From positions 930,001-994,000 of the forward strand of contig NZ_JACORU010000001.1 in NCBI RefSeq assembly GCF_014297445.1: DNA of 64,000 nt, read 5' to 3'. The notes beneath the pieces were generated by a model. That model searched no databases, was not told the DNA's origin, and saw only the letters and a list, made by a program, of their open reading frames with translations. The position numbers and the translations under genes were made by a program. The stretch comes from Ramlibacter albus (GTDB taxonomy: Bacteria; Pseudomonadota; Gammaproteobacteria; Burkholderiales; Burkholderiaceae_C). Below are positions 1-64,000 of this stretch, one piece after another; within the stretch, counting starts at the first letter, position 1; each line of letters begins with the position of its first letter.

Positions 1-208
1 AGCGGCCGACGTACGCGAGGCAGGCGCCGAGGTCGTTGAGCGCGCGCAGCTCGCCCGGCTCGCGCTCCAGCACTTCGCGCAGCTTCTCCATCGAGCGCGT
101 GACGTCGCCCGCCTCGCGCAGCTTCACTGCTTCGACGAGCATGTTCTCGCGCCATTGCGCGGCCCGCTTCGACTTGGGCACGAAGCGGCGGAGGAGGTTG
201 GCCAGCAT
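1..208 (-). CDS. TPR-repeat protein, N-terminal part (cut by window edge)
   Basis: Only the first 69 codons are present; the gene continues beyond base 1. It begins MLANLLRRFVPKSKR, a basic N-terminus without a signal peptide. A helical stretch follows (LREAGDVTRSMEKLREVLER, then ALNDLGACLAYVG) with the spacing and small/aromatic pattern of tetratricopeptide repeats. By analogy with the TPR protein at 16406-18379, whose N-terminus is also short and basic, the missing part could carry a glycosyltransferase-like domain, but nothing here proves it. It is separated from the next gene by about 55 bases and is read in the same direction. TPR assignment is fairly safe; function unknown. Confidence 0.6.
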   Translation of the reverse strand, partial: MLANLLRRFVPKSKRAAQWRENMLVEAVKLREAGDVTRSMEKLREVLEREPGELRALNDLGACLAYVGR

Positions 209-264
209 CGGGCGCTTCCGGGGGGTCGGGACCGCGGCACCATTGCCGCGGCCGGATCATAAGG

Positions 265-612
265 TTACCGGCCGCCCCCGCCCGGGGCGGCGGGGCGTTT
301 CGCGGCGGCCTTCGACATCTCCATCACGAGGCCCTCGGTCGCGACGTCGATGAACTCGTCGGAATAACCGGCATTGCGCAGCTCCCACTTGAAGTGGTTG
401 GCGAATGCCGCGCGCCGGAAGAACCCCAGGCGGCGCTCGGCCTGGTAGTCGGACGCCGTCTCGTACGTCTTCTCGAGCTGGCGCGTGATGCGGTTGACGG
501 TGGCGCCCTTGCCCGCGCCGGCCACGCTGTCGGGCGGCAGGGACGCCTTGAGCTTCGTCACCAGGCCGGCAACGAACTCCTTTTCGGCCTCGGTACTCAG
601 GAACTTCAGCAT
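265..612 (-). CDS. Hypothetical protein, 115 aa, downstream of the pilins
   Basis: I do not recognise the family. The ATG at 612 is preferred because a GGAAG ribosome site lies upstream and the longer frame would run back through the pilin terminator. The protein (MLKFLSTEAEKEF...) is soluble-looking, has no membrane segment or signal, is rich in Lys, Glu and Arg, and ends in a flexible Ala/Pro/Gly tail. The centre has an aromatic/basic patch (RRLGFFRRAAFANHFKW). A rho-independent terminator at 631-655 separates it from the last pilin, so it either depends on read-through or has its own promoter. A role connected with the pili is only a guess from position. Confidence 0.6.
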   Translation of the reverse strand: MLKFLSTEAEKEFVAGLVTKLKASLPPDSVAGAGKGATVNRITRQLEKTYETASDYQAERRLGFFRRAAFANHFKWELRNAGYSDEFIDVATEGLVMEMSKAAAKRPAAPGGGGR

Positions 613-630
613 CGCGCGACTTCCGGAATG

Positions 631-655
631 AAAAGCCCCCGGCTCGCGGGGGCTT
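631..655 (-). terminator. Rho-independent terminator after pilin copy 1
   Basis: Read on the minus strand: an 8-bp perfect stem (AAGCCCCC/GGGGGCTT), a 7-base loop, and a run of four U beginning within the stem end. It starts about 20 bases after the pilin stop codon at 677, the usual place for an intrinsic terminator. Confidence 0.8.
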
Positions 656-676
656 GCTTTCGGGACCGCAGCGAAA

Positions 677-1090
677 TCAGCCGCGGCACGTACCCGGCAG
701 GTACTTGACCGGCGAACCCTGGCAGGTCCACGTGAGCGTACCGCCACTGGCCGTGGGCGTCAAAGTGACCGTGACGGCCGCACCGACGGAGGCGGAGTTG
801 CCGCTGACGGTGACGACGCCGTTCGCCGCGACGGAAGCCGCGGACACCTTGCCGACGGGCGCGACGGAGCAGTCGGCCGAGACGTTGCTCGGGATCGTGC
901 CGCCGTTGGACTGGGTCAGCTCGGTCACGCACGTGCGCGCGCCGGAGGCGGAAAGCATCAGCTCCGAGACCTTGGCGCGGATCGTGTAGTCCTGGTAAGC
1001 CGGCAGGGCCACCGCCGCCAGGATGCCGATGATCGCGACCACGATCATCAGTTCGATCAGGGTGAAGCCCTGTTGCAGTTGACGCTTCAT
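677..1090 (-). CDS. pilA: Type IV major pilin, tandem copy 1 (promoter-distal)
   Basis: Structural subunit of a type IVa pilus. The ATG at 1090 gives a short leader MKRQLQQG followed by FTLIEL: the prepilin peptidase site with Gly at -1, Phe at +1 (later methylated) and Glu at +5. A hydrophobic helix follows (residues 9-32, [17 protein letters not shown]). The globular part has four cysteines (near residues 55, 75, 124 and 135 by estimate) that could form the C-terminal disulfide loop. At 137 aa it has normal pilin length. By my reading it differs from copy 2 at only five positions (for example SVAPVG against SIAAVG). It has its own 189-bp upstream region and its own terminator, so it may be expressed separately from copies 2 and 3. 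Confidence 0.95.
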
Positions 1091-1211
1091 TACACCTCCA
1101 GAAATGATTGGAACTCTCGACAAGCAATTCACATGCCTTTGGCCGCTGCGGGCTTTCGCGTTGAAAAACCCGCACTGGCCGCCGTCATCGTGACGAATGC
1201 GGCGAATGGCG

Positions 1212-1238
1212 TGACATTCCTGTCATTCAACAATGACA
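1212..1238. repeat. Overlapping inverted repeats in the pilin 2-pilin 1 gap
   Basis: Two perfect inverted repeats share an arm: TGACATTCCTGTCA (1212-1225, 5-bp arms) and TGTCATTCAACAATGACA (1221-1238, 7-bp arms with a CAAC loop). They cannot fold at the same time. They lie directly beside the terminator of pilin 2 and about 120 bases upstream of pilin 1. They could be an operator for a dimeric regulator, competing hairpins, or a secondary terminator structure. Confidence 0.5.
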
Positions 1239-1260
1239 AAGGCCTCCGCGAGGAGGCCTT
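1239..1260 (-). terminator. Rho-independent terminator after pilin copy 2
   Basis: On the minus strand: a 9-bp perfect stem AAGGCCTCC/GGAGGCCTT with a 4-base loop, ending in TTTG. It begins about 20 bases after the stop codon at 1280. The U tract is short, but position and stem are convincing. Confidence 0.75.
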
Positions 1261-1279
1261 GCCATGTCACAGCGGACGA

Positions 1280-1693
1280 TCAGCCGCGGCAGGTACCCGG
1301 CAGGTACTTCACGGGCGAGCCCTGGCAGGTCCAGGTCAGCGTGCCGCCGCTGGCGGTGGGGGTCAGCGTCACCGTGACGGCCGCGCCGACGGAGGCCGAG
1401 TTGCCGCTCACTGTCACGATGCCGGCCGCGTCCACGGAAGCCGCGGACACCTTGCCGACGGCCGCGATGGAGCAGTCGGCCGACACGTTGCTGGGGATCG
1501 TGCCGCCGTTGGACTGGGTCAGCTCAGTGACGCAGGTGCGAGCGCCGGAGGCCGACAGCATCAGCTCCGACACTTTCGCGCGGATCGTGTAGTCCTGGTA
1601 GGCGGGCAGCGCGACGGCCGCCAGGATGCCGATGATCGCGACGACGATCATCAGTTCGATGAGGGTGAAGCCCTGTTGTAATTGACGTTTCAT
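1280..1693 (-). CDS. pilA: Type IV major pilin, tandem copy 2
   Basis: Same architecture as its neighbours: an 8-residue leader ending in Gly, FTLIEL processing site with Glu+5, a hydrophobic N-terminal helix and four cysteines in the globular domain; 137 aa. ATG at 1693 is preceded by a purine-rich site (GAGAAAAC). It lies 72 bases after copy 3 with no clear terminator between, so 3 and 2 are probably co-transcribed, and transcription should end at the hairpin at 1239-1260. It is nearly identical to copy 1 (five differences counted), which suggests recent duplication or gene conversion. Confidence 0.95.
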
Positions 1694-1765
1694 GTTTTCT
1701 CCGAGTGGGTGGAAAGGAAGCCCTCGACGACGACTGAGAGCGCTGGGGCCGGGCCGATCGTTCGA

Positions 1766-2179
1766 TCAGCCGCGGCAACTGCCGGGGAGGTACTTCAGGG
1801 GGGTTCCGGCGCACGTCCAGGTGAGCGTGCCGCCCGAAGCCGCGGGCACGAGCGTCACGGTGACCGCCGCGCCGACCGATGCCGAGTTGCCGACGATCGT
1901 CACGACGCCGTTGGCACCGACGTCCGCCGAGGACACCTTGCCGACCGCGGCGATGGAGCAGTCGGCCGAGACGTTGCTCGGGATGATGCCGCCGTTGGAT
2001 TGCGTGAGCTCGGTGATGCAGGTGCGTGCGCCGCTGGCCGCGAGCATCAGCTCGGAGACCTTGGCGCGGATCGTGTAGTCCTGGTACGCGGGCAGGGCGA
2101 CGGCCGCCAGGATACCGATGATGGCCACGACGATCATCAGTTCGATGAGCGTGAAGCCCTGCTGCAGTTGACGCTTCAT
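1766..2179 (-). CDS. pilA: Type IV major pilin, tandem copy 3 (promoter-proximal)
   Basis: Prepilin with leader MKRQLQQG, processing motif FTLIEL and hydrophobic helix identical to the other two copies; 137 aa. It is the most diverged copy in the surface-exposed part (for example [18 protein letters not shown], and the end [16 protein letters not shown]), while the four cysteines are kept. A GGAGG ribosome site precedes the ATG at 2179. The 190-bp region upstream, between this gene and the ATPase gene, contains a plausible sigma-70 promoter (2268-2295), so it probably heads the pilin transcript rather than being read only from the ATPase gene. Confidence 0.95.
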
Positions 2180-2267
2180 GGAACCTCCGTTCTGTTGAAG
2201 AAGCGATGCGTTACCGCAATCGGCATGCCATCGCCGTTCGCCGGCCCGCCGGCGCGACAGGCGGATT

Positions 2268-2295
2268 CGTATAGTGCAAACGGATTAAAACACAA
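2268..2295 (-). promoter_or_regulatory. Possible sigma-70 promoter of the pilin cluster
   Basis: On the minus strand: TTGTGT (2290-2295), a 16-base spacer, TATACG (2268-2273), about 90 bases upstream of the pilin 3 start. This is the most AT-rich patch in the local sequence. I looked for the GG-N10-GC sigma-54 pattern common upstream of pilA elsewhere and did not find correct spacing. Confidence 0.4.
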
Positions 2296-2369
2296 CTCAA
2301 CAGGCGCAAGGATGAGCTGCCGAGGCCGCGGCCCCGACAAACTTGTCAACCACTCTTTGCGCTATGTGA

Positions 2370-4796
2370 CTACTTGATGCAGACGGAGCGGACCTGCTTG
2401 ATGTCGGTCGTGCCCATCATGATCTTCTCCATGCCGTCCATCTTCAGCGTGCGCATGCCGCTGCCGACAGCCGCCACGAAGATCTCGGCCACGCGGGCGC
2501 GCTCCTGGATCAGCTTCTTGACTTCGTCCGTGCCGATCAGGAGCTCGTGCAGGCCGACCCGGCCCTTGTAGCCGGTCTTGTTGCACTTGTCGCAGCCGAC
2601 CGCCCGGTAGAACTTCAGGCGGCCGTTGTCGCCATAGTGCTTCAGCCAGGTCTCGTACAGCTTCTTGGCCTCGCCTGCGTAGTCGGCCTTCCACGCGGCG
2701 GTGTGCCGCAGGTCCTCGGCGTACTCGGCGATGAAGGTCTTGATCTCCTCCTGCTCGGGGTAGTAGCCCTCCTTGCAGTCGCACAGGCGCTTGGCCAGGC
2801 GCTGCGCCAGGATGCCCAGCAGCGCGTCCGCGAAGTTGAACGGGTCCATGCCCATGTCCAGCAGGCGGATGATCGATTCCGGCGCGGAGTTCGTGTGCAG
2901 CGTGGAGAACACGAGGTGGCCCGTGAGCGACGCCTCGATGCCCATCGACACCGTTTCCTTGTCGCGCGACTCGCCCACCATGATGATGTCCGGGTCGGCA
3001 CGCAGGAAGGCGCGCATCACGAGGGCGAAATCGATGCCCGCCTTCTTGTTCACCTGCACCTGCCGCAGGCCCTTCTGCGTGATTTCGACCGGGTCCTCGG
3101 CGGTCCAGATCTTGGTGTCCGGCGTGTTGAGGAACTTCAGGATCGAGTGCAGCGTGGTCGTCTTGCCGGAGCCCGTGGGACCGCAGACGTAGAACAGGCC
3201 GTAGGGCTTGCTGACCGTCTTCTCGAGGTTCTCCTTGTTGTGCGGCGTGAGGCCCAGCTTCTCCATCGGGATCGGCTCGCCGGCCGCCAGGATACGCATG
3301 ACCACGTCCTCGACGCCGCCTGCCGACGGGATGGTGGCCACCCGCAGCTCGATGTCCAGCGGGCCGAACTTCTTGAACTTGATCTTGCCGTCCTGGGGCT
3401 TGCGCTTCTCGGAGATGTCGAGGTCGCACATGATCTTCAGGCGCGTGACCAGCGCCTGGCGGAAGTGCGCCGGCACCTCGACGAAGTTCTGCAACGAGCC
3501 GTCGATGCGCAGGCGGATGCCGGTCTTGAGCTTGCCGGGCATCGGCTCGATATGGATGTCCGACGCGCGCAGGTTGTACGCGTCGACGATGATCTTGTTG
3601 ACGAACTTGACCAGCTCGTTGTCGGACGCGGCGGAGGCGGCGTCGGTCTCCTCGGTGCTGCCCTCGTCGTCGACCGGCGCATTCAGGTCCGCGAGCAGCT
3701 CGTCCATCGACTGGCCGCCGTCGGCCTCGGACACGCCCCACAGCTGCGCGAGCGTCTCGTCGAATTCGGTCTGCGTCGTGACGCGGTACGCGAACTTGCC
3801 GATGCGCGGGAAGATCTGCGGCACCACCCGCGAGCCGCGCACGGCCTCGGGGTCCGTGCACATCACGATCAGCCCCTCGGGCCCCTCCTCCAGCGGCATC
3901 CAGCCCTGCTCGGTCACGAACTCGCGCTTGAGGTTGCCCTGCAGGGCCTCGACCTTGATGCGCCCCGGGTTGAAGGGCTCGTAGGGCACGCCGAAGAACT
4001 TCGCGAGCGACGGGCCGATCTGCGCCGGCCGGATGCCGAAGTCGGCCATCAGCACGTACTCGACCGGCTTGGCCTCCTCGCGCGCCTTCTGCACCGCGGT
4101 GGCGAGTTCCTCGGCGGTGATCACGCCGTTCTGCAGCAGGCCGTCGTACTTGGAGGACTTGCGCCGCGCGCCCTCCTCCGCCTTCTGCATGCGCTGGCGG
4201 ATGGCGGTGGCGAGCGTCTGGCAAAGCTGCTGCGCGCCGTCGATCTCCAGGTCGCCGAAGGGCACGTCGCTCTTGTTGTTGATGACCTGCAGCACGCCGT
4301 GGAGCACGTCGCCGTCGAGGATCGGCATCACGAGCATCTGCTTCGTGCGGTAGCCGGAGCGCTTGTCGACCTCCTTGAGGAACGCGAGCGACGGGTGGAT
4401 GCGCTTGAGCGCCTCGTCGTCGTAGACGTCGGCGATGTTCACCATCTGCTTGGAGAAGGCAACGTAGCCGGCGATGCTCTGCGCGCTGATCGGCAGCTTC
4501 AGGTCCTTCGCGGTGTTCAGGCCGGTCTTGAGCTTCGAGACGATCGCCGTGCGGTCCTCGTTGATCGCGTACAACGTCAGGCGATCGGCGTTGAACAGCT
4601 TGCAGATGTCGGCGCTGGCGTCCAGCATGATCTGGTCGACGTTGTCGGTCGCGTGGACCTTGGTCGTGACCTGCTGCAGCTGCTTGTAGAAAAGGGCCTC
4701 GAACGTGACGCCCCGCTTCTCGGGCGGCAGCATCTGCGAGTCGAAGAACGCCTGCGAATCGCGTTCGTGGGTGTTGGGCTTGAGGACTGCACTCAT
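2370..4796 (-). CDS. GAF-domain GspE/PilB-type secretion ATPase
   Basis: Hexameric AAA+ motor ATPase of the type II secretion/type IV pilus family, 808 aa, so much longer than usual PilB (about 570). Residues ~40-190 form a GAF-like sensor domain; ~215-350 resemble the GspE N-terminal (MshEN) domain; ~410-720 are the ATPase. Walker A is GPTGSGKTTT near residue 542 and Walker B DPDIIMVGESRD near 604. The zinc-site cysteines are CDC near 670 and CDKC near 736, as in extension ATPases. The start MSAVLKPNTHERDS is used; its ATG overlaps the stop of the phosphodiesterase gene by 4 bases (ATGA), showing translational coupling. Beside three pilins it most likely drives pilus extension, with the GAF domain adding ligand control (inference). 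Confidence 0.9.
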   Translation of the reverse strand: MSAVLKPNTHERDSQAFFDSQMLPPEKRGVTFEALFYKQLQQVTTKVHATDNVDQIMLDASADICKLFNADRLTLYAINEDRTAIVSKLKTGLNTAKDLKLPISAQSIAGYVAFSKQMVNIADVYDDEALKRIHPSLAFLKEVDKRSGYRTKQMLVMPILDGDVLHGVLQVINNKSDVPFGDLEIDGAQQLCQTLATAIRQRMQKAEEGARRKSSKYDGLLQNGVITAEELATAVQKAREEAKPVEYVLMADFGIRPAQIGPSLAKFFGVPYEPFNPGRIKVEALQGNLKREFVTEQGWMPLEEGPEGLIVMCTDPEAVRGSRVVPQIFPRIGKFAYRVTTQTEFDETLAQLWGVSEADGGQSMDELLADLNAPVDDEGSTEETDAASAASDNELVKFVNKIIVDAYNLRASDIHIEPMPGKLKTGIRLRIDGSLQNFVEVPAHFRQALVTRLKIMCDLDISEKRKPQDGKIKFKKFGPLDIELRVATIPSAGGVEDVVMRILAAGEPIPMEKLGLTPHNKENLEKTVSKPYGLFYVCGPTGSGKTTTLHSILKFLNTPDTKIWTAEDPVEITQKGLRQVQVNKKAGIDFALVMRAFLRADPDIIMVGESRDKETVSMGIEASLTGHLVFSTLHTNSAPESIIRLLDMGMDPFNFADALLGILAQRLAKRLCDCKEGYYPEQEEIKTFIAEYAEDLRHTAAWKADYAGEAKKLYETWLKHYGDNGRLKFYRAVGCDKCNKTGYKGRVGLHELLIGTDEVKKLIQERARVAEIFVAAVGSGMRTLKMDGMEKIMMGTTDIKQVRSVCIK

Positions 4797-5584
4797 AGTT
4801 CGAACTCCTGTCCCGCGCGCAGCCAGCGGATGTCATGCACGACATTCGGCCCGAACGGCTGCGTCTGGTCGAACTTCTGGATCTCGGTCATGATCAGCTC
4901 GGTCTCCGCCGGCTTGGTGTGCGTGATGAAGATCGGGAAGCGCTTGCCCTTGTCGATCATGTCCAGCTCCTCGGCCAGCGCATGGGGCGACAGGTGCAGG
5001 CTGCGGCGCGCGAGGTCCTTCTCCCGGTTGGAGAAGGCCGTCTCGATCACCAGCGCCGCGACGTCCAGCTGGTTCAGGCGGCGCCAGAAAGCGGGGTTGC
5101 GCTCGGTGTCGCCGGTGAACACCCACGCGCCGTGCGTCACGTCCACCGCGTAGCCGCAGGCCGGCACCGTGTGCACGGCCGGCAGCACCTCGATCTTCTT
5201 GCCGTTGATGTCCAGCACCTGCCCCACGTGGATCTCGTGGAAGCTCACGAAGGGCGCCTCGGGCGTGGGGATGCGGCTGAAGTCCGGCCAGATCACGTTG
5301 TTGAAGACGTGCGCCTTGATGGCGGCCAGCGTGCCGGGCAGCGCGTGGATCTTCACCGGCTCGGTGAGCATGGAGGCGATGCTGTCGACCATCAGCGGCA
5401 GCGCCGCCACGTGGTCCAGGTGCGAATGCGTCAGCAGCACGTGCTTGATGCGCATCATCTCCTCGAGCGTGAGGTCGCCCACGCCGGTGCCCGCGTCGAT
5501 GAGGACGTCGCCGTCGATCAGGAACGACGTGGTCCGGCACTCTTTCGCGATCGCGCCGGAGCAGCCCAGCACCCGCACCTTCAT
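4793..5584 (-). CDS. Metallo-beta-lactamase-fold class II cyclic-nucleotide phosphodiesterase
   Basis: Cytoplasmic metal-dependent hydrolase, 263 aa, with the motif THSHLDH at residues 52-58 and a later histidine (AVHTVPACGYAV) and aspartate (FTGDTERN) expected for a two-metal site. Overall it resembles class II 3',5'-cyclic-nucleotide phosphodiesterases (CpdP/yeast PDE1 type), which open cAMP to 5'-AMP. No signal peptide. Its ATG at 5584 lies 7 bases after the adenylate cyclase stop, and its stop overlaps the ATPase start, so production and removal of cAMP are encoded in one transcript. The family covers other MBL hydrolases; the cyclase next door strongly favours the cAMP reading. Confidence 0.82.
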   Translation of the reverse strand: MKVRVLGCSGAIAKECRTTSFLIDGDVLIDAGTGVGDLTLEEMMRIKHVLLTHSHLDHVAALPLMVDSIASMLTEPVKIHALPGTLAAIKAHVFNNVIWPDFSRIPTPEAPFVSFHEIHVGQVLDINGKKIEVLPAVHTVPACGYAVDVTHGAWVFTGDTERNPAFWRRLNQLDVAALVIETAFSNREKDLARRSLHLSPHALAEELDMIDKGKRFPIFITHTKPAETELIMTEIQKFDQTQPFGPNVVHDIRWLRAGQEFEL

Positions 5585-5591
5585 CAGGTCC

Positions 5592-7841
5592 TCACTTGGT
5601 CTCGAAGTTGGTCGCGCCGTCCCACTCCGGGTCGAACGGCAGCAGCCGCATCGAGGCTACACGTTCGGAGTACAGCTCGTAAAGGTATTTTTTTGCATTC
5701 ATCCGCTGCAGGTTGATCAGCAGCACGTCGCACTGGTCCCAGTCCTGCGAGCGGTACGCCTTCAGGAAGGTCGCCCAGGTCTTGAGCTCCTCCTGCGTCC
5801 CCTTCTCGAGCCGCTCGAGCGGCGCCACCGGCCAGAAGATCGCCACGGCTTCCTTCTTGCCCTTGACGCGAACGCGGTCAAGCTCCTGCCACGCGAAATC
5901 GTTGGCGAGCTTGCGGGTGGATTCGCTCACCACGATGTCAACCCCGTACACCTTGGACAGGCCCTCGAGCCGCGAGCCGAGGTTCACGGCGTCGCCGATC
6001 ACGGTGTAGGCACGGCGGATTTCCGAGCCCATGTCGCCCACGCACATCGGGCCGGTGTTCAGGCCGACGCCGACACCGATCTCGGGTAAACCCTTAGCGC
6101 GGTGCTCCTCGTTGATCTTGCGCACCGCGTTGGACATCTCCAGCGAGGTCTTCACTGCCAGGTGCGGGTGGTTCGGCAGCTCGACGGGCGCGCCCCAGAA
6201 GGCCATCACGCAATCGCCCATGTACTTGTCGATCGTGCCGCGGTTGCCGCGGATGATGTCCGTGAGGCGGTTGAACACGTTGTTGAGCAGCGCCTGCAGC
6301 TGCGTCGGGTCCATCTTCTCCGACATGTTGGTGAAGCCGCGCATGTCGCAGAACATCACCGTCAGCTCCTTGCTGGTGGCCGTCATGCTGTAGCTGACGG
6401 GGTCCTTGGCCATCTCGTCCACCAGCTCCGGCGGCACGTAGGTGCCGAACAGGTGCGCCAGCTCGCGCTTGCTGCGGCTTTCCACGAAATAGCCGTAGCC
6501 CATGTTGAGCGCGAAAGCCGTGATCGTCATGACGAGGCCGGCCGCGAGCGGCAGCACGAGCCCCAGGTCCGCATAGAGCCAGAAGTTCAGCACGACGACC
6601 ACGGCGATCACCGACACGCTCAGGATCACCGCGCGCGTGGCCGACACCAGCGGCAGGCCGAAGGCGAGCGTCAGGCCCGCGAGCAGCAGGATGACCACGT
6701 CGTAGCCGAGCGCGTAGTCGGGCCGCACGGTGATCTTGTTGTCGAGGAAGCCCGAGATCAGGTTGGCGTGAACCTCCACGCCCGGGTACACCTCGCCGGC
6801 GGGCGTGGCCCGCAGGTCCTGCAGGCCCGGCGCCGTCGTGCCCACCAGGACGATCTTGCCCTTGAGCGACTCGGCGGGCACCTTGCCGTTGACGAGGTCC
6901 CCCGCCGAGATGTACTTGAACGAGCCTCCCTTCGGCCCGCCCGGGCCGCGGAAGGGCGAAAGCGAGATCACGCCCTCGGCAACGGGAATCGCGAGCGACT
7001 TGTCGCCCAGCCGCAGGCGGATGCTGTCCAGCCCCTGGTAGTTGCGCCCCACCCACTTTTCCTGCGGGAAGCCCGGCTCGACGCGCGGCGAGCCCATGAG
7101 GATGCGGAACATCGCCAGGGCCAGCGATTCGTAGTAGTTGTCCTTGTATTCCGCCACCAGCGGCACGGAGCGCACCAGGCCGTCGGGGTCGGGCACCGGG
7201 TTGAAGAAGCCCGCGATCGGCGCCGCCTTCGCGAGCTGCTCGATGTTGGAGCCGTAGCCGTTCCAGGACGTGAACTTGATCGGCCGCCCCTGCAGCGTCG
7301 AGCGGTCCATCACCGGCGCGGGCAGCGCGCCGCTGGTGTGGCCCTCGCGATCACTGGTGAAGTAGTAGCCCATGACGATGGGCCGCCCCTGCAGCGACTT
7401 GGCAAACAGCGCGTCGTAATCGAGCGAGGCCTGCAGCAGGTTCAGCTTCTCGCCGAACGCCGGGTTGTCCTTCAGCTCGTTGCCCGCGAGCTGGCGCAGG
7501 CGCTTGAGGCCGGAGCTGTCGTCCGGCTCGGCGAACACGATGTCGAAGCCGACGACGGCCACTTTCTGGCGGTCGAACAGCTCGTTGACCATCTCCGCCA
7601 TGCGGTTGCGGCTCCAGGGCCAGCGGCCGACCTCGGCGAGGCTCTTTTCGTCGATGTCCACGATGACGATGCGATCGTCGAGCGTGCGCGGCATCGTGGC
7701 GCGCAGGCGCGCGTCGTAGATGATGTCGTCCAGCCGCTGCAGCACGCCGATCTTCATCACGCCGACGGCGTGAAGCAGCGCCAGCACCAGCGGGACCAGC
7801 GTGACCGCAATGCGGGACCAATGCCTGGAAAAAAGCCCCAT
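5592..7841 (-). CDS. CHASE2-domain class III adenylate cyclase
   Basis: Membrane receptor cyclase, 749 aa: one N-terminal membrane helix (residues ~10-30), an extracytoplasmic CHASE2 sensor (~35-345), a cluster of three membrane helices (~370-450), then a class III cyclase domain (~480-665). Metal-binding aspartates are visible in FCDMRGFT (~498) and KYMGD (~543). The Lys of IDKYMGD and the Thr of YTVIGD are the pair expected for ATP rather than GTP, and AVNLGSRLE supplies the transition-state Asn and Arg. It should make cAMP in response to a periplasmic signal. The gene lies between the FHA gene (59 bases away) and the phosphodiesterase (7 bases). A short C-terminal extension of about 80 residues is unassigned. 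Confidence 0.92.
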   Translation of the reverse strand: MGLFSRHWSRIAVTLVPLVLALLHAVGVMKIGVLQRLDDIIYDARLRATMPRTLDDRIVIVDIDEKSLAEVGRWPWSRNRMAEMVNELFDRQKVAVVGFDIVFAEPDDSSGLKRLRQLAGNELKDNPAFGEKLNLLQASLDYDALFAKSLQGRPIVMGYYFTSDREGHTSGALPAPVMDRSTLQGRPIKFTSWNGYGSNIEQLAKAAPIAGFFNPVPDPDGLVRSVPLVAEYKDNYYESLALAMFRILMGSPRVEPGFPQEKWVGRNYQGLDSIRLRLGDKSLAIPVAEGVISLSPFRGPGGPKGGSFKYISAGDLVNGKVPAESLKGKIVLVGTTAPGLQDLRATPAGEVYPGVEVHANLISGFLDNKITVRPDYALGYDVVILLLAGLTLAFGLPLVSATRAVILSVSVIAVVVVLNFWLYADLGLVLPLAAGLVMTITAFALNMGYGYFVESRSKRELAHLFGTYVPPELVDEMAKDPVSYSMTATSKELTVMFCDMRGFTNMSEKMDPTQLQALLNNVFNRLTDIIRGNRGTIDKYMGDCVMAFWGAPVELPNHPHLAVKTSLEMSNAVRKINEEHRAKGLPEIGVGVGLNTGPMCVGDMGSEIRRAYTVIGDAVNLGSRLEGLSKVYGVDIVVSESTRKLANDFAWQELDRVRVKGKKEAVAIFWPVAPLERLEKGTQEELKTWATFLKAYRSQDWDQCDVLLINLQRMNAKKYLYELYSERVASMRLLPFDPEWDGATNFETK

Positions 7842-7900
7842 GCTCCCCCGTCGTTATTTGACCGCCGCGCCTGCCGGCAAGCGCGCCGGGATGCCGGCCG

Positions 7901-8602
7901 CTACGCCTGGACGAACTGCATCTGCGTGCCGGCCAGCTCCAGCAGGTCGCCGTTCTTGAGCGTCACCGGCTCCGCACCGATCGCCGCTCCGTTGAGCGTC
8001 GGCTTGTTGGCCCCCTCGACATGCGCCACCACGAAACCGTGGGGCCGCTTGGTGATGGCGGCGACCGCCACGCCCGGCTTGCCGATCGTGGTGACCACCT
8101 TCACCAGTGCCACCTCGCGGCCCGCGGCCGCGCCGGACAGCACCTTGATGCTGGCATTGATGTTCGGCAGGACCTCGGCCGCCGCCGCAGCGGCGCCCGC
8201 GGCGGGTGCGGCCGCAGCGCCGCCCGCGACACCACCGGCCTGGGCGGCCGGCTTGGGCACCGGCGGGACCATGCCCGCCTTCATGATCATCGTCTTCTCG
8301 AACGTCGGCCCGGGCGCCTCGTTGATGTACTTGATCTTGTACTTGCCGATCTCGACGGTGTCGTTGTTCTGCAACAACTGCTTCTTCACCGCCTTGCCGT
8401 TGACGTACGTGCCGTTGGTGCTGTTCAAGTCTTCGAGGTAAACCTCGTTGCCCGTCATCTGCAGTACCGCGTGCTCGCCGGAGACGGCGAGGTTGTCGAT
8501 CACGATGTCGTTATAAGGCCGCCGCCCGAGTGTCGTGCGGTCCTTCGTGAGCTGTACTTCCTTGATGACAACACCGTCGATCGAGACGATCATTTTCGGC
8601 AT
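7901..8602 (-). CDS. FHA-domain protein, two FHA-like modules
   Basis: Phosphothreonine-binding reader protein, 233 aa. Residues ~20-95 are a clear FHA domain with G26-R27, S41-x-x-H44 and N60-x-x-N63-G64, the residues that contact phosphopeptides. An Ala/Pro/Gly linker (~105-145) follows. The C-terminal ~85 residues (GREVALVKVVTTIGKPG ... NGDLLELAGTQMQFV) look like a second, degenerate FHA fold in which the arginine is missing (TIGKPG), so it may not bind phosphate. No signal or membrane helix. It sits between the phosphatase and the cyclase, and probably recognises threonines phosphorylated by the kinase at 9437-12265, possibly linking it to the cyclase or pilus motor (inference). Confidence 0.9.
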   Translation of the reverse strand: MPKMIVSIDGVVIKEVQLTKDRTTLGRRPYNDIVIDNLAVSGEHAVLQMTGNEVYLEDLNSTNGTYVNGKAVKKQLLQNNDTVEIGKYKIKYINEAPGPTFEKTMIMKAGMVPPVPKPAAQAGGVAGGAAAAPAAGAAAAAAEVLPNINASIKVLSGAAAGREVALVKVVTTIGKPGVAVAAITKRPHGFVVAHVEGANKPTLNGAAIGAEPVTLKNGDLLELAGTQMQFVQA

Positions 8603-8648
8603 GGTCGGACTCCTGTGTGATTCGTATCCCGCGAGCTAGTACCAAAGG

Positions 8649-9434
8649 CTATTGTCCCAGCAATCGGGAAATCAAGCCCTTCTTTTTGGAGCCGGTGTTG
8701 GCCTGAGCCAGCAGCACCGAGATGTTGTCGCGGCCCCCGTTTGCATTGGCGGCATCCACCAACTGCACGACTTTCTGATCCAGCGGCCCCTCCCCCATGA
8801 GGATCTTCGCGATGGAGGGGTCGTCCAGCATGTCCGACAAACCGTCGGAGCACATCAGGTAAATATCGCCCGTCTCCACCCTGTGTTCGTTCACTTCCAG
8901 CAGCACCGCGTCCTCCACGCCGAGCGCGCGCGTGACCAGGTTCTTGTTGGTCGACGTGGCGGCCTGCTCCGGCGTGATCAGGCCGGCGTCCATCTGCTCC
9001 TGCAGCAGCGAATGGTCCTTGGTGATCTGTGCAAGCTCCGTGCCGCGCAGCCGGTAGCAGCGCGAGTCGCCGATGTGGCCCAGGAGCAGCTTGCCGTCCT
9101 GGAACACGCCGACCACGAGCGTGGTGCCCATGCCGCTGTACTGCGGGTTGGAGTTGGCGGCGTTGAAGATCGAGCGGTTGGCGTTGTCGACGCAGATCTC
9201 CATGGCGCGGCGCACCTCGCGCGCATTGGCCGAGCGGCCCGCCTGCGCGAGCCAGCGCCCGAGCTCGGACTTGATGAACGTGGTGGCCATCCCGCTGGCG
9301 ATCTCGCCGGCGTTGTAGCCCCCCATTCCGTCCGCCAGGATCGCCAGCCGCGTCGGCTCGTCGAAAGTGACGGAGTCCTCGTTGTTCTCGCGCGCGAGAC
9401 CGGGATCGGTTCGCAGGCAAAACTCGTAGTTCAT
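8649..9434 (-). CDS. PP2C-type Ser/Thr protein phosphatase
   Basis: Metal-dependent phosphatase of the PPM/PP2C family, 261 aa, cytoplasmic. Motifs in order: ARENNEDS (acidic metal ligand D20), LADGMGG (D35-G-M-G-G), GDSRCYRL, then SDGLSDML near 195, and GRDNISVLL near 240. All metal aspartates are kept, so it should be active. Length is that of a catalytic domain with a short tail. It begins 2 bases after the stop of the kinase gene, the usual pairing of a bacterial Hanks-type kinase with its opposing phosphatase. It should reverse phosphorylation of the kinase itself and of shared substrates. Confidence 0.93.
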   Translation of the reverse strand: MNYEFCLRTDPGLARENNEDSVTFDEPTRLAILADGMGGYNAGEIASGMATTFIKSELGRWLAQAGRSANAREVRRAMEICVDNANRSIFNAANSNPQYSGMGTTLVVGVFQDGKLLLGHIGDSRCYRLRGTELAQITKDHSLLQEQMDAGLITPEQAATSTNKNLVTRALGVEDAVLLEVNEHRVETGDIYLMCSDGLSDMLDDPSIAKILMGEGPLDQKVVQLVDAANANGGRDNISVLLAQANTGSKKKGLISRLLGQ

Positions 9435-9436
9435 AG

Positions 9437-12265
9437 TCAGCGGGTCGACCCTCCAGATCCGTCCGTGGCCTGCATCTTTTGCGTCGAATCATAGCTGGGC
9501 GCGGCGTCTGCGGGTGGGCCGGGCATGATGACGGTCTTCTCACTGTCGCCGCCGCCCGACGCCGGCGCGGGCGCGGGCGAGGTGAATGCGACGGTGCGCT
9601 CGGAGGCCGCGGGCGCTTCCTGCGCGGCGGGCGCCGGGGCGGTTGCGATCGGCTGCATCGGCGCCGCCGCGGGTGCGGGCATCGGCGCGCCTGTCAGCTC
9701 CGCCATCGCGGCCTTCAGGTCGGCGGCGAACTGGTCGCCGTCCTGGTAGCGCACCTCGGGCTTCTTCGCGAGGGACTTCGCCACCACCTCCGCGATGCGC
9801 GGCGTGAGTTCCTTGCGGATGATGCGGATGTCCGGCGCCTCCTCGTTGGCGATCTTGTACATCAGCTCCGCCATCGAGTCGCCGCGGAACGGCAGCACGC
9901 CGGCGAGCATCTGGAACAGCATCACGCCCAGCGAGTACAGGTCGGAGCGGCCGTCCACCTTCTTGCCGGCGATCTGCTCGGGCGACATGAAGCTGGGCGT
10001 GCCCAGCACCAGGCCCGTCTTGGTCTTGCTCGAGTCGGTGATGCGCGCGATGCCGAAGTCGGTGACCTTCACCGTGTCGGTATCGAGCTCGTACATGATG
10101 TTCGCCGGCTTGATGTCCCGGTGAACGACGTTCGCGCGGTGCGCGTATGCGAGAGCCTCGGCGACGCGGGCGCAGATCGACAGCACCTTGGGGATGGGCA
10201 GCAGTGCGCCGTCCTTGCAGTAGTCCACCAGGTCGCGGCCCTTGAGGAACTCCATGGCGATGTAGGCCAGGTCGTGCTCCTCGCCCGCGTCGAAGATCGT
10301 GACGATGTTCTGGTGCTGCAGGCGGCCGGCCGTCTCGGCCTCGCGGAAGAAGCGCTCGCGCGCGTCGTTCAGCTCCTCGCCCTCGAACTCGTTGGACAGC
10401 GCCATGGTCTTGATCGCCACCACGCGGCCGATCTTCGGGTCCTTGCCCAGGTACACCACGCCCATCGCGCCCTTGCCAAGCTCCTTTTCCACCTGGTAGC
10501 GGCCCAGCATCGGCTTCTCGACGCCGCCGCCATCGAGCAGCATCGTGCCGCCGGGGTGCGCGCCGCCGCCGCCGAGGATGACGGTCTCCGACAGGTTCTT
10601 CGCGCGATTGAGCTTGTCCTGCAGGCCCTTGTAGTTCTTGTCCAGCGTGGCCATGTACTCGTACACGGCCTGGCACTTGTTGAACTGGCGCTTGCGCTCG
10701 AAGTCCAGCGCGAGGTTGTTCAGGTTGTCCATCAGCGCGTCGCTGTGCGGCACGCGGCGGAAGCGGTCGAACGCCATGTCCAGCTGGCCCTGGCCCTGCA
10801 GCGCCAGGCCCATCATGCGGTTGGTTTCGGCGGACTCCTCGTCCGACTTCACCTTGCCGGCCTCGGTCATGAGGAAGCGCTTGGTGGTGAGCGCGAGGTG
10901 GCCGATGACAAGCAGCATCGCGGGGAACACCAGCCGCATCCACAGCGCGCTGGTGGACAGCATCACGTACTCGGCGATGAGCAGCGCGACGAAGATGCCT
11001 GCCGTCACGGCAGCCGACATGCCGGCCGTGAGGCGCGGCAGCCCGGCGATCAGGTAGCCGGCCACCACCAGCACGATGGCCAGCGTCGCCATCCAGCCCC
11101 AGCTGGGGTCCACGATGAAGTGCTCGCTCAGGATGCTGGAGGTGACGTGCGCGAGGTATTGCGCAGGCGCCAGCGAGTAGCCGCCCGGCGCGGGGAACAG
11201 CGTGCCGACGCCCGCCGCGGTGGCGCCGATCAGCACGATCTTGTCCGTGTACTTGCTCGCCGGGATCTTGCCGGAGAGCACGTCGTAGAACGAATCTTCC
11301 GCGAACGGCATCTTGCCGCCCTGCGGCGGGTAGAACTGCGGCCGCATCTGCGCGAACTCGTCGGTCTTCACGCGCAGTTTGCCGATCTGCACCGACTCGC
11401 CGGGGTTCAGCCGGATGTCGCCGGGGCCGAGGTTGAGGCTGCGCGCCGCCGCGAGCAGGGCCATCGACGGCACGGCCTTGCCGTAGTAGTTCATGAGCAG
11501 CGGCTCGGTGCGCACCGCGCCGTCCACGTCGGTCAGCTGGTTCAGGTGCCCGACGCCGGCGGCGGCGTTGCCGATGCTGTCGATCGGGTACTGGCCGCGC
11601 AGCACGTTGATGGAGAAGCCGCCCTTCTCGTCGACCGCGCTCTTGGCGACCGCGGCCGGCAGCGGCTTGTCGGCCTTGCCCTGCGGGTCGCCGATGACGA
11701 ACACGGAAGGCACCAGCACGTTGCCGGCCTTGGCCATACTGGCAGCAAGCTTGGCGTCGGTGTCGAGCGTGGCCTCGGCATCGGCCATCAGCTTGGCGAG
11801 CGCCTCGTTCTGCGGCGCGGCGGCGGGCGCTTCAGCGGCAGGCGCGGGCGCGGCGGCGCCGCTTGCAGCGGCGGCGGGCGCGGCTGCCACGGGCGCCGGC
11901 ATGCCCAGCGCCTCGCGGATCTTGCGGATGAAGACGAGCCCGCGGTCGGTCTGCGGCTCGAAGAAGAACACCGTGTTGACGATGGTCTTGGCCTTGGCTT
12001 CGGAGAGCTTGTCGATGAGCTGCGCATGCACGTCGCGCGGCCAGGGCCAGCGGCCGATGTTGGCGACGCTCTGGTCGTCGATGGCGATCACCGCGATGCG
12101 ATTGGACGGCTGGCGCGACGTCGCCGTGCTGGCGAAGTCGTAATAGCGGCGCTCCATCGTCTCGAAGACGTCGGTTGCACGGTGCAGCACGATGACCGCA
12201 AGGATCACCGCGACTGCGACGAACCAATCCTTGCGCCAGAACTGACCGCGCTTGCCAGAAGCCAT
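9437..12265 (-). CDS. CHASE2-domain Hanks-type Ser/Thr protein kinase
   Basis: Transmembrane receptor kinase, 942 aa from the ATG at 12265, chosen because GGGGGAA precedes it; an upstream ATG at 12307 lacks such a site. Order: N-terminal membrane helix (~10-28), CHASE2 sensor (~35-385) interrupted by an Ala/Pro-rich insert (~115-160), three membrane helices (~395-465), a cytoplasmic helical stretch resembling TPR-like repeats, then the kinase domain (~590-860). Kinase motifs: GKGAMGVV glycine loop, VAIKT lysine (~618), HRDIKPAN catalytic loop (~717), DFGIAR, and APD-type substrate region; all complete. An Ala/Pro tail with possible phosphothreonines (SERTVAFTSP, SEKTVIMPG) follows and could bind the FHA protein. 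It probably heads the signalling operon. Confidence 0.93.
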   Translation of the reverse strand: MASGKRGQFWRKDWFVAVAVILAVIVLHRATDVFETMERRYYDFASTATSRQPSNRIAVIAIDDQSVANIGRWPWPRDVHAQLIDKLSEAKAKTIVNTVFFFEPQTDRGLVFIRKIREALGMPAPVAAAPAAAASGAAAPAPAAEAPAAAPQNEALAKLMADAEATLDTDAKLAASMAKAGNVLVPSVFVIGDPQGKADKPLPAAVAKSAVDEKGGFSINVLRGQYPIDSIGNAAAGVGHLNQLTDVDGAVRTEPLLMNYYGKAVPSMALLAAARSLNLGPGDIRLNPGESVQIGKLRVKTDEFAQMRPQFYPPQGGKMPFAEDSFYDVLSGKIPASKYTDKIVLIGATAAGVGTLFPAPGGYSLAPAQYLAHVTSSILSEHFIVDPSWGWMATLAIVLVVAGYLIAGLPRLTAGMSAAVTAGIFVALLIAEYVMLSTSALWMRLVFPAMLLVIGHLALTTKRFLMTEAGKVKSDEESAETNRMMGLALQGQGQLDMAFDRFRRVPHSDALMDNLNNLALDFERKRQFNKCQAVYEYMATLDKNYKGLQDKLNRAKNLSETVILGGGGAHPGGTMLLDGGGVEKPMLGRYQVEKELGKGAMGVVYLGKDPKIGRVVAIKTMALSNEFEGEELNDARERFFREAETAGRLQHQNIVTIFDAGEEHDLAYIAMEFLKGRDLVDYCKDGALLPIPKVLSICARVAEALAYAHRANVVHRDIKPANIMYELDTDTVKVTDFGIARITDSSKTKTGLVLGTPSFMSPEQIAGKKVDGRSDLYSLGVMLFQMLAGVLPFRGDSMAELMYKIANEEAPDIRIIRKELTPRIAEVVAKSLAKKPEVRYQDGDQFAADLKAAMAELTGAPMPAPAAAPMQPIATAPAPAAQEAPAASERTVAFTSPAPAPASGGGDSEKTVIMPGPPADAAPSYDSTQKMQATDGSGGSTR

Positions 12266-12317
12266 GCCGATTCCCCCGTCCCGTATGTCGAAACGGCCCC
12301 CGCACAAACGACACGGA

Positions 12318-12341
12318 CGCCTTCCGCTGCTACGGAAGGCG
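12318..12341 (-). other. Strong hairpin in the leader of the CHASE2 kinase gene
   Basis: A 9-bp perfect inverted repeat (CGCCTTCCG/CGGAAGGCG) with a 6-base loop, about 55 bases upstream of the kinase ATG. There is no U tract, so it is not a normal terminator. It could affect translation or mRNA stability, or serve as an operator. Confidence 0.4.
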
Positions 12342-12435
12342 CCCGGGGGACCCCGTGGGGCACGTTAACAGACGCAACACGAGGGGACAAGGGAGTTTCT
12401 CACGCCCCCTGTACAAGTTGTTGCAAATGCGCACG

Positions 12436-12465
12436 GGGCGCGCATTCGCGCCCGAAAGCGCTTTC
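12436..12465 (-). other. Hairpin and palindrome at the 3' end of the TerC gene
   Basis: A 7-bp perfect stem GGGCGCG/CGCGCCC with a 4-base loop (12436-12453) abuts the 12-bp palindrome GAAAGCGCTTTC (12454-12465), which overlaps the TerC stop codon. Without a U run it is not a classic intrinsic terminator, but it could stabilise the mRNA 3' end or assist termination. Confidence 0.35.
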
Positions 12466-13156
12466 AGGTGGCGTGTTCTTCGCGCGCAGCCTTGGCACCG
12501 AGCATCTTGCCGACGCCGATGACGATGACGGCGCCCAGGGCCGCGGCTGCGTAGTGCACCCAGCCATTGCCTTCGACCCAGGGCTTGAGCGCGACGTCGC
12601 TCGCGATCGTCTCGCCGCCCACCCAGCCGATCAGGCCGGCGCCGAGCGTGACGATGATGGGGAAGCGCTCCATCAGCTTGATCATCAGCGTGCTGCCGAA
12701 GATCACCAGCGGGATGCTGATGGCCAGGCCCAGGATCAGCAGCAGCATGCTGCCCTTGGCCGCGGCGGCCACCGCGATCACGTTGTCCAGGCTCATGACG
12801 AGGTCGGCGATCAGGATCGTGCGCACGGCCGCCATGAGGTTGCCGTACTCCTTCGTCTCGCCTTCCTCTTCCTCTTCCTCGTCGGCCATCAGCTGCACGC
12901 CGATCCACAGCAGCAGCAGGCCGCCGACGATCTGCAGGTAGGACAGCGCGAGCAGTTGTGCCGCCACCACGGTCAGCACGATCCGCAGCACGACGGCGGC
13001 GCCGGAGCCCCACAGGATGGCCTGCTTCTGCTGGTGCGGGGGCAGCGAACGGGCGGCCAGGGCGATCACCACCGCGTTGTCGCCCGACAGGATGATGTTG
13101 ATCCAGATGATCTTGACGAGGCCGATCCAGAAATCGGCGGTCGAGAGGAATTCCAT
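12464..13156 (-). CDS. TerC-family integral membrane protein
   Basis: Polytopic inner-membrane protein of 230 aa with about seven hydrophobic helices. The two repeated signatures of the family are visible: ILSGDNAVVIALAA near residue 25 and LVMSLDNVIAVAAAA near 125, with conserved Asp-Asn pairs thought to bind metal. An acidic cytoplasmic loop (EEEEEEGETKEYG, ~92-105) separates the halves. Relatives (TerC, Alx, YkoY) are linked to manganese export and tellurite resistance; the substrate here cannot be told. It is alone in its direction between sucCD and the kinase gene. I checked the 131-base leader for a yybP-ykoY-like riboswitch and did not recognise one. Confidence 0.9.
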   Translation of the reverse strand: MEFLSTADFWIGLVKIIWINIILSGDNAVVIALAARSLPPHQQKQAILWGSGAAVVLRIVLTVVAAQLLALSYLQIVGGLLLLWIGVQLMADEEEEEEGETKEYGNLMAAVRTILIADLVMSLDNVIAVAAAAKGSMLLLILGLAISIPLVIFGSTLMIKLMERFPIIVTLGAGLIGWVGGETIASDVALKPWVEGNGWVHYAAAALGAVIVIGVGKMLGAKAAREEHAT

Positions 13157-13287
13157 GACGAGGTTGCTCCTGCTGTTGTATCTAACGACGAAGCGCCCGA
13201 AACCTGGCGTTCCGAGCGCTTCTCGTTCTTGTTTGCGCAGCCGCCCAGTTTAGCGAGCGGGCCCCGGGGGCGGGACCGTAATTCTGC

Positions 13288-14181
13288 TTACAGCAAGGCT
13301 TTCAACAGCTTCGCCATCTCCGACGGGTTGCGGGTGACCTTGAAGCCGCACTCTTCCATGACGGCCAGCTTGGCGTCGGCCGTGTCCGCGCCGCCGCTGA
13401 TCAGCGCGCCGGCATGGCCCATGCGCTTGCCGGGGGGCGCCGTGACGCCGGCGATGAAGCCGACCACGGGCTTCTTCATGTGGTCCTTGCACCAGCGGGC
13501 GGCGTCCGCCTCGTCGGGGCCGCCGATCTCGCCGATCATGATGACGGCGTCGGTGTCGGGGTCGTCGTTGAAGGCCTTCATCACGTCGATGTGCTTCAGG
13601 CCGTTGATCGGGTCGCCGCCGATGCCCACGGCCGAGGACTGGCCCAGGCCGATCTCGGTGAGCTGCGCGACCGCTTCATAGGTGAGGGTGCCCGAGCGCG
13701 ACACCACGCCGATGCGGCCCTTGCGGTGGATGTGGCCGGGCATGATGCCGATCTTGATCTCGTCGGGCGTGATGAGGCCGGGGCAGTTGGGGCCCAGCAG
13801 CAGCGTCTTCTTGCCGCCCTTGGCCTCCTTCTCCTTCATCTTGTTGCGCACGATGAGCATGTCCTTGACCGGGATGCCCTCGGTGATGCAGATCGCGAGG
13901 TCGAGGTCGGCCTCGACCGCTTCCCAGATCGCGTCGGCGGCGCCCGCCGGAGGCACGTAGATGACCGACACGGTGGCGCCGGTCTGCTGCCTGGCTTCCT
14001 TCACCGACGCGTAGATCGGGATGTCAAAGATCTTTTCGCCGGCCTTCTTGGGGTTCACGCCCGCGACGAAGCAGTTCTTGCCGTTCGCGTATTCCTGGCA
14101 CTTCTCGGTGTGGAACTGGCCGGTCTTGCCCGTGATGCCCTGGGTGATGACCTTGGTGTCCTTGTTGATGTAGATCGACAT
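13288..14181 (-). CDS. sucD: Succinyl-CoA ligase (ADP-forming), alpha subunit
   Basis: TCA-cycle enzyme subunit, 297 aa, the normal length. It forms succinate and ATP from succinyl-CoA together with SucB/SucC. The N-terminal CoA-binding Rossmann domain begins with [16 protein letters not shown]; the phosphohistidine loop [11 protein letters not shown] lies near residue 255; the LGPNCPG motif near 125 is typical of the ligase-CoA domain. It begins 9 bases after sucC and closes the two-gene operon. Confidence 0.98.
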
Positions 14182-14190
14182 GTCTGTTCC

Positions 14191-15354
<1,164 letters not shown>

Positions 15355-15458
15355 GGTCTCTCTCGAGGATCTGAACGGGGGGAGTGCGGCTGGGACAAGG
15401 CGCGCGGGCCCTGCGCGGCGCAGCGTGCAACTGTATCATGCTGCAACGCACCAATCTT

Positions 15459-15484
15459 CCGCCTGCCTTACAGTAGGCGGTAAG
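15459..15484. other. Overlapping inverted repeats between sucC and argC
   Basis: CCGCCT (15459-15464) pairs with AGGCGG (15475-15480), and CTTAC (15467-15471) pairs with GTAAG (15480-15484); the two hairpins exclude each other. They lie 24-49 bases before the argC ATG in a divergent promoter region. They may be regulatory, or chance. Confidence 0.3.
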
Positions 15485-15507
15485 CAATTTCCACAGGAAA
15501 AACCGCC

Positions 15508-16428
15508 ATGCCCAAGGTGTTCATCGACGGCGAAGCCGGCACCACCGGCCTGCAGATTCGCGAGCGGCTCGCGAAGATGCCCGCCATCGACGTGGTCAGC
15601 ATCGCGCCGGAGCGGCGCAAGGACCCGCAGGCCAAGCGCGAGATCATGCAGGCCGTCGACGTCGTCATCTTCTGCCTGCACGACGACGCGTCGCGCGAGT
15701 CGGCGGCGATGGTCGACGAGATCGCCAAGTCGGGCGGCAAGGCGCCGCGCGTGATCGACGCCTCGTCGGCGCACCGCGTCGCCGAGGGCTGGGTGTACGG
15801 CTTCGCCGAACTGGCGCCGGGCCAGGCCGAGGCGATCGCCAAGGCGGCGCGCGTCACCAACCCGGGCTGCTACCCGACCGGTGCGATCGCGCTGGTGCGC
15901 CCGCTCGTGGACGCCGGGATCGTGCCCGCGGACTTCCCGCTCGTGATCCCGGCCACCAGCGGCTACACGGGCGGCGGCCGCACGATGATCGAAGCCTTCG
16001 AGAAGGGCGAGGCGGGCCCGTTCGAGGTGTACGGCCTGGGCCTGAAGCACAAGCACCTGCCCGAGATCGTGAAGTACGGCGGCCTCAAGCGCCGGCCGAT
16101 CTTCATCCCCGCCGTGGGCAACTTCAAGCAGGGCATGTTGGTGGAGCTGCCGCTGTTCCTCGACGAGTTGCCCGGCAAGCCCAAGGCCGCCGACCTGCAC
16201 GACGCGCTGGCCAAGCACTACGCGGGCAGCGAATGGGTGTCGGTGCGCGAGCCCACCGAAGGCGGCCGCATCGAGGCCACCGCGCTGAACGACACGAACA
16301 AGATGGAACTGCGGGTCTACGCCAACGAGGAGTCCCGGCAGGCCGTGTGCGTGGCACGGCTCGACAACCTCGGCAAGGGCGCCAGCGGCGCCGCGGTGCA
16401 GAACCTCAAGCTGATGCTGGGGATCTGA
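15508..16428 (+). CDS. argC: N-acetyl-gamma-glutamyl-phosphate reductase, type 2
   Basis: Third step of arginine synthesis: NADPH-dependent reduction of N-acetylglutamyl phosphate to the semialdehyde. At 306 aa it matches the shorter type 2 enzymes rather than the ~345-aa type 1. The nucleotide motif is modified ([13 protein letters not shown]), as in type 2; the catalytic cysteine is C121 in NPGCYPTGA, and TSGYTGGGR is the substrate loop. The AGGA site before the ATG supports the start. Its last 23 bases overlap the end of the convergent TPR gene. Confidence 0.95.
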
Positions 16429-18379
16429 GCGCGGCCCGCGCTTCGAGCTCGGCCATCGCGCGCGCCACGGGCACGCTCCAGTCGCCGCGCCTTTCCTGCC
16501 GATAGAGCTTCGCCGTGGGATACCACGGCGAGTCGTCGCGGCCCAGCAGCCAGCGCCAGTCGGCGCAGTGCGTCAGCACCACCGATAGCGGCCGCCCGAG
16601 CGCTCCGCACAGGTGCGCGACGCTGGTGTCGACGCTGATGACGACGTCTACGAGCGAGGCGATCGCCGCCGTGTCGCCGAAGCTTTCGAGCTCCGCGCCG
16701 AAGTGCCGAAGGGCGGGCCATTCGCGCAGCACCGCTTCGTCCGACGCCCGCACTTCCTTCTGCAGGCTCACGAACTCGATGTCGCCGCGAGCCGCGTCGC
16801 GCAGGGCGGCGAGCGGCATCGAGCGGTTGTGGTCGTTGGCCTGCATCGGGTTGCCGGACCAGGCGACGCCCACGCGCAGGGCGCCGCGCCGCTCGCCGAG
16901 CTTCGCGCGCCACTTCTCCACCAGCTGCGGGGGCGCCGCGAGGTAGGGCACCTCGTTCGGGATCGTGTCGATGGTCGTTCCCAGCACCACCGGCAGGCTC
17001 ATGAGCGGGCAGGCGAAGTCGACGCGCGGGAACGAGTTCTCCGCGACCAGCTCGCAGTTTTCCGGCAGCGGCCCGAGCACCGGGACGAGCGCGCGCTGGA
17101 TGCGCAGCTTCACGCGCCCCGCGCGCTCGGCCACCGGCCGCACGAACCGCAGCGACTGGATCGAATCGCCCAGCCCCTGCTCCGCGTAGAGGACGATCGT
17201 GCGCCCTTGCAGCGGCTCGCCGCGCCACTCGGGCGCGCCGAAGTCCGGCTTGCGGTTGGCCACGCCGAAGGCCGTGAGCTGCCAGCGGGCCTCGTAGCCC
17301 GGCCAGCCTCGCGCGTAGTCGCCCAGCAGCAGGTACAGGAAGCTCACGAAGAAATCGACCTCGGGGTCGGCGCGTTCCTGCGCCGACAGGTCGCGCTCGA
17401 GCAATTCCACGGCCTCGCGGCAACGCAGTTGCGCCATCAGCACGCCGGAGCGCACGAGGACGGCCTCGCGGCGGGAACAGCCCGCGGCCACGGCGCTGTC
17501 GACGCTCGCGAGCGCGTCCTCGTTGCGGCCCAGGCGCTCCTGGGCGCGGGCGATGTCGAGCCACGCGGACGCGTACGTGGGGTCCTGTTCGAGCGCCTGC
17601 GCGTGGCAGGCCAGCGCCTCTTCGGGCCGGCCGAGGCCCCGCAGGATCACGCCGCGCATGTTCAGCGTCGGCACGTGCGGCGCCGCTGCGAGGCTGCGGT
17701 CGCACACGGCCAGCGCGTCGCTCGCGCGGCCGAGCCGCAGCAGTGCTTCGGCGTGCATCAGGTGAACGTCGGGATCGCGCGGGCTTGCGTGCGGCAGGTT
17801 CGCGGGGGTCGCGAGTTCGGCGGGATTGCGCCGCAACAGGCTCTCGATGGCCGCAAGCGCGTCGGCATCGCGGCGCATCGCGAGCAGGACGCGCGCGCGG
17901 TCGCGCAGGGCGACGTCGAGGTCCGGCTGCGCAGCCACCGCCTTGCGATAGCAAGCCTCGGCACCGGCCAGGTCGCCTTGCATTTCGGTCGCCTGGCCGA
18001 GCTCACGCCACGCGAAGGCATGCGCTGGCACATGGTCCACGACGCGGCGATAGGCCGCGGCGGCCGCTGCCCAATCGCGCTGCTCATGGCGTTCGCGCGC
18101 CTGGAGGAACCACACTTCGGGCAGCGAGGCGTCGCCGGCCGGGAGCAGGCCCTCCGCGCGGCGAAGGCTCTCGCGCGCCGCGTCGTGGCGGCCCAGCTCG
18201 AGCTGGGCGAAGGCGAGGTTCAACCAGGCGACGGGATCGCCCGGCTCGGGCTGGGTGCCTTCGAGGTAGCACGCCGCGGCGGCCTCGTAATCCCCCGCTG
18301 CGAGCGCCGCGTTGCCCCGCTCGCGCCAGTCGGTGGGCGCCGCGGGGCGCTTGAGGAACTTGAAGATCGAGGCGAGCAT
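16406..18379 (-). CDS. TPR protein with C-terminal glycosyltransferase-like domain
   Basis: 657 aa, cytoplasmic. Residues ~15-370 are a run of tetratricopeptide repeats (for example [21 protein letters not shown] and [22 protein letters not shown]). The last ~270 residues form a Rossmann-type domain related to GT9/GT41 transferases, with [19 protein letters not shown] and [19 protein letters not shown]. Such proteins are often O-linked or flagellin/pilin-type glycosyltransferases; the acceptor is unknown. It could be a paralogue of the TPR gene at the left edge, 16 kb away. It sits alone between argC (convergent, 23-base overlap) and recX. Confidence 0.8.
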
Positions 18380-18400
18380 CGGCGAAACCCGGCACGCACT

Positions 18401-18853
18401 CTAACCCAGCGTGTCGTCGCCCCCGAGCACGCGGCGGATCACGTCGCCCGCGAAGCCGCGAGCCGCCAGGAACCGCGCCTGCTTCGCCCGCGCCGCCGCG
18501 TCCGCCGGCAGCTCGCCGAACTTCTTGCGCCAGACTTCGCGGGCGCGCTCCACTTCCGTCGCCTTGAGGCTGGCGACCGCGAGCGCGACGCGCTCGGCGT
18601 CCAGCCCCTTGGCCTGCAGCTCCTGCTTGATGCGGCCGGCGCCGAGGCGGGGCGCGCGGCGGTTCACGACCGAGTCCGCCACGCGCTGCTCGTCGATGAA
18701 GCCGCGCGCCTGCAGCTCGTCGAGCGCGCGCTTGAGCGTGCCCGGCTCCTGCTCGTGGGCGCGCAGCTTGCGCTCCAGCTCGGCGCGCGAGTGCTCGCGC
18801 ATGGCGAGCAGCCTGAGTGCGCGGCCCTTGAGCGACGGTTGCGCAAAGGCCAT
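18401..18853 (-). CDS. recX: Regulatory protein RecX
   Basis: 150 aa, helical, rich in Arg and Glu, made of three-helix repeats ([19 protein letters not shown], then [22 protein letters not shown]). RecX binds inside the RecA filament and limits its activity and growth. Begins 6 bases after the recA stop, so it is co-transcribed with recA and under the same LexA control. The length is normal for betaproteobacteria. Confidence 0.95.
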
Positions 18854-18859
18854 GAAGGC

Positions 18860-19918
<1,059 letters not shown>

Positions 19919-19964
19919 TCGAGGTTTCTCCTTGTGTGTCAATGGTTTGGGTTTGCCGCACCGG

Positions 19965-19980
19965 CTGTCTGGACAGACAG
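19965..19980 (-). promoter_or_regulatory. LexA (SOS) box of recA
   Basis: CTGTCTGGACAGACAG fits the CTGT-N8-ACAG consensus of beta/gammaproteobacterial LexA exactly, and lies 47 bases upstream of the recA ATG. A possible promoter (TTTACC, 18 bases, TAGAGT on the minus strand) lies just upstream, which would place the box at the transcription start. Confidence 0.85.
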
Positions 19981-20063
19981 GCTGGATGCATGGCCAGTAC
20001 TCTAACGGGCGAGGTACGCGCAGGTAAACAGGTTTTTTGGTCAGTTTGCCTTACGATTTGCGG

Positions 20064-20540
20064 ATGGACGACAACGACGACGGCTGGCGCCTCACCCACC
20101 TCGGCCGCCTGCTCGGCCACGCGATGCGCCGCTTCGACGAGCGCGTGCTCGACCTGATGGCGCACGACCTCGACGTGCCGCTGGCGCTGTCCAACCTCGC
20201 CGCGCGCGGGCAGGTGACGGCGGCGCATGTGCACATCACGCGGCACCTTGCGCTGGAGGGCTCGCGCCTCACGGACCTGGCCGAGCGCGCGGGCATGAGC
20301 AAGCAGGCGATGGGCGACCTCGTGGACCAGTGCGAAGCCTGGGGCCTCGTCACGCGCGAAGCCGATGCGCGCGACGCTCGCGCGCGGCTCGTCAAGTTCA
20401 CCGAGGCCGGCCTCGCGTGGCTGCACGCCTTCCGCGAGGCCGTCACGCAGGCCGAGGCGGAATTCCGCGAGGAGGTGGGCCCCGACGTCGCCACGGTGGT
20501 CGCGCTCGGGCTGGAAGCGTATGCTGGCGGGGCCAGTTGA
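20064..20540 (+). CDS. MarR-family transcriptional regulator
   Basis: Dimeric winged-helix repressor type, 158 aa from the ATG at 20064 ([14 protein letters not shown]). The DNA-binding part reads [33 protein letters not shown] (helix-turn-helix, ~75-105) followed by the wing with [15 protein letters not shown], as in MarR. It is divergent from recA and precedes the two-component pair by 24 bases, so it may be co-transcribed with them. The ligand is unknown. A start 27 bases upstream is possible but would sit close to the promoter region. Confidence 0.85.
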
Positions 20541-20564
20541 GCAGGACAGGACAGGAGACAAAGC

Positions 20565-21236
20565 ATGCGGATCCTCATCGCCGAAGACGACCAGGTGCTC
20601 GCCGACGGCTTGCTGCGATCCCTGCGCGCATCGGGCGCGGCGGTGGACCACGTGGCCAGCGGCACCGAAGCCGACGCGGCGCTCATGACCAACAACGAGT
20701 TCGACCTGCTGATCCTCGACCTGGGCCTGCCGAAGATGCACGGCCTCGAAGTGCTCAAGAAGCTGCGCGGGCGCGGCTCGTCGATGCCGGTGCTGATCCT
20801 CACGGCCGCCGACAGCGTCGAAGAGCGCGTCAAGGGCCTCGACTACGGCGCCGACGACTACATGGCCAAGCCGTTCTCGCTGCAGGAGCTGGAAGCGCGC
20901 GTGCGCGCGCTCACGCGCCGCGGCATGGGCGGCACCACCAGCACCATCAAGCACGGCCCGCTGGTGTACGACCAGGCCGGCCGTGTGGCCACCATCGACG
21001 GCAAGATGATCGAACTGTCCGCCCGCGAGCTGGGCCTGCTGGAGGTGCTGCTGCAGCGCGCCGGGCGCCTGGTCAGCAAGGACCAGCTCGTCGAGCGCCT
21101 GTGCGAGTGGGGCGAGGAGGTCAGCAACAACGCGATCGAGGTGTACATCCACCGCCTGCGCAAGAAGATCGAGAAGGGGCCGATCCGCATCGCGACGGTC
21201 CGGGGGCTTGGGTATTGCCTCGAGAAGATCCCCTGA
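20565..21236 (+). CDS. OmpR-family response regulator (TctD/QseB-like)
   Basis: 223 aa: receiver domain (1-~115) with acidic pocket E7-D8-D9, phosphoacceptor D52 (LLILDLGLP), T80-region LTAAD and K102-type YMAKPFS; then an OmpR-type winged helix (~125-220) ending [42 protein letters not shown] site precedes the ATG. Five bases separate it from the sensor kinase, its obvious partner. TctD-like regulators often control tricarboxylate uptake, but no such transporter is in the window. Confidence 0.95.
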
Positions 21237-21241
21237 GCTGA

Positions 21242-22720
21242 ATGAAGATTTTCCAGCGTGAGCAGCGCTCGCTGTTCGGCGAGATCCTGGACTGGATGCT
21301 CACCCCACTGCTGCTGCTGTGGCCGGTGAGCCTGGCGCTGACCTGGCTCGTCGCGCAGAGCATCGCCACCAAGCCCTTCGACCGCGCGCTGGAGTTCAAC
21401 GTGCAGGCGCTCGCGCAGTACGTGGCCGCGCAGAACGGGCGCGTCGCGTTCAACCTCACGCGGCCAGCGCGCGAGGTGCTGCGCGCCGACGACTCCGACC
21501 TCGTGTACTACCAGGTGATGGGCCCGCGTGCCGAGTTCGTCTCCGGCGAGCGCGACTTCCCGCTCCCCTCCGAGGACGAGCTGCCGCAGGTGGGCGAGGT
21601 CAAGCTGCGCGACGACGAGATGCGCGGCCTCGACCTGCGCGTGGCCTACACCTGGGTCCGGCTGGACCTGCCCGGCAGCCCCACCGCGCTGGTGCAGGTA
21701 GCGGAGACGCGCGAGAAGCGATCGATCCTCGCCACGGAAATCATCAAGGGCGTGATGCTGCCCCAGCTCGTGATCCTGCCGCTGGCCGTGTTGCTGGTGT
21801 GGCTGGCGCTCGTGCGCGGCATCCAGCCGCTGTCGAAGCTGGAGGAGCGCATCCGCCAGCGCAAGCCGGACGACCTGAGCCCGCTGGACGACAAGGCCGT
21901 GCCGCTGGAAGTGGCGCCGCTCGTGTCCTCCGTGAACGACCTGCTCACGCGGCTGAAGGATTCCATCGCCACCCAGAAGCGCTTCCTCGCCGATGCCGCG
22001 CACCAGCTGAAGACGCCGCTCGCCGGCCTGCGCATGCAGGCGGACCTTGCGCAGCGCGAAGGCTCGGACGCCGACGCGCTGAAGCAGTCGCTGCACCAGA
22101 TCGCGCGCTCCAGCATCCGCGCCACGCACACCGTCAACCAGCTGCTCGCACTCGCGCGTGCCGAGACCAGCGGCAAGACGATCGTCCGGCAGCCCTGCGA
22201 CCTCGCCGCGCTGACCATGGAAGCGATCCAGGACTCGCTGCCCCGCGCGATGGACAAGCGCCTGGACCTGGGCTACGACGGCGTCGAGCCCGGCGCGCCG
22301 GGCGTCACGCTGCGCGGCAACCCGACGCTGCTCAAGGAGATGGTGCGCAACCTGCTGGACAACGCGATCGCGTACACGCCGTCCAGCGCCGAGTCACCGG
22401 GCGTGATCACGGCCCGCGTGCTCGCGGATCCCTTTGGCGGCGTGCTCGTGCTGCAGGTGGAGGACTCCGGGCCCGGGATCCCCGAGGGCGAACGCGAGCT
22501 GGTGCTCCAGCCCTTCTATCGCGCGCTCGGCACCGGCGTCGACGGCTCCGGGCTGGGCCTGCCCATCGTGCTGGAGATCGCGCGGCAGCACGGCGCCGGC
22601 ATCGCGATCGAGGACGCGCGCCCCGGGCAGGTGCCGCCGGGCACTCGCGTGTCGGTGCGCTTCGTCGTGTCGCAGGACGCCGAGGAAGACGCTACCGCCC
22701 GCGTTCAAGAAGCCTTGTAG
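21242..22720 (+). CDS. Sensor histidine kinase (TctE-like)
   Basis: 492 aa, two membrane helices (residues ~18-40 and ~165-190) flanking a ~120-residue periplasmic sensor, then a HAMP-like linker, dimerisation domain with H254 in [13 protein letters not shown], and ATPase domain ([12 protein letters not shown]-box; [26 protein letters not shown]). Complete and probably active. The [22 protein letters not shown]-terminus is like TctE. It shares its operon with the regulator. Its final 16 bases overlap the end of the convergent GST gene. Confidence 0.95.
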
Positions 22721-23364
22721 AGATTCAGCTGCAGCTTCTCGCGCTCGATCACGCGGGCGGCGGCCGGGTGCGCCGCGAGTTTCTGCACGTGCGCCCACAG
22801 CGCGGTGAAGGTGGTCGGGTCGAGCCCCGCGAAGCCGGACCAGCGGCACAGCGTGAGCGCGTAGGCATCGACCGCGCCCGGCTTGTCGCCGGTGAGCCAC
22901 GCCTGGCCCTTCGCCGCGGCGCCCGCCACGATCGCGTCGAGCTCACCCAGCAGGCCCGCATAGCGCCGCGCGTTGAACGCCTTCACGTCGGCCTGCGCGG
23001 CCTCCTCACCTGCGAAAGTCGAAGGCCGGAACACGTGCGTGAACGTCGGGTGCACCGTGTTGTTCATCCAGCACAGCAGCTCCATGCCCTTGGCCCGCGC
23101 CAGGCCGTCCCGCGGCAGGAAGCCGTGCTGCGGGAACTTCGCGTCGAGGTAGCACACGATGGCCACGATCTGGTTGATGTTCTCGCCGCCGTCCGCGAGC
23201 ACCGGCACCTGCCCGCGCGGGTTGATCGCCAGGTATTCCGGCGTGCGCTGCTCGCCCTTGTGCAGCTTGACCAGCACCGGCTCGAACGGCGCGCCGGACA
23301 GCTCGAGCAGCACGTGGGGCACGAACGAACACGCTCCGGGCGCGTAATACAGCTTCAGGCTCAT
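22705..23364 (-). CDS. Glutathione S-transferase family protein (beta-like)
   Basis: 219 aa cytosolic enzyme. N-terminal thioredoxin-fold domain (MSLKLYYAPGACSFVPHVLL) with the serine/cysteine pair in APGACS used by bacterial beta-class GSTs, the cis-proline loop NPRGQVPVL and the glutathione-binding region after it; an all-helical C-terminal domain follows (KGQAWLTGDKPGAVDAYAL). Substrate not predictable. It is the last gene of a minus-strand run with the SPOR protein, 28 bases away. Confidence 0.88.
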   Translation of the reverse strand: MSLKLYYAPGACSFVPHVLLELSGAPFEPVLVKLHKGEQRTPEYLAINPRGQVPVLADGGENINQIVAIVCYLDAKFPQHGFLPRDGLARAKGMELLCWMNNTVHPTFTHVFRPSTFAGEEAAQADVKAFNARRYAGLLGELDAIVAGAAAKGQAWLTGDKPGAVDAYALTLCRWSGFAGLDPTTFTALWAHVQKLAAHPAAARVIEREKLQLNLYKAS

Positions 23365-23392
23365 TCCGGTCTCCTTGTCGTCTCTTCCGACG

Positions 23393-24055
23393 TCACATGC
23401 CGCGGCACGGCCGCAGCGTCTTGCCGCCCAGGATGGGCTTGAGTTCCTCGAGGCGCGGGCGCAGCGCGTCGTCGACCGCCGGCAGCACCAGCCGCAGCCC
23501 CTTGGTTTCGCCGCGCTCCTGCACGACGCGCGCGGTGCGCACGCCGCGTTGCGCGAGGTTTTCGAGGTGTCGGTTGGCGTCGGCCTGCGAGGTGAAGCCG
23601 CCCAGCGACAGCCCGGGCTCCAGCGTGGTGTTGGACAGCGGCTCGAACGAGATGCCCAGCTGGCGCAGCTCGCCCTTCTTGCGGGCCACCAGCTCGTCGC
23701 TCGCGTACTTGCCCATGTAGACGATCCAGCGCGCCGGCTCGGCGCTGGTCTCCAGCATCCAGCTGCCGGTGGGCCAGCCTTCGAGCAGGCTGCTGAGCGC
23801 GGTGGACTGCGTCTCCTCCAGCGTGCCGGCCTGCAGGCATTCCGGCGGGCGGGGCGTGCCGGCGGCGGCGGCCTCGGCCCGGCGGGCCTCGTCGGCGCGC
23901 AGCACCCGCAACGCCTCGGGCCGAAGCTGCTGCGCCATGCGCTGCGGCTCCGACTGCTGCGCCGGCCCGAAGCCCCAGGGCAGCATGTAGCCCTGCGACC
24001 AGGCGAAATAGGCGCCGTTGGCCAGCAGCAGGGCGAGGACGAGCAGGCGGAGCAT
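23393..24055 (-). CDS. SPOR-domain membrane protein
   Basis: 220 aa with one N-terminal membrane anchor (LRLLVLALLLANGAYFAWSQ). The middle is Ala/Arg-rich linker; residues ~115-190 fold like a SPOR domain (WIVYMGKYASDELVARKKGEL ... GLSLGGFTSQADANRHLENL), which binds denuded peptidoglycan at the septum. The remaining C-terminus is unassigned. It starts 6 bases after birA, so it belongs to the SET-birA-SPOR run. Confidence 0.8.
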   Translation of the reverse strand: MLRLLVLALLLANGAYFAWSQGYMLPWGFGPAQQSEPQRMAQQLRPEALRVLRADEARRAEAAAAGTPRPPECLQAGTLEETQSTALSSLLEGWPTGSWMLETSAEPARWIVYMGKYASDELVARKKGELRQLGISFEPLSNTTLEPGLSLGGFTSQADANRHLENLAQRGVRTARVVQERGETKGLRLVLPAVDDALRPRLEELKPILGGKTLRPCRGM

Positions 24056-24061
24056 CGGCGT

Positions 24062-24790
24062 TCAGGGGCGGGGGCGCACGCTCACTTCGGAGCTGGTGAC
24101 GGTGCGCATGCCCGCCGCAGTATGCACGAGCAGGGCGCCGGCTTCGCTCACGCCGTGGGCCGTGCCGGCCGTGCCGTCGGAGAGCTGCACCTCGCGGTCG
24201 CGCAGGACGTCGCGGGCGTTGAAGCGCGCCTGGAAGGGCGTGAAGCCGTAGGCCTCGAAGGCCTCCAGCGCGGCCAGCAGCGGGGCTCCAAGGCGCTGCA
24301 GCGCCGTGTCCGCGGTGACGGCAGGGTCGAGGTCCTGCAGGGCGGCCGGCGGCGTGGAAAGCCCCGTTTCCGGCCGCGGCGCGATGTTGATGCCCACCCC
24401 GACCACCGCGTAGCGCCCGGCCGCGGCGCCCTCGCCGAAGCTGGCCGTCTCCACCAGGATGCCCCCCAGCTTGCGGTCGGCCACCCACAGGTCGTTGGGC
24501 CATTTCAGCCCCACCTGCGGGTGCAGGCTCTCGGCCAGGCTCACCCCGACGGCCAGGGACAGCCCCGACCAGTCGGCCGGCGCCAGCTTGAGGCCCAGGG
24601 AAAAGGTCAGCGACTCGCCGGCCCGGCTCACCCAGCCGCGCCCGAGGCGCCCACGCCCGGCCGTCTGCTCCCGCGCCACCAGCAGCACCCGGCCGGTGCG
24701 GCCGGCGCGCGCACGGCGCATCAGCTCGGAGTTGGTGGAGTCGATCTCGTCCACCACCTCCACCGCGCAGCCGGGCAGCCGGAGCTTCAT
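24062..24790 (-). CDS. birA: Biotin--[acetyl-CoA-carboxylase] ligase, catalytic domain only
   Basis: 242 aa; attaches biotin to the carrier subunit of acetyl-CoA carboxylase. Motifs: EIDSTNSELMRRA, EQTAGRGRLGRGWVS (biotinyl-AMP loop), and LKWPNDLWVADRKLGGILVE. There is no N-terminal helix-turn-helix, so unlike E. coli BirA it cannot repress a bio operon by itself. The ATG at 24790 overlaps the stop of the SET gene (ATGA), so translation is coupled. Confidence 0.95.
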   Translation of the reverse strand: MKLRLPGCAVEVVDEIDSTNSELMRRARAGRTGRVLLVAREQTAGRGRLGRGWVSRAGESLTFSLGLKLAPADWSGLSLAVGVSLAESLHPQVGLKWPNDLWVADRKLGGILVETASFGEGAAAGRYAVVGVGINIAPRPETGLSTPPAALQDLDPAVTADTALQRLGAPLLAALEAFEAYGFTPFQARFNARDVLRDREVQLSDGTAGTAHGVSEAGALLVHTAAGMRTVTSSEVSVRPRP

Positions 24791-25239
24791 CGTCCCCGCT
24801 TGGGCGCGAGCATGGTCCCGCGGCAGTTCTTCGCGCCGCAGCGGCACTCGTACTCGGCCTTGAGCTTCTTCGTGTAGGGCTCGTCGATGATCAGGCCGTA
24901 GTCGTAGTTGAGCTCCTCGCCCGGCTTGATCTTCCTCAGGGCCTTGATGAACACCCGGCCCTCCACCTCGTCCGCCTCGCAATTGGGCTGGCAGGAGTGG
25001 TTGATCCACCGCGCCGCGTTGCCGCCGACCGCCGCGTCGATGACGTTGCCGTCGTCGAGGCTGAAGTAGAAAGTGTGGTTGGGGTCGCTGGGGTCGTGGG
25101 GGTGGCGGTCCTGTGCCTCCTCCCAGGAAATGAGCTCCCCGACGTACTCGATGATCTCCTCCCCTTTGGCGATTTCCGTGAGCGCGAAGACGCCCTTCCC
25201 GTGGACGCCCGACTTGCGGACCTGGATCCTTCTGGCCAT
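24787..25239 (-). CDS. SET-domain lysine methyltransferase-like protein
   Basis: 150 aa, the ATG at 25239 giving MARRIQVRKSGVHGKGVFA. It is a nearly pure SET domain: GVHGKGVFALTEIAKGEEI (SAM site), NHSCQPNCEADE (pseudoknot), ELNYDYG, and a post-SET cysteine cluster CRCGAKNCRG that would bind zinc with the Cys of NHSCQPNC. All catalytic motifs look intact. Eukaryote-like SET proteins occur in Burkholderiales and Chlamydia; bacterial substrates are poorly known (histone-like or ribosomal proteins are candidates). It is divergent from topoisomerase III and coupled to birA downstream. Confidence 0.9.
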   Translation of the reverse strand: MARRIQVRKSGVHGKGVFALTEIAKGEEIIEYVGELISWEEAQDRHPHDPSDPNHTFYFSLDDGNVIDAAVGGNAARWINHSCQPNCEADEVEGRVFIKALRKIKPGEELNYDYGLIIDEPYTKKLKAEYECRCGAKNCRGTMLAPKRGR

Positions 25240-25267
25240 GTTTCCCAAAGTTCTGTTAATTTGAATT

Positions 25268-25307
25268 CGTACACGTGCGCGCGCGTGTGCGCGTACGCGC
25301 ACGCGCG
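25268..25307. repeat. 40-bp alternating purine-pyrimidine tract with 16-bp palindrome
   Basis: Every step from 25268 to 25307 alternates pyrimidine and purine, mainly CG and CA/TG steps, a sequence type that readily forms Z-DNA under negative supercoiling. It contains the perfect palindrome GTGCGCGTACGCGCAC (25287-25302). It fills the promoter gap between the divergent SET and topoisomerase III genes. Confidence 0.8.
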
Positions 25308-25339
25308 AGGCGAAGGGTGGATTGTAGAGACAGGTGCCG

Positions 25340-28258
25340 ATGGGAAAGATACTTGTGATTGCCGAGAAGCCTTCCGTGGCGCAGGACATCGTCCGCGCGC
25401 TGACGCCGGAGGTGGGCAAGTTCGAAAAACACGACGAGTACTTCGAGAACGAGAAGTACATCGTCACCAGCGCCGTGGGCCACCTCGTGGAGATCCACGC
25501 GCCGGAGGAGTTCGACGTCAAGCGCGGCAAGTGGAGCTTCGCCCACCTGCCCGTGATACCGCCGTACTTCGACCTCAAACCGGTGGACAAGACCAAGTCG
25601 CGCCTGAACGCGGTGGTCAAGCTCGCCAAGCGCAAGGACGTCACCGAGCTGGTGAACGCCTGCGACGCGGGGCGCGAGGGCGAGCTCATCTTCCGGCTGA
25701 TCGAGCAGTACGCCGGCGGCGCCAAGCCGCTGGGCAAACCGGTGCGGCGGCTGTGGCTGCAGTCGATGACGCCGCAGGCCATCCGCGAAGGGTTCGAGCG
25801 GCTGCGCAGCGACAAGCAGATGGAAGGCCTGGCGCACGCGGCGCGCTCGCGCTCCGAGGCCGACTGGCTGGTGGGCATCAACGGCACGCGCGCGATGACC
25901 GCGTTCAACTCGCGCGACGGCGGCTTCTTCCTGACGACCGTGGGCCGGGTGCAGACGCCCACGCTCGCCGTGGTGGTGGAGCGCGAAGAGCAGATCCGCA
26001 AGTTCGTCAGCCGCGACTACTGGGAAGTGCACGCCAGCTTCCTCGCCGCGGCGGGCGAGTACCCGGGCAAGTGGTTCGACCCGAAGTGGAAGAAGGACGA
26101 GGAAGACCCGGAGAAAAGGGCCGACCGCGTCTGGACGCAGAAGGAAGCGCAGGCCATTGCCGATGCCGTGCGCGGCAAGCCCGCGACCGTCACCGAGGAA
26201 TCGAAGCCGACCACGCAGGCTTCGCCGCTGCTCTTCGACCTCACCTCTCTGCAGCGCGAAGCCAACGGCCGCTTCGGCTACTCCGCCAAGACCACGCTCG
26301 CGCTCGCGCAGTCGCTGTACGAGCGGCACAAAGCGCTGACGTATCCGCGTACCGATTCGCGCCACCTGCCCGGCGACTACGTGAAGGTGGTGCACCAGAC
26401 CATGGGCATGCTCGCGCAAAGCGGCATGAAGCACCTCGCGCCGTTCGCGCAGCAGGCCGTCGACAACAACTACGTCAAGCCGACCAAGCGCGTGTTCGAC
26501 GACAGCAAGGTGTCGGACCACTTCGCGATCATCCCGACGCTGCAGGCGCCGCATGGGTTGTCGGACGCGGAGCAGCGCATCTACGACCTCGTCGTGCGCC
26601 GCTTCCTGGCCATCTTCTTCCCGAGCGCGGAGTTCCTCGAGACGACGCGAATCAGCCAGGTCGTGGGCCACCACTTCCGATCGCAGGGCAAGGTGCTGGT
26701 CAACCCCGGCTGGCTCGCGATCTACGGCAAGGAGGCCGACACCGGCGAGGAAGAGAACACCAAGGTGCTGGTGGCCGTGAAGCCCGGCGAGATGGTTCGC
26801 ACGGAAAGCGTCGACGTGAAGGGCCTGAAGACCCGCCCGCCCGCGCGCTACAGCGAAGCCACGCTGCTGGGCGCGATGGAAGGCGCGGGCAAGTTCATCG
26901 AGGACGACGAGCTGCGCGAGGCGATGCACGAGAAGGGGCTGGGCACGCCGGCGACACGCGCGTCCATCATCGAAGGGCTGATCAACGAGAAGTACATGCT
27001 GCGCGAAGGGCGCGAGCTGATCCCCACCGCCAAGGCTTTCCAGCTGATGACGCTGCTGCGCGGCCTGGGCGTGGAGGAGCTCTCCAAGCCCGAGCTCACC
27101 GGCGAGTGGGAATACAAGCTCGCGCAGATGGAGCACGGCAAGCTCTCGCGCGAAGCCTTCATGAGCGAGATCGCCGACATGGCGGCGCGCATCGTCAAGA
27201 AGGCGAAGGAGTACGACCGCGACACGGTCCCCGGCGACTACGCGACGCTGCACACGCCTTGCCCCAACTGCGGCGGCGTGGTGCAGGAGACGTACCGCCG
27301 CTACAACTGCGTGGGCAAACCGAAGCAGCCGCCTTGCGGTTTCTCGTTCACGAAGATCCCGGCCGGGCGCGCGTTCGAGCTCGACGAAGTGGAGGCCTTC
27401 CTGCAGAACAAGCGCATCGGGCCGCTGCAGGGCTTCCGCTCCAAGGCGGGCTGGCCGTTCACGGCGGAGCTCGTGCTGAAGTTCGACGAGGAGGAGAAGA
27501 ACTGGAAGCTGGAGTTCGACTTCGGCAACGAGGACGACCCGGCGCAGACCGGCGAGATCGTCGACTTCTCCGGCCAGGAGCCCCTGGGCCCATGCCCCAA
27601 GTGCGGCGGCCGTGTGTTCGAGCTCGGGGGCAACTACGTGTGCGAGAACGCGGTGCCGACCGAGAAGCACCCCGTGCCCACGTGCGACTTCAAGAGCGGC
27701 AAGGTCATCCTGCAGCAACCCGTGGAGCGCGAGCAGATGCAGAAGCTCCTGGCCACCGGCAAGACGGACCTGCTGGACAAGTTCATCTCGATGCGCACGC
27801 GGCGGCCGTTCAAGGCCTTCCTCGTGTACGACAAGGAAGCCGGCAAGGTGAACTTCGAGTTCGAGCCGCGTGCGTCGAAGTTCCCGCCGCGCAAGGGCGC
27901 GCCCGCCAAGGCCGCGCCTGCGGCGAAGAAGGCGCCGGCCGCGAAGAAGGCTGCCGCACCCGCGAAGAAAGCCGCGCCCGCCAGGAAGGCAGCCGCGAAG
28001 AAGGCCACGAACCGCAAGAGCGGGCCCGGCCTCACGCCGAGCGCGGAGCTCGCCGACGTGATCGGCAACGAACCCGTCGCGCGCACCGAAGCCACGAAGA
28101 AGATCTGGGACTACATCAAGGCGCACGGCCTGCAGGACGCGAAGGACAAGCGCACCATCAACGGCGACGAGAAGCTGCGCAAGGTGTTCGGCAAGCCGAG
28201 CGTGACGATGTTCGAGCTGGCCGGCGTGCTGGGCAAGCACTTGTCGAAGGGGGAGTGA
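25340..28258 (+). CDS. topB: DNA topoisomerase III with C-terminal SWIB domain
   Basis: 972 aa type IA topoisomerase. TOPRIM domain at the start (MGKILVIAEKPSVAQDI; DAGREGELI metal site), catalytic tyrosine Y335 in YPRTDSRHL, then the cleavage/strand-passage domains. Two CxxC zinc motifs follow (CPNCGGVV near 640; CPKCGGRV near 755), then a long Lys/Ala linker (~855-892) like histone H1 tails, and finally ~80 residues of SWIB/MDM2 type (PSAELADVIG ... KIWDYIKAHGLQD ... RTINGDEKLRKVFG). ATG at 25340 chosen over a GTG 6 bases upstream. Relaxes negative supercoils and decatenates; the tail probably adds DNA or protein contacts (inference). Confidence 0.95.
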   Translation: MGKILVIAEKPSVAQDIVRALTPEVGKFEKHDEYFENEKYIVTSAVGHLVEIHAPEEFDVKRGKWSFAHLPVIPPYFDLKPVDKTKSRLNAVVKLAKRKDVTELVNACDAGREGELIFRLIEQYAGGAKPLGKPVRRLWLQSMTPQAIREGFERLRSDKQMEGLAHAARSRSEADWLVGINGTRAMTAFNSRDGGFFLTTVGRVQTPTLAVVVEREEQIRKFVSRDYWEVHASFLAAAGEYPGKWFDPKWKKDEEDPEKRADRVWTQKEAQAIADAVRGKPATVTEESKPTTQASPLLFDLTSLQREANGRFGYSAKTTLALAQSLYERHKALTYPRTDSRHLPGDYVKVVHQTMGMLAQSGMKHLAPFAQQAVDNNYVKPTKRVFDDSKVSDHFAIIPTLQAPHGLSDAEQRIYDLVVRRFLAIFFPSAEFLETTRISQVVGHHFRSQGKVLVNPGWLAIYGKEADTGEEENTKVLVAVKPGEMVRTESVDVKGLKTRPPARYSEATLLGAMEGAGKFIEDDELREAMHEKGLGTPATRASIIEGLINEKYMLREGRELIPTAKAFQLMTLLRGLGVEELSKPELTGEWEYKLAQMEHGKLSREAFMSEIADMAARIVKKAKEYDRDTVPGDYATLHTPCPNCGGVVQETYRRYNCVGKPKQPPCGFSFTKIPAGRAFELDEVEAFLQNKRIGPLQGFRSKAGWPFTAELVLKFDEEEKNWKLEFDFGNEDDPAQTGEIVDFSGQEPLGPCPKCGGRVFELGGNYVCENAVPTEKHPVPTCDFKSGKVILQQPVEREQMQKLLATGKTDLLDKFISMRTRRPFKAFLVYDKEAGKVNFEFEPRASKFPPRKGAPAKAAPAAKKAPAAKKAAAPAKKAAPARKAAAKKATNRKSGPGLTPSAELADVIGNEPVARTEATKKIWDYIKAHGLQDAKDKRTINGDEKLRKVFGKPSVTMFELAGVLGKHLSKGE

Positions 28259-28297
28259 CCGGGGCATGATGCGGCCTCACCCAGAAGGAGGCCCACC

Positions 28298-28861
28298 ATG
28301 CAACGCAAACTGCTCGCCGCGGCGCTGTTGATCGCCGCCACCGGTGCCCACGCCGCCGGCTTCAAGCTCGAAAGCCCGGACATCAAGGCCAACGCCATGA
28401 TGGACAAGAAGTGGGAAGCCAACGTGTTCGGCTGCTCGGGCGAGAACAAGTCGCCCGCGCTCAAGTGGAGCGGCGCGCCCAAGGACACCAAGAGCTTCGC
28501 CGTCACGGTGTACGACCCCGATGCGCCGACCGGCTCGGGCTTCTGGCACTGGTTCGTCTACAACATCCCGGCCAACGTCACCGAGCTCAAGCTCGATGCG
28601 GGCAACCAGAGCGGCGCCAACCTGCCGCAGGGCGCGAAGCAGAACCGCATCGACTACGGTTTCGCCGGCTGGGGCGGCGCGTGCCCGCCCGAGGGCGACA
28701 AGCCGCACCGCTACATCTTCACCGTGCATGCGCTCAAGACCGACAAGCTGGACTTGCCCGCGGATGCAACGGCAGCCGTGGCGGGCTTCATGACCAACGC
28801 GAACACGATCGCGAAGGCAAGCTTCACCGCGAAGTACGGGCGGGCGAAGGCGAAGAAGTGA
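28298..28861 (+). CDS. YbhB/YbcL-family PEBP-like exported protein
   Basis: 187 aa with a clear Sec signal peptide (MQRKLLAAALLIAATGAHA, cut near residue 19). The mature part has the phosphatidylethanolamine-binding-protein fold signatures: CSGENKSPALKW, YDPDAPTGSGFWHW and CPPEGDKPHRYIF. Bacterial members are called Raf-kinase-inhibitor-like by homology only; their ligand is unknown. An AAGGAGG site gives the start. Its stop overlaps the GTG start of the deaminase gene. Confidence 0.93.
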   Translation: MQRKLLAAALLIAATGAHAAGFKLESPDIKANAMMDKKWEANVFGCSGENKSPALKWSGAPKDTKSFAVTVYDPDAPTGSGFWHWFVYNIPANVTELKLDAGNQSGANLPQGAKQNRIDYGFAGWGGACPPEGDKPHRYIFTVHALKTDKLDLPADATAAVAGFMTNANTIAKASFTAKYGRAKAKK

Positions 28862-29256
28862 GCCCGGCCGGGCGGCGGGCGCTGCTCGCCGCCGCGGCTG
28901 CCTCGTTGCTGCCGCTCACGGCAAGCTCGCAGGAGCGGCGCTGGTTCGAGGCGGCCGATGCGATGCGCAAGCTGGCGTTGTCCTGGGGTGACCAGGACTA
29001 CGGCGCGGTGCTCGTGCTGGGTGGCGCCATCGTCGGCGAAGGGCCGAGCCGGGTCATCATGAACAACGACCCATCGGCGCACGCGGAACGCGAGGCGATC
29101 CGCGATGCGCAAAAGCGGCTGGGTCGCGCCGATCTCGCGGGAACGGTGCTCTATTCCACGTCACGCCCTTGCGCGTTGTGCGAACGGGCCGCAGCGGCGG
29201 CGCGCGTGTCGCGCATGTACTTCGGATCGCACCTCACGGACGCAGGCCGGCCCTGA
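28858..29256 (+). CDS. Deaminase-fold protein with N-terminal export signal
   Basis: 132 aa from a GTG at 28858 that overlaps the PEBP stop (GTGA). The catalytic half has the CDA zinc motifs: H75-A-E77 (SAHAERE) and P-C105-A-L-C108, so it should deaminate a cytosine-, adenine- or guanine-type compound. The first ~27 residues (SPAGRRALLAAAAASLLPLTASSQ) look like a signal peptide, with paired arginines before the hydrophobic core, suggesting export by Tat or Sec. A cytosolic start at an internal ATG (MRKLALSWG) would delete this and is an alternative. Substrate unknown. Confidence 0.75.
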   Translation: MSPAGRRALLAAAAASLLPLTASSQERRWFEAADAMRKLALSWGDQDYGAVLVLGGAIVGEGPSRVIMNNDPSAHAEREAIRDAQKRLGRADLAGTVLYSTSRPCALCERAAAAARVSRMYFGSHLTDAGRP

Positions 29257-29263
29257 AGGCGCC

Positions 29264-29983
29264 CTACTTCCCACCCGCCCCCTGCCGCGCCAGGTGCACC
29301 TGGTGCAACGTGATCTTGCGCACCTCCGCCTGGCTCGTCTCGATGTGCGCACGCAGCAGCATCGCGGCCTGGTCGCCGCGCTTGCGGGCGATGGCCTTCA
29401 GGATCTTCGCGTGCTCTTCGTAGGTCGTGTCGATGCGCGCCTGCTTGGTGAAGTCGAGGCGGCGGATGATGCGGATGCGGTCGGTGACGTCGCGGTGCAC
29501 GCGCGCCATCTCCGCGTTGCCGGCAGCCGCCACGAGCGAGCAATGGAACTCCTCGTCCCACTGCGCCACCTGCGCGGCGTCGGTCTCGCGGTCGGCGGCG
29601 GCGACGAGCCAGATCGCGTTGAGCTTGTCCACCAATTCGCGGTCGACACGGCGGTCATCCGCACAGATGCGTTGCGCTGCGGTGGTCTCGAGCACCATGC
29701 GCAGGTCGTAAAGCTGCTCGAACTGCTCGAAGTCGAAGGGCAGCACGCGCCAGCCGCTGCGGAACAGGACTTCGACGTAGCCTTCCTGCTGCAACCGGAT
29801 CAGCGCCTGCCGCACCGGCGTGCGCGAGACATCGAGCCGCTCGCAGATCTCGTTCTCGGTAAAACGGTCGCCGGGGACGAGGTCGAACTCGGCGATGTCG
29901 CGCTTGAGCTGCTCGTAGACCTCGTCGGCGCGCGAACGCGGCGCGGTGCGGGGGCGGTGCGAGCGATGCTGGGTGGTCTGCAC
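29264..29983 (-). CDS. GntR-family regulator, FCD (FadR-like) type
   Basis: 239 aa from a GTG at 29983; a longer reading from 30061 would overlap the preceding gene by 65 bases. N-terminal winged helix: DEVYEQLKRDIAEF ... LVPGDRFTENEICERLDVSRTPVRQALIRLQQEGYV. C-terminal FCD ligand domain with helical bundle and metal-binding histidines (EEFHCSLVAAAGN; EEHAKILKAI; RAHIETSQAEV). Last gene of the ureide operon, 13 bases after the amidohydrolase, so it probably senses a pathway compound and controls this operon. The start is uncertain because no strong ribosome site is visible. Confidence 0.85.
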   Translation of the reverse strand: MQTTQHRSHRPRTAPRSRADEVYEQLKRDIAEFDLVPGDRFTENEICERLDVSRTPVRQALIRLQQEGYVEVLFRSGWRVLPFDFEQFEQLYDLRMVLETTAAQRICADDRRVDRELVDKLNAIWLVAAADRETDAAQVAQWDEEFHCSLVAAAGNAEMARVHRDVTDRIRIIRRLDFTKQARIDTTYEEHAKILKAIARKRGDQAAMLLRAHIETSQAEVRKITLHQVHLARQGAGGK

Positions 29984-29996
29984 GGTGCGGACTCTA

Positions 29997-30668
29997 TCAG
30001 CGGGCGGAGGCGAGCGCGGCCAGCAGCTCGGCACTGGTGGCCGTCCAGCCGACGATCGCACCCTGCGCGCGGAACATCTCGACAGCCGCCGCCTTGAACT
30101 GCGGGAAGTAGCTCTCGGTGCAGTCCTCCAGCAGGAGGCACTCGTAGCCGCGGTCGTTGGCTTCGCGCATCGAGGTCTGCACGCAGACCTCCGTCGTCAC
30201 GCCCATGAACACGAGGTGCGTGATGGCGACCTGCTGCAGCAGGCCCTGCAGCGGCGTCGCGTAGAACGCGCCCTTGCCGGGCTTGTCGAGCGCGATCTCG
30301 CCGGGGCGAGGCGCCAGCTCGGGAATGATCTCGTTGCCCGGCTCGCCCGCAACGAGGACGCGGCCCATCGGCCCCTCGTCGCCGATCCGCAGCGATGGGT
30401 TGCCGCGGCTTCGCTTGGCCGGAGGGCAGTCGGACAGGTCGGGACGGTGCGCTTCGCGCGTGTGGACGACAAGGCCGCCGAGCTCGCGCCACGCGTTCAG
30501 CACCGCCTGGCAGCTGGGGATGATCGCGCGCAGCAGGCTCACGTCGTTGCCCAGCGACTCGCCGAAACCGCCCGGCTCCACGAAATCGCGCTGCATGTCG
30601 ATGATGACGAGCGCGGTGCGCTTCAGCTCGAACTCGTAGGGGAACGGCTTCGCGGTACCCAGCTTCAT
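29997..30668 (-). CDS. Isochorismatase-fold cysteine hydrolase (copy 2)
   Basis: 223 aa amidohydrolase of the N-carbamoylsarcosine amidase/biuret hydrolase group. Catalytic triad visible: Asp in [10 protein letters not shown], Lys in [11 protein letters not shown], and nucleophile Cys in [17 protein letters not shown]. It is a paralogue of 32251-32928, but the substrate-facing stretches differ ([17 protein letters not shown] in place of [18 protein letters not shown]), so it probably acts on a different amide or ureide. ATG overlaps the stop of the ABC ATPase (ATGA). Confidence 0.88.
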
Positions 30669-32248
30669 GCGTGGCCTCCGTGCCCGCCGCCCATGTGTGC
30701 GCCGAGCACCTCGCGCTTCGCATCGGCCGCGCCGGTCTCGAACACGATGCGGCCTTCGCTCATCACCACGATGCGGTCCGCCAGCGCCAGCAGTTCGTCG
30801 AGGTCTTCGCTGATCAGCAGCACCGCGCCGCCGCGGTCGCGCACGCCGCGGATGCGGCCATGGATCTCTTCCACCGCCGCGAAGTCGAGCCCGAACACAG
30901 GGTTCGCCGCGATCAGCACGTTGATGTCGCCGGCCAGCTCGCGCGCAAGCACCGCGCGCTGCACGTTGCCGCCGGACAGGCTGCGGATGGGCGCGTCCTC
31001 GCCGCGCGTCTTGATGCCGTACGCCCCGATCCACGAGCGCGCCCGCGCGCGCCATTCGCCGAAGCGCAGCAGCCCCTTCGATGCCAGCGGCGGCAGGTCG
31101 AAATCGCGCAGCGCCATGTTCTGCGCGACGCTGAGGTCGCCCACGCACGCGTTGCGCAGCGGCTCCTCCGGCAGGCTGCGCACCTTCAGGCGGTGGTTGT
31201 CCGCGCGGCGCGCCGCATACGGTTCGCCCATCACCCTCACGCTCCCGCCGGCGCGTTCCCGCTGGCCGACGAGCGCCTCCACCAGCTCGCGCTGGCCGTT
31301 GCCGGAGACGCCCGCCACGCCCAGGATCTCGCCGGCGCGCACGGTCATCGTCAGGTCGCGTACCGCCGGTGCGCCGCGGTCTCCGACAACGTCCAGCGCT
31401 TCTACCTGCAGGGCGAGCCGCGCATCCGCGACAGCGGGCACGCGCACGGCATGCACCTGCGAGAGGTTCTCTTCCTCGATCGCATGCTCCGCCGCTTCGC
31501 CCACCATGTGCCGCGCCAGCAATGCGGGCCCCGTGTACTTCACGCTCGTGTGGTGCACCGCCTTGCCGCGGCGCAGCACGGTCACGTCGTCGGCATACGC
31601 CATCACCTCGCGGAACTTGTGCGTGATGATCAGTACGGTGCACAGGCCGGCGCGCGCGAATTCGCGGACGTGCCCGAGCACTTCGTCGGCCTCCTGCGGC
31701 GTGAGCACGGATGTCGGCTCGTCGAGGATCAGCAAGCGTGGCTTGAGGTACAGCTGCTTGAGCAGTTCGAGCTTCTGCTTCTCGCCGGCAGCCAGTTCCG
31801 AGGGCCGCGCATCGAGGTCGAGCCGGAACGGCGTGGACGCGAGGAAGGCGTCGAGCACCGCGCGCTTGTCCTTCCAGTCGATCAGGAACGGCGTTTCGCC
31901 CCCGGCCAGCAGCAGGTTCTCCGCCACCGTCATCCCGGGCGCCAGCGTGAAGTGCTGGTAGACCATGCCGATGCCGAGCGCACGGGCAACAACAGGGTTG
32001 GCGATGTCCTGCTCGCGCCCGTCCACCATCACCGCGCCTTCCTCGGCGCGGTGGAAGCCGGCGATGCACTTGACCAGCGTGCTCTTGCCCGCGCCGTTCT
32101 CGCCGAGCAGTGCGTGCACGGTGCCCGGCTCGACCTTCAGCGCGACATGGTCGAGCGCCGTGAAGGCACCGAAGCGCTTGGTCAGCTCGTACGTCTCCAG
32201 CGCCATGGCGCCGGTGTTCGCGTGCAGCTGCGCGGGCATGCCGGACAT
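30665..32248 (-). CDS. BMP-type ABC importer, double ATPase subunit
   Basis: 527 aa, two ATPase halves fused, as in nucleoside/simple-sugar importers of the YufO/RbsA type. The first half is canonical: [43 protein letters not shown]. The second half has the degenerate Walker A typical of this family ([10 protein letters not shown]), a good signature [17 protein letters not shown], and AANPVFGLD in place of Walker B acid, so it is probably non-hydrolysing. The C-terminus is His/Gly-rich. Located between the two amidohydrolases; partner permeases at 32931-34960 and binding protein at 34960-36066. Substrate probably a nucleobase-like or ureide compound. Confidence 0.92.
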
Positions 32249-32250
32249 GG

Positions 32251-32928
32251 TCAGATCGCCTCGAGCACCGCGCCGGACGGTGCGTGCGCGCCGAACACGC
32301 CGTGCTGCATCGTGATCATCTTCAGCGCCGCTTCATGGTTCCCCTTGTCGGTGGCCGCCGTGCAGTCGGACAGCATCAGGCATTCGAAGCCGCGGTCGTT
32401 GGCCTCGCGCATCGTCGTGTGCACGCACACGTCTGTGGTGATGCCGGTGAGGATGAGGTTCGCGATGCCCTTCGTGCGCAGAATCAGTTCGAGGTCCGTC
32501 GCGCAGAAAGAGCCTTTGCCCGGCTTGTCGATCACCACCTCGCCCGGCAGCGGCGCGAGCTCCGGGATGATCTCCCAGCCCGGCTCGCCGCGCACGAGGA
32601 TCTTGCCGCAAGGCCCGTCGTCCCCGATGCCCGCGCCGATCTGGCGCGAGCGCCAGCGCTTGTTCGCGGGCAGGTCCGACAGGTCCGGCCGGTGCCCCTC
32701 GCGCGTGTGCATCACGTGATACCCCTTTGCACGCATCGCGGCCATGAGCTTCTTCAGCGGCTCGATCGGTGCGCGCGTGAGCGAGATGTCGTAGCCCATC
32801 TTGTCGACGTAGCCGCCGTGGCCGCAGAAATCGGTTTGCATGTCGATGACGACGAGCGCCGTGTTCTGCGGCCGCAGGTCGCCGTTGTACGGCCACAGGT
32901 ACGGGTTGGCGGTGACGTACTTTTCCAT
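32251..32928 (-). CDS. biuH: Biuret amidohydrolase-like isochorismatase-fold enzyme (copy 1)
   Basis: 225 aa. The N-terminal region ([18 protein letters not shown], then [19 protein letters not shown]) and [15 protein letters not shown] closely resemble rhizobial biuret hydrolase BiuH as I remember it. Catalytic triad: Asp in VVIDMQTDF, Lys in [10 protein letters not shown], Cys in [17 protein letters not shown]. Predicted reaction: biuret plus water to allophanate plus ammonia, feeding the allophanate hydrolase encoded at 43634-45334. It starts 2 bases after the permease gene. Substrate assignment rests on recalled similarity and context. Confidence 0.8.
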
Positions 32929-32930
32929 CT

Positions 32931-33851
32931 TCACCTCGCGGAGGAGAGCTCGCCCGGGCTGCCCGCCGCCAGCTGCCCCGGCCTGCAACTGAGGACGAGG
33001 ATGACGAGCGTGAGCACGTAGGGCACGATGTTGAACAGGTGGTAGCCCCAGCCGATGCCCACCGACTGCAGCGCGGGACCGATCGCGCCGGCGCCGCCGA
33101 ACAGCAGCGCGGCGCCCACGCAGCGCAGCGGGCTCCAGCGCGCGAAGATCACCAGCGCCACCGCGATCAGGCCCTGGCCGCTGGAGATGCCCTCGTTCCA
33201 GCTGCCCGGGTAGGCGAGCGTGAGGCACGCGCCGCCGAGGCCGGCGATCATGCCGCCGGCCGCGGTCGCAGCGATGCGGATGCCGCTGACGGAGTAACCG
33301 AGCGCCCGCGCCGCATCGGACGAGTCGCCCGCCATCCGTACGAGGAGGCCCGGCCGCGTGTTCGCGAACGCCCACGCCATCGCGGCGGCGAGCAGCATGC
33401 CGAGCGGCACGAGGGGGTTGATCTGCAATGCGGCTTTCACCGCGGGCGTGTCGCTCCAGTTGCCCAGCTCGATGGGCGGCAGTTGCGGGGCCTGCGGCTG
33501 GATCAGCGGTTTGCCGAGGTAGAAGGCGAGACCCATGCCGAGGAGCATGAGCGCGATGCCGGTCGCGACGTCGTTCACGCGCGGCAGCGAGCACAAAGCG
33601 CCGTGCAAGGCGGCGAGCGCGGCGCCCGCGAGCATCGCGCAGACGACGCCGATCCACACGTTGCCACTCAGGTACGAGCCGCCGAAGGCGCACATGGCCG
33701 AGAGGACCAGCACGCCTTCGAGGCCGAGGTTGATGCGGCCGGCTTTCTCGGTGAGGCATTCGCCGAGCGAGACGAAAAGAAAGGGCGCCCCAACTCGCAG
33801 CGCGCCCCCGAGGATGGCGCTGGCGAGCGTGACCACCACATCCGCGCTCAC
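32931..33851 (-). CDS. BMP-type ABC importer permease 2
   Basis: 306 aa inner-membrane protein with about 8-10 hydrophobic helices, of the BPD_transp_2 family (LivH/RbsC/YufQ type). Typical stretches: [23 protein letters not shown] near the N-terminus and the cytoplasmic coupling loop [22 protein letters not shown]. It should pair with the permease encoded just upstream (start overlaps its stop, ATGA). The first residues [11 protein letters not shown] are preceded by the REP pair that sits within the neighbour gene. Confidence 0.92.
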
Positions 33852-34960
33852 GGGCTGTCACCCCGGACTTGATCCGGGGTCCATGTGAGCGAGCGGGGAT
33901 CCCGGGTCAAGCCCGGGATGACGGAGAGGCGCTTCCACACGGCGCGCCACTCCACGTCGCGCAAGGCTTCGCTCGCGAGAATCAGGACAAAGGCAATCCC
34001 CTGCAGCACCACGACGCTGGCGTCCGGCAGGCCCAACCGCCGCTGCAGCAAGCTACCCGCCGCCCCGAACCCGCCGAACAGGATCGCCACAGGGATGATC
34101 GCCAGCGGATGGTGCCGCGCCATGAACGACACGAGGATGCCCGCGTAGCCGTACCCCGCGATCAGCGACGCGTTCGCACTCGTGTGCACCGCCGCCACTT
34201 CCACCGCGCCCGCCAGCCCGGCTGCGGCGCCGCCCAACGCGCATGCAACGAGGATCAAGCGCGTGGCCGGCAAGCCGACGAGCTGCGCCGCACGCAGGTT
34301 GCCACCCACCACGCGCACCGAGAAACCGGAAGGCGTCCACCGCAACCACAGCGCCGCCACGACACACGCCAGCACGCCTAGCACGAGGCCCCAATGCACG
34401 TCGGAGCCCGCGATCCCGCCGATGCGCAGGGATTCGGCAAGCGCATGCGTCGACGGCTTGTTCAGGCTCGCCGGGTCTCGCAGCGGCCCTTCGACGATGT
34501 GCTTGAACAGCCCGATGGCGACGTACGCGAGCAACAGGCTGCTGATGGTTTCGTTCACGCCGCGCCACTGCCGCAGCCACCCCGCCAATGCAATCCATGC
34601 AGCACCCGCCACTGCACCCGCGATGCACACGAACACGGTGCCCACGAACCCCGCCGAAGAAGAAAAGCCCTGGGCGAGCGCGGCACACGCCAGCCCGCCC
34701 AGGACCAAGGCTCCCTCTCCCCCAATGACCACGAGCCCCGCACGCGCGGGGATCGCCACGCACAGCGCGGTCAGCATGAGCGGCGCCGCGCGCTGCAGCG
34801 TGTTCTGCCACGAGTACCAGTCGCCGAAGGCGCCCTTGAACAGGATCAGCCACACGTCCAGCGGGTTGGCCCCCGCGAACGCGACGAAGATCCCGAACAG
34901 CCCCAGCGCCGCGGCGATCGCGGCGAGCGGCAGGGCGGCCTCGCGGGCGACTTGCTTCAT
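33848..34960 (-). CDS. BMP-type ABC importer permease 1, C-terminus encoded by REP repeats
   Basis: 370 aa, BPD_transp_2-type permease with about 9-10 membrane helices; [18 protein letters not shown] and [19 protein letters not shown] are family signatures. The membrane part ends around [16 protein letters not shown]. The last ~25 residues ([13 protein letters not shown], then a hydrophilic tail to GDSP) are encoded by an inverted pair of REP-like palindromes at 33857-33919, and are unlikely to be ancestral permease sequence. The frame stays open through the repeats and the stop overlaps the next permease start. ATG at 34960 overlaps the binding protein stop by one base. Confidence 0.92.
33857..33922. 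repeat. REP-like palindrome pair inside a permease gene
   Basis: Two imperfect copies of one dispersed palindrome in opposite orientation: ACCCCGG-acttgat-CCGGGGT (33860-33880) and ATCCCGGG-tcaag-CCCGGGAT (33899-33919), each flanked by GTC/GAC and CCA/TGG-like ends, 18 bases apart. Related copies are at 41964-41990 and 48763-48840. The pair lies in the 3' coding end of the permease gene. Confidence 0.85.
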
Positions 34961-36066
34961 CAGACGCTGCCGATGACGCCTTCGACCAGGTAGTTCATCT
35001 TCTCCAGCTCGATGTCCGTCTGCTTGAACACCTTGCCGGCCGGGATGACGACCGCGCCCTTGTTGTCCTTCAGGCCGCCCTTGAAGATGTCGAACTTGCC
35101 CGCGACCATCTCGGCCTTCACGGCGTCGGCCTGCTTCTTCGCGGCGTCGCTCACGGCGCTGCCGTAGGGCGACATCTTCACGAAGCCTTCCTTCAGGCCG
35201 CCGCGCACGAAGTTCGGGTGGGGCTTGCCGCCGCGCGCCGATTCGATGAAGTTGGTGTACGCGGTCAGCCAGTTCCATTCGGCGCCGGTGAGGTAAGCCT
35301 GCGGCGCGAGCTTCGCCTGGCTGGCGTGGTAGCCGCAGACCATCTTGCCGCGCTTGGCGGCGGTCTCGACGATGACCTTCGGGCCGTCCACGTGCATCGT
35401 GAACACGTCCACACCCTGGTCGGCGAGGCTGTTCGTCGCCTCGGCTTCCTTGACGGGCATCGACCAGTCGCCGGTGAAGATCACCTGCGTGGTGATGCCG
35501 GGTTTGACCGAGCGCGCGCCCATCGTGAAAGCGTTGATGTTGCGCAGCACCTGCGGGATCGGCTTGGCCGCGATGAACCCGAGCTTGTTGCTCTTGGTCA
35601 TGTGGCCCGCCACGACGCCATTGAGGTACTGGCACTCGTCGATGTAGCCGAAGTAGCTGGCGGTGTTCTTCGGGTGCTTGCCGTCGGTCCACATGCCGCC
35701 GCAGTGCGCGAAGCGCACGTCGGGGTGCTTGGCGGCCACGGCCAGCATGTGCGGGTCGAAGTAGCCGAACGACGTGGGGAACACGAGCGACGCGCCGTCC
35801 TGCGCGATCATGCCCGTCATCGTCTTCTGCACGGCCGCGGTCTCGGGCACGTTCTCTTCCTCGACCACCTTCACGCCGGCCATCTTCTTCAGCTGCGCGG
35901 CGGCCTCGGCCTGCGCCTGGTTGTAGCCGTAGTCGTCGCGCGGGCCGACGTAGATGACGCCAACGGTGATCGGCTTGGCCTGCGCGAACGCGAGCGGGGC
36001 GGCGCCGGCAGCACTCAATGCGGCAAGCGTCTTGAGGGTGTCGCGGCGGTTGTACTGCTGGCTCAT
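34960..36066 (-). CDS. BMP-family substrate-binding lipoprotein-like protein
   Basis: 368 aa periplasmic binding protein. The start at 36066 has a GAGGAGAAA site. The signal (QQYNRRDTLKTLAALSAAGAAPLAF) carries twin arginines, suggesting Tat export; no lipobox cysteine is seen. The mature part has the BMP/PnrA fold signatures VGVIYVGPRDDYGYNQA and YFGYIDECQYLNGVVAGHMTKSNKLGFIAA. BMP proteins elsewhere bind nucleosides and related heterocycles, consistent with uptake of a ureide or pyrimidine-like compound. Confidence 0.92.
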   Translation of the reverse strand: MSQQYNRRDTLKTLAALSAAGAAPLAFAQAKPITVGVIYVGPRDDYGYNQAQAEAAAQLKKMAGVKVVEEENVPETAAVQKTMTGMIAQDGASLVFPTSFGYFDPHMLAVAAKHPDVRFAHCGGMWTDGKHPKNTASYFGYIDECQYLNGVVAGHMTKSNKLGFIAAKPIPQVLRNINAFTMGARSVKPGITTQVIFTGDWSMPVKEAEATNSLADQGVDVFTMHVDGPKVIVETAAKRGKMVCGYHASQAKLAPQAYLTGAEWNWLTAYTNFIESARGGKPHPNFVRGGLKEGFVKMSPYGSAVSDAAKKQADAVKAEMVAGKFDIFKGGLKDNKGAVVIPAGKVFKQTDIELEKMNYLVEGVIGSV

Positions 36067-36095
36067 GGTTTTCTCCTCAGAGCGGTTGGTGAAAG

Positions 36096-36470
36096 TCAGG
36101 AAAGAAGCGACACGTGCGCGGCCACGACGCGCCAGCCTTCGGGCGTGCGCATCCACGTCTGGCTCTGGCGGCCGGTCTTTGTGCCGCCCGCGCGCTGGAA
36201 TTCGATGTTGGCCGTGGCGAAGTCGCGGCCGTAGGTGGTGATGACCGTCTTGAGCACTTCGCGCGCGAGCCCCTGCGCGGGGCGCGAGGCGCGGAAGTCC
36301 TTGATGGCGCCGTAGCCGTAGAGGTTCTCGGTGACGCCGTAGCGCAGCGTGTGCGGGCTGTCCCAGAACAGCTCGTCGAGCACGGCGACGTCGTTCGTCA
36401 CGAGTGCCTGCTCGTAGCGAGCGAATTGCGCCTTGACCTCGGCCAGCACGTCGGGCAGGTTGATCTGCAT
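36096..36470 (-). CDS. atzH: AtzH-like protein (DUF3225, NTF2 fold)
   Basis: 124 aa, small alpha+beta SnoaL/NTF2-like protein: [30 protein letters not shown], then [23 protein letters not shown] and a beta-rich end [18 protein letters not shown]. This matches the protein AtzH, reported to hydrolyse 1,3-dicarboxyurea to allophanate downstream of AtzE in the cyanuric acid pathway. Its start lies 2 bases after the atzE-like stop; a GTG 6 bases upstream would overlap it. Gene order atzG-atzE-atzH is as in known Atz clusters. Confidence 0.85.
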
Positions 36471-36472
36471 CG

Positions 36473-37855
36473 TCACAGCGTTGGGTCCTTCAGGTGCGCC
36501 GTGCCGCTGTCCTGCAGCACTTTTGCGGCGCGCAGGCACAGGTCCTCGCGCCACGGTGCGGCGATCAGCTGGACGCCGATCGGCAGGCCACCGGTGCCTT
36601 CGGGCCACAGCGGTGCGGCGACGACGGGGCAGCCTGCGAAAGAGATGGGTTGCGTGAGCAAGCCCATCACGGGCCGGCTGGGCTGCCGCTGACCGTTGAT
36701 CTCCAGCCAGTCGGTGCCGATCGGCGGAGACGCCACGGGCGTCGCGGGCGCGACCAACACGTCCCAGTGTTCGAAGAGCGCGTTGACCTTGTCGCGATAG
36801 ATGCGGCGGAAGCGCTGGGCGCGCAGGTACCAGTCCACCGGCTGCAGCGCGCCGGAGATGAAGCGGTCGACCGACAGCGGCTCGAAATCCTGCGGGCGCT
36901 TGCGCAGGTCCGGCAGGTGGAGGCTGCCGCCTTCGCTTGCGGTGATCAGGAACGCTGCCGCACGCGCGATGCCGGCATCGGGCCAGTCGACGGTTTCGGT
37001 GGCGCCGAGCACTTTCGCGGCCTGCTGTGCCACTGCGCGCGCGGCGGGTGTGGCGTTGTCATCGAAATAACCGCGAAGGACGCCGATGCGCAGCCCGGCA
37101 AGGCCGTTGCCGAGGCGTGACGCCGCAGGCTGCACGCGCTGCGCGTGGCAACCCGGGTCCTGCGGATCGGCGCCTTGCATCGCGTCGTAGGAAAGCGCGA
37201 GCGCCTCCACGCTGTCGGCCAGGGGGCCGAGGTGGTCGAGGCTGTGCACGAAGGGGTAGCTGCCGCGGCGCGACAGGCGCCCGAAGGTCGGCTTCAGGCC
37301 CCACACGCCGCAGAGCGACGAAGGCACGCGGATAGATCCATTCGTGTCCGAGCCGAGTGCAAGCGGCACCTGGCCCGCAGCGACGGCCGCGCCGGAACCG
37401 CCCGAGGAACCTCCGGACATGCGCGTGAGGTCGTGCGGGTTGCGCGTGGGGCCGTAGTGCGTGTTCTCGGTGGTGAAGCCGTACGCGTATTCGTCCATGT
37501 TGAGCGCGCCCAGCAGCACGGCGCCGGCTGCTTTCAGCCGCTGCACCAGGACCGCGTCGTCCTGTGCCGGCGGAAGGTCGCGGTTGATCTTCGAACCCGC
37601 GAGCGTGATGACACCCGCGACATCGAAGAGGTTCTTCACGGCGTACGGCAGGCCCGCGAGGGGCGGCAGTACTTCGCCACGCGCGCGGCGCGCATCGACG
37701 GCGTCCGCCTCGGCGCGTGCACGGGCGAAGGTCCGCTCGGTGAACGCATTGACGCGGGGGTCCGTGGCGTCGATCCGCGCGATGGCGGCATCGCACACTT
37801 CGCGGGCACTGCGCTCGCCGCCGGCCACCGCGCGCAGGAGTTCGGTCGTCTTCAT
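36473..37855 (-). CDS. atzE: AtzE-like amidase (1-carboxybiuret hydrolase type)
   Basis: 460 aa amidase-signature enzyme with the Ser-cisSer-Lys triad: Lys in [11 protein letters not shown] (~77), serines in [16 protein letters not shown] (~150 and ~174 by estimate, including [14 protein letters not shown]). It resembles AtzE, which removes ammonia from 1-carboxybiuret and needs AtzG as a partner subunit; the atzG-like gene lies directly upstream. The ATG at 37855 is coupled (ATGA) to a 12-codon open frame that bridges the gap from atzG. A Glu-tRNA amidotransferase A subunit is the other close relative, but the flanking genes argue against it. Confidence 0.88.
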
Positions 37856-37890
37856 GCGATCACCAGGGGCACAGGCCCGGCCGTTTTCAT
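37852..37890 (-). CDS. 12-codon bridging micro-ORF between atzG and atzE
   Basis: ATG overlaps the atzG stop (ATGA) and its own stop overlaps the atzE ATG (ATGA), giving [12 protein letters not shown]. It may serve to carry terminating ribosomes from atzG to atzE, or may be chance. There is no homology I can name. A similar arrangement is seen at 60757-60798. Confidence 0.3.
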   Translation of the reverse strand: MKTAGPVPLVIA

Positions 37891-38096
37891 GCTGCGTCCT
37901 CCGGCGGGAACGGCGCCGGCCGGTAGATTTCCGCGAGTTCGGATTCCGGCGCGAGCGGCGCGTTGTCCAGCACGCGCGCGATGCCGACGGTGCGGCCGAA
38001 GTGCAGCGCCACCGCCTTCGCCCGTTCGTCGTCGAGCGGCAGCTGCAGCGCCTGCGCCGCGGCGCGGACATAGGCGAGGACGTCGTTTTCTTCCAT
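37887..38096 (-). CDS. atzG: AtzG-like small subunit (DUF4089)
   Basis: 69 aa: MEENDVLAYVRAAAQALQLPLDDERAKAVALHFGR, then a short tail with PLAPESELAEIYRPAPFPPEDAA. Length, the two-helix pattern and the acidic end fit AtzG, the partner that stabilises AtzE in a GatC/GatA-like complex. It starts 2 bases after the ABC ATPase stop and precedes the atzE-like gene. Confidence 0.85.
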   Translation of the reverse strand: MEENDVLAYVRAAAQALQLPLDDERAKAVALHFGRTVGIARVLDNAPLAPESELAEIYRPAPFPPEDAA

Positions 38097-38098
38097 GC

Positions 38099-39091
38099 TC
38101 AGAACTCCGGGAGCGCTTCGGCGCGATGGCAGGCCACCTCGCGCTGCGGCGCAACCTGCTGAAGCAAGGGCAATGCCTGTTCGCACTCGCCGGCCGCATG
38201 CGGGCAACGCCCCAGGAAGCGGCATCGCGTGGACGCCGCCGCACCCTGCATGCGGATGGGGCTTTGCGGCTCGCCCGGCAGCAGGTGTTGCAAGGCGTCG
38301 TGGCCCGTACCCGGGATGGAGGCGATCAGCGCGCGCGTGTACGGATGCCGCGGGTTCGCGAACACCTGCGCCGCCGGGCCGCTCTCGACCACCGAGCCGA
38401 GGTACATCACGAGCACCCGGTCGCACAGCAGGCGCACGACGTTGAGGTCGTGCGACACGAAGAGGAAGCTCATGCCCAGCTCGCGCTTGAGTTCGCGCAG
38501 CAGCTGCAGGATGACAACCTGCACGGACACGTCGAGCGCCGCGGTCGGTTCGTCCAGCACCAGCAGCCGGGGCCGCAGCACTGCGGCGCGGGCGATGCCC
38601 ACGCGTGCCTTCTGGCCGCCGGAGAGCTGGTGCGGAAAGCGCGGCAGCAGCTCGTGCGGCAGGCCCGTGAGCGTGGCGATCTCCTCGACGCGGCGGCGGA
38701 TCTCCTGCGCATCCTTCACCTCGCCCAGCAGCTTCAGCGGCTCGGCGATGGTGTCGAACGCGCTGTAGCGCGGGTTGAGGCTGTCGTGCGGGTCCTGGAA
38801 CACCATCTGCACTTCACGACGTGACTTGTGCGTGGGCATGTCGCGCGGGTCGACGAGACCCAGGTCCGCGCCGAGGAAACGGATCTGACCGTCCGAGACC
38901 GGCAGCGTGCGCGTGAGCAGGCGAACGAGCGTGGACTTGCCGCAGCCGGACTCGCCCACGAGCCCCACTGTCTCGCCCGCTTCGATGCGGAACGTGACGC
39001 CGTCCACCGCATGCAGCTCGCCCTTGCCTTGCGGTGTCTTGACGGGGAAGCGCTTGGCGACTTCCATCACCTCGAGCAGGGCCGCGGTCAT
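38099..39091 (-). CDS. Dpp/Opp-type ABC importer ATPase, DppF-like
   Basis: 330 aa, single ATPase with C-terminal oligopeptide-transporter extension. Walker A GESGCGKSTLVRLL, signature LSGGQKARVGIARA, Walker B LLVLDEPTAALDVS, then the cysteine-containing tail CRFLGRCPHAAGEC (possible Fe-S or metal site of this subfamily). Pairs with the ATPase encoded at 39088-40056, whose stop overlaps its ATG. Confidence 0.95.
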   Translation of the reverse strand: MTAALLEVMEVAKRFPVKTPQGKGELHAVDGVTFRIEAGETVGLVGESGCGKSTLVRLLTRTLPVSDGQIRFLGADLGLVDPRDMPTHKSRREVQMVFQDPHDSLNPRYSAFDTIAEPLKLLGEVKDAQEIRRRVEEIATLTGLPHELLPRFPHQLSGGQKARVGIARAAVLRPRLLVLDEPTAALDVSVQVVILQLLRELKRELGMSFLFVSHDLNVVRLLCDRVLVMYLGSVVESGPAAQVFANPRHPYTRALIASIPGTGHDALQHLLPGEPQSPIRMQGAAASTRCRFLGRCPHAAGECEQALPLLQQVAPQREVACHRAEALPEF

Positions 39092-40056
39092 ACCATCATC
39101 TCCACGCGATGGCAGCGCACGACGTGGTTGCCGTCGACCAGCTCGGGCAGTGGCAGTGCGCAGGCCTCGCTGCGCCCCGGGCAGCGCTCGGCGAAGCGGC
39201 AGGTGGGCAGGTCGGTGCGCCGCAGGTCGGGCAGGCTGCCGCCGATGGCGGTGAGTTCCTCGAGCGAAGCGCGCCCCACCGGCGTCGCCCCGATCAGCAA
39301 GCGCGTGTAGGGATGGCGCGGCTCGGTGAAGAGCGCTTCCGTCGGCGCGGATTCCACGATGTGCCCCGCATGCATCACGACGATGCGATCGCACTGCTCG
39401 CGCGCCAGCCCGAGGTCGTGCGTGATGAGCAGCGTCGCCATGCCACGGGCACGCGTCTTTTCCTTGACGAGCGCCATGATGGCGGCCTGCGTGGTCACGT
39501 CGAGGCCGGTGGTGGGCTCGTCGGCGATCAGCAGCTTGGGGCCGCAGGCCAGTGCAAGCGCGATCATCACGCGCTGGCAGAGGCCGCCGGAGAGTTCGAA
39601 CGGGTATGCGTGGTAGCGGCGCTCCGGGTCCGGGATCTTCATCTCGGCGAGGCACTCGATCGCGCGCGCCTTCACTTCGGAACGCAGCACCGTGGTGTGC
39701 CGCAGCAGCACGTCCTCCAGCTGGTGGCCCACCTTGCGGATCGGGTTGAGCGCGACCTTCGGGTTCTGGAAGATCATGCTCACCTCGCGGCCGCGGATCT
39801 CCTGCAGGTCGGCTTCCTTTGCCGCGAGCAGGTCCATGCCGTCGAAGTACGCGGTGCCTTGCGTGACTCGCGCCGCCGTGTCGGAAAGGCCGAGGATCGC
39901 GTACGAGAGCACGCTCTTACCCGAACCCGACTCGCCGACCAGCCCCACCGTCTCGCCCTTGCCGATGGACAGCGACACGTCCTGCAAAGCGTTGACGACG
40001 CCGTCGCGTGTCTTGAACTGCAGCGACAGGTTGCGCACGTGGAGGAGGTCGCTCAT
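39088..40056 (-). CDS. Dpp/Opp-type ABC importer ATPase, DppD-like
   Basis: 322 aa. Walker A GESGSGKSVLSYAIL, signature ELSGGLCQRVMIALAL (Cys in place of the usual Gln-Arg neighbour), Walker B LLIADEPTTGLDVT, and the tail CRFAERCPGRSEAC. Complete. It overlaps both neighbours by 4 bases (ATGA), as do all genes of this five-gene importer except the binding protein. Confidence 0.95.
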   Translation of the reverse strand: MSDLLHVRNLSLQFKTRDGVVNALQDVSLSIGKGETVGLVGESGSGKSVLSYAILGLSDTAARVTQGTAYFDGMDLLAAKEADLQEIRGREVSMIFQNPKVALNPIRKVGHQLEDVLLRHTTVLRSEVKARAIECLAEMKIPDPERRYHAYPFELSGGLCQRVMIALALACGPKLLIADEPTTGLDVTTQAAIMALVKEKTRARGMATLLITHDLGLAREQCDRIVVMHAGHIVESAPTEALFTEPRHPYTRLLIGATPVGRASLEELTAIGGSLPDLRRTDLPTCRFAERCPGRSEACALPLPELVDGNHVVRCHRVEMMV

Positions 40057-40946
40057 GTCCTCCTCCGTGGGTCGATGATGTCGCGCAAACCGTCGCCGAG
40101 CAGGTTGAAGGTGAACACCGCCAGCATCAGCACGCCGCCCGGGAACAGCGCCACCCACCATTCGCCGGAGATGATGTATGTCGCACCCTCCGCGACCATG
40201 ATTCCCCACTCGGCCACGGGCGGCGACACACCGAGGCCGATGAAGGACAGGCCTGCCGCGTTCAGGATCGCCCAGCCCATGTTGAGCGACACCTGCACCA
40301 TCATCGGCGGCATCGCGTTGGGCACCAGGTGCAGCAGCAGGATGCGCGCGTCGCCGTTGCCTGCCAGCCGCGCCGCCTCCACGAAGCCGGCTTCGCGCCG
40401 CACGTTCACCTCGGTGCGAGCCACGCGGATGTAGAAGGGCAGGTTGACCACCGCCGTCGCGAGGATGATGTTCGCGACCGTGTTCCCCATCGCGGCCACG
40501 ATGCCCATCGCCAGCACGAACAACGGGAAGCTCATCACCATGTCGCACCCGCGCATGACGATGCGCTCCAGCCAGCCGCCGAAGTAGCCGGCGCAGGCGC
40601 CGAGCAGGCCACCGATGACGAACGACGCGCTCACGGCCGACAGCGCGATGGCGAAGTCGATGCGCGTGGCGACGATGACGCGCGAGAGGATGTCGCGGCC
40701 GAGCGAATCGGTGCCGAACCAGTGTTTCGCCGACGGTGGCTGCATCGTCGGGCCGACATTGGTGGCGAGCGGGTCGTAGGGCGCGATCCAGGGGCCCACG
40801 ATCGCGACCACCACGAACAGCGAGAACAGGATGGCGGCGCCCAGGGTGAACGGGTTGTCGGAGAGCACGTATTTCACGTGCGACCAGAACGACTTCTGCG
40901 CGCGCGGACGCGCGGCGGCGACGGGTGCTTCCAGGACGGCACTCAT
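40053..40946 (-). CDS. Dpp/Opp-type ABC importer permease, DppC-like
   Basis: 297 aa with an N-terminal helix and about five more; begins with a cytoplasmic segment (LEAPVAAARPRAQKSFW). HWFGTDSLGRDILSRVI is the DppC signature, and REAGFVEAARLAGNGDARILLLHLVPN the EAA coupling loop. Forms a heterodimer with the DppB-like protein encoded upstream. Confidence 0.95.
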   Translation of the reverse strand: MSAVLEAPVAAARPRAQKSFWSHVKYVLSDNPFTLGAAILFSLFVVVAIVGPWIAPYDPLATNVGPTMQPPSAKHWFGTDSLGRDILSRVIVATRIDFAIALSAVSASFVIGGLLGACAGYFGGWLERIVMRGCDMVMSFPLFVLAMGIVAAMGNTVANIILATAVVNLPFYIRVARTEVNVRREAGFVEAARLAGNGDARILLLHLVPNAMPPMMVQVSLNMGWAILNAAGLSFIGLGVSPPVAEWGIMVAEGATYIISGEWWVALFPGGVLMLAVFTFNLLGDGLRDIIDPRRRT

Positions 40947-41956
40947 GACGCGAGCCTCACGCGTGGGTCGATGACCACGTAGAGGAGGTCGATGACGAGG
41001 TTGAGCAGCGTGTACAGCACCGCCATCGTCAACACGAAGCCCTGCACCGGCGCGTAGTCGCTCGCGACCAGCGCCTCCAGCGCGAACGAGCCGACGCCCG
41101 GCCACGCGAACACCTTCTCCACGATCACGCTCATGCCGAGCAGGAAGCTGAACACCATGCCGAGCGTCGTCACCACCGGCAGCAGCGCGTTGCGCAAGGC
41201 ATAGCGCACCAGCACCGTCGGCGTGGACAAGCCCGAAGCGCGCGCCGTGCGCACGAAGTCGGCCGAGAGCACTGCCAGCATCGAAGCGCGCGTCATGCGG
41301 GCGAGCGGCGCCAGCACGAAGATGCCGAGCGTCAGCACCGGCAGGATCATCTGCTTCGCGCTCGCGACGAACAGTTTCACGTCGCCGGCGATGAGGCTGT
41401 CGATCGTGTAGAAGCCCGTGACCGCGGCGGGCGCGGTGAGGTAAGGATCCATGCGACCGATCGGCGACGGCGCCCAACCGAGCAGGTAGTAAAGGACGTA
41501 CGCGAGCAGCAGCCCGGTGAAGAAGGTCGGCAGCGACACGCCCGCCGTCGTCACGAGCCGGCATGCATGGTCGATCCACGAGTTGGGATGCCGGGCCGCG
41601 GCAATGCCCAGCGGGATCGCGATGCTCACGGCGAACACGAGCGAGGCCAGCACCAGCTCCAGCGAGGCCGGCAGCCGCGAGATGAGCTCCTGCCGCACCG
41701 GCTGCCCCGTGGACAGCGCGTTGCCCAGGTCGCCGCGCGCGAGGTCCTTCACGTAGATCCAGAACTGCTCCGGCAGGCTGCGGTTGAGGCCCAGCTTCTC
41801 GCGCACCTGCTGCACCGCCTCCTGCGTGCCCGCGGGGCCCGCGAAGAACGCCGCCGGGTCGCCCGGCAGCGCGCGGGTGAGCAGGAAGGTGATGAGCACG
41901 ATGCCCAGCAGGTTCGGCAGGGCACCGAGCAGGCGTTTGGCGATGAGCATTGGCAT
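40943..41956 (-). CDS. Dpp/Opp-type ABC importer permease, DppB-like
   Basis: 337 aa, about six membrane helices. N-terminus LIAKRLLGALPNLLGIVLITFLL and RALPGDPAAFFAG are typical of DppB; the EAA loop is FVRTARASGLSTPTVLVRYALRNALLP. Its ATG is 40 bases after the binding protein gene, a gap holding a REP-like palindrome that may lower expression of the membrane part relative to the binding protein. Confidence 0.95.
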   Translation of the reverse strand: MPMLIAKRLLGALPNLLGIVLITFLLTRALPGDPAAFFAGPAGTQEAVQQVREKLGLNRSLPEQFWIYVKDLARGDLGNALSTGQPVRQELISRLPASLELVLASLVFAVSIAIPLGIAAARHPNSWIDHACRLVTTAGVSLPTFFTGLLLAYVLYYLLGWAPSPIGRMDPYLTAPAAVTGFYTIDSLIAGDVKLFVASAKQMILPVLTLGIFVLAPLARMTRASMLAVLSADFVRTARASGLSTPTVLVRYALRNALLPVVTTLGMVFSFLLGMSVIVEKVFAWPGVGSFALEALVASDYAPVQGFVLTMAVLYTLLNLVIDLLYVVIDPRVRLAS

Positions 41957-41963
41957 GGTTGCA

Positions 41964-41990
41964 TGGATGCCGGGTCAAGCCCGGCATGAC
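41964..41990. repeat. REP-like palindrome between binding protein and permease genes
   Basis: ATGCCGGG-tcaag-CCCGGCAT (41967-41987), 8-bp perfect arms, with TGG before and GAC after, as in the copies at 33857-33922 and 48763-48840. It fills the 40-base gap after the substrate-binding protein gene, the classic location for mRNA-stabilising REP elements. Confidence 0.85.
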
Positions 41991-41996
41991 GGCCTT

Positions 41997-43616
41997 CTAT
42001 GCCTTCACCAGTTGCCGGTAGTCCGGCTCGAGGTGGAACCAGTAGGTGTAGCCGCTGATGTTGGGCTGCATCGCCACGTCCATCATCGGCTGCACGAGCG
42101 GGATGCGCGGCACCTCGTCGTGCGCCACCTTGATCATGTCCTTGACCATGCCGTCGTACAGCGGCTTGCTCTCGGCGAAGCGCGCGTTGGTGATCAGCTT
42201 GTCGAGCGTCGGGTTCTTGTAGCTCATGGTGTTGAACACGGCGTCCTGCCCGTGGTAGCACCAGAAGAAGAAGTACTCCGGGTAATTCAGCCAGCCGCCG
42301 AAGCGGTTGAGGATCATCGGCATGTCCTTCTTCAGCAGCGCCGCGCGCCAGTTCGCGCCGGGCACCTTGTTGATGGACGCCTTGATGCCGATCTGCGCCA
42401 GCGCTTCCTGCACGAGGATGGCCGTCGGCTCGCTTACCGTCGCCGAGCCCAGGTCGTACGACAGCGTGGTCTCGATCGCGCCGGCGCCCGACTCCTGCAT
42501 CAGCTGCTTGGCCTTGGCGAGATCCTGCTTGTAGCCGTGCGGCTGCGGCCACACCGGCGCCTTGGGGTCGTTGCTGGCGCCGCTCATCTTGATGCCGCGG
42601 CCGTAGAACGCAGACTCGAAGATCTTGTCGTAGGGCAGCGCGTACGCCACGGCCTGGCGCACCTTCACGTTGTTGAAGGGCGGCTTGGTGGTGTTCATGC
42701 CCAGGTAGAACAACGCGTTCTCCACGGGCAGGCTCGCCACCTTGATCTTGCTCTTGTCGCCGGCGAAGTCCGCGAAGTCCTTCGGCGGCAGCGAGTAGGT
42801 CATGTCGATGTCGCCACGCTGCAGCAGCGCGCGGCGGTTGCCGGCGGACGGCACGTCGCGCTGGATGATGCGCTTGATCTTCGGCAGCGGGCCGCTCTTC
42901 CAGTCGTCGAAGCGTTCCAGCACGAGCTCCTGCCCGGGCTTGAAGCTCACCACCTTGTAGCCGCCGCCGCCCGCCGTGTTGTTCTTCAGCCATTCGGCGG
43001 CCCACGGGTCCTTCTCGGTGGCGTTCTTCTTCGCAAGCGTCGAGTTGTAGATCGACGCGACAGGAACGGCGAGGTCGGGCATCGACAGCTTGTCCTTGCG
43101 GACGAACTTGACGTGCAGCGTGTACTCGTCGACCACCTTGAATTGCGCAGGATCCTCGAGCGAACCGGCCTTCATCTGGAAGGTGGGGAATCCGCCCATC
43201 GCCAGCGCACGGTCGAAGCTCCACTTGACGTCGTTGGCCGTGACCGGCGTGCCGTCATGGAACTTCGCGTTCTTGCGCAGGTAGAACGTGACGCCCATGC
43301 CGTCGGCGTCCATCTTCCAGCGCTCGGCCAGCTCGGGCTCCAGCTTCGAGTAGTCGTACATCATCGAGCCGTCCGGCAGCTTCTTGCGGCCGTAGGTCAT
43401 GAGGCGGTCGTAGACGTTCCAGGCCACGCCGTAGCTCGGGCGGTTGGCGCCCAGGCCGTGGATGTCGAGCATGTTGGGCCCGAACTCGTTGGCCATCACC
43501 AGCGTTTCCTTGCGGTCCTGCGCTTGCGTGCGGCCCGCGTAGAGCGCGGCTCCGGCCGCGGGCAGCGCGCCGGCGGCCTTGAGCAGCGAGCGGCGCTTCA
43601 ATGATGTTGTCGTCAT
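41997..43616 (-). CDS. Family 5 (Dpp/Opp-type) substrate-binding protein
   Basis: 539 aa periplasmic protein. Signal with twin arginines, TSLKRRSLLKAAGALPAAG (probable Tat export). Mature part: MLDIHGLGANRPSYGVAWNVYDRL, FYLRKNAKFHDGTPVTANDVKWSFDRAL (SBP_bac_5 signature), GYKVVSFKPGQELVLERFDDW. Such proteins bind peptides, nickel complexes or small organic solutes. Given the operon, a ureide or amide nitrogen source is likely. Starts 17 bases after allophanate hydrolase. Confidence 0.95.
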   Translation of the reverse strand: MTTTSLKRRSLLKAAGALPAAGAALYAGRTQAQDRKETLVMANEFGPNMLDIHGLGANRPSYGVAWNVYDRLMTYGRKKLPDGSMMYDYSKLEPELAERWKMDADGMGVTFYLRKNAKFHDGTPVTANDVKWSFDRALAMGGFPTFQMKAGSLEDPAQFKVVDEYTLHVKFVRKDKLSMPDLAVPVASIYNSTLAKKNATEKDPWAAEWLKNNTAGGGGYKVVSFKPGQELVLERFDDWKSGPLPKIKRIIQRDVPSAGNRRALLQRGDIDMTYSLPPKDFADFAGDKSKIKVASLPVENALFYLGMNTTKPPFNNVKVRQAVAYALPYDKIFESAFYGRGIKMSGASNDPKAPVWPQPHGYKQDLAKAKQLMQESGAGAIETTLSYDLGSATVSEPTAILVQEALAQIGIKASINKVPGANWRAALLKKDMPMILNRFGGWLNYPEYFFFWCYHGQDAVFNTMSYKNPTLDKLITNARFAESKPLYDGMVKDMIKVAHDEVPRIPLVQPMMDVAMQPNISGYTYWFHLEPDYRQLVKA

Positions 43617-43633
43617 GGTGGGACTCCTGGCGT

Positions 43634-45334
43634 TCACGAGGGAGAAATGGGGTTGGCGCGGGCGGCCATGTAGGCACGCCAGCCGCCGTGGTGCGTGATG
43701 TCCTGCGCGCCTTGCGTCGCGAGCGTTTCGCATACGAAGCCTTGCACGCTGCTGCCGTCGGCGAGCGAGAGCGTGCCGATGCCCAGCGGCGCAGGGATCA
43801 GCGAAACGAACGAGCCGTAGTGCGCCACCGGCATCTCCCAAACTTCGATGGCGATGCGCGCGCCTTCGCCTTGCGGCACGCGCACGAGGCCGGGTTTGGG
43901 TGGCGTGGTGCCGGGCAGCGCGAAGAGGCGGTAGTCGGCGGCGGTTTCGGTGGCTTGCAGCAGGCGCGCGCCGCGCTCCGTGAGCTGCGGGTTGAGCGGC
44001 ATGCCGGAGAGGTGCGCGCCGACGACCGCCAGCTTGACAACGCCGGACTTCGCCAGGCCGGGGATCGCAACCGGAGCCGGCAGGGGCTCGTCGGTCGCGC
44101 CTTGCGGGAGGCCGGTCGCGTGGTGATAGCGCTGCCCCAGATCGGCCAGCTGCCAGTCGCTGCCGCAAGGGCCGATCAAGGTGATGCCGAACGGCAGCCC
44201 GTCGCTGCGCAGGCTGCTCGGCACCGACAGCGCGGCGTAGTCCAACAGGTTGACGAAGTTGGTGTAGGCGCCGAGGTTGCGATTGAGCTCCACCGGGTCG
44301 GCGAGCATCTGGGCGATGGTGTAGTGCGTGGGCGCGGTCGGCACGAGCAGCACGTCGATGTCGTGCCACATCTGCGCGGCATGCTGGCCCAGGGCACGCA
44401 GCTTCTCCTGCGCTTCGAAGAGGTCCGCTGCGCTGTAGCTGCAGCCGCTGGCGACGATGGAGCGCACGGGCTCGATCACTTCGGCGGCATGCGTGTCGAA
44501 GAAGCCGCGGATGGCGGTGTAACGCTCGGCGACCAGCGCGCTTTCGTAGAGCAGCGCCGCGGCCTGCGCGAGCGGGCCGAAGGGCACGCGCACCGGCGTG
44601 CCGCCGAGGGCCTGCAGGTTGTCGATGGCCGCGGCGAACGCCTTCTGCGCGAGCGTGTCCCCGAAGAAGGGCAGGTTGTCGGGCACGCCGAACCGGAAGG
44701 CCGCGGGAAACGGCTGGTCCGCGAGGCGCAGGTCGCGCGAGAACGGGTCGTCGCGGTCGTAGCCCATGGCCTGCTGCAGCACTTGCGCCGCAAGGCCCAC
44801 GGTGCGCGCGAAGATCGAGACGCAATCGACGCTCTGCGCCGCGGGCACCACGCCGCGTGCGCTGATCAGGCCCTTGGAGGGCTTGAGCCCCACGATGTTG
44901 TTCAGGCCCGCGGGCACACGGCCCGAGCCGGCGGTGTCCGTGCCGAGCGCGAAATCGACTTCAGCCTTCGCGACAACATAGGCGGAGCCCGAGCTGGACC
45001 CGCCGCTCACATAGGCGGCGTCGAACGCATTCGGTACCGCGCCGTACGGCGAGCGCGTGCCGTTCAGGCCGCAAGCAAATTGATCGAGGTTGGTCTTGCC
45101 GGCGCAGGACGCACCAGCTTCGAGCAGTCGCCGCACCACGGCGGCATGCGCCGTGGCTACGTATTTGAATGCGGGGCAAGCCGCCGTCGTCGGCAAGCCG
45201 GCGACGTCGATGTTGTCCTTGGCCGCGAAGGACATGCCCTGCAGCGCGCCCGTGGCGGCAACCCGCACGGGCTCGGCGGACCGGGTGATCCAGGCGTTCG
45301 ATCCGGCGGCAAGGGTTGGCTGGGGCTGCACCAT
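43634..45334 (-). CDS. atzF: Allophanate hydrolase (AtzF/TrzF-like)
   Basis: 566 aa. N-terminal amidase domain with Lys in FAAKDNIDVAG, serines in VSGGSSSGSAYVVA and GTDTAGSGRVPAG; C-terminal ~130-residue domain (VVGAHLSGMPLNPQLTERG ... ATETAADYRLFALPG ... IAIEVWEMPV) that is specific to allophanate hydrolases and handles the decarboxylated product. Predicted reaction: allophanate to two ammonia and two CO2. It is the endpoint for both the BiuH-like and AtzE/AtzH-like routes of this operon. 87 bases separate it from the alcohol dehydrogenase gene. Confidence 0.92.
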   Translation of the reverse strand: MVQPQPTLAAGSNAWITRSAEPVRVAATGALQGMSFAAKDNIDVAGLPTTAACPAFKYVATAHAAVVRRLLEAGASCAGKTNLDQFACGLNGTRSPYGAVPNAFDAAYVSGGSSSGSAYVVAKAEVDFALGTDTAGSGRVPAGLNNIVGLKPSKGLISARGVVPAAQSVDCVSIFARTVGLAAQVLQQAMGYDRDDPFSRDLRLADQPFPAAFRFGVPDNLPFFGDTLAQKAFAAAIDNLQALGGTPVRVPFGPLAQAAALLYESALVAERYTAIRGFFDTHAAEVIEPVRSIVASGCSYSAADLFEAQEKLRALGQHAAQMWHDIDVLLVPTAPTHYTIAQMLADPVELNRNLGAYTNFVNLLDYAALSVPSSLRSDGLPFGITLIGPCGSDWQLADLGQRYHHATGLPQGATDEPLPAPVAIPGLAKSGVVKLAVVGAHLSGMPLNPQLTERGARLLQATETAADYRLFALPGTTPPKPGLVRVPQGEGARIAIEVWEMPVAHYGSFVSLIPAPLGIGTLSLADGSSVQGFVCETLATQGAQDITHHGGWRAYMAARANPISPS

Positions 45335-45421
45335 CTCTGAGCATCCAAACTTGGATACAAGATCAGATGCAAAGGCTGTGCCAGCGCGGTCGAGTACCGG
45401 CGCCGCAGGTTCAGGAGGGGC

Positions 45422-46555
45422 TTACATCGCCCGGTCGAACAGGCGCTCGAAGTCGCCGCGCGTGCACATGCGCGGGTTGGTCTTGTGGCAGATGTCGGCG
45501 ACCGCGATGTCGACGAGTTTCGGGATTTGCTGCGGCGTGACGCCGTGCGAGGCGAGCGTGCCGCGGATGCCGATGCGCTCCTTCAGCGACTTGAGCCACG
45601 CCGGGAAAGCCTTGCCGCCGCCGGGTACCTTGCACACGTGCGCCAGGTCGTCGAACTTCTCCGGCACCGCTTCGAGGTTCCAGGCCATCACCGTGTCGAT
45701 CATCAGCGCGTTCGCGAGCCCGTGGTGCAGGTCGCACACCGCGCCGAGTGCGTGGGCGCACGCGTGCACCGCGCCCAGGTCCTTCTGGAAAGCGATCGCG
45801 CCCATCATCGACGCCATCATCATGTCGCTGCGCGCCTGCAGGTGGCCGGGCTCCGCCACGGCGCGAACGATCGAGCGCGACGCGATGCGCGCGCCTTCGA
45901 GCGCGATGCCGTCGCACAGCGGGTGGTAGGCCGGCGAGAGGTAGCTCTCGATGTTGTGCGTGAGCGCGTCCATGCCGGTCGCAGCCGTCACGTTGGGCGG
46001 CAAGGCCAGCGTGAGCTCGGGATCTGCGAACACGATCTTCGCGAGCAGCAGCGAGCTGAAGATCACGCGCTTGAGGTGCGACTCGTCCTCGCTGATCACC
46101 GACGAGCGCCCGACCTCCGAACCCGTGCCCGCCGTCGTCGGCAGCGCGACGAAGTAAGGCAGCGGCTTGTCGATCGCCCGAACCTTCGGGTGGTCCCACG
46201 CATAGTCGAGGATGCCGCCTTCGTGGGTGGCCGCGAGCCCGACGACCTTGGCCACGTCCAGCGCGGCGCCGCCGCCAAAGCCGATCACGCAGTCGGCGCC
46301 GTGGGCCTTGTACATCGCGGCGCCCTGCATGACCTGGCTGGCGACCGGATTGCCCGCCACGCCGGAGTAGACGGCGACGTCGAGCGCGCCGAGGTGCGAC
46401 TTGAATTCATCCAGCACCGGCAAGGCCGCGAGCGCGCGGTCGGTGACGAGCAGCGGGCGCTTCAAGCCGTTCTGCAGGAGGTGCGCGGCCACTTCCCTGC
46501 GCGCCCCGGCGCCGAACCGGATGGCGGTGGGAAACGAAAAACTGTTGAGGCTCAT
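45422..46555 (-). CDS. Iron-containing (group III) alcohol dehydrogenase
   Basis: 377 aa. Rossmann part with GFGGGAALDVAKVVG, the TTAGTGSEVGRSSVI motif, then the metal-binding domain with histidines in DALTHNIESYLSP and ACAHALGAVCDLHHGLANA. It should interconvert an alcohol and an aldehyde or ketone with NAD(P)H; the substrate is unknown. It probably begins the minus-strand operon, yet has no obvious role in ureide breakdown. It could remove an aldehyde or semialdehyde released from a carbon skeleton (inference). The upstream 147 bases are shared with the divergent EF-G-like gene. Confidence 0.9.
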   Translation of the reverse strand: MSLNSFSFPTAIRFGAGARREVAAHLLQNGLKRPLLVTDRALAALPVLDEFKSHLGALDVAVYSGVAGNPVASQVMQGAAMYKAHGADCVIGFGGGAALDVAKVVGLAATHEGGILDYAWDHPKVRAIDKPLPYFVALPTTAGTGSEVGRSSVISEDESHLKRVIFSSLLLAKIVFADPELTLALPPNVTAATGMDALTHNIESYLSPAYHPLCDGIALEGARIASRSIVRAVAEPGHLQARSDMMMASMMGAIAFQKDLGAVHACAHALGAVCDLHHGLANALMIDTVMAWNLEAVPEKFDDLAHVCKVPGGGKAFPAWLKSLKERIGIRGTLASHGVTPQQIPKLVDIAVADICHKTNPRMCTRGDFERLFDRAM

Positions 46556-46702
46556 CGCGTGATCACGACAGCCTAATTCAAAAGCCGCGCGCCGTGGGCC
46601 GAAACCTTGCTCAGCCGCAAGCGCGGGTTCTCCCCTGTTTGCCGCCGCGGCCCGGCGTGCCGTACCATGGGCCATCCATCGTTCTTGTTGCCGGAGGAAG
46701 CC

Positions 46703-48757
46703 TTGGCTACCCATCGCGACGTCGCAACCCGCCGCACGCTGGCCCTCGTGGGCCCCAGCGCTGCCGGCAAGACCAGCCTCGTGGAAGCGCTGCTGGCAAA
46801 GGCGGGGGCGATCGGCGCTCCCGGCAGCGTAGAGAGAGGGTCCACGGTCTCCGACTGGGACCCCCTCGAGAAGAAAGCGCTGCGCTCGCTCAACTCGGCG
46901 CTGGTGCACTTCACGCACGACGGCATCACCTCCCACCTCGTCGACACGCCCGGCGCCCCGGACTTCGTCGGCCAGTCGCTCACCGCGCTGGAAGCGGTGG
47001 AGACGGCGGCCATCGTGATCAACGCCACGACCGGCATCGAGCCGATGGCGGTGCGCATGATGGAATGGGCGCAGCAGCGCGAGCGCGACCGCGTCATCGT
47101 CGTCAACAAGATCGACGCGCAGGGCGTCAACCTCGAGAAGCTGGTGCAGGACATCCAGTCCGCGTTCGGCAAGGAATGCCTGCCGGTGAACCTGCCCTCG
47201 CAGAAGGGCGAGCGCGTCATCGACTGCTTCTACCACCTCACGGATGACGGGCCGCCTCCGGACTTCTCCTCCGTCGAAGCCGCGCACCGCGCACTCGTCG
47301 AGCAGGTCGTGGAGGTGGATGCCGAATTCACCGAGCGCTACCTCAACGAGGGCGATGTGGACCCGAAGGAATTGCACGCACCGCTGGAGCAGGCGATGCG
47401 CGAGGGCCACCTCGTGCCGATCTGCTTCGTGTCCGCGCGCACCGGCGCGGGCGTCGCCGAGTTGCTGCAGGTGATCGAGAAGCTGCTGCCGGACCCGACC
47501 GAGAGCAACCCGCCCGCCTTCCTCGAAGGCGAAGGCCCCGATGCGAAGCCGACCACGGTGGACTCCGGCAACCCGGACAAGCACGTGATCGCGCACGTGT
47601 TCAAGATCACGCAGGACCCCTACGTGGGCAAGATGGGCGTGATCCGCGTGCACCAGGGCACGATCACCAAGGACAGCCAGCTCTTCGTCGGCGACGGGCG
47701 CCGGCCGTTCAAGGTGGGCCACCTCTTCATGCTGCAGGGCAAGGACCTGAAGGAAGTGTCGAAGGCCGTGCCGGGCGACCTGTGCGCGATCGCGAAGGTG
47801 GAGGAACTGCACTTCGACGCCGTGCTGCACGACGCCGCCGAGGACGCGAACATGCATCTCAAGCCGATGCAGTTCCCCGTGCCCGTGCACGGCCTGGCGA
47901 TCGAGCCCAAGCGCCGCGGCGACGAGCAGCGGCTGCACGACATCCTGGCGAAACTCGTGAGCGAGGACCCGTGCCTGAAGGTCGAGCACGTGGCCAGCAC
48001 GAACGAAAGCGTGGTCTATGGCCTCGGCGAGCTGCACCTGCGCGCGCTGCTGGACCGGCTGCAGGAGATCCACAAGTGCGAGGTGAACACGCGGCCGCCG
48101 CGCATCGCGTACCGCGAGACGATCACCGCGCCCGCCGAAGGCCACCACCGCCACAAGAAGCAGACCGGTGGCGCCGGCCAGTTCGGCGAGGTGTTCCTGC
48201 GCATCGAGCCCTTGCCGCATGGCGCGGGCTTCCAGTTCGTGGACGAGGTGAAGGGCGGCGCCATTCCGCACAACCTGATGCCGGCCGTCGAGAAGGGCGT
48301 GCAGCTGGCGATGCAGGAGGGCGTGATCGCGGGCTACCCGGTGGTCGACATGAAGGTCGTCGTGTACGACGGCAAGTACCACTCGGTGGACAGCAAGGAA
48401 ATCGCATTTGTCACGGCGGCGAAGAAGGCCATCCAGGCGGCCGTGCAGTCGGCGCGGCCGTGCATCCTGGAGCCGATCGTCAATGTGGAGATCACCGCGC
48501 CCGAGCAGAACATGGGCGACATCACCGGTGACCTTTCGACGCGGCGCGGGCAGGTGAGCGGCACGCAGGCCGCGTCTGCGGGTTCACTCACCGTGCTGGC
48601 GCAGGCGCCGTTGTCGGAGCTGGCCAGCTACCAGTCGCGGTTGAATTCGCTCACCGGCGGCCAGGGGCGCTACACCATCGCCTTCAGCCACTACGAGGCC
48701 GTGCCGCCGAACGTGCAGCAGCAGCTGATGTCGCAGCACAAGGTGAAGGAAGAGTAG
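46703..48757 (+). CDS. EF-G-like translational GTPase (second type)
   Basis: 684 aa if started at the TTG at 46703, which has GGAGG at ideal spacing; an ATG at 46667 would add 12 residues. GTPase motifs: GPSAAGKTSL (G1), DTPGAPDF (G3), NKIDAQG (G4), then the EF-G domains II-V, ending with the domain IV/V signature PEQNMGDITGDLSTRRGQ. It lacks the normal AHIDAGKTT P-loop, so it belongs to the EF-G-like/FusA2 branch, not to the essential elongation factor. Function is probably ribosome-related under some condition, but not settled for this branch. Confidence 0.88.
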   Translation: MATHRDVATRRTLALVGPSAAGKTSLVEALLAKAGAIGAPGSVERGSTVSDWDPLEKKALRSLNSALVHFTHDGITSHLVDTPGAPDFVGQSLTALEAVETAAIVINATTGIEPMAVRMMEWAQQRERDRVIVVNKIDAQGVNLEKLVQDIQSAFGKECLPVNLPSQKGERVIDCFYHLTDDGPPPDFSSVEAAHRALVEQVVEVDAEFTERYLNEGDVDPKELHAPLEQAMREGHLVPICFVSARTGAGVAELLQVIEKLLPDPTESNPPAFLEGEGPDAKPTTVDSGNPDKHVIAHVFKITQDPYVGKMGVIRVHQGTITKDSQLFVGDGRRPFKVGHLFMLQGKDLKEVSKAVPGDLCAIAKVEELHFDAVLHDAAEDANMHLKPMQFPVPVHGLAIEPKRRGDEQRLHDILAKLVSEDPCLKVEHVASTNESVVYGLGELHLRALLDRLQEIHKCEVNTRPPRIAYRETITAPAEGHHRHKKQTGGAGQFGEVFLRIEPLPHGAGFQFVDEVKGGAIPHNLMPAVEKGVQLAMQEGVIAGYPVVDMKVVVYDGKYHSVDSKEIAFVTAAKKAIQAAVQSARPCILEPIVNVEITAPEQNMGDITGDLSTRRGQVSGTQAASAGSLTVLAQAPLSELASYQSRLNSLTGGQGRYTIAFSHYEAVPPNVQQQLMSQHKVKEE

Positions 48758-48762
48758 AAGTT

Positions 48763-48840
48763 GTCATGCCGGGCTCGACCCGGCATCCATGGTGACGCGG
48801 CGCCACGCCCGCATGGACCCCGGGCCAAGCCCGGGGTGAC
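48763..48840. repeat. REP-like palindrome pair between convergent genes
   Basis: Two palindromes in opposite orientation: ATGCCGGG-ctcga-CCCGGCAT (48766-48786) and ACCCCGGG-ccaag-CCCGGGGT (48817-48837). The outer GTCA/TGAC and inner TCCA/TGGA ends are conserved with the copies at 33857-33922 and 41964-41990. They lie between the stops of the EF-G-like and DUF6600 genes, and could act as a bidirectional transcription barrier. Confidence 0.88.
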
Positions 48841-48851
48841 GCCTCGCTTGC

Positions 48852-51059
48852 TCAGCGCTGCCAGCCGCGGGGGCCGCCGCGGCCTTCGTTCTCGCCGCCT
48901 TGCTGATCACGCCAGCCGCGATGCTGGCCGCGCGGGTTCTCCTGCGCGGCAGGCGCGGCTTGCGGCTGCGGCACCACCTGGCGCTGCGGGGCCGCCACGG
49001 GTTGCACCTGTTGCTGGCGATGCTGCCACTGCTCGGCCTGGCGGGTTTGGCGCTGCTGGTCACGCAGCTGCTGCTGTTGCTGGATCTGCTGCTGGCGCGC
49101 CTGTTGCTGTTGCAATTGCTGCTGCTGGACGGCTTGCTGCATTTGCTGCTGCTGCACTTGCTGCTGCATCCGCAGCTGCTGTTGCTGGCGCCATTGCTGT
49201 TGCTGCTGTTGTTGTTGCTGCAGCTGCTGTTGCTGCACCTGCTGCTTCTGCTGGCGGGCCGCCTCGCGCTGCTCGCGATAGAAGCGGTCTTGCGCATCCA
49301 GCTCCACACGCCCCTGCGCCGTGGAACCCGCGATGGCACGCGCCTGGTCACGCTCCCAGTTCGGGCGCGCGGGCCCCACCGGCGGGACCGGTGCAGCGGG
49401 CTGGGCGGGCGCAACCGCCGTCGGCGCTGCAGGTGCGGCCGGGGCCGGGCCGGTGGTTGTGGTCGTCCGCGTGCCCGTGCCCGTGCCCGTGCCCGTGCCC
49501 GTACCCGTACCCGTACCCGTGCCAGTACCCGTGTTCGTGGTCGTGCGCGTGCCCCAATGTCCGCGGCCGTCGCGCGTCCAGTTCGGCTGCGTCACGTTCG
49601 TCCCGGGCGGCGTCGCGGTTGCCGGCGCCACGGGCGTGCGCGTACCGGCGCCAGTGTGCCAATCGCGCGTCCAACGCGGGTTGGCCGTCACGGTGGTCGC
49701 GGCCGGGGGCGTCTGCACGAGGCGCGGCGTGTGCGTGAAGTCGCGGCGGTCGGTGCGCGTCCATGCCGGACGCGACGGCGCGGTGATGACGGCGGCAGCG
49801 GCAACGCGCGACGCGTCGACGCGATGCCAGTTGCCCCACACCGGGCGACCCCGGGTGAAGTCGTCGAGGCGCACCGACGTGATCGCGCCGGGGTAGCGGC
49901 TGTGCATGTACATACCCGCCGTCGAATAACGAGGCGACGCGTAGACGTAGCGGTTGACGTTGCTGACGTAGACCGTGCTGGCACGGTAGCTGGGCTGCCA
50001 CACTTCGCCGGGCCCGAGCGGGTACCACGCGATGCCGGGGCTGTTGCCGACCGTGAAGCTCACGTTGCCGCTGCCGCCGACGAAGGTGACGAGCGCCGGC
50101 GCATAGACGGGGCGCGGTCCCAGGCGGCCGGGCACCCACGCCCAGCGCGAGCCGATCATCGCCCAGCGGCCATAGTGGAAGGGCGCGAAGCCCCACGGCG
50201 CATCGTCGATCCACGTCCAGCCCCAGGGCCGGATCCATTCCCAATGGCCCTGGCGATACGGCGCCCAGTCGACCGTGGTGACGTTGGGGTACCAGACCTG
50301 CCCGTACGTGGTGTCCTGCTGCCACACGCCGTGGTTGTCCATCTGGGTGTAGCCGACGACGTCTCGCGAAAGAACCTGCGCCGTCGGCGAACGGTCCTCC
50401 TGCTGGTTGCGCGCCGTGACCCACTGGTCGAACGAATCCGGGTTGCGCCGGTTGGGCTCGACCTGCTCGAGGTCGCGCGCGACGAACATCACGTCTTCGC
50501 CGGGGCCGACGATGCGGCCCCTGCCGTCTTCGCCGTACACGGTGACCGTGCCGCTGCGCACCGCAACGCGCGTCGACGCGGTATCGGGATCGACGTCGAT
50601 GCGGAAGTCGCCGGCCTGCGAAGCGCGCGCCGACAGGTTGGGCGTGCCGACGATGAAGCGCTCGCCCTGCTGCAGCTCGCGCACGCGGGCGTTGATGCTG
50701 CCCTGCGTGATGGTGAGGTGGGTGGAGCGGTCGTCCAGCTCGACGACACCGAGGTTGGTGAGGTCGCGCACGTGGACCGTTTCCGTGCCAAGGTTCAGCT
50801 CGACACGCGCGCCCTGGTCGGTCCACAGACGGTCGGCCTGGGTGAGAGGGCGGTTCTGCGGCAGTGCCGTCCACTCCTCGTCGCCTGCCGGTGCGTACAC
50901 CACCGAGCCTTGCCGGGCCGTCACCGCAGCCACGCGGCCGGGCGGGTCTTCCGCCCCGCCCTGGGCCGAGACGCCGAAGGCCGAGAACGCCAACGCAAGC
51001 ATCGGCAACCAGCGCCGCCAGCCGGGCGCCACGGGACGGGTGGAAAGGGTACTGCTCAT
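48852..51059 (-). CDS. FecR-like/DUF6600 exported protein with Gln-rich tail
   Basis: 735 aa with a signal-type hydrophobic segment (residues ~17-32, ending VSAQ). Residues ~40-190 resemble a FecR-type domain (VAAVTARQGSVVYAPAG, LWTDQGARVELNLG). Residues ~230-400 form the DUF6600 part, with many Trp and Tyr (HWEWIRPWGWTWIDDAPWGFAPFHYGRWA). A low-complexity C-terminal half follows: a Gly-Thr dipeptide run, a Pro/Ala segment, then ~100 residues dominated by glutamine. Probably periplasmic or cell-envelope. Function unknown; FecR-like domains often accompany signalling or surface assembly. Confidence 0.8.
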   Translation of the reverse strand: MSSTLSTRPVAPGWRRWLPMLALAFSAFGVSAQGGAEDPPGRVAAVTARQGSVVYAPAGDEEWTALPQNRPLTQADRLWTDQGARVELNLGTETVHVRDLTNLGVVELDDRSTHLTITQGSINARVRELQQGERFIVGTPNLSARASQAGDFRIDVDPDTASTRVAVRSGTVTVYGEDGRGRIVGPGEDVMFVARDLEQVEPNRRNPDSFDQWVTARNQQEDRSPTAQVLSRDVVGYTQMDNHGVWQQDTTYGQVWYPNVTTVDWAPYRQGHWEWIRPWGWTWIDDAPWGFAPFHYGRWAMIGSRWAWVPGRLGPRPVYAPALVTFVGGSGNVSFTVGNSPGIAWYPLGPGEVWQPSYRASTVYVSNVNRYVYASPRYSTAGMYMHSRYPGAITSVRLDDFTRGRPVWGNWHRVDASRVAAAAVITAPSRPAWTRTDRRDFTHTPRLVQTPPAATTVTANPRWTRDWHTGAGTRTPVAPATATPPGTNVTQPNWTRDGRGHWGTRTTTNTGTGTGTGTGTGTGTGTGTGTRTTTTTGPAPAAPAAPTAVAPAQPAAPVPPVGPARPNWERDQARAIAGSTAQGRVELDAQDRFYREQREAARQQKQQVQQQQLQQQQQQQQQWRQQQQLRMQQQVQQQQMQQAVQQQQLQQQQARQQQIQQQQQLRDQQRQTRQAEQWQHRQQQVQPVAAPQRQVVPQPQAAPAAQENPRGQHRGWRDQQGGENEGRGGPRGWQR
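49020..49260. repeat. CAG/CTG-type low-complexity tract encoding poly-Gln
   Basis: Imperfect repeats of CTG, TTG and GCTGCTGTTG units on the plus strand, read as Gln-rich runs of up to about nine CAG/CAA codons on the minus strand within the DUF6600 gene. Mixed codons make it less slippery than pure CAG, but length changes are likely between strains. Confidence 0.8.
49471..49530. repeat. Ten tandem hexamers encoding a Gly-Thr run
   Basis: Five GTGCCC units are followed by GTACCC three times, GTGCCA, and GTACCC. On the minus strand they encode alternating Gly and Thr. A hexamer keeps the reading frame, so gain or loss of units changes linker length rather than breaking the protein. Confidence 0.9.
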
Positions 51060-51172
51060 GACGGATTAGAACGGCCGAGTCCCATTTTGTGGCGTGAAGC
51101 GCGAGTAAAGAAATGCCGCGCGCCTTTACCCGCCGGGCCGCGGGCGATTCAGCTTGCGTTCACAATCGGCGC

Positions 51173-51649
51173 ATGAAAATCGCAAAGGACACCGTCGTCA
51201 CCCTGCACTACACGGTGGCGGAGCCCAACGGCAAGGTCATCGAGCAGACGAAGGAGCCCGCTGTCTACCTGCACGGCGGCTACGACAACACGCTGCCCAG
51301 GATCGAGGAAGCGCTGGACGGCCAGGAAAAAGGGTATTCCGTCACGCTCACGTTGGAGCCGCAGGACGCGTTCGGCGTGCGCGACGAAGCGCTCGTGCGC
51401 ACCATTCCGAAAAGCGAGTTCCCGCCCGGCGTGAAAGTGGGCGGCCAGCTCGAAGGCCGCACCGATGCCGGCGAGCCGCACATCTTCCACGTCATGAAGA
51501 TCAAGGGCCAGGAGGTCCACCTGGACGGCAACCACCCGCTCGCGGGCCGCACGCTCAAGTTCACGATCAAGGTCGTGGGCGTGCGCGCCGCCTCGGCCGA
51601 GGAGATCGCCCACCGCCACGTGCACGGCGAAGGCGGCCACCACCACTGA
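51173..51649 (+). CDS. slyD: SlyD-type FKBP peptidyl-prolyl isomerase
   Basis: 158 aa from the ATG at 51173 (MKIAKDTVVTLHYTVAEPNG). FKBP domain interrupted by an insert-in-flap chaperone domain (EPQDAFGVRDEALVRTIPKSEFP ... VGGQLEGR), which is the SlyD arrangement; NHPLAGRTLKF ends the FKBP part. The C-terminus is short and histidine-rich (HRHVHGEGGHHH) and could bind nickel. Cytosolic folding helper and metallochaperone. It is divergent from the DUF6600 gene. Confidence 0.93.
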   Translation: MKIAKDTVVTLHYTVAEPNGKVIEQTKEPAVYLHGGYDNTLPRIEEALDGQEKGYSVTLTLEPQDAFGVRDEALVRTIPKSEFPPGVKVGGQLEGRTDAGEPHIFHVMKIKGQEVHLDGNHPLAGRTLKFTIKVVGVRAASAEEIAHRHVHGEGGHHH

Positions 51650-51728
51650 GACGATCGTTGCGGCGCTGGAACGCTGCGTTGCGCCGCGCACGCCTGTTGA
51701 AACGCGGCACCAACCTCACCTACCTGCG

Positions 51729-52754
51729 ATGACCAATCCCATCCTTCGCGTAGAGCCGCTCGGTTTCCCATGGGCGACCGTCGACCCGTTCCTCTTCTGC
51801 GCCTACCACGACGACCACTACCCGCGTGGCAACGGCCAGCTGGCGCCGGCCGTGTCGCTGGCCGGCCGCGAGATCGGCAGCGACTTCAGCCGCAAGGACG
51901 GCTTCTCGATGTACCACGGCGACACGGTGCCGGGCTTTCCCGCGCACCCGCACCGGGGCTTCGAGACGGTGACCATCGTGCGCCGCGGCCTCATCGACCA
52001 TTCGGACTCGCTCGGTGCGAGCGCGCGCTTCGGGCGCGGCGACGTGCAGTGGGTCACGGCGGGCAAGGGCATCGTGCACTCGGAGATGTTCCCGCTCCTG
52101 AGCGAAGACGAGGACAACCCGCTGGAGCTGTTCCAGATCTGGCTGAACCTGCCCGCGAAGAACAAGATGGCCGAGCCGCACTTCACGATGCTGTGGAACG
52201 GCGACATCCCGCGCCAGGTGGTGCGCGATGCGGCGGGGCGTGCGACCGAGATCGCCGTTGTTGCCGGCGCTCTCGGTGACATCCAGCCGCCGGCGCCGCC
52301 GCCCGAATCCTGGGCTGCGCAACCCGAGGCCGATGTCGCGATCTGGACGCTGCGGATGGAGCCGGGTGCGCAGTGGTCGCTGCCGCCCGCACGCGGCGAA
52401 GGCACGCGGCGCACGCTCTACTTCTTCAAGGGCGCGGACGCGGTGGTCGGCGGGCAGGCCGTGAAGGCACCCTGCGCGATCGAGCTGCGCGCCGACCTGG
52501 AAGTGCCCATCGTCGCGGGGGGCAGCGAGAGCGAGTTCCTGCTGCTGCAAGGCCGGCCGATCGCGGAGCCGGTGGCGCAGTACGGCCCCTTCGTGATGAA
52601 CACGCAGGCCGAGATCATGCAGGCGATGACGGACTATCGCCGCACGCAGTTCGGCGGCTGGCCGTTCGGGGCGGCGGACCCGGTGCATGGGCACGAGCCG
52701 AAGCGCTTCGCGAAGTACCCCGACGGGCGCGTCGAGGAACCTCAAGAGGCCTGA
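51729..52754 (+). CDS. Pirin-family cupin protein
   Basis: 341 aa bicupin. N-terminal cupin holds the metal ligands in FPAHPHRGFETVTIV (His-x-His) and GIVHSEMF (His, Glu). The C-terminal cupin (LYFFKGADAVVGGQAVK) lacks clear ligands, as in other pirins. Bacterial pirins include quercetin dioxygenase-like enzymes and stress-related regulators; the substrate is not predictable. It is 79 bases after slyD, and its stop abuts the stop of the convergent hybrid kinase. Confidence 0.9.
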   Translation: MTNPILRVEPLGFPWATVDPFLFCAYHDDHYPRGNGQLAPAVSLAGREIGSDFSRKDGFSMYHGDTVPGFPAHPHRGFETVTIVRRGLIDHSDSLGASARFGRGDVQWVTAGKGIVHSEMFPLLSEDEDNPLELFQIWLNLPAKNKMAEPHFTMLWNGDIPRQVVRDAAGRATEIAVVAGALGDIQPPAPPPESWAAQPEADVAIWTLRMEPGAQWSLPPARGEGTRRTLYFFKGADAVVGGQAVKAPCAIELRADLEVPIVAGGSESEFLLLQGRPIAEPVAQYGPFVMNTQAEIMQAMTDYRRTQFGGWPFGAADPVHGHEPKRFAKYPDGRVEEPQEA

Positions 52755-56303
<3,549 letters not shown>

Positions 56304-56381
56304 CGGGCCATCATACTGTCGGGCGGCCGCGACGCGTCCAGTTGAGGTTCGTCAAGCGGGCTTGCCCCTGCGCTGAGCATC

Positions 56382-57059
56382 ATGCGCCTCATGGACAAGC
56401 TCAACTTCGCCCGGCTGGCCCTCGCCTTCCTCCTCGGGTTGGCGGCCGCGCCCGCCGTACTCGCCCAGGCCGCGGCACCCGGTGGCGCCGTGCCGCAGAT
56501 GACCGAGGACAAGCTTCAGGAGCTGCGCAAGGACGCCGGTTCCTTCGAGAAGATGTACCGCACCGGGCGCAAGGTGGCGGATTTCTGTTCGCACTGCCAT
56601 GGCCAGTCCGGCCAGAGCACCAAGACCGATGTGCCGAACCTCGCGGGCCAGAACACCGGCTACGCCCTCGCGCAGCTGCAGAAGTTCACCGACGGCAAGC
56701 GCATCAACTCGTTCTGCGGGCCGCTGATGAAGAAGCTCAGCTCCGACGAGAAACTGGCGGTGGCCATCTACTACACCAACCAGGAAGTCACGAGCCGCCC
56801 CGCCACCGACCCCGCCATGGCCTCGCGCGGCAAGGCGGTGTACGAGAAGAACTGCTTCAAGTGCCACGGCACGGGCGGCTACGGCGACGAGAAGTACGCC
56901 CGCATCGCCGGCCAGCAGCCCGAATACCTGATGACGAGCATCCGGCGCTACAAGGAAGGCTCCGCGGCGCGCTCGGACGAGAAGATGATGAAGCAGACCC
57001 GCAGCCTCACCGAGGACGACATGAAAGCCCTCGTGATGTACATCGGCTCGCTGAAGTAG
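56382..57059 (+). CDS. Di-heme cytochrome c, c4-like
   Basis: 225 aa periplasmic electron carrier. Signal peptide MRLMDKLNFARLALAFLLGLAAAPAVLAQ. Two heme sites: C69-SH-C72-H73 and C158-FK-C161-H162, in two similar halves of ~90 residues, the cytochrome c4 layout. Distal methionines are likely in PLMKKLS and DEKMMKQ. Starts at 56382 or at the second ATG (56391). Probably passes electrons to a terminal oxidase. Stands alone ahead of the MoxR operon, 47 bases away. Confidence 0.93.
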   Translation: MRLMDKLNFARLALAFLLGLAAAPAVLAQAAAPGGAVPQMTEDKLQELRKDAGSFEKMYRTGRKVADFCSHCHGQSGQSTKTDVPNLAGQNTGYALAQLQKFTDGKRINSFCGPLMKKLSSDEKLAVAIYYTNQEVTSRPATDPAMASRGKAVYEKNCFKCHGTGGYGDEKYARIAGQQPEYLMTSIRRYKEGSAARSDEKMMKQTRSLTEDDMKALVMYIGSLK

Positions 57060-57106
57060 CGGCCGCAGCCCCTAGAATCGCCCCCAAGGACGAAAGGGGG
57101 CTCCAC

Positions 57107-57622
57107 ATGGGGGAGGCCGGGACACCGGCGGATGCGCGCTACGCGCCTCCGCGTTCGCACGTCGACGACATCGCCGCGCCGGAGGAAGCCGGCGGGCTGG
57201 CCACGCGCATGCAGCGCTTCTGGGCCGCCATGCTCGACCTGGGCATCGGGCTGGGCCTGATGGCCGTCGCATCCGCCGTCACGCCCTGGAACCCCTGGTC
57301 CGCCGAGGGCGGCTGGTGGACGCCGCAGTGGCTGAACATCGGGCTCTCGTTCCTGCTCTTCTCGGTCGTGCACGGCGTGCCTCTCGCGCGCCGGGGCCAG
57401 ACGGTGGGCAAGATGGTGCTGGGCATCCGCATCGTGCGCATCGACGGCAGCCGAGCGTCGCTCGGCCGCCTGCTCGGGCTGCGCTACGGCATCGGCACGC
57501 TGGCCACCGTCATCCCCGCCATCGGCCAGCCGTATGCGCTGGTCGATGCGCTCCTCATCTTCCGCAAGTCGCGCCGCTGCCTGCATGACGTCATTGCCGA
57601 CACGGTGGTGCTGAAGGCGTGA
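57107..57622 (+). CDS. RDD-family membrane protein 1
   Basis: 171 aa with four hydrophobic helices. The RDD-type pattern appears as ATRMQRFWAAMLDLGI (Arg and Asp in the first helix), TVGKMVLGIRIVRIDG after the second pair and LHDVIADTVVL at the end. An AGGGGG site precedes the ATG at 57107. First gene of the MoxR operon; its stop overlaps the GTG start of a second RDD gene. Function is unknown in this context. Confidence 0.88.
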   Translation: MGEAGTPADARYAPPRSHVDDIAAPEEAGGLATRMQRFWAAMLDLGIGLGLMAVASAVTPWNPWSAEGGWWTPQWLNIGLSFLLFSVVHGVPLARRGQTVGKMVLGIRIVRIDGSRASLGRLLGLRYGIGTLATVIPAIGQPYALVDALLIFRKSRRCLHDVIADTVVLKA

Positions 57623-58350
57623 GCGCGCCGGGCGCCCCGCAGCGGCTGGACACGCTGCACCGCTGCGAGACGCCAGAGGGCATCGCGCTGTCGCTGCGGC
57701 CCGCCGGCATCGTCGCGCGCGGCCAGGCGTGGCTGATCGACTTCGGCATCCGCGTGGGCCTCTTCTTCGTGCTGGCCATGGTCGCCGCGTCGATGGGCGG
57801 CATGGGCAACGCGTTCCTGCTGATCTCGCTGTTCGCGCTGGAGTGGCTCTACCCGATGGTGTTCGAGCTGCTGCCGGCCGGCGGCACGCCGGGCAAGCGC
57901 GCGATGGGGCTGCAGGTGGTGATGGACAACGGCCTGCCGGTCACGCCCGCGGCCTGCGTGGTGCGCAACCTGCTGCGCGCCGCGGACTTCCTGCCGTTCG
58001 GCTATGCGGCCGCGGCAGTGTCGCTGCTGCTGCGGCGCGACTTCAAGCGCCTGGGCGACGTGGCCGCCGGCACGCTCGTGGTCTACAGCGCCACGGTGAA
58101 GCTGCATGGCGAACTGCCTCCGGCCGCGCCGCTGCGCCCCGCGCGCACGCTGACGCAGGACGAGCAGGCCGCGATCGTCGCGTGGGCCGGGCGCGCGCAG
58201 CGCCTGACGCCGGAGCGGCTGGAGGAACTCGCGCGGCTGGCGGCGCCCGCGGCCGGCGCTGCGCATGGCCAAGGGGCGAACAACCCCGCGTCGCAGCGGC
58301 TCCTCGGCGTGGCGCACTGGCTGCTGGGCGAGCGGGAGCCCGCGCGGTGA
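57619..58350 (+). CDS. RDD-family membrane protein 2
   Basis: 243 aa, GTG start overlapping the previous stop. RDD features: VARGQAWLIDFGIRVGLFF, AGGTPGKRAMGLQVVMDNGLPVT and KRLGDVAAGTLVVY. A ~85-residue C-terminal cytoplasmic extension (TLTQDEQAAIVAWAGRAQRL ...) is not in the first RDD protein. Commonly found with SpoIIM-, DUF4129- and MoxR-type genes, as here. Confidence 0.9.
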   Translation: MSAPGAPQRLDTLHRCETPEGIALSLRPAGIVARGQAWLIDFGIRVGLFFVLAMVAASMGGMGNAFLLISLFALEWLYPMVFELLPAGGTPGKRAMGLQVVMDNGLPVTPAACVVRNLLRAADFLPFGYAAAAVSLLLRRDFKRLGDVAAGTLVVYSATVKLHGELPPAAPLRPARTLTQDEQAAIVAWAGRAQRLTPERLEELARLAAPAAGAAHGQGANNPASQRLLGVAHWLLGEREPAR

Positions 58351-59336
58351 CGCCCAAGCAGTTCGCCGCCGCACGCGCGCCCGGCTGGGCGGAGCTGGAA
58401 CAGCTCGTCGCGCGCGGCGAAGGCGGGGGCGACGAGAAGGTGCCGTACGACGGCGCGCGCCTCGCGTCGCTGTACCGGCGCTGCTGCGAAGACCTCGCGC
58501 TCGCGCAGGCCCGCGCCTACCCGGTGCAGATGGTGCAGCAGCTGGAGTCGCTCACGCAGCGCGCGCACCGGCTCGTGTACCGGCGGCAGGGCGTGGAATT
58601 CGCGCAGCTGCGCCGGCTCGCGCTCATCGAGTTCCCGCAAGCGGTGCGCGCCCACGCGCGCTACGTGGCGATGGCAACGGCGCTCTTCGCCGTGCCGCTC
58701 GTGCTGGCCGCGTGGGCGAGCTGGCGCGACCCGGGCTTCGTGCTGCACCTGCTCGAGGCTGCGCGCCTGCAGGAGTTCGACGCCATGTACGGCCCGGGCG
58801 AGCACGGCATCGGGCACCGGCGCGACGCCGACACCGACTGGGCGATGTTCGGCTTCTACATCCTCAACAACATCGGCGTGGGCTTCCAGTGCTTCGCGGC
58901 CGGCCTGTTCGCGGGTGTGGGCAGCGCGTTCTACCTGCTGTTCAACGGGTTGTTCGCGGGTGCGCTCGGCGGCTGGGTGGTGGGGCGCGGGCACGGGACC
59001 AACTTCTTCTCCTTCGTCGTCACGCACTCGGCGTTCGAGATCACCGCAATCGTGCTCGCGGGCGCCGCGGGGTTGCGCATCGGCCATGCGTGGGTCGCAC
59101 CCGGGCAGCGCACGCGCCTGGACGCGCTCAAGGCGCACAGCCGCGAGGCGGTGGTGGTGATCTACGGTGTGGTCTGGATGCTGCTCGTGGCGGCCGCGAT
59201 CGAGGCGTTCTGGTCCTCCGCGCGCTGGGTCGAGCCGGAAGTGAAGTACGGCGTCGGCGCCGCCTGCTGGGCGCTGGTGCTGCTGTACCTCGCGCGGCAA
59301 GGCCGACCCTTGCAAGGAGGCTGGGATGCGCGTTGA
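58347..59336 (+). CDS. SpoIIM-like (stage II sporulation protein M family) membrane protein
   Basis: 329 aa, GTG at 58347 overlapping the previous stop (GTGA). N-terminal ~95 residues soluble and helical (LASLYRRCCEDLALAQARA), then about six membrane helices; FYILNNIGVGFQCFAAGLFAGVGSAFYLLFNGLFAGALGG and SFVVTHSAFEITAIVLAGAAGL-like segments are the family signatures. The name is historical: there are no sporulation genes here. Likely part of the membrane complex served by MoxR. Confidence 0.9.
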   Translation: MTPKQFAAARAPGWAELEQLVARGEGGGDEKVPYDGARLASLYRRCCEDLALAQARAYPVQMVQQLESLTQRAHRLVYRRQGVEFAQLRRLALIEFPQAVRAHARYVAMATALFAVPLVLAAWASWRDPGFVLHLLEAARLQEFDAMYGPGEHGIGHRRDADTDWAMFGFYILNNIGVGFQCFAAGLFAGVGSAFYLLFNGLFAGALGGWVVGRGHGTNFFSFVVTHSAFEITAIVLAGAAGLRIGHAWVAPGQRTRLDALKAHSREAVVVIYGVVWMLLVAAAIEAFWSSARWVEPEVKYGVGAACWALVLLYLARQGRPLQGGWDAR

Positions 59337-60057
59337 CGCGCTCGCGCTGCACCTGCGCCCGCGGCCCATGGCGGAAGCCGCCGACCTCGGCGTGCTGCTG
59401 GTGCATCGCCATGCGGCCAGCGTGTGGCGCGTGTGGCTGCCGGTGTACGGCGTCTTCGCGCTGCTCGCGCTGGCGACGGTGGAGTGGCGCCCGTGGTTGC
59501 CGGGGCTGCTGATCTTCTGCGCCAAGCCGTGGCTCGATCGCACGTTGCTATATGTGATGGCGCGTGCGGTGTTCAACGAGCCCACGACGCTGCGTGGCCT
59601 GCTGCGCGATGCCCGCACTGTGTGGTGGCACGGGCTGCTGAACTCGCTCACGCTGCGCAGGCTGTCGCCGTGGCGCGCGTTCACGCAGGCGGTGGACCAG
59701 CTCGAAGGCCAGCGCGGGCGCGCCCGCTGGCGGCGCCGCAACCAGCTGCTGCGCGGCAAGCGGGGTGCGGCGTTCGGGCTGCAGGCCGTGTTCGCGCACG
59801 TGGAGCTCGCGCTGGCGCTGGGGCTCGGCGCGCTGCTGCTGTGGTTCGCGCCCGAAGGCACGCACCGGCACGTGTTCGCGTGGCTGTGGCAGTCGGACTC
59901 GCTGGCGAGCCGCTCGGTGCTCTCCATCATCTACGCGGTGGCGGTCGGCATCGTCGAACCCTTCCACGTCGCCGCCGGCTTCGCGATGTACCTGAACCGG
60001 CGCGTCGAGCTGGAGGCGTGGGACATCGAACAGGAGTTCCGCCGTGCGTTTGCGTAG
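59326..60057 (+). CDS. Membrane protein of the MoxR operon, unknown family
   Basis: 243 aa, AAGGAGG site before the ATG, overlapping the SpoIIM-like gene by 11 bases. Three or four hydrophobic regions (LPVYGVFALLALATVEW; LPGLLIFCAKPWLDRTLLYVM; ALALGLGALLLWF; SIIYAVAVGIVEPFHVAAGFAMYL). A basic loop (RGRARWRRRNQLLRGKRG) lies in the middle. Homologues sit at this position in other MoxR operons, but I know no function. Confidence 0.75.
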   Translation: MRVDALALHLRPRPMAEAADLGVLLVHRHAASVWRVWLPVYGVFALLALATVEWRPWLPGLLIFCAKPWLDRTLLYVMARAVFNEPTTLRGLLRDARTVWWHGLLNSLTLRRLSPWRAFTQAVDQLEGQRGRARWRRRNQLLRGKRGAAFGLQAVFAHVELALALGLGALLLWFAPEGTHRHVFAWLWQSDSLASRSVLSIIYAVAVGIVEPFHVAAGFAMYLNRRVELEAWDIEQEFRRAFA

Positions 60058-60760
60058 CGTGCTGCTGGCACTCGCCATCGCCTTGGCGGCCGCGCAGGCC
60101 GTGGCCACGGACCCGCCCGCGCGCGAAGAGGTGCGCCGCGCGGCGCAGGAGGTGCGCTCGCATCCGGACCTGGGCGGGCCGCAGAAGGAGCGCACGCTGC
60201 GCTTCAAGTCCAGCGACAAGCCGCGCCAAAGCGGCGACACGAGCGGGCTGCGCTGGCTGGCGGAGCTGCTGCGCTGGATTTCGGAGACGAGCCGCCTGCT
60301 CGTGTGGGTGGGCGGCGCGGTGCTGGTGGCGCTGGTGCTCGTGGGCCTGTGGCGCTGGCGGCGCGAGCACGCCGACTGGGCGGGCCGCACCGGCGAGGCG
60401 CTGCCCAGCCACGTGCAGAACCTCGACATCCGGCCCGAGAGCCTGCCCGCCGACATCGGCGCGCACGCGGCGCGCCTGTGGCAGGCGGGCGAGTCGCGCA
60501 CGGCGCTGTCGCTGCTGTACCGGGGCGCGCTGTCGCGGCTCGTGCATGGTCACGCGGTGCCCATCCGCGCGGCGAGCACCGAAGGCGAATGCCTCGCGCT
60601 CGTGCGCTCGCGGCTCGACGCGCCGAAGGTCATGTTCTTCACGCGGCTCGTGCTGGCGTGGCAGCAGTCGGTGTACGGCGGGCGGCTGGTCGGCGCGGAG
60701 GAGGCGCTGGCGTTGTGCAGCGAGTTCGACGTGCTGCTGGCGAAGGGGGCCGCGGGATGA
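60044..60760 (+). CDS. DUF4129-domain protein
   Basis: 238 aa, GTG at 60044 after an AGGAG site. Signal-like N-terminus (LRSVLLALAIALAAAQAVA), a periplasmic segment, one membrane helix (~90-108, LVWVGGAVLVALVLVGLW), then a cytoplasmic DUF4129 domain (ARLWQAGESRTALSLLYRGALSRL ... FTRLVLAWQQSVYGG). DUF4129 proteins accompany MoxR/DUF58 systems and transglutaminase-like proteins. Overlaps the previous gene by 14 bases. Confidence 0.85.
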   Translation: MRLRSVLLALAIALAAAQAVATDPPAREEVRRAAQEVRSHPDLGGPQKERTLRFKSSDKPRQSGDTSGLRWLAELLRWISETSRLLVWVGGAVLVALVLVGLWRWRREHADWAGRTGEALPSHVQNLDIRPESLPADIGAHAARLWQAGESRTALSLLYRGALSRLVHGHAVPIRAASTEGECLALVRSRLDAPKVMFFTRLVLAWQQSVYGGRLVGAEEALALCSEFDVLLAKGAAG

Positions 60761-60798
60761 ACCGGCGGCACGCTTGCGTCGCGGAGGGCCGGCGATGA
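60757..60798 (+). CDS. 13-codon bridging micro-ORF
   Basis: ATG overlaps the DUF4129 stop (ATGA) and the stop overlaps the next ATG (ATGA); it would encode MNRRHACVAEGRR. It exactly spans the only gap in an operon whose other genes overlap, like the micro-ORF at 37852-37890. It may maintain translational coupling; chance is possible. Confidence 0.3.
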   Translation: MNRRHACVAEGRR

Positions 60799-61959
60799 GC
60801 CGCGAAGCGATCACGCGCTGGGTGTTCGCGGCGCTCGCCATCGCCGTCGCCGTGTGGCTGGTCAACGCCACCGAATGGGCGGAGGTGGAAGTGCCGCGCC
60901 CGCCGCGCGGCGAGGCAGCGCGCAACCCGTGGTTCGCGGCGAGCCTGCTGGTGCGCAGCCTCGGCGGGCGAGCCGAGCGCCAGCTCAACCTCGAAGCCAT
61001 GCCGCCGCGTGACATACGCCTGGTGCTGGATGCCCGGCCCTGGCACCTCTTTCCCGAGCGCGCGCAGCAGTTGCAGCAGTGGGTGGAAAGCGGCGGCAAC
61101 CTCGTGCTGCCCGCGACGGTGGCGAGCGACCAGGCGCTGCGGTGGATCCCGGTGGCGTTCAGCAACCCGCCCAAGGAGACCGAGAACGCGCCGCGCACCC
61201 GCAGCCGCGTGCCCGCCGAAGAGCAGGGCTGCCGCACCTTGCGTGAACGTGCGCCACCCGCAGCTGCCGCCACGGAACCGCTGAAGGTGTGCGCGTACCC
61301 GTACTGGCAGATCCTCAGTGCGCGCGAGGGCACCGCCCCGCTGTGGGCGCTGGAGGGGCCGCGCGGCATCGAAGTGCTGCGGGTCGCGGTGGGCCGCGGC
61401 ACCGTCACCGTGCACGGCCCCTGGGGACTGCTGCACAACCGCGACGCGGTGCGGCACGACCACGCCCTTGTCGTTGCCGACACTTTGCAGCTGCGCCGCG
61501 GCAGCGTCGTGTGGTTCGTCGGCGAGGAATCGCGCGAGCCGCTGCTGCCTTGGCTGTGGAACCGCGCGTGGCCGGCGCTGCTGATGGGCCTGCTGGCACT
61601 GGCCGCGTGGGTGTGGCGCAGCGCGGTGCGCTTCGGGCCTGTCGGCGCGGCACCCGCCACCCAGCGCCGTTCTATGCGCGAGCAGGTCGCCGGCACGGCT
61701 GCCTTCCTGCGCCGCCACGCGCCCGGCGCTTTGCAGGACGCGCAGGTGCGGGCGCTTGCCGAGCTTGCACGCACACGCGTCGCGGGCTTCACGAGCCTGG
61801 GCGATCCCGCGAGCCTCGCGCGCGTCGCGAAAGCAGCGCACGTGCCGGCGGGGCCGCTTGCCGATGCGCTGCGCGGCGGCGCACCCACACCCAAGACTTT
61901 GCCGGCGCGGCTCGAAGTGGTGGAGCATGCGCGCCGCCGCCTCCAACCCAGGAACACCG

Positions 61960-61967
<8 letters not shown>
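60795..61967 (+). CDS. DUF4350-domain membrane protein
   Basis: 390 aa. N-terminal membrane helix (ITRWVFAALAIAVAVWLVNAT), a periplasmic DUF4350 part resembling a GldG/ThuA-like fold (NPWFAASLLVRSLGGRAERQ ... LFPERAQQLQQWVESGGNLVLP), a second helix (~260-277, PALLMGLLALAAWVWRSAV), and a cytoplasmic C-terminus. Possibly a solute- or protein-binding subunit of the MoxR complex. Its stop lies inside the start of the MoxR gene. Confidence 0.85.
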
Positions 61968-62972
<1,005 letters not shown>

Positions 62973-62976
<4 letters not shown>

Positions 62977-64000
62977 ACGGCGCCCGATTGCGCTCAGTGA
63001 TGCCGACGCGAATGCTTGCGTTCGCGCTCACCGCACTGGCGTTGTGCGGTGTGGCGGCGTTGCTCGGGGGTGCTGCGTTGCAGGCCGTCGCATGGGCCAC
63101 CGGCATCGCCTTGGCCGCGCTCGTTGCCTGGGCGCTGGCCGATGCGGCGGCGAGCGTGCGCGCGTGGCGTACATCCGCACTGCAGGTCTCGCGACGTCTC
63201 CCGGGCGCACTCGCACTCGGCGTGCCGCACGACGTCGTGATTCAAGTCGACAACCGCGGCACGCGCACATGGACGCTGGGCGTGTTCGACGAGCCCGACG
63301 CGCGTTTCGTGTTCGAAGGCCTGCCGCAAGAGGCTCGCGTCGCGCCGGGTTCGCGCGCGACCCTGCGCTACCGCGTCACGCCGCTGCGGCGCGGTGGCCT
63401 GCGCTTCGGCGCCGTGCAACTGCGCTGGCGCGGCGTCTTCGGCGCTCTGGAATTCGTGGCTGGCGCAGGCGAGCCGGAGGAGCTGCGCGTGTACCCCAAC
63501 TTCGCCGCGGTGGGCCGCTACGCGTGGCTGGCCGGCGACCGGCGGCTGCAGCAGATCGGCATCAAGACGTATGCGCAGCGCGGGCTGGGCACCGACTTCC
63601 GCCAGCTCGCCGAATACACGCGCGGCGACCCGCTGCGCCATATCGACTGGAAGGCAACGCTGCGCCAGGGCAAGCCCATCGTGCGCCGCTACCAGGACGA
63701 GCGCGACCAGCGCGTGTTCTTCCTGCTCGACTGCGGCCGCCGCATGCGTGCGGATGAAGAGGGCGTGCCCGGCGGCAGCCACTTCGACCAGGCCCTGAAC
63801 GCGTTGATGCTGCTCGGCTACGTCGCGCTGAAGGAAGGCGACGAGGTGGGGGCGCTCACGTTCGGCAATGCGCCGGGCCGCCAGCGGGACTTCGCGCCGC
63901 GCAAGGGCGTGGCCACGCTCAATGCGCTGATGAACCGGCTCTACGACCTCGAGCCCGAGGCGGTGCATTCGGACTACCTGCAGGCCGCGCAGCAGTTGCT
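62973..64000 (+). CDS. DUF58-domain protein (cut by window edge)
   Basis: GTG at 62973 overlaps the MoxR stop; 342 codons are present and the gene runs past the right edge. Two N-terminal membrane helices (~15-60), a periplasmic/beta region, then the DUF58 core with LAEYTRGDPLRHIDWKATLRQGKPIVRRYQDERDQRVFFLLDCG, which leads into a VWA-like fold (DCGRRMR ... ALMLLGYVALKEGDEVGALTF). It is the classic partner of MoxR. Confidence 0.93.

Follow-up and report, generated by a model that had tools for sequence, protein, structure and literature searches.

Nine genes, all on the minus strand, follow one another between positions 677 and 12265 of the window, by which we mean the whole 64,000-nucleotide stretch of Ramlibacter albus DNA that was analysed. 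An earlier note, made from the sequence alone, had read them as a receptor Ser/Thr kinase, its phosphatase, a phosphothreonine reader, a receptor adenylate cyclase, a cAMP phosphodiesterase (PDE), a sensor-bearing pilus ATPase and three pilins, and both the order and the domains stand as described. The features, in the direction of the genes, are these:

12314..12345, minus strand: terminator-like hairpin of 14 pairs, between a TerC-like gene and the kinase gene (consensus scan)
9437..12265, minus strand: CHASE2 receptor Ser/Thr kinase (Pfam CHASE2 and Pkinase; catalytic motifs)
8649..9434, minus strand: PP2C Ser/Thr phosphatase, Stp1/IreP family (NF033484, 248.1 bits, cut-off 230)
7901..8602, minus strand: FHA protein (Pfam FHA)
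5592..7841, minus strand: CHASE2 receptor adenylate cyclase, class III (Pfam)
4793..5584, minus strand: class II-type 3',5'-cyclic-nucleotide PDE, metallo-beta-lactamase fold (PDEase_II, 51.1 bits, cut-off 23.7)
2370..4796, minus strand: GAF-MshEN-PilB/GspE-type ATPase, probable second pilus extension motor (profile and solved-structure matches)
4176..4697, minus strand: motor GAF domain, a candidate receptor for cAMP (best phmmer match CyaB2, 1ykd; contact residues)
1766..2179, minus strand: type IV pilin 1 (Pfam Pilin)
1280..1693, minus strand: type IV pilin 2 (Pfam Pilin)
1239..1260, minus strand: terminator-like hairpin 3' of pilin 2
677..1090, minus strand: type IV pilin 3 (Pfam Pilin; protein 96% identical to pilin 2)

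The gaps are 2 nt between kinase and PP2C, 46 between PP2C and FHA, 59 between FHA and cyclase, and 7 between cyclase and PDE; the PDE and ATPase genes share the ATGA overlap that had been noted (gap -4 nt, junction GAACTATGAGTGC). The ATPase and the first pilin are 190 nt apart, at 58% G+C. This gap suggests that the pilins may have their own promoter and, with the hairpin before the kinase, that the signalling-ATPase block may begin at the kinase. The hairpin at 12345-12314, a possible upstream edge of the transcript, has the most pairs of any in a scan that returned 10 sites against 7.3 expected in shuffles. Consensus scans gave no sigma-70-type match between 200 and 13000 on the minus strand and, with up to one mismatch allowed, no sigma-54-type match upstream of the pilins (3 sigma-54-type matches in the window, 2.06 expected); nor did Rfam give any match at its gathering threshold in 1-16000. 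In each of the six window proteins that were checked, the motif pattern of the active site is present.

The phosphorylation and cAMP proteins

The kinase scores 314.3 bits on the PASTA kinase model NF033483, below the cut-off of 450: it matches over the kinase domain only, and carries CHASE2 instead of PASTA repeats. In the linker N-terminal of that domain lies Thr563, within SETVIL, kept in 71 of 76 kinases. The FHA protein has a phosphosite-like motif of its own, FEKTM, with Thr104 in the linker C-terminal of the FHA domain, and this threonine is kept in 95 of 107 relatives. The Thr104 motif is present in 69 of 70 proteins with a kinase at the locus and in 15 of 26 without one (Fisher p 9e-7); after control for the tree the association is not significant (median p 0.22). 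Motifs of this kind, ExT[VMI], occur in none of 149 ATPases (these counts, and those of the active-site motifs, are restricted to relatives with at least 80% coverage). They are frequent in the cyclase, 68 of 86, where they were not counted because they probably just fall on ELTVMF, the opening strand of the cyclase domain.

OdhI and GarA are FHA phosphoswitches whose threonine lies before the FHA domain. The window protein resembles them in being small, with a conserved phosphosite-like threonine outside that domain, and differs in having it after the domain; on the OdhI model NF041660 it scores 65 bits, below the cut-off of 200. A further parallel is the Arn network of Sulfolobus, where a type IV pilus-like filament is under the control of Ser/Thr kinases together with a phosphatase and an FHA protein (PMC4307647). 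Arn is archaeal and acts on expression, and the accessible part of that account mentions no cAMP limb.

Residues D499, K539, D543, T613, N620 and R624 of the cyclase are invariant among 12 aligned sequences, and the corresponding patterns occur in 74-85 of 86 wider relatives. We take these to be the metal-binding Asp pair (D499 and D543), the residues that select ATP (K539 and T613) and the Asn/Arg (N620 and R624). The best solved matches are adenylate cyclases, and the predicted class III adenylate cyclase is a sound assignment. The best PDB match of the PDE by profile is yeast PDE1 (4ojv, E 1.3e-12), by a narrow margin over the next at 1.5e-11, and the HxHLDH-type metal motif is kept in 113 of 118 relatives. 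The equivalog for cyclic nucleotide-degrading enzymes, NF041851, gives 28.3 bits, below 400, and general lactamase and RNase Z models score at least as high as PDEase_II, the RNase Z model reaching 60.1 bits, yet falling short of its own cut-off of 292.95.

Conservation and co-variation in Burkholderiales

The gene order holds well beyond close strains, across many Burkholderiales families, contrary to the outcome that the earlier note said would refute its proposal. The main set comprised 60 fetched loci. Each genus gave a single locus, apart from genome G380, which supplied two; of the 65 genera, a few were omitted, their matches lying near contig ends or being partial. Fifty-five had at least 9 kb upstream, and in all 50 of these with two or more signalling genes the order is identical, at protein identities of roughly 40-60% between loci of different genera. 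The same holds for 9 of 9 loci of the window's own family (of 14). A set of 80 named loci, 57 of them with flank, contributes 47 that have at least two signalling genes, and all 47 agree. Four organisms occur twice among the loci (L049/L159, L070/L190, L107/L171 and L118/L201). Persistence of the order in other genera excludes chance.

The kinase and cyclase genes are not adjacent, and they tend to be gained and lost together on the tree (median p 0.008; 121 loci with at least 9 kb upstream, out of 155 sequences, 154 loci and the window). Among 16 tree-independent pairs of loci that differ in the cyclase, the kinase differs in the same way in 9.1 and in the opposite way in 0.4. In 24 of the 121 loci both kinase and cyclase are missing while PP2C and FHA, which lie between them, remain, so the joint loss is not that of a single block. 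Exceptions to the pairing are 10 loci with a kinase and no cyclase, and 10 otherwise mixed, with only one of the PP2C/FHA limb and the cyclase, 8 of which have a cyclase and no kinase. The two proteins share the CHASE2 sensor type (26% identity, E 4e-29). PP2C and FHA co-vary as well, and are the most retained of the genes (48 of 55 loci). The link between cyclase and PDE is borderline (p 0.03 to 0.125), and that between cyclase and PP2C is not significant (median p 0.6).

We considered whether a kinase lost at the locus is lost from the genome, and rejected this in part: 7 of 15 such genomes have a match at E 1e-60. Two of the seven have near full-length relatives at 55-56% identity, one with an internal stop; another has a kinase-domain relative at 57%, and the others have kinase-domain matches at 39-48%. 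No cyclase gene lies beside the two near full-length relatives or the one at 57%.

The motor is the more variable partner. A match to the ATPase at E 1e-165 occurs in 153 of 399 Burkholderiales genomes, 136 of which also have the FHA gene, and the FHA gene occurs without a motor match in 62 of the 399 (at least one of these, G229, is a contig-end artefact). Twenty of the 62, mostly of high FHA identity, were fetched, of which two are cut by contig ends. PP2C and FHA are retained, without the ATPase, at the pilin locus in 10 of 11 fetched genomes of the window's family, and without the ATPase in 16 of 18 further uncut loci. The ATPase is not the fixed partner of the signalling genes: it adjoins them in the window and is optional elsewhere, and the earlier note's interpretation is supported in part. 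Some lineages have additional partners. Thirty genomes carry a cNMP-binding/rhodanese gene, which adjoins the motor in 21 of them, and loci with this gene have a local cyclase in 12 of 12 cases in the main order set and 8 of 9 among the named loci.

The motor and its GAF domain

The ATPase scores 465.9 bits on the PilB model TIGR02538 (cut-off 675.65), 434.7 on the GspE model (630.25) and 384.1 on the TfpB model NF053534 (850), below the cut-off each time; the canonical PilB, encoded elsewhere in the genome, scores 821.4 on TIGR02538. The Pfam T2SSE domain is matched at 374.5 bits, and Walker A, Walker B and His box patterns are present in 148, 146 and 148 of 149 ATPases, so that by sequence the protein can be placed in the PilB/GspE superfamily of motors. 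Among solved structures it is closest to PilB and PilF. A pilin follows the ATPase, at 0.17-4.2 kb, in 27 of the 58 loci of the order set with at least 2.5 kb downstream, and three of the genome's four matches to the pilin family PF00114 are at this locus. At L190 (Chitinimonas viridis) and L171 (Parachitinimonas caeni) all six genes from kinase to motor stand together, and the flank that was fetched shows no recognisable pilin.

Acinetobacter baylyi has a second extension motor, TfpB, beside PilB (PMC8213720). Both TfpB and the window ATPase are extra, phylogenetically distinct PilB-like ATPases, unlinked to pilC, in genomes that also have PilB; the accessible part of that paper mentions neither a GAF domain nor a signalling operon, and the window ATPase falls below the TfpB cut-off, as noted. 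Motors of the MshEN type are regulated by c-di-GMP and, as far as the text available to us describes them, have the MshEN domain before the ATPase domain (PMC5013675), as does the window protein (Pfam 23.8 bits, cut-off 23.1). The window protein differs in having a GAF domain in front instead. It differs, too, in that the 24-residue c-di-GMP motif appears in none of 152 sequences (of the 155), whether the pattern is strict or relaxed, a pattern for which there was no positive control. On this motif count, sensing of c-di-GMP by this MshEN domain was rejected as a candidate, with the reservation that four other ATPases of the genome lack the motif as well.

The best solved matches of the motor's GAF domain, by profile and by single sequence, are the cAMP-binding GAF domains of Anabaena CyaB2. 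By single sequence (phmmer) the better of the two (1ykd) scores 60.0 bits and the next protein 36.5; by profile, CyaB2 scores 70.2 bits per domain and the GAF of an HD-GYP protein (4mcw) 67.8, the CyaB2 whole-chain score being a sum over two GAF domains, so that its lead comes partly from two copies. We mapped onto the motors, by profile alignment, five cAMP contacts of CyaB2 GAFb—R291, T293, I308, D356 and N359—as given in the accessible part of PMC4411481. The equivalents of R291, T293 and D356 are kept in 151, 149 and 152 of 152 sequences, three of the five contact positions thus being common to both; the I308 position is hydrophobic in all 152, and the N359 position is T (112) or S (40). 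The NKFDE motif, which according to that source most characterised cNMP GAFs retain, is incomplete: all 152 sequences have the N and the F, the K position is mostly N, and D is not kept, the position being variable. In CyaB2 the GAFs are fused to a cyclase; here the GAF is fused to a pilus ATPase.

The motor is not alone in matching CyaB2, since the GAF of a GAF-HD-GYP protein that belongs to the cassette in some lineages, taken by itself, does so too (70.6 bits), as well as PDE5 (72.4 bits, in two stretches); that GAF lacks the equivalent of R291. We also asked whether the cAMP pocket is lost at loci that have no cyclase, and saw no such effect: the pocket is the same whether a local cyclase is present (72) or absent (49), which argues against a strictly private cAMP loop. 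The motor's GAF appears, by sequence, to be of the cNMP-binding kind. That it binds cAMP is possible, and we would put the chance somewhat short of even.

A possible two-signal gate on fibre extension

From the gene content and order, the active-site motifs, the conservation, the kinase-cyclase co-variation, the threonine motifs and the kind of GAF, we infer a ligand, phosphorylation sites, a shared cue and an effect on extension, as follows. The CHASE2-kinase and the CHASE2-cyclase would probably respond to one external cue or to linked ones. The kinase would phosphorylate its own chain near Thr563 as well as linker Thr104 of the FHA protein, and PP2C would reverse this, making an on/off phospho-reader. 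The cyclase would make cAMP, and the PDE, translationally coupled to the motor, would clear it locally. Bound by the motor's GAF domain, cAMP would switch the use of this second PilB-like ATPase, which exists alongside the canonical one, on the core machine, and fibres would be extended from the adjacent pilins. Other lineages would add the cNMP-binding/rhodanese protein or the GAF-HD-GYP protein, or do without the motor. Our preferred reading, tentatively held and just short of an even call, is that the locus forms a conserved cassette for the control of type IV pili, with paired CHASE2 receptors, a phospho-FHA switch, a cAMP loop and possibly a cAMP-gated motor. The earlier note proposed that phosphorylation and cAMP jointly gate extension, which may be so. 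In its most explicit form—a motor switched directly by cAMP through a CyaB2-like GAF, with no c-di-GMP motif in its MshEN domain, in one operon with its cyclase, a coupled PDE, a kinase-phosphatase-FHA set and a twin CHASE2 pair, as a post-translational two-signal gate across Burkholderiales—the idea is rather unlikely. The same note's 'closed signalling set' is too strong a description, because the genome has 21 matches to class III cyclases and 26 to cNMP-binding domains.

Those 26 matches favour a transcriptional explanation, in which cAMP acts through a cNMP-binding regulator, the FHA switch acts on a transcription or assembly factor, and the motor's GAF senses something else. Links between cAMP and pili run, in the literature available to us, through the regulators Vfr or SYCRP; PP2C and FHA persist without the motor, and a gap of 190 nt precedes the pilins. 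Against this stand the motor's own GAF, of the cNMP-binding kind, and a PDE gene that in the window overlaps the motor gene and in several relatives lies directly against it; the ten window proteins scanned with Pfam include none with a transcription-factor domain. We think this, too, rather unlikely. It is improbable that the phospho limb is the real switch at the pilus locus and the cyclase, PDE and GAF-motor an optional add-on with its own cue, the two signals never meeting on the motor. The co-variation and retention of PP2C and FHA, their survival in loci without kinase and cyclase, and the lack of a significant cyclase-PP2C link all favour such a division, whereas the joint gain and loss of kinase and cyclase and their common sensor type speak against it.

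That the ATPase powers a type II-secretion-like machine rather than pili we consider very improbable: it does fall below both the PilB and GspE curated cut-offs, but pilins often follow it—directly, in the window—and its best solved relatives are pilus motors. That these are unrelated neighbours merely travelling together is hardly credible, for although shared descent alone can preserve order for a time, and sucD and the TerC-like gene, for which we know of no pilus role, often adjoin the cassette, sucD lies upstream in only 15 of 55 loci against an unchanged order in 50 of 50, and the co-variation withstands control for the tree.

If the preferred reading holds, it would differ from what has been described. 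In Pseudomonas, the Pil-Chp/CyaB/Vfr system puts type IV pili under the control of cyclase-made cAMP, with a transcriptional effect through Vfr (PMC11656802); in the window, cyclase and PDE genes adjoin the gene for a GAF-bearing motor. Where, in the accessible literature, a nucleotide controls a pilus motor directly, it is c-di-GMP (PMC5013675), and our search of that literature found no direct cAMP gate on pilus extension. One paper names CHASE2, type IV pilus and adenylate cyclase together, in the part available (PMC10581220). Judged by titles and the openings of abstracts, none of the matches listed concerns this gene set, weak evidence given how thinly subscription papers are covered. A widespread motor with a GAF of the cNMP kind, and with its own cyclase and PDE adjoining, would, if true, be such a direct gate, and the phospho limb would show what the common Burkholderiales set of Ser/Thr kinase, PP2C and FHA protein is for. 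A conserved signalling run beside fibre genes, often with an extra GAF motor, suggests a little-known control over when fibres are extended.

Gene order in the window and across Burkholderiales

The cassette belongs to a 6.1 Mb genome (window G000:C1:930001-994000), and its minus strand reads sucC-sucD, a TerC-like gene, then kinase-PP2C-FHA-cyclase-PDE-ATPase-three pilins, kinase and cyclase each carrying CHASE2 and the PDE being of class II type; sucC was named by Pfam, sucD and the TerC-like gene from our reading of the translations. From kinase through PDE the intergenic gaps are, in order, 2, 46, 59 and 7 nt, PDE and ATPase overlap by 4 nt, and 190 nt separate the ATPase from the first pilin. 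One terminator-like hairpin stands upstream of the kinase, after the TerC-like gene, and a second 3' of pilin 2. Between pilins 2 and 3, identity is 96% as protein and 89% as DNA; 39 of 47 DNA differences fall at third codon positions, a pattern that looks, from sequence, as under purifying selection. The features are:

2370-4796, minus strand, ATPase (the motor), GAF-MshEN-T2SSE
677-2179, minus strand, tandem triplet of pilins
265-606, minus strand, small gene for a ~113-aa protein, following the pilins
52755-56303, minus strand, large hybrid histidine kinase that combines several PAS domains with GAF, receiver and Hpt domains

The 113-aa gene has no Pfam or NCBIfam match; at several other loci, weak relatives (27-39% identity) lie close to the ATPase or to pilins.

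Of 399 Burkholderiales genomes sampled, 153, from 65 of 159 genera, match the ATPase at E 1e-165 or better. Its closest named relatives are Burkholderiales and Ramlibacter MAGs at 78-86% identity, from which the host would probably be an environmental bacterium of Comamonadaceae type. Order was counted in the 55 of 60 loci (the order set; one per genus, apart from one genome that gave two) with at least 9 kb upstream, where PP2C is present in 48, FHA in 48, PDE in 45, kinase in 32 and cyclase in 32. Four of these loci have none of the signalling genes and one has a single gene; all 50 with two or more keep the order of the window. The same is true of the window's own family (9/9, these being the nine of 14 fetched loci with at least 9 kb upstream) and of named loci: 57 of 80 have that much upstream, six have no signalling gene, four have one, and the remaining 47 of 47 keep the order. 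The nine genes described in the earlier note are present, all on the minus strand; the order of the signalling genes is conserved in other genera (50/50), and we have almost no doubt that the cassette is real and selected.

Co-variation of the signalling genes

Co-variation was tested on a FastTree of 121 ATPases, using pairs on separate branches that differ in one gene. Among 16 cyclase-differing pairs the kinase changes the same way in 9.1 and the opposite way in 0.4 (median p 0.008, and 0.004 for the reverse test). PP2C and FHA change together in 6.9 of 9 pairs, with 0 opposite (p 0.016, or 0.03 under a stricter presence rule), and cyclase and PDE in 6.4 of 16 (p 0.03, stricter 0.06; in the reverse test 0.06 and 0.125). 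On this tree no significant link ties the cyclase to PP2C (p 0.6). At 24 loci PP2C and FHA are present without either kinase or cyclase and, since these last two flank PP2C-FHA, their joint absence is not a single deletion. Exceptions to the pairing are PP2C-FHA with kinase and no cyclase (10 loci) and cyclase with no kinase (8). The CHASE2 parts of the two proteins are related (26%, E 4e-29). Four ATPase-less loci of the window's family (L237-L240) have a kinase-domain match only, with no CHASE2 match and no cyclase match at the locus, and at L258 a kinase domain alone occurs together with a cyclase. In three genomes of one family (L227, L228, L229) the pilin locus lacks a kinase, and a kinase relative stands elsewhere, ~2 kb upstream of sucD.

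Two threonines stand out in otherwise unconserved linkers: Thr104 of FHA, in FEKTM (T in 95/107), and Thr563 of the kinase, in SETVIL (T in 71/76). This pattern fits a putative FHA switch, its target aside. The FHA motif is kept in 69 of 70 proteins with a kinase at the locus versus 15 of 26 without (Fisher p 9e-7; median p 0.22 when the tree is controlled for).

Candidate cAMP functions

The cyclase keeps its metal and substrate residues; among solved structures it is matched best by adenylate cyclases. For the PDE profile the best solved match is yeast PDE1 (E 1.3e-12, an H-FN--IWPD stretch being common to both), only narrowly ahead of other lactamase-fold hydrolases (E 1.5e-11) and RNase Z (E 5.8e-10). 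Because 15 of 55 order-set loci have PDE without cyclase, the enzyme may clear cAMP made elsewhere, or act on another substrate.

For the GAF domain of the motor, the cAMP GAFs of Anabaena CyaB2 rank first in profile and single-sequence searches. The whole-chain CyaB2 score sums two GAFs, so we compare per domain: 70.2 versus 67.8 bits for 4mcw, an HD-GYP protein with GAF, by profile, and 60.0 versus 36.5 by single sequence. PMC4411481 names R291, T293 and D356 of CyaB2 as cAMP contacts; in our own mapping, from HMMER alignments, their equivalents are present in 151, 149 and 152 of 152 motor GAFs. The N359 position is T or S, and the aligned PDE5 GAF also has T. Of the NKFDE motif (described in PMC11977230), N and F never vary, the K position mostly has N, and D is not conserved. 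As a control, the GAF of the cassette-linked HD-GYP protein matches PDE5 and CyaB2 about as well as the motor GAF does, yet lacks an Arg where CyaB2 has R291. We regard cAMP binding by the motor GAF as plausible, though slightly less likely than not.

In 12 of 55 order-set loci a cNMP-binding/rhodanese gene separates PDE from ATPase. Of 399 genomes 30 carry this gene, which adjoins the ATPase by coordinates in 21 of those; the genome of the window has no match to it at E 1e-40. In several families the gene precedes the motor, and in L073:10853-11929 and relatives the cNMP-binding domain is fused to a rhodanese domain that bears a CQSGRRS loop. At L066:8945-11936 PDE and motor are separated by genes for a FecR-domain protein and for a TPR/outer-membrane-barrel-like protein.

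Motor, pilins and the reach of the cassette

The host genome has 12 T2SSE matches, of which five are PilB/GspE-type ATPases that score more than 370 bits; its canonical PilB adjoins a protein whose best models, PilC and GspF, both fall below cut-off. Three of its four PF00114 pilin matches are inside the cassette. In our analysis the best reading of the motor is that of a second extension motor, which would liken it to TfpB of Acinetobacter baylyi, so described in PMC8213720. Among 58 order-set loci, 44 have a GAF-HD-GYP gene downstream of the motor, which none of 11 loci of the window's own family has, and 27 have a recognisable pilin there.

The FHA gene (E 1e-28) occurs in 198 of 399 genomes; of these, 136 also have the ATPase and 62 lack it, and a further 17 genomes have the ATPase alone of the two. 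Twelve ATPase-less genomes of the window's family were searched and the sucCD neighbourhood fetched in 11: PP2C-FHA is kept in 10, with varying sets of kinase, cyclase and PDE, and in eight of these a recognisable pilin comes next within the fetched stretch. Twenty FHA-only loci were fetched, two of them cut by contig ends (at one, L241, the ATPase starts at the contig end); among the other 18, PP2C-FHA is present in 16 and a recognisable pilin in 10. One (L242) reads kinase-PP2C-FHA-cyclase-PDE-HD-GYP-pilin, and two (L254, L256) have the FHA gene without other signalling genes. Conversely, L211, L212, L214 and L217 (Massilia, Pseudoduganella) have a motor orthologue, all upstream signalling genes being absent.

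The earlier note had placed a joint signalling cassette at pilus genes with the motor at its centre. The observation stands, and the interpretation is partly supported and also extended; the ATPase is optional, PP2C-FHA being kept without it (10/11 and 16/18). That the cassette acts on pili is likely; that phosphorylation and cAMP jointly gate extension is rather unlikely. The components are of known kinds; their arrangement and the GAF-motor make a new variation on them. Because PP2C-FHA persist beside pilins without the ATPase, the phospho switch appears tied more to the pilin locus than to the motor, and the motor-centred picture must therefore widen.
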